The notes under the pieces were generated by a model that saw nothing but the letters and a program-made list of their open reading frames with translations, was not told where the DNA came from and searched no databases. The translations under genes and the position numbers were made by a program. From NCBI GenBank assembly GCA_005881425.1, contig VBIC01000120.1:7739-40132 (forward strand): a stretch of DNA of 32,394 nt, given 5' to 3'. The stretch is from Chloroflexota bacterium (GTDB taxonomy: Bacteria; Chloroflexota; Dormibacteria; CF-121). Within the stretch, counting starts at the first letter, position 1; the number at the start of each line of letters is the position of its first letter. Shown here in pieces: positions 1 through 32,394 of this stretch.

Positions 1-1
1 C

Positions 2-247
2 GTCGTGCGCGGCATCCAGGAGCTGCGCAAGCGGTCCGGCTTCTCGGTCGACGACCGGATCGCGATCTTCTACCAGGGAGACGGACTCCCGGCGGAGGCG
101 CTGGAGCGGTGGCGCGATTACATCGCGGCCGAGACCCTGGCCGTGACCATGAGCCGCGAGCCGGCTCCCGCGGGTTCCTTCGAGAAGACCCTCGAGCTCG
201 ACGGCCACCCTCTGCGGGTCAGTGTGATGAAGGCCGCGCCCCGCTGA
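2..247 (+). CDS. ileS: Isoleucyl-tRNA synthetase, C-terminal end (partial)
   Basis: The reading frame is open at the window edge and ends at TGA 245-247, giving about 81 residues. It begins VVRGIQELRKRSGF followed by VDDRI, which matches the C-terminal region of bacterial IleS (the pattern R-x-x-Q-x-x-R-K-x-x-G-F-x-x-x-D-R-I), and then the small terminal domain. The enzyme charges tRNA-Ile in the cytoplasm. IleS directly followed by lspA is a widespread bacterial gene order, which supports both calls. No zinc-binding tail is seen. The catalytic part lies outside the window. Confidence 0.85.
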   Translation, partial: VVRGIQELRKRSGFSVDDRIAIFYQGDGLPAEALERWRDYIAAETLAVTMSREPAPAGSFEKTLELDGHPLRVSVMKAAPR

Positions 248-711
248 AGCTGCTGCCTCGTTACGCCGGGCTCGCGCTGGTGGCGGCACTTGTGATCGCC
301 GTCGACCGGGGCACCGAGGTCTACGTCGACCGGCGCTTCGGCGTCGGTTACGGTCCCCGCCAGGTGGTCGACCACCTCCTTTTCCTGACCGTGATCCGCA
401 ACCGCGGAGCCGCCTTCGGCCTCTTTCAGAACTTCACGGTCGGGCTGCTCCTCATCTCGGCAGTGGTCGTGGTCGGCATCCTCGTCTACTACGCGCGCGT
501 CCCCTCAGGCGACTGGCCGGCCCTGATCGGTTTCGCTCTGGTGGTCGGCGGCGCGATCGCCAACGCCTACGACCGGGGGGTGCAGGGCTCGGTGATCGAC
601 TTCATCCAGATCCCGCACTGGCCGGTCTTCAACGTGGCCGACTCCGCGATCACGGTGGGCGTGGCGCTGCTGCTGGTGGGCGCCTTCTGGCGCCGGCGAC
701 CGGCTCCATGA
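244..711 (+). CDS. lspA: Lipoprotein signal peptidase (signal peptidase II)
   Basis: This is a membrane aspartic protease that removes signal peptides from prolipoproteins after lipid attachment. The frame encodes four hydrophobic segments and both catalytic aspartates, Asp in NAYDR (about residue 110) and Asp in FNVADSA (about residue 133), plus the family motif NRGAAFG. The usual DQxTK at the end of helix 1 reads DRGTE. No ATG, GTG or TTG lies at the right place. The best start is CTG 244, which overlaps the ileS stop as CTGA and gives 155 residues with the first Asp at residue 21, close to the family layout. GTG 280 would cut into helix 1. Lipobox proteins encoded at 7.9-8.5 and 15.2-15.7 kb are natural substrates. 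Confidence 0.88.
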   Translation: MKLLPRYAGLALVAALVIAVDRGTEVYVDRRFGVGYGPRQVVDHLLFLTVIRNRGAAFGLFQNFTVGLLLISAVVVVGILVYYARVPSGDWPALIGFALVVGGAIANAYDRGVQGSVIDFIQIPHWPVFNVADSAITVGVALLLVGAFWRRRPAP

Positions 712-712
712 G

Positions 713-1552
713 ATGGCCCGGGAGCACACCGTCCAGGAGCCGGCCGCTCGACTCGACCAGTACCTGGCGCGGCTCGAGCCCTCGATCAGCCGGACCCGGG
801 TCCAGCGCCTGATCGTCGAGGGCCGGGTGCGCCTCAACGGGTCGGCGGCCCGTCCGGGCTCGCGGCTCAGGCCCGGCGACCGCCTGGCCTGGGAGGTGCC
901 TCCGCCGGTACCCTCGACGCTGCGGCCCGAGCCGATCGACCTCGCGGTCGTCTACGAGGACGCCGACCTCCTGGTGATCGACAAGCCGGCCGGCCTGGTC
1001 GTCCATCCGGGGCCTGGACACGGGACCGGCACGCTGGTCCACGCGCTCCTGGCGCGCGGGCCCGCCTGGTCCTCGGTCGGCGGAGAGGAACGCCCGGGGA
1101 TCGTCCACCGGCTGGACCGGGACACGTCCGGCCTGCTGGTGGTGGCCCGCAACGACGCCGCCCACCAGGGGCTCAGCCGCCAGTTGCAGGACCGGACCAT
1201 GCGCCGTTCCTATCGCGCCCTGGTCGTGGGCGAGGTACCGGACGCGGCCGCCCGGATCGAGGCGGCCGTGGGCCGCGATCCGCGCCACCGGCAGCGCATG
1301 GCGGTGCTGGCAGCGGGTCGTGAGGCGGTCAGCGAGTTCCACCGGCTGGAGATCGCGGGACGCCACAGCCTGCTCGAGGTCACGCTCGGCACCGGCCGCA
1401 CCCACCAGGTTCGGGTGCACCTGGCGTATATCGGGCATCCCATTCTGGGCGCCCCCGTCTACGGCCGGCGCTCGCCGCTGAGCTGGCACAGCCGCCCCCC
1501 GGCCGACTTCCAGGCGGCGTGGTCTGCGCTGGGCGGCTCTACAATTCCTTGA
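713..1552 (+). CDS. rluD: RluA-family 23S rRNA pseudouridine synthase
   Basis: It converts specific uridines of 23S rRNA to pseudouridine. An S4-like RNA-binding region (residues 10-60, with LDQYLARL and SRTRVQRLI) precedes the synthase domain, which carries the catalytic motif HRLDRDTSG (about residues 132-140, Asp 135) and GRTHQVRVHLA near residue 230. ATG 713 starts one base after the lspA stop. The end is odd: after VYGRR the usual RQ-LHA-L-F-HP block is absent and the sequence runs straight to a PADFQAAW tail, so about 20 residues seem to be missing. RluD versus RluB/C-like specificity within the RluA family cannot be settled here. Confidence 0.88.
   Translation: MAREHTVQEPAARLDQYLARLEPSISRTRVQRLIVEGRVRLNGSAARPGSRLRPGDRLAWEVPPPVPSTLRPEPIDLAVVYEDADLLVIDKPAGLVVHPGPGHGTGTLVHALLARGPAWSSVGGEERPGIVHRLDRDTSGLLVVARNDAAHQGLSRQLQDRTMRRSYRALVVGEVPDAAARIEAAVGRDPRHRQRMAVLAAGREAVSEFHRLEIAGRHSLLEVTLGTGRTHQVRVHLAYIGHPILGAPVYGRRSPLSWHSRPPADFQAAWSALGGSTIP
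1540..1545 (+). promoter_or_regulatory. -10-like TACAAT upstream of gmk
   Basis: TACAAT lies 9 bases before the gmk ATG (1555), inside the 3' end of rluD. Transcription from it would begin at or within a few bases of the start codon, so the mRNA would be close to leaderless. No good -35 hexamer is visible. The same arrangement recurs at other starts in the window. Confidence 0.45.
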
Positions 1553-1554
1553 AC

Positions 1555-2154
1555 ATGCCCGGCGGAGGCGGCGCAGGAACGCAGGGATTGCTGATCGTGA
1601 TCTCGGGTCCCAGCGGCGTGGGCAAGGACACGGTTCTCCGCCGGCTCTTCGAGCTGGCGCCCCACCTCGAGTACTCCGTCTCCTATACCACCCGGCCCCC
1701 GAGGCCGGACGAGATCGACGGCAGGAGCTATACCTTCGTCACCGAACCGGAGTTCCTGTCCCTGATCGCGCAGCGCGAGTTCCTGGAGTGGGCGAGAGTC
1801 TACGACCACTACTACGGCACCTCACGGCGACGGGTGGAGGAGGCGCTGCGGCGTGGTGACGACATCATCTTGAAGATCGACGTCCAGGGGGCGGGGTTCG
1901 TGCGCCGGCGCAAGCCGGACGCCCTCTCCATCTTCATCACCCCGCCCTCCACCGAGGAGCTCCTGAGCCGGCTGACCGGACGCAACACGGAGTCTGCCCA
2001 GGCGCTCGAGCTGCGCCAGCGGGAAGCGCTCGTGGAGCTGGGATTGGCCAAGGAGTACGAGCACGTAGTCTGCAACCGCGACGTGGACCAGTGCGCGCGC
2101 GAGATCCTCGAGCTGATCGGCCAGGAGCATGTCCGGCGGGGGGCTGAGGTATGA
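1555..2154 (+). CDS. gmk: Guanylate kinase
   Basis: It phosphorylates GMP to GDP with ATP. The P-loop GPSGVGKDT sits at residues 18-26, the GMP-binding segment SVSYTTRPPRPDE and the YYGTS and IDVQGA motifs follow, and the lid region has SRLTGRNTES. Length of 199 residues is normal. I chose ATG 1555 over the longer upstream start because the extra 12 residues overlap rluD and are not family-like, and because TACAAT lies just upstream. The stop overlaps the coaBC start as ATGA. In many bacteria rpoZ lies between gmk and coaBC; it is not here. Confidence 0.93.
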   Translation: MPGGGGAGTQGLLIVISGPSGVGKDTVLRRLFELAPHLEYSVSYTTRPPRPDEIDGRSYTFVTEPEFLSLIAQREFLEWARVYDHYYGTSRRRVEEALRRGDDIILKIDVQGAGFVRRRKPDALSIFITPPSTEELLSRLTGRNTESAQALELRQREALVELGLAKEYEHVVCNRDVDQCAREILELIGQEHVRRGAEV

Positions 2155-3365
2155 GCAGCTTCCTGCCTGGGCTCGACCTGCGCGAACGCCGGGTGGCGAT
2201 GGCGGTTTGCGGTGGGATCGCGGCCTACAAGGCGATCGACGTCCTGCGTATCCTCACCGAGGCCGGTGCCGAGGTCCGGGTGTCGATGACCCCCGAGGCG
2301 CAGCGATTCATCCGGCCGCTCACCTTCGAAGCACTCTCCGACCAACCTGTCTTGAGCGACTGGCTCGAACCCGGGGCAGGCGGAGAGGCACACATCCGGC
2401 TCTCCGAGTGGGCTGAGATCCTGCTCATCGTGCCCGCGACCGCCAACACGATCGCCAAGCTGGCGCTCGGGCTGGCCGATGAGATCGTCTCCGGCACGGC
2501 GCTCGCCACCCGCGCGCCGCTCCTGCTGGCCCCGGCCATGAACGACGTCATGCTGGTTCACCCCAGGACCGAGGAGCACCTGACGACGCTGCGGGAAAGA
2601 GGCGCCTGCGTGGTCGCCCCGGCGGTGGGCAGGCTGGCCTCGGGCAAAGTGGGAGCGGGCCGGCTGGCCGCGCCGGAGCGGATCGTCGCCGCGGCCGAGG
2701 CGGTGCTCCAGGGTCGCCGGCGGCTGGAGGGCTGGCGCGTGGTGATCACGGCGGGTGGGACGCGTGAGGCGATCGACCCTGTGCGCTACCTGGGCAACTT
2801 CTCGAGCGGGAAGATGGGACGGGCGCTGGCCCAGGTGGCCGAAGCCCGCGGAGCGCAGGTGACCCTGATCACCACCCTACCCACCGGGCTCGAGGGGCTG
2901 AACGAGATCGCGGTCGGCAGCGCCCAGGAGATGCTGGCCGCCCTGGAGCAGCCGGCGCGGGAAGCCGATGCGGTCCTGATGGCCGCGGCGGTGGCGGACT
3001 ACCGGGCGGCCGAGGTCGCCCCGGCGAAGATCAAGCGACGCCAGGAGCGACTGGAGCTGGGGCTGGTGCCCACCGCCGACCTGCTGGCCGGGCTCAGGCT
3101 CCGCCCCGGGGCGCTCAAGGTGGGCTTCGCCGCCGAGACCGAGGATCTCATCGAACGGGCCAGAGAGAAGCTCCGCGTCAAGCGCCTGGACCTGATCGTG
3201 GCCAACCCGGTCGGCCTGGACGGCCAGGGACTGGGGAGCGACTTCAACGCCGCGACCATCCTGGACGCGCACCGGGTGATCGCGGAGATCCCGCGGCGAT
3301 CCAAGTGGGAGGTCGCGCAGCGGATCTGGGATGCGGTCGAGGCCGCCAGAGCTGGCAGTCGGTAA
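2151..3365 (+). CDS. coaBC: Bifunctional phosphopantothenoylcysteine decarboxylase / phosphopantothenate-cysteine ligase
   Basis: It catalyses two consecutive steps of coenzyme A synthesis. The N-terminal flavoprotein CoaC half (about residues 1-180) shows GGIAAYKAID, the active-site His 81 in EAHIRLSEW and the PAMN motif at 128-131. The position that is Cys in E. coli Dfp (ACG) is Ser here (LASG). The CoaB half (about 195-400) shows ITAGGTREAIDPVRYLGN, SSGKMG, AAAVADYR, KIKR and the final SDFNAA. ATG 2151 overlaps the gmk stop by four bases, implying translational coupling. 404 residues is the usual length. Confidence 0.93.
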   Translation: MSSFLPGLDLRERRVAMAVCGGIAAYKAIDVLRILTEAGAEVRVSMTPEAQRFIRPLTFEALSDQPVLSDWLEPGAGGEAHIRLSEWAEILLIVPATANTIAKLALGLADEIVSGTALATRAPLLLAPAMNDVMLVHPRTEEHLTTLRERGACVVAPAVGRLASGKVGAGRLAAPERIVAAAEAVLQGRRRLEGWRVVITAGGTREAIDPVRYLGNFSSGKMGRALAQVAEARGAQVTLITTLPTGLEGLNEIAVGSAQEMLAALEQPAREADAVLMAAAVADYRAAEVAPAKIKRRQERLELGLVPTADLLAGLRLRPGALKVGFAAETEDLIERAREKLRVKRLDLIVANPVGLDGQGLGSDFNAATILDAHRVIAEIPRRSKWEVAQRIWDAVEAARAGSR

Positions 3366-5391
3366 CAGGGTCGATGCGGCCCCGGCTCAGGCCACGCGCT
3401 CCATCGCGCAGGTGGTGGTCGACGCCCGGGTGGGCAGCAGCTCGGGCCTCTTCGATTACCTGGTGCCCGAGCCGCTGCAGGGAATGGTCCAGGTCGGCCA
3501 GCGGGTCCGGGTGCCGTTCGGGAAACGACTGGTGTCCGGCTTCGTCTACGCCCTGACCGAGGCGCCGGCGGTGCTCGATCCCCGACCGATCGAAAGCCTG
3601 ATCGACGCCGAGCCTCTGCTGCCGCCGGGCGTGCTCCGGCTGGCGGCCTTCGTCGCCGATCACTACGCCGCCCCGCTCGACGAGGTGATCCGGGCCATCG
3701 TGCCGCCCCGCGTCAGGGCGGTGACGGCCCGTCCTCCCAGGAGCCGGGCGCGGCGCAGCCGGATCCTGGCCCGGGCCGGCGCGGGCGAAGCCGTGGCGGC
3801 TCCACTGCTGGAGCCGGCCCAGCGCGCCGCAGTCGAGCGCATCAGCATCGCGGTGGCCCGCCAGGAGGCCGAGACCTTCCTGCTCCACGGCGTCACCGCC
3901 AGCGGCAAGACCGAGGTCTACCTGGCGGTGCTGGAGGCAGTGCTCCGCACCGGCGGTCAGGCGCTCGTGCTGGTGCCCGAGATCGCCCTCACGCCACAGG
4001 CCGTCGGCCGCTTCGCGGCCCGGTTCCCCGGCCGCCTGGCCGTCCTGCACAGCAGCCTTACCGAAGCCGAGCGCGCCGTCGAGTGGTGGCGCATCCGCCG
4101 GGGCGAGGCAGACGTCGTGATCGGGCCGCGGGCCGCGGTCTTCGCGCCCATCCCGAGGCTGCGTCTGATCGCCATCGACGAGGAGGAGGCATCTGCCTTC
4201 AAGCAGGACCGCATGCCCCGCTATCACGCGCCGACCGTGGCCCGCCGGCTGGCTCAGGACGCCCAGGCCGTTCTGGTGCTGGGCAGCGCGACTCCGAGCG
4301 TGGTCGCCTACGCTCGGGCGCTGGGCGGGCAGGATCGGCTGCTGGAGCTGCCCCACCGGGTGAAGGCGCTGGCCCTGCCGCCGGTGGAGGTGGTGGACAT
4401 GCGGGCCGAGCTCAGGGCTGCGCACTACAGTCCCCTGAGCCGGCCGCTCCAGCAGGCCCTGGGCAGGACGCTGCAGGCGGGAGGCCAGAGCATCCTCTTC
4501 CTGAACCGGCGCGGGCTGGCGACCTTCGTCATCTGTCGCGACTGCGGCGCCGTCCGCCAGTGCGCCCACTGCAGCGTCGCCCTCGTCCACCACGCCGGCC
4601 TGGCGCGGCTTCAATGCCATTACTGCGGCGCGAGCGAACCGGTGCCGGTCCGCTGTCCCGCCTGCCGCAGCCGCGCCATCAAGTCCTTCGGCATCGGCAC
4701 CGAACGGGTCGAGCAGGAGGTGCGGACGCTGTTTCCTGCCGCCCGCGTCCTGCGCCTGGATCGGGATGCGGTCAGGGGACGCGATGCGGCCGACCTGATC
4801 TTCGAACAGATGCTGCGGGGTGAGGGCGACGTCCTGGTCGGAACCCAGCTGGTGGCCAAGGGTCTCGACCTTCCCGGGGTGATGACGGTCGGCGTGGTCA
4901 ACGCCGACACCAGCCTGCACTTCCCCGACTACCGCTCCTCGGAGCGGACGTTCAGCCTGCTGACCCAGGTCGCCGGCCGCGCCGGCCGCGGCACCCGTCC
5001 CGCTGAGGTCTACGTGCAGACCTATACCCCTGACCACCCCGCGGTGCGCCACGCGAAATACCACGACTATCGCGGCTTCTTCCGCGAGGAACTGGCGCTG
5101 CGGCAGGCCTACCGGTTCCCGCCCTTTGCCGAGCTCATCCTGGCGACATACGCACATCGCGACGAGGCCCGCGCGCTGGGCGAAGCGCGGGGGTACGTCG
5201 AACAGCTGTCTGCTACAATCGGGCTGCGCAAACTGGACGACATCGAGGTCCTCGGTCCCTCCGCTGCGTTCGTCTACCGGCTGAGGGATGAGTACCGGGT
5301 CGAGGTGACGATCCGGGGGGTGGCGCTCCACCGAATCACGGATCGGCTTCCTCGCGGACGCGGATGGACGATCGACGTCGACCCTATGTAG
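3331..5391 (+). CDS. priA: Primosomal replication-restart helicase PriA
   Basis: It reloads the replicative helicase at stalled forks. Seen in order: the 3'-end binding domain (FDYLVPE, RVRVPFG, about residues 25-80), Walker A in GVTASGKTE (about 187-195), the Walker B region IDEEEASAFKQD (about 281-292), eight zinc-binding cysteines in four CxxC pairs (about 400-450), and helicase motifs GTQLVAKGLD and QVAGRAGRG. The Walker B box is DEEE where PriA normally has DEEH. Only a short Arg-rich linker replaces most of the winged-helix region between the 3' binding domain and the helicase core. ATG 3331 overlaps coaBC by 35 bases; GTG 3412 is the next option but trims the N-terminal domain. Confidence 0.9.
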   Translation: MRSRPPELAVGNRVDAAPAQATRSIAQVVVDARVGSSSGLFDYLVPEPLQGMVQVGQRVRVPFGKRLVSGFVYALTEAPAVLDPRPIESLIDAEPLLPPGVLRLAAFVADHYAAPLDEVIRAIVPPRVRAVTARPPRSRARRSRILARAGAGEAVAAPLLEPAQRAAVERISIAVARQEAETFLLHGVTASGKTEVYLAVLEAVLRTGGQALVLVPEIALTPQAVGRFAARFPGRLAVLHSSLTEAERAVEWWRIRRGEADVVIGPRAAVFAPIPRLRLIAIDEEEASAFKQDRMPRYHAPTVARRLAQDAQAVLVLGSATPSVVAYARALGGQDRLLELPHRVKALALPPVEVVDMRAELRAAHYSPLSRPLQQALGRTLQAGGQSILFLNRRGLATFVICRDCGAVRQCAHCSVALVHHAGLARLQCHYCGASEPVPVRCPACRSRAIKSFGIGTERVEQEVRTLFPAARVLRLDRDAVRGRDAADLIFEQMLRGEGDVLVGTQLVAKGLDLPGVMTVGVVNADTSLHFPDYRSSERTFSLLTQVAGRAGRGTRPAEVYVQTYTPDHPAVRHAKYHDYRGFFREELALRQAYRFPPFAELILATYAHRDEARALGEARGYVEQLSATIGLRKLDDIEVLGPSAAFVYRLRDEYRVEVTIRGVALHRITDRLPRGRGWTIDVDPM

Positions 5392-5404
5392 GAGAATCGC
5401 AGGC
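5392..5404 (+). promoter_or_regulatory. Ribosome binding site of def
   Basis: GGAG directly follows the priA stop and lies 9 bases before GTG 5405. It supports this GTG as the def start. Confidence 0.5.
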
Positions 5405-5908
5405 GTGGCGGTCTTACCGATCCTGACCCAGGAGGCTCCCATCCTTCGCCAGAGGGCGAAGCGGGTGCCCCGCGTCGACGACAGCATTCGCAAGCTGATC
5501 GACGACATGGTGGACACCATGGTGGCGGCGCCCGGGGTCGGCCTGGCGGCTCCCCAGGTCGGAGTCGGGCTGCGGGTGGCGGTGATCAAGACCGATCAGA
5601 ACCTGCACACTCTGGTCAACCCGGAGATGGTCAAGGCGGAGGGCGAGCAGATCGGGATGGAGGGATGCCTTTCGGTCCCGGGCTACGTCGGCGAGGTCAA
5701 GCGTGCGCTCCGCGTCGTCGCCCGGGGCCTGAACCGCAACGGCCGGCCGGTGCGGGTCAAGGGCGATGGACTCCTCGCCCGCGCCATCCAGCACGAGATC
5801 GACCACCTCGACGGCATCCTCTTCACCGACCGCCTGACCAGCCTGGGGACGCTGCGCAAGGTGGAGCTGGAAGAGGAGGAGCAGAAGGCCGAGCTCGTCG
5901 GGGCCTAG
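5405..5908 (+). CDS. def: Peptide deformylase
   Basis: A metalloenzyme that removes the formyl group from the initiator methionine of new proteins. All three family motifs are present: GVGLAAPQ (residues 44-51), EGCLS with metal-ligand Cys 88, and HEIDH with the other ligands His 130 and His 134 and catalytic Glu 131. The C-terminus is an acidic helix rich in Glu. At 167 residues it is typical. It sits next to fmt, whose product adds the group this enzyme later removes. Confidence 0.95.
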   Translation: MAVLPILTQEAPILRQRAKRVPRVDDSIRKLIDDMVDTMVAAPGVGLAAPQVGVGLRVAVIKTDQNLHTLVNPEMVKAEGEQIGMEGCLSVPGYVGEVKRALRVVARGLNRNGRPVRVKGDGLLARAIQHEIDHLDGILFTDRLTSLGTLRKVELEEEEQKAELVGA

Positions 5909-5924
5909 GCCGGCCTGCGGCCCC

Positions 5925-6806
5925 GTGAGGCTGGTATTCGCTGGGACGGGCGCCTTCTCGGTCCCCACCCTGCGCCGGCTGCATGAGTCCGGGCATGAGC
6001 TGGCCCTGGTCGTGACCCAGCCGGATCGCCCGGCGGGCCGCGGGCTGCGGCTGCGGTCCTCGCCGGTCAAGGAGGCCGCGTTGGGACTGGCCCTGGACCT
6101 CTTCCAGCCGTCGCGGGTTCGCGACCAGGACGCGATGGAGCGGATCCAGGCCGCCCGGCCCGCCGCGCTGGTGGTCGCCGCCTACGGTCAGATCCTGCCC
6201 ATCGACCTTCTCACCCTCGCGCCGCTGGGAGCGATCAACGTGCACGCTTCCCTGCTGCCCCGCCATCGGGGGCCCGCTCCCATCCCATGGACCATCCTCC
6301 TTGGCGACAGCCGCGCCGGAGTGAGCATCATGAAGATGGACGCCGGCGTCGATACCGGTCCCCTCCTGAAGCAGGAGTCCGTCGCGCTCCAGGGCGACGA
6401 GACCGCCCCCTGGCTGGAGAGCAGGCTGGCGGCCCTGGGCGCCGACCTCCTCCTCTCCACCCTGGACGAGCTGGCTCACGGATCCACCCGGCCGGAGCCG
6501 CAGCCGCAGCCCGCGACCGGAGCCACCTATGCCCGCCGTCTTTCAGCGGCGGATGGCGACCTCGACCAGGACCTGGCCGCGGCCGAAATCGACCGTCGGG
6601 TCCGGGCTCTCAGCGGCGAGCCGGGCTGCTGGATCACGCTGGGCAAGGCCCGGGTGAAGGTGCTGGAGGGCTCGCTCTCGAGCGCTCCGCAGGGCGCTCC
6701 AGGCCAGGCCCTTCACACCCGCGACGGTACCTACCTGATCCGGACCGTCCAGCCGCCGGGCGGCCGGCCGATGCCAGTCGAGGACTACCTGCGGGGAAGG
6801 CGATGA
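5925..6806 (+). CDS. fmt: Methionyl-tRNA formyltransferase
   Basis: It formylates Met-tRNA(fMet) using 10-formyl-tetrahydrofolate. The formyltransferase domain (residues 1-205) has FAGTGAFSVPTL, the folate-binding signature NVHASLLPRHRG with Asn 105 and His 107, and catalytic Asp 143 in GVDTGP. A C-terminal tRNA-binding domain follows and ends in TVQPPGGRPM. That domain looks about ten residues short between RDGTYLI and RTVQPP, where family members usually have a glycine-rich strand. Start is GTG 5925, 16 bases after def; the stop overlaps smpB as ATGA. Confidence 0.93.
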   Translation: MRLVFAGTGAFSVPTLRRLHESGHELALVVTQPDRPAGRGLRLRSSPVKEAALGLALDLFQPSRVRDQDAMERIQAARPAALVVAAYGQILPIDLLTLAPLGAINVHASLLPRHRGPAPIPWTILLGDSRAGVSIMKMDAGVDTGPLLKQESVALQGDETAPWLESRLAALGADLLLSTLDELAHGSTRPEPQPQPATGATYARRLSAADGDLDQDLAAAEIDRRVRALSGEPGCWITLGKARVKVLEGSLSSAPQGAPGQALHTRDGTYLIRTVQPPGGRPMPVEDYLRGRR

Positions 6807-7273
6807 GCCCACGCAAGCAGGACCGGGACACGGTCATCGCCAGCAACCGCGCCGCCTACCACAACTATTTCATCCTGGAGACCGTGGAGGCGGGCATGGC
6901 TCTGCGCGGCACCGAGATCAAGTCCTTGCGCGACGGTGGGGCCAACCTTCGTGAGGGCTTCATCCGGATCAGCGACGGCGAGGCCTTCCTGGTCAACGTC
7001 CACATCAGCCCTTACGAGCAGGGGACCGTCTTCAACCACGAGCCGCGCCGGGAGCGCAAGCTCCTGCTTCACCGGGCGGAGATCATCGCCCTGGGGACGA
7101 CCATCAAGCAGAAAGGGCTGACCCTGGTCCCACTGCGAATGTACTGGAAGGGCAACCGGGCCAAGCTCGAGATCGGGCTGGCCAAGGGGAAGCGCCTCCA
7201 CGACAAGCGGGAGGCGATCAGCGCCCGCGAAGCCCAGCGGGAGATGGATCGGGCCCGTATGCGCAACGCATAG
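6803..7273 (+). CDS. smpB: SsrA-binding protein
   Basis: It binds tmRNA and delivers it to stalled ribosomes during trans-translation. The 156-residue sequence is complete: N-terminal NRAAYHNYFILE, GTEIKSLRDG, NHEPRRERKLLLH, the KGLTLVPL strand, LAKGK, and a basic C-terminal tail DKREAISAREAQRE that enters the ribosomal mRNA channel. ATG 6803 overlaps the fmt stop by four bases. Its RNA partner gene ssrA begins about 47 bases downstream. Confidence 0.95.
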   Translation: MSPRKQDRDTVIASNRAAYHNYFILETVEAGMALRGTEIKSLRDGGANLREGFIRISDGEAFLVNVHISPYEQGTVFNHEPRRERKLLLHRAEIIALGTTIKQKGLTLVPLRMYWKGNRAKLEIGLAKGKRLHDKREAISAREAQREMDRARMRNA

Positions 7274-7319
7274 TCGGGGCGATCGCGGGGGAGAATCAAA
7301 GGGACTCCGGCTGCCTGGC

Positions 7320-7691
7320 GGGGGACCCAGGTCTCGACGGGGTAGTGGACTGCAAGATGGCGGGCCGTGTCGCCGAGCACGTAAAAGCGGCAAGGCTATA
7401 AACGCCAACAATCGCGAACTGGCCCTCGCTGCGTAAGTAGCGAAGCCAAACCGGGGCTAGACCCCGGCGCCGATCCGCTCCGCGTCAGCAGGAACGGAAA
7501 CCGGCGTTAAAGCTCGCTGACTCGCTCCCGGCGGGCGTCGCGGCCGCCGGGCGGACTCTCTACCGCGACTGGCCTTGACGGATCCGGTCCCACGGGAGCC
7601 CTCAAGGCGAGATCGAGAACCGGGACTACGCTCGTAGAGATCTTGCGGAACGCTGCTTCGGACGCGAGTTCGATTCTCGCCGCCTCCACCA
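7320..7691 (+). ncRNA. ssrA: Transfer-messenger RNA (tmRNA)
   Basis: The 5' end GGGGGACC with CTCGACGGGG and the 3' end with a T-arm (GCGAG-TTCGATT-CTCGC) followed by CGCCTCC-ACCA form the tRNA-like domain. The third acceptor pair is G.U, the alanine identity element; the last two positions of the seven-pair stem as I draw it do not pair, so the 5' end may be off by a base or two. The internal message lies at 7404-7436 and is followed by a pseudoknot-rich region. Immediate position after smpB is the common arrangement. About 372 nt, a normal length. Confidence 0.93.
7404..7436 (+). other. tmRNA proteolysis-tag reading frame
   Basis: Starting at GCC 7404 the frame encodes ANNRELALAA and ends TAA 7434-7436. 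The ALAA ending is the standard degron recognised by ClpXP-type proteases. The resume codon is inferred from the usual alanine start; AAC one codon upstream is a less likely alternative. Confidence 0.85.
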
Positions 7692-7716
7692 GTCGGCCGC
7701 AGTCAAGCGGCCGACT
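7691..7716 (+). terminator. Hairpin immediately after tmRNA
   Basis: A perfect 10-bp inverted repeat (AGTCGGCCGC and its complement) with a 6-base loop AGTCAA begins at the last base of the tmRNA CCA end. It lacks a T tract, so intrinsic termination is not certain; it could equally mark the 3' processing boundary. Confidence 0.55.
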
Positions 7717-7728
7717 GGCCGAACTTAC

Positions 7729-7862
7729 GCGCGCCATGGCGCCTCCGGGGCTCCGCGGGGCGCTCGCAGCGAAATTTGACGCAGCTCGCTTGCCTTGCGC
7801 CTCGCCCCTATGGCGCCGGCGCTTCACGCGCGAAAGCGCGCCCCCTGGCCTTCGGCCGGGGG
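7729..7862 (+). repeat. GC-rich intergenic repeat, copy 1
   Basis: This stretch shares blocks with the reverse complement of 15738-15866: the palindrome GCGCCATGGCGC (7731-7742), then GGCTCCGCGG, GCGCCTCGCC, GCCGGCGCT and ACGCGCGAA, in the same order and at similar spacing. It ends in a hairpin at 7841-7862 (CCCCC and GGCC pairing with GGCC and GGGGG, one bulged T). It lies between the convergent ssrA and lipoprotein genes. Confidence 0.55.
7841..7862 (-). terminator. Possible terminator of the lipoprotein operon
   Basis: A strong GC hairpin (9 pairs, TTC loop, one bulge) lies about 28 bases past the stop of the minus-strand lipoprotein gene. There is no clear T tract on either side. It is also the end of intergenic repeat copy 1. 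Confidence 0.35.
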
Positions 7863-7890
7863 ACCCCGACTCCAAGCTGGCGGGCGAGCC

Positions 7891-8469
7891 CTAGCTTGCG
7901 GGCTGGGCGAAGGTGAAGGACGTAAGGAGCGCCTGGAACTCGGACTGGCGGCTGGTTCCGGGTCCCTTCTCGATCTCGAAGGTGTCGCCATCGTGTTCCA
8001 GGATCACGATCAGCTCACCGGCCGCCGGGCCTTCCTGGGTCACGGCCACTCGGTCGGCGGCCTCACCCGCCACCGTGATCCCGGTCACGGAGTTCCCCTG
8101 GGCGATGCTCGCCTCGAGGGCGGCCTTGGGGCCGGCGAAGACCCGGATCGCAAGTGGGGGCTCGAAATCGGTCGCGGCGGGGACGTGCTGCGGCAGCCCG
8201 GCCGGGCCGAAGGCGACCACGCTCAGCGCCCCGCCGGCACCCGGTTCGGCGGTGTAATCCCGAGACACCCAGCCCCGCGGATAGCAGACCCGGTAGCCCA
8301 GATTGGCGTGCTGGTACCCCTGGGCGCCGGGGCAGGCCGAGGCCGGGACCGACGCCGGCGCCTGTACAGCGACTGAGTTGGCGTCGGAAGGGGCGCTGGA
8401 ATCGCAACCGGCCAGCGCAACGGTGAGCAGGAAGGCTGGGAGATACCGCCCCCCGCGGCGGCGCGTCAC
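7891..8469 (-). CDS. Putative lipoprotein of unknown function
   Basis: 192 residues. The N-terminus is a lipoprotein signal: a basic start TRRRGGRYLP, a hydrophobic stretch and the lipobox LAGC, so Cys 22 would be lipidated and the protein anchored outside the membrane. The rest has an Ala/Pro/Ser linker and then a compact domain beginning YQHANLGYRVCYPRGW and ending SFTFAQ, a layout seen in extracytoplasmic domains of the PsbP/LpqN type, but I cannot assign a family. Start is GTG 8469 with TAGGCT 7 bases upstream. It is the last gene of the 10599-7891 cluster. Confidence 0.75.
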   Translation of the reverse strand: MTRRRGGRYLPAFLLTVALAGCDSSAPSDANSVAVQAPASVPASACPGAQGYQHANLGYRVCYPRGWVSRDYTAEPGAGGALSVVAFGPAGLPQHVPAATDFEPPLAIRVFAGPKAALEASIAQGNSVTGITVAGEAADRVAVTQEGPAAGELIVILEHDGDTFEIEKGPGTSRQSEFQALLTSFTFAQPAS

Positions 8470-8476
8470 GCCGGAA

Positions 8477-8482
8477 AGCCTA
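8477..8482 (-). promoter_or_regulatory. -10-like TAGGCT upstream of lipoprotein gene
   Basis: On the minus strand TAGGCT ends 7 bases before GTG 8469, consistent with a leaderless transcript. It lies just downstream of the stop of the preceding membrane-protein gene. Confidence 0.35.
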
Positions 8483-8490
8483 GCGCAAAC

Positions 8491-9372
8491 TCAGAGCAAC
8501 CGCATGACGGCGTCGGCCAGCCACCATGCGGCAAGCCCGCCGGCCAGCGCCGGCAGGAGGCCGCCGAACCGTGTGATCCAGGCCACCGTGTAGGCGGGGC
8601 CGACGAGCAGGAGCGCGGCCGGGTTTGCCTTGCCCACGCCGACCCGGGCCTGCTCGGCCAGGGGCCCCGCCTCCTCGTAGGTGGGCAGGGAGTGGGCGGC
8701 GAAGGCCAGGCCCAGCCAGATCTCGATCCAGGTCAGCCAGGTGGCGGGCAGGTGGAGAACGGAGTGCGGCGCGAGTGCCGGAGCCAGGCAGACGACGGCC
8801 AGGACCAGGGCCACGAGTGTGGGCAGGAAGGCGATCGCCGCCGCCAGCCCGAGCTGGGGTGGCGCTTCGTAGACGGTGTAGGCGGCAGGGTCGTCGACCC
8901 GGAAGAAGACAGCCTCTTCGATCACGAGCCCCGACCGGTGGACGATCAGCACCTGCACCGCCGCGCGCATCACGACCGCTGGGAGGCCGATCAGGTGCAC
9001 CCCTTTTGCCAGCCGGAGCGCCGCGCCGGGAATCAGCCCCCTGGTCGCGGTGGCCCGGGCCAGCTCGACCGTGTACGGAGTGCCACGTGTGATGGCCGCC
9101 CGGGCCACGGTCCCGACCTGGCCCGCGCCCACGCGGACCACGGTGCCGAGCTGGTGGGCGCCATCCTGGATCAGGGGGGTGGCCTGCCGGCGCCAGCGCT
9201 CCCAGGGCAGGGATCGAATCCAGGTGAGGGCCTGTTCGTAGAGCGAGGGTCCCGGCGGTGCCGGCGGCTGCTTCCAGGCCGGCTGCTCGGGGCCAGGGCC
9301 TTCTGCGGCCGGCCCGCTCGCCGGCAGCTGGAACGGGAGGTCTTCCTGGATGGGGTCGAGTGCGCCGCTCAG
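8491..9372 (-). CDS. Multi-pass membrane protein of unknown function
   Basis: About 293 residues when started at CTG 9372, which overlaps the stop of the TPR gene as CTGA. Residues 1-75 form a Pro/Gln-rich soluble region (QEDLPFQLP, PPAPPGPSLYEQALTW); an amphipathic stretch with repeated Gly/Val/Ala follows. About four hydrophobic segments fill the C-terminal two thirds, with a conserved-looking acidic loop AHSLPTYEEAG. GTG 9141 is the first ordinary start, but the upstream 77 codons have the same codon use and look coding. I do not recognise a family. Its place between a TPR protein and a lipoprotein suggests a shared envelope role. Confidence 0.7.
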   Translation of the reverse strand: MSGALDPIQEDLPFQLPASGPAAEGPGPEQPAWKQPPAPPGPSLYEQALTWIRSLPWERWRRQATPLIQDGAHQLGTVVRVGAGQVGTVARAAITRGTPYTVELARATATRGLIPGAALRLAKGVHLIGLPAVVMRAAVQVLIVHRSGLVIEEAVFFRVDDPAAYTVYEAPPQLGLAAAIAFLPTLVALVLAVVCLAPALAPHSVLHLPATWLTWIEIWLGLAFAAHSLPTYEEAGPLAEQARVGVGKANPAALLLVGPAYTVAWITRFGGLLPALAGGLAAWWLADAVMRLL

Positions 9373-10358
9373 CTCGGGCCTCCGCGCGGATGCGTGGCCG
9401 TCCTGACCAGGGAGAGGAAGGCCTCGTTGTCGACCGTGTTGTCGAGCATGACCATGGGCTCGAAGTAGCGAGCGGTGGCCCAGGCCGAGAGGCCGGCGCG
9501 GCGATCGCCGTCGAGCAGGTAGCAGTAGGCCTGGTAGGCCCAGGCTTTGGAGGAATCAGGAACCACACCCACCGCCTGCTCCATCTGGGCCGCGCACCCG
9601 CCGTAGTCATGCTGGGCCAGCAAAGCCTTTCCGCGGCTGTAGTGCGAGAGCCCGGTGACGGCGCCTGGCAGCCCCGCCCCGGCCATCAGGACCAGGGCCA
9701 TAGTGCCCCCGACCACGATCATCACCCAGCCCGGGAACGCAGGAAGTCCCGCGCGTGCCCGGCGCAGCGGCAGGAGGGCGGCTTCATAGCGCACCAGCCG
9801 GTCGCTGAGCTCCAGGTCGGAGACCTCGGGCAGGGAGGGCTGGGCCACCCGGCGGGCGTCCTTGAGCAGGGCGACCGCGGTGGGGATGTCGCCGGCCGAG
9901 AAGCGCAGGTCGGCTTTGAAGACCAGGGCGTCGCGCGCCGCCGGGTCCTGGCGCAGCGACCGGTCCAGGAAGTCCTCGGCCAGCGCGGTCTCGCGCCGCC
10001 AGTAATGGATCATTCCCAGGCCCTGCAGCGCGGTGGCGTTCATAGGCTCCCGGTTGAGGACGGCCTGGTATTCATGGGCGGCTCCGGCGAAGTCCGAGGT
10101 CCGGATCTTGGCCAGGCCGAGCAGGTTGCGGGCGTCGATGAAGGTCGGATGGGCCTGCACCAGGTTGGCAAGGAGGGCCACGGCGGGCTGCGGGTCTTGC
10201 GCGCCGACGAAAGCGAAGGCCAGATAGTACGCCGCGTAGGCGTCGTCCGGGTTAAGGCGAACCTCCGCCGCGAGCAGCGGCAGCGCCTCGTCGAATTTGT
10301 GCCGGCGGATCAATGCCAGCCCGTCATTGATGGACACGGGGACCCTGGCCTGTCCCAA
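9369..10358 (-). CDS. TPR-repeat protein with one membrane segment
   Basis: 329 residues. Several tetratricopeptide-like repeats fill residues 10-190 (for example FDEALPLLAAEVRLNPDDAYAAYYLAFAF and the unit ending LNREPMNATALQGLGMIHY), then a hydrophobic segment GWVMIVVGGTMALVLMAG near residue 215, then another repeat-like region (YSRGKALLAQHDYGGCAAQM). TPRs scaffold protein-protein contacts; the partner here is unknown. The start is TTG 10358, supported by AGGAG about 8 bases upstream; GTG 10337 is an alternative. Confidence 0.78.
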   Translation of the reverse strand: MGQARVPVSINDGLALIRRHKFDEALPLLAAEVRLNPDDAYAAYYLAFAFVGAQDPQPAVALLANLVQAHPTFIDARNLLGLAKIRTSDFAGAAHEYQAVLNREPMNATALQGLGMIHYWRRETALAEDFLDRSLRQDPAARDALVFKADLRFSAGDIPTAVALLKDARRVAQPSLPEVSDLELSDRLVRYEAALLPLRRARAGLPAFPGWVMIVVGGTMALVLMAGAGLPGAVTGLSHYSRGKALLAQHDYGGCAAQMEQAVGVVPDSSKAWAYQAYCYLLDGDRRAGLSAWATARYFEPMVMLDNTVDNEAFLSLVRTATHPRGGPS

Positions 10359-10401
10359 GCAACGCTCCTGTCCCTGCGCCCTTGCGCGTCGCGAGCCGGC
10401 C

Positions 10402-10599
10402 TCAGGCCGCTTTCGGGTCGATCAGCCAGCGCTCGGCGATGTAGGCCAGGACCGCCCGGTCGAAGTCCAGGCCCCGCAGACCGGCCGTCGCCGGCCAGCT
10501 GGCGCGAACCTCGTCCTCGAGGCGGCGGTAGGCCTCGAGATCGAGTCCCTGGGCGAAGTCCCAGGCTCGCGCCGCCAGCTCCGCGTTCAGGGGTTTCAC
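10402..10599 (-). CDS. Small protein of unknown function (65 aa)
   Basis: A 65-residue, mostly helical, acidic protein (WDFAQGLDLEAYRRLEDEVRAS, then ending ERWLIDPKAA). GTG 10599 is preceded by AGGAAG, a weak ribosome site, and by TTATAG some 12 bases upstream. It lies 43 bases before the TPR gene and is probably the first gene of that operon. No family recognised. Confidence 0.55.
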   Translation of the reverse strand: MKPLNAELAARAWDFAQGLDLEAYRRLEDEVRASWPATAGLRGLDFDRAVLAYIAERWLIDPKAA

Positions 10600-10676
10600 A
10601 GCTTCCTGCCTCTATAACGTGGGAAGGCGGCAACAGGATTCCCTGCCAGTAGTGTCACGCTACGTCGGCAGCAACG

Positions 10677-10702
10677 GAGGCCGCGCCAGCGCCCGCGGCC
10701 TC
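10677..10702 (-). terminator. Hairpin at the end of the acyl-CoA ligase gene
   Basis: A 9-bp perfect stem (GAGGCCGCG with CGCGGCCTC) and 8-base loop begins inside the stop codon of the minus-strand ligase gene. No T tract follows. It separates the CoA cassette from the 65-aa/TPR operon. Confidence 0.45.
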
Positions 10703-12641
10703 AGGTCCTGAGCGCCCGGATCGGCTCCAGCGACGCGAGGTCGTCCATCGAGGACAGGTCGCCCGGCGGCTCTCCCAGGAACACGTTGCGGATCACGCGC
10801 CGGAGGATCTTCCCATTGCGCGTCTTTGGCAGCCGCGGGATGACGTGCACGGCCTGGGGCCGAAAGGGCTTGCCCAGCTCGCGTTCGATGCTCCCCGAGA
10901 CGGCGGCCGGAATGCTCGCCAGGTCGGCGCCCGGCCTGGCCACCACGAAGACGACCACCGCCTGGCCCTTGACCGGGTCCGGTATGCCCACGGCGGCCGC
11001 TTCCGCGACCGGGGTTCCATCCAGGGCCGCCGCCTCCAGCTCGGCTGGGCCGACCCGCTTGCCGGCGACCTTGATCGTGTCGTCCGATCGTCCCAGGATG
11101 AACCACTGGCCGTCCTGGTCGATCATGGCCCAGTCGCCGTGCACCCAGACACCTGGCCAGCGCGACCAGTAGGTGTCCAGGTAGCGCTGCGGATCCTTCC
11201 AGAAGCCGAGGGTCATGCCCAGGTACGGCTGGCGGACAACCAGCTCCCCCACCTGGCCCTTCACCGGCCGTCCCTGATCGTCGTAGACGGCCGCGTCTAC
11301 GCCCGGGATCGGGCCGGCGAAGCTACCGGGCCGGATGGGCGTGAGAAGGTTGCCCGATACCAGCCCGCCGCCGCACTCGGTCCCGCCCGAGTAGTTCATG
11401 ATCGGCACGCGCCGGCGGCCGACGCGGTCGAAGAGCCATTCCCAGGCCTCCGGCGTCCAGGGCTCGCCGGTCGAGGCCAGCACCCGGAGGGCGGGCAGCG
11501 GCTGGGCCTGGGCGAAGGCGTCGCCGTGGGGCATGAGGACGCGGACCAGAGTGGGCGAGAGTCCAAGGTGGGTGACCCCGTGCCCCGCCGCCACCGCCCA
11601 CACGCGCCCGGGGTCGGGATGGTCAACCGCGCCGTCGTAGAAGACTGCGGTGGCTCCCAGCATCATGCTCCCGAAGATCAGCAGAGGTCCCATCACCCAG
11701 CCGATGTCCGTGACCCACATGACTCGGTCCCCGGGGCCGACGTCCATGCCGTAGGCCCAGTCCTGCCCGGCCTTGATGGGCAGGCCGGCGTGGCCGTGGA
11801 TGGTGCCCTTGGGACGGCCGGTCGTGCCCGACGTGTAGAGCAGCAGGAGCGGGTCCTGCGGGCTCATGGCTTCCGTTTCCACTGGCTCACGCGCTCCCTG
11901 GACCAGCTCCTCCCAGCGGAGGTCGCGCCCCGCGGTCATCGGGATCCCGGCGGCGCCCGAGCATCGGACGACCACCACCCGCTCCACGCCGGGCAGGCCT
12001 GAGACCGCCTCGTCGGCAACCGGCTTCATCAGCACCGGCCGTCCCCGGCGGACGGCGCCGTCCGCAGTGATCAGCACGCGCGCGCCCGCGTCATCGAGCC
12101 GCTGGCGGATCGCCTGCGCCCCGAAGCCTGAGAAGAGCGGCACCACGATCGCGCCCAGCTTGGCGCAGGCCAGGACGGCGACCGCCGTCTCCAGCACCAG
12201 CGGCAGGTAGATCCCGACCGCCACCCCCCGGGTGACGCCGGCCGACTTCAGGCCCGCGGCCGCCCGCTCGACCTCGGCCTCGAGCCCGCCATAGGTGAGC
12301 GATCGCCTCGTACCTTCCTCCGTTTCTGCCGAGAGGGCGAGACGGTCGGGCGCGGTGGCGGCATGGCGACGGACAGCGGAGTCGTAGGCGTTGAGGCTGG
12401 CTCCCACGAACCAGCGCGTGAAGGGGACGCCGTTCGAGGTGTCCATCACCTGGCTGTAGGGGGTCCTGAAGACGATGCCGAGATCCCTTACCATCGCCTC
12501 CCAGAACCAGGCCGGCTCCTCGACCGCCTTGCGGCAGAGGTCCGGGTAGTCCCTCAAGCCGTGCCCCCTGAGGAAGCGGTGGAGACGGGTTCGCTCGCTC
12601 TGCTCCCGGGTCGGGGCCCACGCCGCCTGGACCACGCTCAT
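10701..12641 (-). CDS. AMP-forming acyl-CoA synthetase (acetyl/acetoacetyl-CoA synthetase-like)
   Basis: It would activate a carboxylic acid to its CoA thioester through an acyl-AMP. 646 residues. Seen: an N-terminal ACS-like domain (SLNAYDSAVRRHA), the P-loop-like LLYTSGTTGRPKG, WVTDIGW, NYSGGTECGGG, the hinge region GRSDDTIKVAGKRVGPAELE, and the C-terminal catalytic lysine in PKTRNGKILRR. ATG 12641 lies 4 bases after the stop of the CoA-transferase subunit, so the three genes form one operon. Substrate is not readable from sequence; the coupling to a family I CoA-transferase suggests use of an organic acid degraded through CoA thioesters. Confidence 0.88.
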   Translation of the reverse strand: MSVVQAAWAPTREQSERTRLHRFLRGHGLRDYPDLCRKAVEEPAWFWEAMVRDLGIVFRTPYSQVMDTSNGVPFTRWFVGASLNAYDSAVRRHAATAPDRLALSAETEEGTRRSLTYGGLEAEVERAAAGLKSAGVTRGVAVGIYLPLVLETAVAVLACAKLGAIVVPLFSGFGAQAIRQRLDDAGARVLITADGAVRRGRPVLMKPVADEAVSGLPGVERVVVVRCSGAAGIPMTAGRDLRWEELVQGAREPVETEAMSPQDPLLLLYTSGTTGRPKGTIHGHAGLPIKAGQDWAYGMDVGPGDRVMWVTDIGWVMGPLLIFGSMMLGATAVFYDGAVDHPDPGRVWAVAAGHGVTHLGLSPTLVRVLMPHGDAFAQAQPLPALRVLASTGEPWTPEAWEWLFDRVGRRRVPIMNYSGGTECGGGLVSGNLLTPIRPGSFAGPIPGVDAAVYDDQGRPVKGQVGELVVRQPYLGMTLGFWKDPQRYLDTYWSRWPGVWVHGDWAMIDQDGQWFILGRSDDTIKVAGKRVGPAELEAAALDGTPVAEAAAVGIPDPVKGQAVVVFVVARPGADLASIPAAVSGSIERELGKPFRPQAVHVIPRLPKTRNGKILRRVIRNVFLGEPPGDLSSMDDLASLEPIRALRT

Positions 12642-12645
12642 CGCC

Positions 12646-13407
12646 TCAATCGCCTCCCTTGCCCCGATGGTCTCCGGTCCAGAAGCCCTGCGGATCGGCG
12701 TGCCGGATGTAGGCCAGCTCCTCCTGGGTGGGAGGTTCGGTGACCGCAGGCGTCCCATCGCTCTCCACCGCGAAGCCGGTCGCGGCCCGCACATGCGCCA
12801 GGCTGACCTCGGGATGCAGGCTCCTCAAGCGGAAGCGTCCCTGACGAAGGTCGAAAACGCCCAGCGTGGTGATCAGGGTGGCCGGACCGCCACGCCGGCG
12901 TCCGGGGAAGTGGCCCGGCGAGGTGACGTAGGAGACGCGCTCTCGGAAGCGGCGGGGCTCGTGCTCCATGATCAGCACGGTGCGCTGCGCCAGGCTGGCG
13001 ATGTCCTGCCCGCCGCCGCTGCCGGGAAGGCGGACCGGACGCCCCTCGCCGCCGGCCCAGGTAGTGTTGAGATTGCCCAGCGGATCGACCTCGGCGCCGC
13101 CGATGAAGCCCACGTCGACCCGGCCTTGCTGCAGCAGGCTCATCACGTCGAGCAGTCCCACACAGGCCAGCGCGCCGGCGATGTTGGGGGGATCGCCCAT
13201 GGTGTAGATGAAGGCCTCGGCCGGACGGTCGCGGATGATTCCATTCTCGAACAGTCCCACGGCCTCTGGGGCGTGTGTGGCCTTGGCCAGGCCGAAGCCG
13301 AGAAGCGGCAGGCGCATGCCCACGAAGACGACCTCCCGGTCGTGGATCTCGCGGCCGGCCGCGACCACCATCAGCTCGCGGCGGGTGTAGGTAGCGATTG
13401 CGCTCAT
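12646..13407 (-). CDS. Family I CoA-transferase, subunit B (GctB/IpdB-like)
   Basis: 253 residues. Motifs of the glutaconate CoA-transferase B group are visible: MGDPPNIAGALA, GFIGGAEVDPLGNLNTT (around the position that carries the catalytic Glu in this family), GGGQDIASLA, MEHEPRRFRERVSYVTSPG, TTLGVFD and SLHPEV. It pairs with the A subunit encoded upstream to move CoA between carboxylic acids. ATG 13407 overlaps the A-subunit stop (ATGA). IpdB of steroid degradation is the other close group; which substrate applies is open. Confidence 0.85.
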   Translation of the reverse strand: MSAIATYTRRELMVVAAGREIHDREVVFVGMRLPLLGFGLAKATHAPEAVGLFENGIIRDRPAEAFIYTMGDPPNIAGALACVGLLDVMSLLQQGRVDVGFIGGAEVDPLGNLNTTWAGGEGRPVRLPGSGGGQDIASLAQRTVLIMEHEPRRFRERVSYVTSPGHFPGRRRGGPATLITTLGVFDLRQGRFRLRSLHPEVSLAHVRAATGFAVESDGTPAVTEPPTQEELAYIRHADPQGFWTGDHRGKGGD

Positions 13408-14321
13408 GGCGCGAAGTTGGCGGCGGCTGCCAGCCGCTGATCCCGGACGCGCAGCCGGTCGAGCGCCGGCTGGCCCAGGTGGGCGAGGTAGGCGTCACGG
13501 CTGGCGATGCCGAGGACCCATTCGTCGAGCCAGGCCCGGTAGCCTTCCAGGGTGCGCGAGCGGCCGTGATAACCGAGAAACGTCTCGAAGTCGCGCCGCC
13601 AGTATCCCTGGACCGAGGCCGGCAGTGCGCCACCGGGCACCTCCACCACGGCATCCACCAGGAGGCCGGGGATGACCGTCCGGTTGGGATCCGAGCGGAT
13701 CACTTCGTCCGCCACGATCTCCTCGCAGGTCACGATGGTGCGGCGCGCGGCGTAGACGCCCTCCAGAGTGAGCCCCAGGTTGCCCCACAAGTGGGCGTTG
13801 CCGTGCCGGTCGGCGCGCTGGGTGTGGACGATGGTGACGTCGGGCCGGATCGCTCCCACGGCCAGCAGCGGCGGGCCGCCGAAGGGATCGTCCTGGGGGC
13901 GGATCCGGGGGTGGTCGCGGACGATGTCGCTCCCGATTCCGGTGAGCGTGGGCAGGTAGGGCACGCCCATGGCGGCCGCCTTGAGGCCCAGGCCGACCGT
14001 GAAATTGCTGTGCTCCTCGACGGTGATGGGATGGGGTATGCCTTGCTCGAGCGCGCGCCGGAAGCAGTAACCCGAGCCCCCGGCCACGTTGCCGACCCAG
14101 GCCGCGATCACGCGGGTCACGCAGCCGGCGCCGATCAGCTGGTCGAAGGCCATGTCGGAGATCGGGCCGATCAGGGTGAGATCCCTGCGCCGCTGACGGA
14201 TCAGCTCGTGGACCGCGGCGAAGGGGATGCCCGATTCCAGCGCCAATCCCAGCGCGATCGCATCGGCGTCGTGGACGTGGGCCGCGATCGCGTCCCCCAG
14301 TGATTGACGCTTGTCGCTCAT
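13404..14321 (-). CDS. Family I CoA-transferase, subunit A (GctA/IpdA-like)
   Basis: 305 residues from ATG 14321. The N-terminal SLGDAIAAHVHDADAIALG, HSNFTVGLGLKAAAMGVPYLPT, HTQRADRHGNAHLWGN and the C-terminal VDAVVEVPGGA followed by a YWRRDFETF helix match the glutaconate/IpdA alpha-subunit group. The glycine pair after IALG in many homologues is not obvious. First gene of the gctA-gctB-ligase operon; a TACCAT box lies 9 bases before the start and only 44 bases separate it from the divergent zinc-ribbon gene. Confidence 0.85.
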   Translation of the reverse strand: MSDKRQSLGDAIAAHVHDADAIALGLALESGIPFAAVHELIRQRRRDLTLIGPISDMAFDQLIGAGCVTRVIAAWVGNVAGGSGYCFRRALEQGIPHPITVEEHSNFTVGLGLKAAAMGVPYLPTLTGIGSDIVRDHPRIRPQDDPFGGPPLLAVGAIRPDVTIVHTQRADRHGNAHLWGNLGLTLEGVYAARRTIVTCEEIVADEVIRSDPNRTVIPGLLVDAVVEVPGGALPASVQGYWRRDFETFLGYHGRSRTLEGYRAWLDEWVLGIASRDAYLAHLGQPALDRLRVRDQRLAAAANFAP

Positions 14322-14330
14322 CCTGGCCTG

Positions 14331-14336
14331 ATGGTA
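14331..14336 (-). promoter_or_regulatory. -10-like TACCAT upstream of CoA-transferase operon
   Basis: TACCAT on the minus strand ends 9 bases before ATG 14321. It faces away from TAGGCT at 14354 on the plus strand, so the 44-bp gap appears to hold two back-to-back near-leaderless promoters. Confidence 0.4.
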
Positions 14337-14353
14337 CCCAGAGCGGCAAGAGG

Positions 14354-14359
14354 TAGGCT
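14354..14359 (+). promoter_or_regulatory. -10-like TAGGCT upstream of zinc-ribbon gene
   Basis: TAGGCT ends 6 bases before GTG 14366, the spacing expected for a leaderless mRNA. No Shine-Dalgarno sequence fits in the gap. Confidence 0.4.
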
Positions 14360-14365
14360 GACACC

Positions 14366-14755
14366 GTGACCGAGTGTCCGCGCTGCGGCCGCACCCTGCC
14401 CGAGGACACGGCATTCTGCCCCCACTGCGGGGCCCAGCGGCGGGTGCCCACGATGGAGGGCGACGTGATCGATGCCAAGCAGGCTCCGGCCCCGACTCGT
14501 GGGGCGAATCCCTGGGCGGCCGCGGCGCTGTCGATCATCCCCGGACTGGGACACGTCTACGCCGGCGCCCCGCTGCGCGGGCTCGCCTTCTTCGCCGGCG
14601 TCGTCGGTCCCGAGGTACTGGGCACCGAGCTCGACCTCACAGTGATCGGCGACGCGATCGGGATCCCGCTCAATCTCGGCGGGCTCGGGCTCTGGGCCTT
14701 CTGCACCTTCGACGCCTACCGAACCGCGCGCCGCCAGCGTGCGATCTCGGCCTGA
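14366..14755 (+). CDS. Zinc-ribbon membrane protein, TM2-like
   Basis: 129 residues. The N-terminus is a zinc ribbon with two CxxC knuckles (CPRCGR and CPHCGA, residues 4-23). A short linker precedes hydrophobic segments starting AAALSIIPGLGHVYAG with a following glycine-rich run, as in TM2-domain or related small membrane proteins. Function unknown. GTG 14366 is chosen because the first zinc knuckle begins three residues later. Confidence 0.8.
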   Translation: MTECPRCGRTLPEDTAFCPHCGAQRRVPTMEGDVIDAKQAPAPTRGANPWAAAALSIIPGLGHVYAGAPLRGLAFFAGVVGPEVLGTELDLTVIGDAIGIPLNLGGLGLWAFCTFDAYRTARRQRAISA

Positions 14756-14801
14756 AATCCTGAAACGATCCCCGCAAGCTTGACTCTTTAAGCTCGGATT
14801 C

Positions 14802-15215
14802 GTGGCTCGGGATCGACGGGTTCTTCTGGTCGAGGATGACCCGGCCACCGCGGAGCTGTTTCTGGAGCAGCTGCGGGGGGACGGCGTGCCCATCGAGCAC
14901 GCGGCCACGGCGCGCGCTGCCGATCAGTTCGTGCGCAGCCGGCGGCCGGTTCTGGTCCTCGTGGACTTGAGCCTGCCCGACATGGCCGGCCGGAGCCTGG
15001 CCGAGTCGTGGGCCTCCGATCCGCTGCTCGGCGAGATCCCGATATGGATCGTCAGCAATTCGGATGCGCAGGACAACCTCTGGTGGCACGAAGTCCCGAA
15101 CGTGCAGCGCTACTTCTTGAAGTCGCGCGTCTCCCTGGGGCGGCTCTCGGTCGAGATCCGCGCTACCCTCGGACTGCCCTACGGCGACCGCCTAGTGAAC
15201 CGGCTCGCCCGTTAA
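14802..15215 (+). CDS. CheY-like single-domain response regulator
   Basis: 137 residues forming one receiver domain: acidic pair in LLVEDDP (residues 8-14), phospho-acceptor Asp in LVDLSLPD (about 52), Ser in IVSNSD at the switch position, and Lys in YFLKSR (about 107). No output domain. Start GTG 14802 has TAAGCT 7 bases upstream. No histidine kinase is encoded nearby, so its partner lies elsewhere. The stop shares TTAA with the stop of the convergent lipoprotein gene. Confidence 0.88.
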   Translation: MARDRRVLLVEDDPATAELFLEQLRGDGVPIEHAATARAADQFVRSRRPVLVLVDLSLPDMAGRSLAESWASDPLLGEIPIWIVSNSDAQDNLWWHEVPNVQRYFLKSRVSLGRLSVEIRATLGLPYGDRLVNRLAR

Positions 15216-15676
15216 CCGCTGGTGGGCGTCAGGCCCGGCGTGGCTACGAACCACTTGCCGCCGACGCCGTCGCCGTAGACGTCCCCGCTGTCCTTGTCCT
15301 TGCTGTAGGTGTACAGGGGATGGCCGTTGTACAGGACCTGGTGGCCGTTGGCTCCGTCCAGCGTGCTCAGAGTTCCGGTCAGGCCGGCGGGCGCCTGCAG
15401 GCTACCGGTGGGCGCCACCAGCGGGGGCCAGCTGGCCGCACAGCCTCCGGTACAGACGATCATGGTCGCGCTGTCCGGCTTGAACCAGTAGAGCGTGAGC
15501 CCCTGCTGATTGGTGAGGACGGTCTCGGATTTCCCGCTGACAGTTTTCGTCGCGGTCATCACGATCGAGGCCTTGGCCGACCTGGTGGCGGCGGGGGTCG
15601 CGACGGAACCGCAGGCGGCGATCGCCAGCACGGCGGCGCCAGTGAGCGCCCACCTGGCAAGGCTGGATCCAATCAT
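15212..15676 (-). CDS. Secreted lipoprotein of the WPP-repeat (Lipoprotein_15-like) type
   Basis: 154 residues. Signal peptide with lipobox IAAC (Cys 22), then a domain with the signature VLTNQQGLTLYWFKPD, CTGGCAASWPPL, QVLYNGHPLYTYSKDKDSGDVYG and GKWFVATP, matching the COG4315 secreted-repeat family of unknown function. One repeat pair is present. ATG 15676 has GGAG about 8 bases upstream, one of the clearer ribosome sites in the window. Convergent with the response regulator. Confidence 0.85.
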   Translation of the reverse strand: MIGSSLARWALTGAAVLAIAACGSVATPAATRSAKASIVMTATKTVSGKSETVLTNQQGLTLYWFKPDSATMIVCTGGCAASWPPLVAPTGSLQAPAGLTGTLSTLDGANGHQVLYNGHPLYTYSKDKDSGDVYGDGVGGKWFVATPGLTPTSG

Positions 15677-15737
15677 GTCCTGACTCCTTTGGGCTGAGAT
15701 GCGGCGCGATGCCGCCCTTCTCTACGTCCCCGGGTTA

Positions 15738-15866
15738 CGAGCCCGCCGGGCGAGTCGCGCTTCGCGCGTCAGCGCCGGCGGCGGGAAGGCGAGGCGCGAG
15801 CATCCGAGCCGGCCCGCTACAGTGTGGCGGCGAGGGCCGCGGAGCCTCGCAGGCGCCATGGCGCGG
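15738..15866 (-). repeat. GC-rich intergenic repeat, copy 2
   Basis: Read on the minus strand it begins directly behind the usp stop codon with the palindrome GCGCCATGGCGC (15853-15864) and then follows the same block order as copy 1 at 7729-7862 (GGCTCCGCGG, GCGCCTCGCC, GCCGGCGCT, ACGCGCGAA). It ends in a short GCCCG-CGGGC hairpin at 15741-15751. This fills the gap between usp and the lipoprotein gene. Confidence 0.55.
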
Positions 15867-16436
15867 CTAGGTTCCGGTCGGTATCAGGGCCACCTTCTGG
15901 CGCGGCACCCGATCGATCAGGACCTCGCAGGGCGCTTCGCGCATGACCTGGTCCGCGATCCGCCCCAGCGGGCCTTCATTGGGCCGGTAGTGATAGGAAA
16001 TCCCCATCACGATCAGATCCACTCCTTCCTCACGCGCGATCTCCACGATCCGATGAGCCGCCTGACGGGCGGCGGCTACCCTGGTCTGCGGCTCGATCGC
16101 GTGCTGCATGGCGAGGAAGGCTGCGGCGTCGAGCGCCCCCTGAATCCTGGGGTCGCGATCAGGCACTACCAGTGGTGACTGCAGCGGGATCTCGTGCACG
16201 TAAACGATGATCATCTGGGCCTTGTGACCCTGGTTGAGCCGGGCGGCGAGCTCCACGGCACGTACCGAGGCTCCGAGGTCGATGATCGGAACCATCACCT
16301 TGCGGATGGCCTGCACCGAGCGCACCGTGCTGGTGGCGCCACGCGGCGCGGGCGGCGGCACCCGCAGCATCCAGCCCAGGGTGCCGGCCAGGCCGATGGT
16401 GAAGGCGACCGCCACCAGAAGCCCGACGGCGCTCAT
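15867..16436 (-). CDS. Universal stress protein with N-terminal membrane segment
   Basis: 189 residues. A hydrophobic N-terminus (LLVAVAFTIGLAGTLGWML) precedes a UspA-type domain: KVMVPIIDLGASVRAVELAARL, IIVYVHEIP, DLIVMGISY and a C-terminal PLGRIADQVMREAPCEVLI. The usual ATP-loop glycines are only partly kept. Membrane-tethered Usp domains are often regulatory partners of transporters. Start ATG 16436 overlaps the preceding small gene as ATGA. Confidence 0.82.
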   Translation of the reverse strand: MSAVGLLVAVAFTIGLAGTLGWMLRVPPPAPRGATSTVRSVQAIRKVMVPIIDLGASVRAVELAARLNQGHKAQMIIVYVHEIPLQSPLVVPDRDPRIQGALDAAAFLAMQHAIEPQTRVAAARQAAHRIVEIAREEGVDLIVMGISYHYRPNEGPLGRIADQVMREAPCEVLIDRVPRQKVALIPTGT

Positions 16437-16612
16437 CGGTCTCGGGCGGCAGCCTGCAGCCGCCAGACGCCGAATGCGATCATGCCAATCCCGGCCACGG
16501 CGTAGGGAAGCGACCGCACCTGGACCAGGTCGCGGAGCAGGATCAGGGCGCCGAGGACCAGCGCCAGCCAGCCCACCAGGCGGGTGTAGCCTCCGCGGAT
16601 CAGGTTCAGCAA
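16433..16612 (-). CDS. Small two-helix membrane protein (59 aa)
   Basis: From TTG 16612 the frame encodes 59 residues with two hydrophobic segments, LVGWLALVLGALILL and LPYAVAGIGMIAFGVW, and a basic C-terminus. It lies 7 bases after the TrkA-N gene stop and overlaps usp by four bases, so it is almost surely cotranslated with both. The start is inferred from operon spacing, since no ATG or GTG is available. Confidence 0.65.
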   Translation of the reverse strand: MLNLIRGGYTRLVGWLALVLGALILLRDLVQVRSLPYAVAGIGMIAFGVWRLQAAARDR

Positions 16613-16619
16613 GGTGGGA

Positions 16620-17036
16620 TCATGACGGTGTGGGCGCTGCCTGCTGGAAGAAGCGCTCGACCTTCTCCGCGCCCAGGGTGGTCGGACAGATCGTCTCCAG
16701 GCCCAGGTCCGCGTAGATGCTCTGACGTTCGGGATCGTAGATGCGGCAGATGACGCGCTTGACGCCGAAGACGTGCTTGGCCAGTTGAGCCGCCATGATA
16801 TTGGTGGTGTCGGAATCCGTGACCGCGACGAAGGCCTCGGCCCGGTCCACTCCGGCGCGCCGGAGGACGTCCTCATCGACGGCCGAGCCGAGCACCATCT
16901 CTCCCGTGAACTCCTCGCCCAGCCGGCTGAAGGGCCGTTCGCTGGCGTCCACCACGGTGACGTCGTCCCCCTCGGCGCTGAGCCACCGAGCCAGGCTGGC
17001 GCCGACTCGACCGCAGCCGACGATGAGCGTGCGCAT
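16620..17036 (-). CDS. TrkA-N (RCK) domain protein
   Basis: 138 residues, a single Rossmann domain: IVGCGRVGASLARWL at the N-terminus, VVDASE with the ribose-binding acidic residue, GSAVDEDVLRRAGVDRAEAFVAVTDSD and NIMAAQLAKHVFGV. Such domains bind NAD(H) or nucleotides and gate potassium transporters. The TrkA-C domain is absent and no channel subunit is encoded here. First gene of a trio with a 59-aa membrane protein and a membrane-anchored Usp. TAGAAT lies 13 bases before ATG 17036. Confidence 0.87.
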   Translation of the reverse strand: MRTLIVGCGRVGASLARWLSAEGDDVTVVDASERPFSRLGEEFTGEMVLGSAVDEDVLRRAGVDRAEAFVAVTDSDTTNIMAAQLAKHVFGVKRVICRIYDPERQSIYADLGLETICPTTLGAEKVERFFQQAAPTPS

Positions 17037-17049
17037 GCCTGCACAACCT

Positions 17050-17055
17050 ATTCTA
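17050..17055 (-). promoter_or_regulatory. -10-like TAGAAT upstream of TrkA-N gene
   Basis: TAGAAT on the minus strand ends 13 bases before ATG 17036, leaving a 5' leader of only a few bases. No clear -35 element. Confidence 0.4.
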
Positions 17056-17125
17056 CGCGTGGGTTTTCGGCGATGGCCCTTCCCGCCGGCAGCGCGCGGG
17101 ACCGTTTAGCGCCCAATTCGGGCGG

Positions 17126-17139
17126 GTATACGCGTATAC
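17126..17139. promoter_or_regulatory. 14-bp palindrome upstream of dnaK
   Basis: GTATACGCGTATAC is a perfect palindrome 62 bases before the dnaK start. It stands out from the GC-rich surroundings and contains a TATACG that could act as a -10 box. No CIRCE (TTAGCACTC) or HAIR (CTTGAAT) heat-shock operator is present, so this is the best operator candidate for dnaK. Function is inference. Confidence 0.4.
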
Positions 17140-17186
17140 GTATTCGCAAAGCCCGGTGGAAGGCCCCGCTGGACCGCTGACGGGCC

Positions 17187-17193
17187 GGAGGAG
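17187..17193 (+). promoter_or_regulatory. Ribosome binding site of dnaK
   Basis: GGAGGAG lies 8 bases before ATG 17202. It is one of the few strong Shine-Dalgarno sequences in the window and fixes the dnaK start. Confidence 0.7.
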
Positions 17194-17201
17194 AAATCGG
17201 T

Positions 17202-18941
17202 ATGGCAAAGACTGTTGGAATCGATCTCGGGACGACCAACTCGGTCGTTGCCGTCATGGAAGCCGGCGAGCCCGTGGTCATCGCGAACGCCGAGGGCGGC
17301 CGGACCACGCCGTCGGTGGTCGCGTTCACGAAGTCGGGGGAGCGGCTGGTGGGCCAGCTGGCTCGGCGCCAGGCCGCGGTCAACCCCGAGAACACGGTCT
17401 TTTCGATCAAGAGGTTCATGGGCCGCAAGTTCGAAGAGGTAGACCGCGAGCGGAAGATGGTGCCCTACCGCACCCTCGCTGGCAAGGACGGCCGGGTCGA
17501 GGTCGAGATCCAGGGCCAGCGCCACACACCCGAGCAGATCTCGGCCATGATCCTGCAGAAGCTGAAGACCGACGCCGAGTCGTATCTCGGTGAGAAGGTG
17601 ACCGACGCCGTGATCACGGTCCCTGCCTACTTCAACGACTCTCAGCGGCAGGCGACCAAGAACGCCGGCCAGATCGCGGGGCTCAACGTCATCCGGATCA
17701 TCAACGAGCCGACCGCCGCGGCGCTCGCCTACGGGCTGGAGAAGAAGGAGAACGAGAAGATCCTGGTCTTCGACCTGGGAGGCGGCACCTATGACGTGTC
17801 CGTGCTCGAGGTCGGCGAGGGCGTCTTCGAGGTCAAGGCCACCAACGGCGACACCCACCTGGGTGGCGACGATTACGACCGGCGCCTCGTCGACTACCTG
17901 GCCGATGAGTTCAAGCGCGAGCAGGGCATCGACCTGCGCAACGACCGGCAGGCGCTGCAGCGGCTGACGGAGGCCGCCGAGAAGGCCAAGATCGAGCTCT
18001 CCAGCCGTCCCGAGACGGACGTCAACCTGCCCTTCATCACCGCCGACCAGAACGGCCCCAAGCACCTGGACATGAAGATCACGCGGGCCAAGTTCGAGCA
18101 GCTGACGGCAGACCTCACCGACAAGTGCGTCCAGCCGTTCAACAGCGCTCTCAAGGACGCGGAGCTCGGGCCGGGCGACCTCGACGAGGTCATCCTGGTC
18201 GGTGGCGCGACCCGGATGCCCGCCATCCAGGAGCTGGTAAAGCGGCTCACCAACGGCAAGGAACCGCACCGCGGAGTCAACCCCGACGAGGTCGTCGCGG
18301 TCGGTGCCGCGATCCAGGCCGGTGTGCTGAAGGGCGAGGTCAAGGACGTACTTCTGCTCGACGTCACGCCGCTATCGCTCGGCATCGAGACTCTGGGTGG
18401 AGTGATGACCAAGCTGATCGAGCGCAACACCACCATCCCGACCTCCAAGAGCCAGATCTTCTCCACGGCTTCGGACAGCCAGCCGTCGGTCGAGATCCAT
18501 GTTCTGCAGGGCGAGCGGGAGATGGCATCCGCCAACAAGACACTGGGCAAGTTCCATCTCGACGGCATCGCGCCGGCGCCGCGGGGCATGCCTCAGATCG
18601 AGGTGACCTTTGACATCGACGCCAATGGGATCCTGAACGTGCGGGCCAAAGACCTCGGCACGGGCAAGGAACAGAAGGTGACGATCACCGCCTCCACGAC
18701 CCTGAACAAGGACGAGGTCCAGCGGATGGTGAAGGACGCCGAGGCCCACGCCGAGGAGGACCGCAAGCACCGTGAGGAGGTCGAAGCCCGCAACCAGGCG
18801 GACAGTCTTGTCTACCAGGCTGAGAAGCTGCTGGCCGACAACGCGGACAAGATCGACAGCGGTCTCAAGGACGAAATCCAGGGCAAGATCGAACCCGTCA
18901 AGCAGGCCCTCAAGGACAACGATGCCGCCCGCATGAAGTAG
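17202..18941 (+). CDS. dnaK: Hsp70 chaperone DnaK, interrupted near the C-terminus
   Basis: ATP-driven folding chaperone. The nucleotide-binding domain (1-385) has GIDLGTTNS, the phosphate loops [10 protein letters not shown] and LVGGATRMP, and the interdomain linker [13 protein letters not shown]; the substrate domain follows to about 505, then the helical lid. Frame runs 579 codons and meets TAG at 18939-18941. Beyond it the same frame continues for 41 codons to TAG 19065-19067 and ends with the conserved DVVDADFKEV tail. The lid also seems to lack about 15-20 residues between AARMK and QIYRQAQ, so a small deletion may have created the stop. No grpE or dnaJ is adjacent. Confidence 0.93.
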
Positions 18942-19067
18942 CAGATCTACCGCCAGGCGCAGGGTGCGGCCGCGGGGGCGCAATCGGCGACCGGGACCGA
19001 AGGCCCGGGCTCGGACGGCAAGGCTCCCGAGGGCGACGTGGTCGACGCCGACTTCAAAGAGGTCTAG
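18942..19067 (+). other. In-frame dnaK C-terminal tail after the amber codon
   Basis: Forty-one codons in the dnaK frame: QIYRQAQGAAAGAQ, a Gly/Ala-rich linker, then GDVVDADFKEV and TAG. This is the disordered DnaK tail whose terminal acidic motif (EEVD-like role) helps client and partner binding. It has no start of its own and would only be made by readthrough, or if the amber is a sequence error. Confidence 0.8.
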
Positions 19068-19628
19068 CCGCGGGCGCTCGCGGCCGGAGCACGAAGTCGT
19101 CGTCGTGCACGGCGGGCGGAACGTGATGCAGCTCCATCTCCTCGCGCTCGATCGGCTTGACCCGCCAGCCACGGTGATATACGAGATCGCCGCCCAGGTA
19201 GGCGCTGAGCAGCAGGACACCGCTCGCCGCACCGCCCAGCCACAGGGATCTGGTCGAGGCTCGGCGGTGCAGGCCGCCGCCCTTGAGTGAGGCGACGCCC
19301 AGAGCCAGGGCGAGCAGGTTGAGGAGGCCGTGCGTGAAGCCGGTCTTCTGCGCGGGATCAGGTAGTCGGTCAGCCCCGCCAGCGCGGTCGGCACCGCCGC
19401 CGCGACTCCCACGGTCGTAGCCGCGAAACCCGCAGACTCGAGCGCCGGCTCCCGCCGCCAGCGACCCAGGCAGCTGAAGAGGAAGCCGGTCGGAATCAGG
19501 GCCGCGGGCAGGTCGGTGAGGATCGCATGCAGAGGATGGCCGGCGATCACCAGGTTGACGGCTGGTAGCTTGCGCCGCACCGCCTCCCAGCGCTGCGGCA
19601 GTCCGTGCGGACCTTGCGGCGTTAACAT
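19054..19628 (-). pseudogene. DUF2231-type membrane protein gene, frameshifted
   Basis: The first 90 codons from ATG 19628 (AAGGAG upstream) encode HPLHAILTDLPAALIPTGF and an ALAGLTDYLIP helix typical of DUF2231 proteins. At about 19345-19358 the coding moves to the next frame, where FTHGLLNLLALALGVASLK and LLLSAYLGGDLVYHRGW complete the family pattern, ending TGA 19054-19056. A single missing base explains it. Without the shift it would be about 190 residues with four membrane helices. The 3' end overlaps the dnaK tail by 14 bases, convergently. Confidence 0.8.
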
Positions 19629-19673
19629 GGGTCAGCTCTCCTTCAATCATGCAAACAGACGCGCGCCAGGCGG

Positions 19674-19696
19674 GGCAAGGTTTAGGCTGAATTGCC
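19674..19696. promoter_or_regulatory. Inverted repeat over a -10-like box upstream of clpB
   Basis: GGCAA and TTGCC arms, 13 bases apart, enclose TAGGCT (19683-19688), about 27 bases before the clpB ATG. It could be an operator over a promoter in the 87-bp divergent gap. Short arms make this weak. Confidence 0.25.
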
Positions 19697-19715
19697 AGAC
19701 GGGTAGATCGAGAAC

Positions 19716-22304
19716 ATGCCACTTCGTCCCGACCGTCTGACCGAGAAGTCCCAGGAGGCCATCGCCCAGGCCCAGGCATTCGCGTCCGAGGCTCAACAGC
19801 AGGAGGTCTCACCCGAGCATCTGCTGCGGGCGCTGCTGGAACAGAGCGAAGGCGCCGTGCCCGCCATACTGTCCAAGCTGGGTGCCAATCCGCAGCAGCT
19901 GAGCGGCTCGGTCCAGGCCTACCTCGATCGCCAGCCCAAGGTCTACGGAGCCGAGAGCTATCTGGGCGCGCGGCTGAGGCGCGTCCTCGAGGCGGCCTGG
20001 AACGAGATGGAGCGGCTCAAGGACGAGTACGTCTCCACCGAACACCTGCTGCTGGCCATCGTGGACGAGAGCAACGCCGAAGGCGCACGACTGCTCCAGT
20101 CGGCCGGCGTGACGAAGGACAAGATCTTCCAGGCACTGACGCAGGTCCGTGGATCGGCGCGGGTGACCGACGCCTCTCCGGAATCGAAGTTCCAGGCGTT
20201 GGACAAGTACACCCGCGATCTAACCGCCCTGGCTCGCCAGGGAAAGCTCGACCTGGTCATCGGGCGGGAAGACGAGATCCGGCGCGTGATCCAGGTCCTC
20301 TCCAGGCGGACCAAGAACAACCCGGTGCTGATCGGCGAGGCCGGAGTCGGAAAGACCGCGATCGTCGAAGGCCTGGCCCAACGCGTCGTCCAGGGAGACG
20401 TCCCTGAATCACTCAAGAACAAGCGTGTGGTCTCCCTCGACCTCGGCGCCCTGATCGCCGGCACCAAGTACCGTGGCGAGTTCGAGGACCGGCTCAAGGC
20501 GGTGCTCAAAGAGATCGAGTCGGCCTCGGGCCAGATCATCCTCTTCATCGACGAACTGCATACTCTGGTCGGCGCCGGCGCGGCCGAAGGCGCGATGGAC
20601 GCCTCCAACATGCTCAAGCCGATGCTGGCTCGCGGCGAGCTGCACTGCATCGGCGCGACGACGCTCGACGAGTACCGCAAACACATCGAGAAGGACGCCG
20701 CGCTGGTCGAGGACACCATCTCCATCCTTCGCGGACTGAAGGAACGGTACGAGGTCCACCACGGAGTCAAGATCACGGACTCGGCGATCGTGGCCGCGGC
20801 CATGCTCTCCAACCGTTACATCACGGATCGGTTCCTCCCCGACAAGGCCATCGACCTGATCGACGAGGCGGCGGCCAGCCTGCGCATGGAGATCGACAGC
20901 CTTCCCCAGGAGCTGGACGTGGTGGAGCGTCAGATCCGCCAGCTCGAGATCGAGCGCCAGGCCCTGAAGAAGGAGACGGATTCCGCCTCCAGGTCGCGGC
21001 TTGCGGCTCTGGAGAAGGAGCTGGCCGACCTCCAGGAGCGCAGCCGGGGGATGCGGGCGCACTGGCAGCAGGAGAAGGCGCTGATCCAGCAGATTCGCGA
21101 GATCAAGGCCCGGCAGGAACAGGTGCGGCTGGACGCCGAGCGCGCCGAGCGGATGGCGGACTTCGAGACCGCGGCCCGGCTCAAGTACGGCGACGCCACC
21201 GCGCTGCAGAAGGAGCTGGAGGAGCTCAACGCCAAGCTTCTCAGCCTGCAGAAAGATCACCGGATGCTGAAGGAGGAGGTCGACGACGAGGACATCGCCC
21301 GGATCGTCTCCCGCTGGACCGGTATCCCGGTGGACAAGATGCTCGAGGGCGAGGTGCAGAAGCTGCTCAAGATGGAGGAGCGGCTGCACGAGCGCGTGAT
21401 CGGCCAGGACGAGGCGGTCCAGGCGGTCGCCAACGCCGTCCGTCGCGGGCGCGCCGGCCTCTCGGACCCCAACCGGCCGATCGGCTCCTTCATCTTCCTG
21501 GGTCCCACCGGGGTGGGCAAGACGGAGCTTGCCCGGGCGCTGGCCTGGTTCCTCTTCGACAACGAGCAGGCGATGGTGCGCATCGACATGTCGGAGTACA
21601 TGGAGAAGCACACCGTGGCCCGGCTCGTGGGTGCGCCGCCCGGTTACGTAGGGTACGAGGAGGGTGGCCAGCTCACCGAGGCCGTCCGCCGCCGGCCCTA
21701 CAGCGTGATCCTGTTCGACGAGATCGAGAAGGCCCATCAGGACGTCTTCAACGTCCTGCTCCAGATTCTCGAGGACGGCCGCCTGACCGACGGGCAGGGC
21801 CGCACGGTCGACTTTCGGAACACGGTCATCATCATGACCTCCAACCTGGGCAGCGCGGTCCTGCAGGACATCCGCATGCCCGAGGCGGAGCAGCGCCGCC
21901 TGGTCATGGACACGGTGCGGGCGACCTTCCGGCCGGAGTTCCTCAACCGGGTCGACGAGATCATCATCTTCAAGCCGCTCAGCCGGGAGCAGATCGACCG
22001 GATCGTCGAGATCCAGCTCGGCTACCTTTACCGGCGACTCGCGGAGCGGCACATCAAGCTGATCCTGACGCCCGCCGCCAAGCAGCTGCTGGGCAGCGAG
22101 GGCTACGACCCGACCTTCGGAGCCCGGCCGCTGAAGCGGGTCATCCAGCGGCGGCTCCAGGACCCGCTCGCGCTCCAGATCCTGGAGGGGACGTTCCGCG
22201 ACGGGGATACCGTGGAGGTCGATGCCCGCGGCGGGGACCTGCTGATGCGCAAGGTGGCCGCCGGCGCCGCCCATCCTGCTGCCGCCGTGGCCGCGGGCAG
22301 CTGA
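19716..22304 (+). CDS. clpB: ClpB disaggregase (Hsp100), missing the first arginine-finger segment
   Basis: It extracts proteins from aggregates together with DnaK. 862 residues: N-domain (1-145), AAA-1 with GEAGVGKT (about 207-214) and ILFIDELHT, coiled-coil M-domain (about 390-520), AAA-2 with GPTGVGKT (about 598-605), and the C-terminal [11 protein letters not shown]. Right after EKDAAL (residue 330) the sequence jumps to [16 protein letters not shown]; thirteen residues that in homologues read ERRFQPV-x-x-x-EPS are absent, in frame. They carry the AAA-1 arginine fingers. ATG 19716 begins the conserved [12 protein letters not shown] segment. Confidence 0.93.
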
Positions 22305-22334
22305 CCTCAGCTCGTCACTCGAGTGGGCTCCGGG

Positions 22335-22340
22335 TAAACT
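22335..22340 (+). promoter_or_regulatory. -10-like TAAACT upstream of tRNA-Thr
   Basis: TAAACT lies 13 bases before the mature tRNA 5' end, a fitting position for a tRNA promoter. The -35 region is not recognisable. Confidence 0.45.
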
Positions 22341-22353
22341 AGAGGACCTCCAG

Positions 22354-22428
22354 GCCGAGGTAGCTCAATGGCAGAGCAGCTGTTTCGTAAATAGCAGGTT
22401 GTGGGTTCGAGCCCCATCCTCGGCTCCA
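22354..22428 (+). tRNA. tRNA-Thr, anticodon CGU
   Basis: A complete cloverleaf: acceptor GCCGAGG with CCTCGGC, D-stem GCTC/GAGC, anticodon stem GCTGT/ATAGC with loop TTCGTAA (anticodon CGT, reading ACG), variable AGGTT, T-stem GTGGG/CCCAT with TTCGAGC loop, discriminator T and encoded CCA. The CCA end is in the genome. It sits between clpB and a lower-GC gene. Confidence 0.96.
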
Positions 22429-22534
22429 TACCCGATGGAATCAACCACCGGCGGCAATGCGCGGGCCAGTTCCTCGATGAACGCCATCAGCGCGCTTGGA
22501 ACGGCCGCTTCCCGCGAGGGTGAGGGAGGAATTC

Positions 22535-23161
22535 CTACCTCCGCCCGGCTCGCGACTCGAATCGCTTCAGCCGCGGTGACGATCTGACTTGCGCATGCTC
22601 GCTGAGGAGACGGTGAAGCACCTTCTCTCTGTGCAAGCGGAACGTGTCGAGCAGCTTCTGCAGCTCGAAGTCGTACTCCGCCTTGCGGCTGCCGACATGC
22701 GTGATGGAAACATCGATCAGTGTCCGGTAGGCTTCTGGGTCGTCTCCGAATAGCAGCACGCTTTCTTTGAAGAAAGCCTCTCTCTTCGCCGGTGTATTGT
22801 TCGCCAGCAGAAAGTACGTGGTCCACAACTCTGCTCCGACCTGGCCCCACTCGCGACGCAGCGCGTCGCTGAACGGAAAGTAGGTGCTGATCTTTGCATC
22901 GAGGACGGCATAACTCGTGCGCCAGTCCGTGAGTGCCTCATCAAGTGAGGTGACTGCGGCTTCGCCCTTGAGCTCGATGAGCTGAAGGCGTGAGAAGAAG
23001 GTTTCGGTCGACTTCGCGATGTCTTCGACCATGGCGGCCTTCAGCTCGAGAGACTTGGCACCGTCCTGCCATCCCCGCAACAGCCGCGGGGCGAGCACGC
23101 CGGTGAGAAGCGCGCCAACAAGGAGAAGTGTGAAGGGATGGGAAAGGATCTGCGCGATCAT
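22535..23161 (-). CDS. Membrane-anchored protein of unknown function
   Basis: 208 residues. One hydrophobic segment near the N-terminus (HPFTLLLVGALLTGVLAP) is followed by a long helical cytoplasmic-type region (KSLELKAAMVEDIAKSTETFF, DALRREWGQVGAELWTTYFLLANN) and a basic tail. The coding region is visibly less GC-rich than its neighbours and uses more A/T-ending codons, which together with the nearby tRNA gene suggests later acquisition. ATG 23161 lies 16 bases after the stop of the upstream membrane gene. I do not recognise a family. Confidence 0.75.
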   Translation of the reverse strand: MIAQILSHPFTLLLVGALLTGVLAPRLLRGWQDGAKSLELKAAMVEDIAKSTETFFSRLQLIELKGEAAVTSLDEALTDWRTSYAVLDAKISTYFPFSDALRREWGQVGAELWTTYFLLANNTPAKREAFFKESVLLFGDDPEAYRTLIDVSITHVGSRKAEYDFELQKLLDTFRLHREKVLHRLLSEHAQVRSSPRLKRFESRAGRR

Positions 23162-23177
23162 CTGTGTTCGACTGCGA

Positions 23178-23777
23178 TCAAGCAGGCCGAGCCTGGCCGT
23201 GCGATTCGCGCGGAGCCGTCCAGAGCAGGCGGAGGAAGATCACAGCGGGGATCAGCCCTACCACCGTCACGGCCCACCAGACGAACGCGGTGCCCGCCAG
23301 GACCCGGCCGAACTGAGCCCGCCGCGCCAGCCCGATTACGGCGCCCAGCTGCGCCACAAGCACGACCAGTTCTCCGGCGAGCACGACCTCGACGCCGACC
23401 GGGTTGCTCCAATCGGAGACGGTCACCGCGATGAACAGGAGCGTCAGCGCGATCCCCACAGCCAGTGCCGCAATGGCGGCTGGGCGGCCGCGGGCGCGAA
23501 GGGGCGCCCGGTCGAGCGCGCGCCATTCGGCGCTGCGGAGCAGCCCGACGTAGACCGCGCCCAGGGCGCAGACCACGATCAGGCACGCCCCGCCGGCGAT
23601 CAAGGTCGACGGATCGCGAAAGTAGGGATCAGAAAAGTAGGCGGCCACCCACACCACCGCGGCCGCCAGCGTGAACCCGCCGACGAACCCTAGCAACGCC
23701 AGCCAGAATGCGACCCGCGCGCTCACAGCGCCGGCCGAAGTCGGTGAAGTCGCCTGGAGCGGAGAGACCTCATCCAC
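23178..23777 (-). CDS. Multi-pass membrane protein of unknown function
   Basis: About five hydrophobic segments: VAFWLALLGFVGGFTLAAAV, LIAGGACLIVVCALGAVYVG, IAALAVGIALTLLFIAV, VVLAGELVVLVAQLGAVIG and AFVWWAVTVVGLIPAVIFL. I place the start at GTG 23777, giving 199 residues, because the frame further upstream (open to 23888) overlaps rsgA and is not protein-like; GTG 23810 is another option. TACGAT lies 13 bases before GTG 23777. No family recognised. Confidence 0.65.
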   Translation of the reverse strand: MDEVSPLQATSPTSAGAVSARVAFWLALLGFVGGFTLAAAVVWVAAYFSDPYFRDPSTLIAGGACLIVVCALGAVYVGLLRSAEWRALDRAPLRARGRPAAIAALAVGIALTLLFIAVTVSDWSNPVGVEVVLAGELVVLVAQLGAVIGLARRAQFGRVLAGTAFVWWAVTVVGLIPAVIFLRLLWTAPRESHGQARPA

Positions 23778-23839
23778 TGGGGCCGAACGTATCGTACGAC
23801 GCGCGGTGTCCACGTTGGGAGCGTCGGGAGAGGAAGCGC

Positions 23840-24897
23840 CTACCCAGGGCGGGTGCGGTCGCGGGCGGACTTCTGGATCAGGCGCCACTTGCGCCGCTCC
23901 TCCTGCTGCAGGCGGACGCTGGAGCGTACCGCGAGCGCGTGCAGCTCTCGCTCCAGCTTGCGGTAGCTGGCCAGCCGGTCCGCCTGCAGTTCGCCCTGCT
24001 CGACGGCGCGGCGAACCGCACAGCTCGGCTCACCCTGATGTCGGCAGTCGCGAAAGCGGCAGCCGGTCGCGAGCCGGGCGACGTCCTCGAAAGCCTGCTC
24101 CAGCGCGCTGCCGTCCCCCCAGAGCTGGAGCTCGCGCAACCCGGGCGTGTCGATCAGCATCCCGCCGTGGTGCAGGATCGTCAGCTGGCGGTGCGTGGTC
24201 GTGTGGCGTCCCTTGCCGTCGCGCCTCACGGCCTGGGTCTTGAGGAGGGCATCTCCCATCAGCCGGTTGATCAGGGTTGACTTGCCCACTCCCGAGGGGC
24301 CGATCAGGACCCCGGTGAGCCCGGCGCCCAGCTCAGCCCGGAGCCGATCCAGGCCTACGCCGGTTGCGCCGCTGGCGAGCAGGACCGGAGCCCCGAGAGC
24401 GATCGGCTCGACGCCGGCCAGGGCCTGGGCCGGATCCGCCGCCAGGTCGGCCTTGGTCAGGACGATCACCGGTGAGGCGCCGCTGTTCCAGGCAATCGTC
24501 AGGTAGCGCTCCAGCCGCCGCAGGTTGACCTCCTCCGACAGAGCCGCCACCACGAAGACGCGGTCGACGTTGGCCGCCATCACCTGCTCCACGGTCGAGG
24601 CATCGGCCTCCTTGCGGGACAGTGCCCAAGCCGCTGCAGGGCCACCCAATCGCCGACCGTAGGGAGCGACGCGCGCGTGCTCGCCGCGTGACGCAGGCGG
24701 CCCGCCACCACGGCCTGGACGGCCGCGGCCTCCAGCTGAACCAGGTAGGCGCTTCCGTGGTCTGCGATCACGCGGCCCGGTTCGGAGCCGCCACGCCCGT
24801 GCTCGGCGAATCGTTCTTCGAACCAGGCTGACCATCCGATCGAACGCAGTCGCGTGTGAATCGCGTCGGAATCGCCCGTCGGGGCCCTTGAATCCAT
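23840..24897 (-). pseudogene. rsgA: RsgA-type ribosome-assembly GTPase gene, frameshifted
   Basis: RsgA is a circularly permuted GTPase that checks late 30S maturation. From ATG 24897 the N-terminal OB-fold reads RVIADHGSAYLVQLE and ends PTVGDWVALQ. Near 24620-24635 the frame changes to ALSRKEADASTVEQVMAANVDRVFVV, so a deletion not divisible by three plus roughly a dozen missing residues (the usual VLPRR region) is likely. The rest is intact: TKAD (G4), GPSGVGKST (P-loop), DTPG (G3) and the zinc site CRFRDCRHQGEPSC. GGAGG lies about 5 bases upstream of the start. Confidence 0.82.
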
Positions 24898-24902
24898 GAA
24901 GA

Positions 24903-24942
24903 CCTCCAGGTGTGGATCTGCTTCGAGATCCGGCGCGCCTGG
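24903..24942 (-). promoter_or_regulatory. Hairpin overlapping the rsgA ribosome binding site
   Basis: An inner perfect stem GGATCT/AGATCC (24914-24919 with 24926-24931, 6-base loop) is flanked by an outer CCAGG/CCTGG pair (24906-24910 with 24938-24942). The outer stem shares two bases with the GGAGG of rsgA at 24903-24907. Pairing would limit ribosome access to rsgA. Confidence 0.4.
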
Positions 24943-24956
24943 AAGGCTGGAAGGGA

Positions 24957-25016
24957 CTAGAGGCGAGCCTCGGAGGCGGCCGGCGATGAAATCTGGAACA
25001 CAGACACGAGGATCAT
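24957..25016 (-). CDS. Candidate leader peptide upstream of rsgA (19 aa)
   Basis: ATG 25016 opens a 19-codon frame, MILVSVFQISSPAASEARL, ending TAG. It has the best ribosome site in this area, AAGGAGG at 25026-25032, nine bases upstream. It precedes the rsgA ribosome-site hairpin, a layout like antibiotic-response leader peptides. No homologue is known to me, so existence as a translated peptide is inference. Confidence 0.35.
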   Translation of the reverse strand: MILVSVFQISSPAASEARL

Positions 25017-25049
25017 CTGGCAGCACCTCCTTGCAATCGGGATGCGCGC

Positions 25050-25078
25050 AGCGTAGCGGGATCAGGCGTGCGCGTCAA
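25050..25078 (-). promoter_or_regulatory. Consensus-type promoter for the rsgA transcript
   Basis: On the minus strand TTGACG (25073-25078) and TACGCT (25050-25055) are separated by exactly 17 bases. This is the only full -35/-10 pair I found with near-consensus hexamers. Transcription would begin near 25043, just before the leader-peptide ribosome site. Confidence 0.6.
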
Positions 25079-25106
25079 GTGACTCCGGTGCCATGCTGAG
25101 GATGCG

Positions 25107-25894
25107 GTGCGCACAGGATTAGCCGGGTTCGCGCTTGCGGTGACGCTGGCCAGCATCTCCCCAGCCGGCCTGTCGGCACCCGTTGTTCCGGCCCATGCGA
25201 CTGCGGCTCCGGTGGCGGTGCGCGGCACGCTCACGGTCTTCGCCGACTCCTCGCTGGACCTGGCCTTCCGTTCCATCCAGCAATCGTTCCAGCGCGCCTA
25301 TCCGGCGGTCCGCGTGGATCTGACCCTGGGACCTTCGCCGACCCTGGGGCGTGAGCTGCAGCACGGCGTTCCCGCGGACGTATTCGCGACCATGGACCTG
25401 CCCACTCTGCGTCGCCTCGTCCTGGGCCGGGCGGTCGCCGGGGCCGTCCATCTGTTCGCCCGCAACCAGATGCAGATCGTGGTCGCCGCCACCAATCCGA
25501 AGCGGATCGGGACCCTGGGAGAGCTCGGCAAGCCGGGGCTGGTGGTGGCGACCTGCCGCCGCGTCCTGCCCTGCGGACGCGACACCGCCCTGGCCTTCGC
25601 CGGGCCGGGATACCACTGGTAGGCAGCGGCCAGGAAGAGGACAGCGTCGCCGTCATCGATCAGGTCGGCGCCGGAAAGGCGGACGCGGGGGTCGTCTACC
25701 AGACAGATCTGGACGCGTCCGGCGGGCGGGTCCAGGCAGTCGACATCCCGGACACCGCCAACGTAGCCCCCTGGTACATGATGGTGCTGATGCTCTACAC
25801 CGACAACGACCGGGCAGCGACCGCCTTCCTCAGCTTCGTCCTCTCGCCCCGCGGCCAGGCGATCCTGTCGCGCTTCGGTTTCGCTCGTCCCTGA
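25107..25894 (+). pseudogene. modA: ModA-type molybdate/anion-binding protein gene, frameshifted
   Basis: The first part (GTG 25107 to the stop at 25622) has a signal peptide ending SAPVVPAHA and a type 2 periplasmic-binding fold: GTLTVFADSSLDLAFRSI, HGVPADVFATMD and ARNQMQIVVA. The second part, in another frame and ending TGA 25892-25894, carries GKADAGVVYQTD, VAPWYMMVLM and LSPRGQAILSRFGF, the expected ModA C-terminus. The frames meet near 25600-25615, where one missing base would restore one protein of about 260 residues. No modB or modC follows. Whether the ligand is molybdate, tungstate or another anion is not readable. Confidence 0.8.
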
Positions 25895-25946
25895 CGCCTT
25901 CCGGGACGCTGGACGAAGGGCGCGTGCACTGAGTTCGGCACCACAC

Positions 25947-25952
25947 TAGAAT
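25947..25952 (+). promoter_or_regulatory. -10-like TAGAAT upstream of nfeD
   Basis: TAGAAT ends 8 bases before ATG 25961. The gap GTGCCGCG has no ribosome site, so the message would be leaderless. Confidence 0.45.
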
Positions 25953-25960
25953 GTGCCGCG

Positions 25961-26428
25961 ATGGGTCTCTTCTGGTTCTGGCTGATCATCGCCGGAATCC
26001 TGGTCATCACGGAGGTCGTGACACTGGCGTTCTTCGCAGCCTTCCTGGCCCTGGGAGCTGCCGGGGCGGCGATCGCCGCTCTGCTCGGCCTGCCGGCGCT
26101 CGTCGATGCCGTGGTCTTCGCGGCGGTCGGGGTGGGCGGGATCGTGGTCGCGCGACCGCCGTTGATGCGAGCACTCGGACGCCGGCCAGGTCCCCTGCTT
26201 CGCTCGGGCGCGGAGGGCATGATCGGCGAGCGGGCCATCCTCCAGGAGCCGATACTCGGGCCCGACCGCCCCGGGCATGTCAAGATCGCCGGCGAGCTCT
26301 GGCCGGCGCTGACCGCAACCGGCGCCGCAGTGCCGGCAGGGACGCCGGTCGTGGTGCGAGCCCTTCGCAGCGCAACCCTGATCGTCGAGGTCGACGACCC
26401 GCCATCGGCACAGGCGCCTACGGCGTGA
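25961..26428 (+). CDS. NfeD-like membrane protein
   Basis: 155 residues. Two to three N-terminal membrane helices (FWFWLIIAGILVITEVVTL, then an Ala/Gly-rich pair) lead into a C-terminal OB-fold: GMIGERAILQEPI, GHVKIAGELWPAL, and PAGTPVVVRALRSATLIVEV. This is the short NfeD form, which is usually encoded with a stomatin-like SPFH partner; here that gene follows after 25 bases. The pair is thought to organise membrane microdomains. Confidence 0.9.
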   Translation: MGLFWFWLIIAGILVITEVVTLAFFAAFLALGAAGAAIAALLGLPALVDAVVFAAVGVGGIVVARPPLMRALGRRPGPLLRSGAEGMIGERAILQEPILGPDRPGHVKIAGELWPALTATGAAVPAGTPVVVRALRSATLIVEVDDPPSAQAPTA

Positions 26429-26453
26429 GGAACGCTTACAACCTGGAGGATTA

Positions 26454-27329
26454 ATGGAACCGACCCTGATCTTCATCGGCATCGTCGTCCTGCTCGCCAT
26501 CGTGCTCATCGCCCGCGCCGTCAATATCGTGCAGCAGGGATACGTCGGCGTCGTCAAGCGCCTCGGGCAGTTCCATTCCGTTCGTCAGCCTGGTGTCACC
26601 TTCCTCATCCCGCTGGTGGACGCCATCATGCTCGTCGACATCCGCGAGACGCCGCGGACCGGGGACAAGCAGGACGTCATCACGCGTGACAACGTCACGG
26701 TCAGCGTCAACGCCACCATCTTCATGGCCATCGACCAGCTCTCGCGCACAACCCTGCGCGCCATCTTCGGCGGGATGACCCTGGACGAGGCGCTCAGCCA
26801 GCGGGAACGGATCAACGCCCAGCTCCAGGCGCAGATGGAGTCGGTGACCGACAAGTGGGGGATTCGCATCAACCGGATCGAGATCGTAGACATTTCCCCG
26901 CCGCAGACGATTCTGAACGCACTCGCCCTGCAGAAGACGGCCGACCAGGAAAAACGCGCCTTCATCTTGAAGTCGGAGGGTCAGCAGCAGTCCGCCATCA
27001 ACATCGCGGATGGGCAGAAGCAAGCCCAGATCAAGACCGCCGAGGGCGACAAGCAATCCGCCATCTTGCGGGCGGAGGGCGCCAAGCAGGCCGCCATCCT
27101 CGAGGCGGAAGGCCGCGCCCAGGCCGTGGCGACCGTCTACAAGGCGATTATCGAGCAGAACCCCACGCCCACCCTGGTCTCGATCCTCCAGCTCGATACG
27201 CTCTCCAAGTTCGCAACCAGTGACAACAGCAAGATCCTGGTGCCCTTCGAGAGCGCCGGACTCATGGGCGCGGCCCAGGCGCTGCGCGGCGTGCTCGACG
27301 CGGCCCCGGCCGGCGGCGGTAAGTCATAG
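26454..27329 (+). CDS. Stomatin-like SPFH (band 7) protein, internally shortened
   Basis: 291 residues. An N-terminal membrane helix (LIFIGIVVLLAIVLIARA), SPFH domain with VQQGYVGVVKRLGQF, PLVDAIMLVDIRET, DVITRDNVTVSVNATIF and WGIRINRIEIVDISPP, a charged coiled coil rich in Lys/Gln/Ala repeats (DQEKRAFILKSEGQQQSA), and a C-terminal segment PTPTLVSILQLDTL. Between ATIFMAI and DQLSRTTLRAI the usual D-P-x-x-A-x-x-V-x-x-Y stretch of about 18 residues is absent, in frame. GGAGG lies 6-7 bases before ATG 26454. Works with the NfeD protein upstream. Confidence 0.9.
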   Translation: MEPTLIFIGIVVLLAIVLIARAVNIVQQGYVGVVKRLGQFHSVRQPGVTFLIPLVDAIMLVDIRETPRTGDKQDVITRDNVTVSVNATIFMAIDQLSRTTLRAIFGGMTLDEALSQRERINAQLQAQMESVTDKWGIRINRIEIVDISPPQTILNALALQKTADQEKRAFILKSEGQQQSAINIADGQKQAQIKTAEGDKQSAILRAEGAKQAAILEAEGRAQAVATVYKAIIEQNPTPTLVSILQLDTLSKFATSDNSKILVPFESAGLMGAAQALRGVLDAAPAGGGKS

Positions 27330-27331
27330 GG

Positions 27332-27814
27332 CTGGATCCGCAGCCGGCGGTCGTCGTCCTGGAGCCGGGCGAATATCGCGCCATCCAGCCGCTCCTGCGC
27401 GAGCTGCTGCTCGAAGAGCAGCGCCACTACGAGCATCCGCAGCGGAGCCTGCCGGAGATTGCGGCCGACGTGGAGCGTCCGCCGCGGGCAACCTTCCAGG
27501 GCGAGAACATGATCCTGGCCGCGCGAAGTTCGGAGGGCGAGATCACCGCCTTCTGCTGGTGCGTTTTCTTCGACCCCGGGACTGGCCTCGAGGCTGAGGT
27601 GGCGGAGGTCTACGTCAAGCCGTCCTTCCGCGGCAAGGGGCTGGGGCGCAGCCTTCTGCTCAGGGCGGTCGAGCTCTTTCGCCAGCGGGGCGTGACCTTC
27701 GCCTCGGTCTGGACCCGGGAGAACAATCCGGAGGCCGTCCGCGTCTATGAGCAAGCAGGATTCCACCGCACGGAGCAGCTGGTGCTGACCTGGCTGCCGC
27801 TTCCCGGCCGCTGA
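27332..27814 (+). CDS. GNAT-family N-acetyltransferase
   Basis: It transfers an acetyl group from acetyl-CoA to an amine; substrate unknown. The acetyl-CoA loop is plain: VAEVYVKPSFRGKGLGRSLL with RGKGLG, followed by the helix LRAVELFRQRG and the NPEAVRVYEQAGF motif. Coding similarity begins well before the first ATG/GTG (27470), with PAVVVLEPGEYRAIQPLLREL forming the expected first strand and helix. The frame there opens only with CTG 27332, two bases after the SPFH stop, giving 160 residues. Confidence 0.85.
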   Translation: MDPQPAVVVLEPGEYRAIQPLLRELLLEEQRHYEHPQRSLPEIAADVERPPRATFQGENMILAARSSEGEITAFCWCVFFDPGTGLEAEVAEVYVKPSFRGKGLGRSLLLRAVELFRQRGVTFASVWTRENNPEAVRVYEQAGFHRTEQLVLTWLPLPGR

Positions 27815-27821
27815 ACGAGCG

Positions 27822-27945
27822 AGACGCCGCGTCAGCGGTGGCGAGCCAGGGCGCGCGGCGAGCAGGCCGCGCAAGGCAATTCGGCCGCATTAGAATTTTT
27901 GCGGCCAGGCCGTGCGCGGGCGTCCGCGAGCCGCGATTCGCCCGG
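27822..27945 (-). repeat. Possible diverged intergenic repeat, copy 3
   Basis: Read on the minus strand this gap shares TTGCCTTGCGC with copy 1 and CGCTGACGCG with copy 2, and similar blocks between them (an AT-rich AAAATT core, GCTCGCC). The palindrome GCGCCATGGCGC is absent, so membership is uncertain. Confidence 0.3.
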
Positions 27946-27949
27946 TAAG

Positions 27950-27955
27950 TAGACT
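27950..27955 (+). promoter_or_regulatory. -10-like TAGACT upstream of htrA
   Basis: TAGACT ends 6 bases before GTG 27962. A second candidate, TAGAAT 27891-27896, lies 65 bases upstream. The first would give a leaderless mRNA; GGGAGG between box and start is too close to act as a normal ribosome site. Confidence 0.4.
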
Positions 27956-27961
27956 GGGAGG

Positions 27962-29134
27962 GTGGCGAGCGAGCCGCAGTACAGCCCGCCGGAACCGGCC
28001 CCACTGGCGCCGGCCGAGCGGAGGCCGCGCCGGCCCGGGTGGTACGCCATCGTCGGCATCGCCGCGATCAGTGCCCTGATCGGCGCCGCCGCCGGCAGCG
28101 GCGCCACCATCCTTACCGCCCAGCGCCTCAGCCAGGCCGGCAGTCCGGCGGCGCGCAACCTGGTGGCTCCGCTCGCGCCCATCACCAACACCCTGACCGA
28201 GGAGTCGGCGGTGATCAACGTCGCCGCCACCGCCGGCAAGTCGGTGGTCGAGATCAAGACCAGGGTGACCTCACCGGACCTCTTCGTGCAGCAGACTCAG
28301 CAGGGCATCGGCTCGGGCTTCATCGTCAGCTCCGACGGCTACATCGTGACCAACAACCATGTGGTCGAAGGCGCCACCCAGCTCCAGGTGATCCTGCGCG
28401 ACCAGTCGCGGCCCTACGACGCCCGAATCGTGGGAACCAGCCCGCAGGACGACATCGCGGTCCTCAAGATCGACGCCAGGGACCTCCCCGCGCTGAGCTT
28501 CGGCGACTCGCACAGCCTGCGAGTCGGACAGCTGGCGATCGCGATCGGAAGCCCGCTCGGTCAGCAGAACAGCGTCACCAGGGGCGTGATCAGCGCCCTC
28601 AACCGTTCGCTCCAGGTGCCCGATCCGCTGACCGGAGCCCAGGAGAACATCCTCAACGCGATCCAGACCGACGCCCAGATCAACCCGGGGAACAGCGGCG
28701 GTCCGCTGCTCAACAGTGCGGGCGAGGTCGTCGGCGTCAACTTCGCCATCGAGCAGGCGCAGTCCGGTCCCGGCCTGGGCTTCGCCCTGGACGGTAACGC
28801 GGCCCATGACGTGGCCACCCAGCTGATCCAGACGGGCCACGTCAACGAGCCCTACCTGGGGGTGAGCTACGAGCCGGTCGACGAAACCGCGGCCGCGACC
28901 TATGGTCTCAGCGTGGGGGCGCTGGTCAAGAAGGTGGCCGCCGGATCGCCCGCCGATCGCAGCGGGGTGCGGGTGAACGACGTCATCGTCCAGGTCAACG
29001 GCCAGGCGATCGACGATAGCCATCCACTCAAGGACGTGCTGCGCCAGTTCCATCCCGGCGACCACGTCAGCCTCACCCTGAAGCGGGGCGGGCAGACGCT
29101 GACGGTGCAGGTCACGCTCGGAACCCAACCCTGA
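27962..29134 (+). CDS. htrA: HtrA/DegP-type serine protease with PDZ domain
   Basis: Membrane-anchored quality-control protease acting outside the cytoplasmic membrane. 390 residues: a Pro-rich cytoplasmic N-terminus, one membrane helix (about 27-50), trypsin-like domain with catalytic triad His 133 (NNHVVEG), Asp 164 (DDIAVLKI) and Ser 245 (NPGNSGGPLL), and one C-terminal PDZ domain from about 290 (YLGVSYEPV, GSPADRSGVRVNDVI). Complete, no missing key residue. The stop overlaps the argS start as CTGA. Confidence 0.93.
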   Translation: MASEPQYSPPEPAPLAPAERRPRRPGWYAIVGIAAISALIGAAAGSGATILTAQRLSQAGSPAARNLVAPLAPITNTLTEESAVINVAATAGKSVVEIKTRVTSPDLFVQQTQQGIGSGFIVSSDGYIVTNNHVVEGATQLQVILRDQSRPYDARIVGTSPQDDIAVLKIDARDLPALSFGDSHSLRVGQLAIAIGSPLGQQNSVTRGVISALNRSLQVPDPLTGAQENILNAIQTDAQINPGNSGGPLLNSAGEVVGVNFAIEQAQSGPGLGFALDGNAAHDVATQLIQTGHVNEPYLGVSYEPVDETAAATYGLSVGALVKKVAAGSPADRSGVRVNDVIVQVNGQAIDDSHPLKDVLRQFHPGDHVSLTLKRGGQTLTVQVTLGTQP

Positions 29135-30771
29135 GCTCGACCACCGCCACCTCCCCCTCGAGGCTGATCGACCGGGCGGTGCGCCAGGCGGTGGAAAACA
29201 TCGATGGCTGGGCTGCGGCGACCACGGTCCTGCCGGCCGTGGTCGTCGAGCGGACGCAGAATCCGCAGCACGGTGATTACAGCGTGACGCTGCCGCTCAA
29301 GCTGGCGCGCTCGCTGCGCCAGCCGCCGCTTGTGATCGCGGAGCGCCTGGCCGGAAGGCTGGAGCTTCCAGACGGCTTTGCTGAGGTGGCCATTGCGGCC
29401 CCCGGTTTCATCAACCTCCGGCTGCTGCCTTCGTGGCTGCGCGCCCAGCTTGTCCCGATCAAGGAGGCCGGCACGCAGTGGGGACGGTCGTCCCTGGGAC
29501 ACGACATCCCGGTCCAGGTCGAGTTCGTGAGCTCGAACCCGACGGGGCCGCTCCTCTTCAGCCACGCGCGCGGCGCCGTGGTGGGGGATGTCGTGGCCCG
29601 CGTCCTGGAGGCCAGCAGGTTCAAGGTCCAGCGCGAGTACTACGTCAACGACAAGGGGCGCCAGATCAGGTTGTTCGGAGAGTCGTTGCGTGCCCGGATC
29701 CTTGATGAGCCGGTGCCGGAAGGCGGCTACCAGAGCGAGTACGTAAGGGATCTGGCCCAGGAGCTCGAGCCCAGGGCCCGGGAGATGAGCAGTTCACTGG
29801 ACCCGCGGGTTCTGGCTGAGCTGGGGATGGAGCAGACCATGACGTCGATCCGCGAAGACCTTCGCCGGCTGGACATCAAGCATGACCAGGAGTTCCTCGA
29901 GAGCAGCCTCTACGACGGCCGCTGGGATGGCGAGACCTGGCAGGAGCTTCGATCGAAGGGCCGGGTCGTCGAGCGGGATGGAGCAGTCTGGTTCGTCACT
30001 GGCGCCGACAAGGACGAGGTCCTGTTCAAGCGTGACGGCGAGCCGACCTACTTCGCCTCCGACATCCTCTATCACCGGGACAAGCTCGAGCGGCGCGGGT
30101 TCCAGCGCTCCATCGACGTCTGGGGAGCGGATCACCAGGGCCAGGTGGGCCGTGTCAAGCAGGCGCTCGAGGTCCTGGGAATCGACCCGGCCCGCCTGCA
30201 GGTGCTACTGGTGCAGCTGGTCTCGGTCAAGCGGGGCGCGGAAGCGGTCCGCATGTCCCGCCGGGCGGGGGTCGGGATCACGCTCAAGGAGATGCTGGAC
30301 GAGGTGGGGCCTGACCCGGTGCGCTATTTCTTCCTGCTGCGCTCCGCGGACGCCCACATGCAGTTCGACGTCGACCTGGCCAAGCAGCAGTCCTCGGACA
30401 ACCCCGTCTACTACGCGCAGTACGCCCACGCCCGCCTGGCCAACGTCCTCGCCTTCGGGGCCGACGCGGGCGCCGATGCCGGCGTATCAGACCTGGAGCG
30501 CCTCGACTCGGAGTGGGAGCTGGAGCTGATGCGGGTCATGCTGCGCTGGCCCGATGTCGTGCGCGAGGCGGCAGAATCCCTGGAGCCGCATCGCCTCGCC
30601 TTCTACACCGACGAGCTGGCGGCGGCGATCCACCGCTTCTACAAGAACTGCCGTGTCGTCACCGACGACCGGCCGCTGACCGCGGCCCGCCTCCAGCTCT
30701 GCCTCGCCGCTCGGACCACTATCGGCAACGCCCTGGGCCTGATGGGGGTCTCCGCCCCGGACCGGATGTAA
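29131..30771 (+). CDS. argS: Arginyl-tRNA synthetase
   Basis: It charges tRNA-Arg. About 546 residues from CTG 29131 (CTGA overlap with htrA); GTG 29179 would remove the first helix. Seen: N-terminal tRNA-binding domain (RTQNPQHGDYS), VEFVSSNPTGP, YYVNDKGRQI, DGEPTYFASDILYHRDK, DVWGADHQG, RMSRRAG in place of KMSKS, and the DALR domain with NPVYYAQYAHAR. The HIGH box reads LFSH (about residues 142-145) where homologues usually have HVGH; the second His is kept. The first ATP-binding His is therefore missing. Confidence 0.9.
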   Translation: MSSTTATSPSRLIDRAVRQAVENIDGWAAATTVLPAVVVERTQNPQHGDYSVTLPLKLARSLRQPPLVIAERLAGRLELPDGFAEVAIAAPGFINLRLLPSWLRAQLVPIKEAGTQWGRSSLGHDIPVQVEFVSSNPTGPLLFSHARGAVVGDVVARVLEASRFKVQREYYVNDKGRQIRLFGESLRARILDEPVPEGGYQSEYVRDLAQELEPRAREMSSSLDPRVLAELGMEQTMTSIREDLRRLDIKHDQEFLESSLYDGRWDGETWQELRSKGRVVERDGAVWFVTGADKDEVLFKRDGEPTYFASDILYHRDKLERRGFQRSIDVWGADHQGQVGRVKQALEVLGIDPARLQVLLVQLVSVKRGAEAVRMSRRAGVGITLKEMLDEVGPDPVRYFFLLRSADAHMQFDVDLAKQQSSDNPVYYAQYAHARLANVLAFGADAGADAGVSDLERLDSEWELELMRVMLRWPDVVREAAESLEPHRLAFYTDELAAAIHRFYKNCRVVTDDRPLTAARLQLCLAARTTIGNALGLMGVSAPDRM

Positions 30772-30774
30772 ACT
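30769..30774 (+). promoter_or_regulatory. -10-like TAAACT upstream of MBL-fold gene
   Basis: TAAACT contains the argS stop codon and ends 8 bases before ATG 30783. Confidence 0.4.
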
Positions 30775-30782
30775 GCCCAGCG

Positions 30783-31457
30783 ATGGAGATCACCTACTTC
30801 GGGTTGAACGCGGTCCGGATCAGGGGACGGGACGCGACCCTGATGATCGACCCCTACGACCCCAAGCTCGGGCTGGCGCCAGTCCGCCTCAACCTGCAGA
30901 TCGTGGCCTTCACCCACGACGACCCCACGCACTTCAGCACCCAGGGGCTGAGCGGCGACTACCACCTGGTCAGCGGCGCCGGCGAGTTCGAGATCAAGGG
31001 CATCTTCCTGCGCGGGATCCAGACCTACCACGACGCCCAGAACGGGCAGAAGCGGGGCAAGAACTTCATCTACGTGGCCGAGGTCGACGACCTGCGCGTC
31101 TGCCACCTGGGCCACCTGGGCCACGTGCTCGACGAGGGCCAGCTGGACGCGATCGGGAGCAAGATCGACGTCCTCTGCGTGCCGGTGGGCGGTGGCAGCC
31201 ACATCGGGTCGGCGCAGGCGACCGAGATCGTGAGCCAGATCGAGCCCAAGGTGGTGGTGCCGATCTCCTACCGCCTGCCCGGGCTTACGCTGTTGGCCCA
31301 GGATCTCGAGCCGCTCGACAAGTTCGCCAAGGAACTGGGGGCGACCGATCTCACCCCTCAGCCCAAGCTTCAGATCACCGGCTCGCCGACTATCGAGGAG
31401 ACCAGGCTGGTCCTGCTCGAGGCGCGAGGCGCCGCCGCGGCTGCCAGCGTCGACTGA
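30783..31457 (+). CDS. Metallo-beta-lactamase-fold protein (UPF0173-like), altered metal site
   Basis: 224 residues. It starts MEITYFGLNAVRI with the MBL-fold strand layout, then IDPYDPKLG, GAGEFEIKGIFLRGIQTYHD, CHLGHLGH and VLCVPVGGGSHI, as in the UPF0173/L-ascorbate-lactonase-like group. The metal-binding HxHxDH motif is changed to THDDPTH (residues 44-50), and the usual HLGDLGH reads HLGHLGH. Enzyme activity is therefore doubtful or uses a different ligand set. ATG 30783 follows TAAACT by 8 bases. Confidence 0.82.
   Translation: MEITYFGLNAVRIRGRDATLMIDPYDPKLGLAPVRLNLQIVAFTHDDPTHFSTQGLSGDYHLVSGAGEFEIKGIFLRGIQTYHDAQNGQKRGKNFIYVAEVDDLRVCHLGHLGHVLDEGQLDAIGSKIDVLCVPVGGGSHIGSAQATEIVSQIEPKVVVPISYRLPGLTLLAQDLEPLDKFAKELGATDLTPQPKLQITGSPTIEETRLVLLEARGAAAAASVD

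Positions 31458-32394
<937 letters not shown>

Follow-up and report, generated by a model that had tools for sequence, protein, structure and literature searches.

Three intergenic gaps in a 32,394-nucleotide stretch of Chloroflexota DNA (the window) probably hold members of a superfamily of composite palindromic elements that act like REP/BIME repeats. As far as draft genomes show, the superfamily is lineage-restricted, being found in one family of soil Chloroflexi. The likeliest view is that these are non-autonomous hairpins, which the host tolerates or employs as structures at 3' ends.

Elements in three gaps of the window

Two of the gaps contain copies of one element (family A) and the third contains a related element (family B). 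The elements, their parts and their neighbours are as follows, in positions of the window:

6803-7273, smpB (Pfam SmpB)
7275-7691, plus strand, the tmRNA gene ssrA, lying upstream of copy 1 (ARAGORN; Rfam RF00023)
7723-7863, plus strand, family A element, copy 1, after the ssrA end at 7691 and before the stop at 7891 of a convergent gene (blastn, family of 13 places; model R2, 93.8 bits, copy in training set; fold z -3.12)
7731-7822, plus strand, P1 of copy 1, a long imperfect hairpin (minimum-energy fold; consensus structure of 41 copies with pair changes on both sides)
7827-7840, plus strand, P2 of copy 1, a CGCGC-GAAA-GCGCG hairpin (the helix pairs in all 41 copies, and 39 of them have the GAAA loop)
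7842-7862, plus strand, P3 variant of copy 1, CCCCTGGCC-TTC-GGCCGGGGG (fold; alignment)
7891-8469, minus strand, convergent gene on the far side of copy 1 (nothing in Pfam at E <= 0.001)
15212-15676, minus strand, gene downstream of copy 2 (Pfam Lipoprotein_15)
15735-15872, minus strand, family A element, copy 2 (R2, 74.0 bits, in training set; 74% identical to copy 1 by blastn)
15756-15768, minus strand, P2 of copy 2 with a shortened loop, GAA (alignment; read from the sequence)
15867-16436, minus strand, usp gene, upstream of copy 2, its stop codon overlapped by the 5' end of copy 2 (Pfam Usp, 9.6e-19)
27814-27950, minus strand, family B element in the third gap, with a GNAT gene (27470-27814, plus strand) ending on its left and a trypsin/PDZ gene (27962-29134, plus strand) beginning on its right (blastn, 15 near-complete genome copies; model R3, 144.2 bits, in training set)

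An earlier note on this DNA had described a repeat common to the gaps after ssrA and usp, at 7729-7862 and 15738-15866. The repeat was borne out as a single element of about 140 bp, with sharing far beyond the palindrome first noticed; the limits were revised to 7723-7863 on the plus strand and 15735-15872 on the minus strand. Where the note had left room for no more copies, or for scores no better than shuffled sequence, a blastn search of the genome with copy 1 gave 13 places at E <= 2.1e-7, the query counted, and the next match had E 0.2. Copy 2 was among them, inverted, with 74% identity and E 1.2e-10. The genome search proposed for the palindrome itself, GCGCCATGGCGC, found three sites, but the sequence is not diagnostic: the third place (contig C128) lies outside the model matches and is not an element, and GCGCCATGGCGC was dropped as a family marker.

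Over the whole window, the best three of 28 R2 matches were the three named gaps, at 93.8 and 74.0 bits for copies 1 and 2, which are both in the R2 training set, and 13.8 bits for the third, which is insignificant alone (E 0.26; fourth match 13.5 bits). In turn R3, whose training set contains the family B copy of the window, placed copy 1 second best over the window (19.2 bits, E 0.024), with nearly the same start and on the same strand. The diverged relative that the note had suspected at 27822-27945 is real, but it lies on the opposite (minus) strand and is a member of a sister family, B. Alignment of the third gap in the plus orientation was misleading and was discarded.

Paired structure and copy number

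Family A is laid out as P1, a long imperfect hairpin, P2, a hairpin with a GAAA loop, and P3, a short palindrome. In the consensus of 41 copies, 95.1% of cells are paired, and 22 of the 35 pairs have changed on both sides in 168 cells, where shuffles gave 49.2 such cells and slid structures no more than 35; these figures lean towards pairing, because that one alignment also supplied the structure and a structure model had found most of its rows. Pairing beyond chance was also found in the 12 copies of the own genome. In the P2 helix, two of the five pairs show double-sided changes in some of the copies, and the P3 type of copy 1 is common to one other (L006/L042) among the 12 aligned own-genome copies. 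Single folds were more uneven: copy 1 folded better than its shuffles (z -3.12) and copy 2 no better (z +0.68), the latter being one of two without clear gain among eight copies folded singly (the other with z -1.08). Furthermore, the reverse strand of two copies folds equally well as the forward strand. A kink-turn in P1 was considered and dropped by inspection; the tandem UC/UC mismatch (36 of 41 copies) is GA/AG on the other strand, and there is a bulge two pairs away. In a search of the window, and of eight loci at E <= 5, against Rfam, only tRNA and tmRNA reached their cut-offs. Two matches to mir-6579 over P1 scored 23.7 and 22.9 bits, below the cut-off of 47.

The covariance models proposed in the note recovered further copies. 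Model R1 gave 13 strong family A copies in this draft genome, 12 of which had trained it, and R2 gave 102 places in 17 of the 18 genomes of the taxonomic family (drafts, 75-95% complete), 41 of which had trained it, at 2-13 copies per positive genome. With R1 and stricter filters, none of 43 same-class genomes of other families had a copy; viral contigs searched with an exact pattern gave no matches, nor did plasmids searched by blastn. Three weak places from the own genome brought the total to 105, and one without a locus was dropped, leaving 104 copies for analysis. Only four of these overlapped a called gene, with genes called by a custom codon-usage script instead of a standard caller. Family B has 15 near-complete copies in this genome at 85-100% identity by blastn, the query counted, plus fragments.

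Placement at gene ends and likeness to known repeats

Gene-end placement was then examined across these copies. Leaving out four edge copies and the four that overlap genes, the 96 copies with both neighbours called were located in 54 tandem, 31 convergent, and 11 divergent gaps, compared with 67, 6, and 35 among 108 element-free gaps. Convergent gaps were enriched (p 8e-7) and divergent gaps depleted (p 4e-4), both p-values being optimistic because copies in shared gaps are not independent. Of 67 sense upstream genes, 27 had a stop that ended -9 to 0 nt relative to the element start, and 14 had one ending 14-17 nt upstream of it; among 49 right-hand genes with the 3' end facing the element, the stop overlapped the last 2-3 nt in 17. 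Tandem gaps held 36 sense and 18 antisense copies (p 0.02), so the placement that the note saw in copies 1 and 2, with the element starting downstream of a transcribed gene and reading the same way, is a preference but not a rule, both orientations occurring.

Identity as intrinsic terminators found no support. A hairpin followed by a T run was absent at copies 1 and 2, and a scan for canonical terminators over positions 5000-24999, a stretch that does not include the third copy, found seven against 6.4 expected, which is chance level. Ordinary gene-end hairpins (z -0.41, n = 75) were slightly stronger than those in coding sequence (-0.07, n = 155; p 0.03), but not stronger than those before starts (-0.25, n = 119; p 0.32), which leaves a terminator role without support.

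REP and BIME repeats are described as extragenic palindromes, mosaic or clustered, with complementary stem changes; they lie mostly between convergent and unidirectional genes, and their termini supply stop codons of the neighbours (PMC3733652, PMC2817692). The elements here are likewise extragenic, imperfect palindromes in many dispersed copies, with several palindromic modules in mosaic (mosaics judged by eye) and complementary stem changes; they favour convergent and tandem gaps, avoid divergent ones, and overlap neighbouring stops with their termini. This profile, mostly downstream of genes, supports the note's suggestion of REP- or MITE-like elements or structured 3' ends. On the other hand, the unit is about 140 bp with a P1 of about 92 nt, compared with 20-40 bp for REPs, and the family A load of 2-13 copies differs from that of REPs, put at usually more than 100 copies per genome in one account (PMC2817692) and, for many families, at 20-100 copies or fewer in another (PMC3733652).

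The proposed check for a REP-associated transposase came out negative: none of the 18 draft genomes of the family had a Y1/RAYT transposase match (PF01797), compared with 5 of 14 control genomes, and mobilisation of the IS200/605 or RAYT type was rejected on this ground. CGTC-tagged REPs are families reported to be without a dedicated transposase (PMC3733652). The elements resemble them in that none was found in the 18 draft genomes, but in 13 of the 15 family B copies aligned (counted by eye) a CGTC comes just after a predicted hairpin and not at the element end. T. roseum belongs to the Chloroflexi, the phylum from which the elements come. GTAG REPs are reported there as palindromic repeats (PMC3733652). 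Copies here are dispersed, and GTAG is rare at family A ends, being in the last 8 nt of four of the 91 copies of at least 120 nt, with CGTC in the last 12 nt of one, the 3' end counted. By description, the elements are also similar to RU-1 (ERIC) and other MITEs, being of similar size, intergenic, and probably non-autonomous. RU-1 is a small mobile sequence of enterobacteria, 127 bp long, intergenic, and non-autonomous (PMC2759123). Integron attC sites were weighed informally and set aside, given ends of opposite polarity and dispersed copies.

States of shared sites and their explanation

Across genomes, a single gene end can carry a full copy, an inverted copy, P3 only, P2 and P3 only, another module, or nothing. 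By eye, family A is found within family B, P3 follows family B, an insert of about 57 nt is common to both families, and P3 units stand in runs of two or three. Exact P3 patterns occurred at 45 places (32 inside known elements, 4 within 60 nt, and 9 elsewhere); as most are inside known elements, P3 is thinly sampled as an independent unit. Clusters hold 64 of the 104 copies, and both orientations were found in 10 of the 20 shared-gap clusters. Such sharing could reflect old inherited sites and not mobility. The comparison of identities took the full-length copies of genus g4: shared-gap pairs had medians of 0.76 in the same orientation (n = 37) and 0.77 when inverted (n = 18), no clear excess over the 0.75 of 1825 other pairs (one-sided p 0.09 each), yet 9 of the 55 shared-gap pairs were more alike than 97% of other pairs, so inheritance probably explains some copies. 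As the sole account, inversion in place of an inherited copy was rejected on these medians, the nine pairs notwithstanding.

A reading in which the gaps are occupied by descent, with P1 evolving very fast by compensatory change and with neither exchange nor movement, draws on those nine pairs and on shared gaps that keep their outer tips (e.g., one gene end in G017, G013, and G010). We consider it very unlikely, given the lack of excess in the medians, the inverted copies in half of the clusters, and the discordance of flank and P1 identity in 25 chosen pairs (rows with flanks near 0.4 represent one copy at a contig start): a pair with flanks 95 and 87% identical has a P1 only 72% identical, whereas P1 is 94% identical in two pairs with flanks of 69-74 and 86-87%, and 96% identical in an inverted pair with flanks of 71 and 82%. 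A true MITE appears quite unlikely; it would descend by deletion from a DDE transposon, have the ends of the long form (GCAGTTACACAGCGA ... TCGCTGTTCTGC) for its terminal inverted repeats, and be moved by a transposase encoded elsewhere in the genome. Some long-form copies are indeed bounded by related inverted sequences beside stop codons (by eye), family A is nested in family B, and a gene end that is empty or nearly so in several genomes carries a complete family A copy in another; nevertheless, many copies are without the long-form ends, and no target-site duplication was readable by eye at three gene ends. Moreover, no Pfam family was common to more than two of 63 flanking proteins scanned (64 were listed, for genomes G000 and G003), although only 25 of 98 families were named, which leaves room for a transposase among the remainder.

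Possible, though doubtful, is a structured non-coding RNA or 3'-UTR family that acts as RNA (3' stabiliser, attenuator, or Rho-dependent terminator), is selected, and has spread by duplication. The GNRA-type GAAA loop (39 of 41 copies) on a covarying stem and the sense preference in tandem gaps would fit it, as would the 28 G-U against 11 A-C cells at paired columns, but this strand signal is weak because the G-U cells stem from 11 pairs and 15 of them from two. Both orientations at the same gene ends, sites empty in relatives, and the absence of any Rfam family above its cut-off argue against it.

We favour, with fair confidence, REP/BIME-like composite elements: short non-coding hairpin modules (P1, P2, P3, and others) that are scattered, probably recombine with each other, and persist where a GC-rich hairpin would be least harmful, just after stops and above all between convergent genes. 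Their copy number, mosaic make-up, pairing, placement and varying site states are observed, whereas their function and mover are inferred. New sites would arise when modules are copied into gene ends, and at many occupied sites the inner hairpin may have been replaced or flipped via recombination or repeated insertion. Transcripts ending at the elements would carry hairpins that probably hinder 3' decay or read-through. Against this explanation, no transposase or recombinase is tied to the elements, and the visual comparison of three gene ends showed no readable target-site duplication. It also seems rather unlikely, if worth stating, that the elements form an exchangeable hairpin-cassette system, in which the sites at gene ends remain and their long hairpin is exchanged, flipped, cut down to P2-P3, or lost. 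The process would not need an HUH transposase (it could be template switching or gene conversion among the dispersed palindromes, or involve a recombinase of unknown kind), and close relatives would then end the same genes in different 3' structures.

The elements raise the question, also posed by CGTC REPs (PMC3733652), of how REP-like repeats can spread when there is no RAYT, and the many shared gene-end sites that are empty, full, partial, or inverted offer direct material for it. The strong covariation seen here accompanies mobile-like behaviour, a caution for the prediction of non-coding RNAs. Finally, covariance models R1-R3 make this unannotated repeat a searchable family.

Element copies in the window and in related genomes

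The three gaps that an earlier note had connected, two of them through a shared palindrome, each carry an element of about 140 bp built of hairpins. The relevant features of the window are as follows:

6803-7273: smpB
7275-7691: tmRNA, tag ANNRELALAA, directly 3' of smpB
7723-7863, plus strand: family A element after ssrA (copy 1)
15735-15872, minus strand: family A element after usp (copy 2)
27814-27950, minus strand: family B element (third gap)

That the repeat superfamily is real is well supported. A blastn search of the 2.92-Mb, 227-contig draft genome with copy 1 returned 13 places with E ≤ 2.1e-7, the query included, and beyond these no match better than E 0.2. Copy 2 was among them, inverted (74% identity, E 1.2e-10); the note was right to relate the two copies. 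Its expectation of further copies was also borne out by a covariance model built on 12 family A copies (R1), which found 13 strong places (12 belonging to its training set) and 3 weak places in the same genome. The palindrome itself occurs three times in the genome, just two of these within elements. In an unfiltered scan of the window with a second model (R2, trained on 41 copies including copies 1 and 2), the three gaps ranked first to third of 28 matches (93.8, 74.0, and 13.8 bits), the fourth-best match scoring 13.5 bits against 13.8 for the third gap.

The third gap, proposed as a possible diverged relative, does contain an element, a minus-strand member of a second family. With this element as query, blastn found 15 near-complete copies in the own genome (85-100% identity, query included), plus fragments. 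The model built from these 15 copies (R3) scored the third-gap copy at 144.2 bits; its second-best match was copy 1 (19.2 bits, E 0.024), with the correct strand and register. Over 62 loci from relatives and the own genome, R3 gave 10 matches with E ≤ 0.01 (9 distinct places, 6 in genome G002), and all its matches coincided with R2 copies. Because R2 and R3 each match the other family, weakly in both directions, families A and B are probably remote relatives. Covariation in family B was low because its copies are too alike: 3 of 40 pairs showed it, with a covariation term of +0.49.

R1 matched 17 of 61 genomes, namely the own genome and 16 of the 17 other members of its taxonomic family, and none of 43 same-class genomes outside it; this search used stricter filters and lost some weak matches. 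R2, run on family genomes only, found 102 places in 17 of 18. An exact pattern occurred in 15 named genome contigs, all titled Chloroflexi MAGs with alike sample labels. An exact-pattern search of viral contigs gave no match. Furthermore, no plasmid matched copy 1 by blastn, and only tRNA and tmRNA reached the Rfam cut-off in the window and 8 loci. At L188:2001-2276 (G005:C46), two family A copies stand in direct tandem with an overlap of several bases.

Paired structure and mosaic make-up

In A orientation, family A begins with an ACTTAnC-like start, followed by a long imperfect hairpin (P1), a GAAA-loop hairpin (P2), and a short palindrome of several types (P3). P1 keeps a UC/UC tandem mismatch in 36 of 41 copies; P2 reads CGCGC-GAAA-GCGCG or a compensated variant, with GAAA in 39 of 41. 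In a sequence alignment of 41 copies, most found with R1, 95.1% of cells were paired and 22 of 35 pairs showed two-sided changes. Both sides had changed in 168 cells, whereas shuffles gave 49.2 and slid structures no more than 35. Over the slid structures the consensus has an advantage, being taken from this same alignment. The 12 own-genome copies alone gave 7 of 34 pairs and 19 such cells (7.9 in shuffles). Among eight copies folded singly on the plus strand, six reached z-scores of -2.49 to -5.19, the weak folds being copy 2 (+0.68) and L007 (-1.08). In L009 and L010 the forward strand has no folding advantage over the reverse one, so folding carries no strand signal. G-U cells outnumber A-C cells (28 versus 11), an excess that stems from few pairs.

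Inspection by eye found family A nested within family B (L034, L038), family B followed by P3 (L244, L246, L249), P3 in runs of two or three, and a ~57-nt insert common to copies of both families. This GC-rich insert, which ends in CGTGGGCCGGCGGGCCCGG or nearly so (L256, L257, L260, L048 near 1501, G003:C9:13, G010:C254:201), may be a third small family. Two exact P3 patterns occurred at 45 places, all within the taxonomic family, and nowhere in 43 other genomes; reversed-pattern controls gave none. Known elements contained 32 of these places, another 4 lay no more than 60 nt from one, and the other 9 were elsewhere. Many genus g3 copies (L216-L226, G002) have a GCTAAAG-/GCTGAAG-like stretch and a long P3 instead of the GAAA hairpin, and in sequence terms form a further subfamily. 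Two gene ends in G015 (L273, L287) bear the same other hairpin module, CGCGCGCGAAGCGCGCAGCTTTAGCG, once beside a family A-like tip, and the same gene end in L306 (G003) and L319 (G016) bears another P1-like module, then P3 units.

Placement and turnover at gene ends

Genes were taken from a codon-usage caller, and 96 of 104 family A copies had callable neighbours on both sides. These occupied 54 tandem, 31 convergent, and 11 divergent gaps, compared with 67, 6, and 35 among 108 element-free gaps (30-600 bp, same loci and window). Among 67 sense neighbours upstream, the stop codon ended at -9 to 0 nt relative to the start of the element in 27. In another 14 it ended 14-17 nt ahead of the element, and some of these copies carry an additional tip resembling CAGTTACACAGnG. 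On the far side, 17 of 49 opposed stops overlapped the last 2-3 nt of the element. Copies of at least 120 nt (n = 91) had a stop triplet within the first 8 nt in 59 cases and a reverse one within the last 6 nt in 30, counts with no null for comparison. A start shortly after a gene 3' end, in the direction of transcription, describes many copies, but tandem gaps held 18 antisense copies beside 36 sense ones (p 0.02). Placement p-values are optimistic, since gene ends common to several genomes were counted repeatedly. The flanking proteins were diverse: of the 63 scanned, at most 2 shared any one Pfam family (25 of the 98 families are named).

Flank matching assigned 64 of 104 copies to 20 clusters, 10 of which contained both orientations, and left 40 single. 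At three gene ends traced through the family, the stretch after the stop held a full element, an inverted one, P2 with P3 alone, P3 alone, another hairpin module, or nothing. In the own genome, an ORF that by eye resembles a helix-turn-helix transposase comes after the stop at one orthologous gene end (L281, G000:C46). In the median, elements sharing a gap were not more similar than those from different gaps (identity 0.76 for same-orientation and 0.77 for inverted pairs versus 0.75; one-sided p 0.09 each), with one cluster that links two gaps via related flanks counted as two. The result is mixed, as 9 of 55 shared-gap pairs exceed the 97th percentile of identity, and some copies were thus probably inherited. 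Steady-change simple inheritance does not explain the whole shared-gap picture: in a chosen set of 25 pairs, a P1 of 72% identity has flanks of 95/87%, one of 94% has flanks of 69/86%, and, in an inverted pair, one of 96% has flanks of 71/82%. Exchange, inversion, and repeated insertion are each possible on these data.

Relation to known repeats and possible function

In the available text of two papers (PMC3733652, PMC2817692), REPs are 20-40 bp long, GTAG- or CGTC-tagged, lie mainly between convergent and unidirectional genes, and often give TAG stops to adjoining genes; GTAG REPs, which Chloroflexi are known to carry, are tied to RAYT, and CGTC REPs to no dedicated transposase. The present elements resemble REPs in that they are palindromic, lie in similar places, show complementary stem changes, and supply stop codons, but differ in size, composite architecture, the lack of a tag, and the lack of a detected Y1 gene. 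They are therefore described as working like REPs rather than filed as REPs. The REP-associated transposase to be looked for did not appear: PF01797 (Y1) was found in 0 of 18 family genomes (drafts 75-95% complete), with 5 of 14 control genomes positive. Titles and abstract openings of the literature, mostly outside subscription papers, described no such elements in this lineage. The elements are best read as REP/BIME-like mosaic elements; as a superfamily they are of an ordinary kind, with an unusual build and turnover.

A role at the ends of transcripts would fit where the elements lie, their preference for the sense orientation in tandem gaps, and the GAAA loop. Canonical terminators were at chance level in window positions 5000-24999. 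Hairpins at other gene ends exceeded those of coding sequence (p 0.03) and not those before starts (p 0.32).
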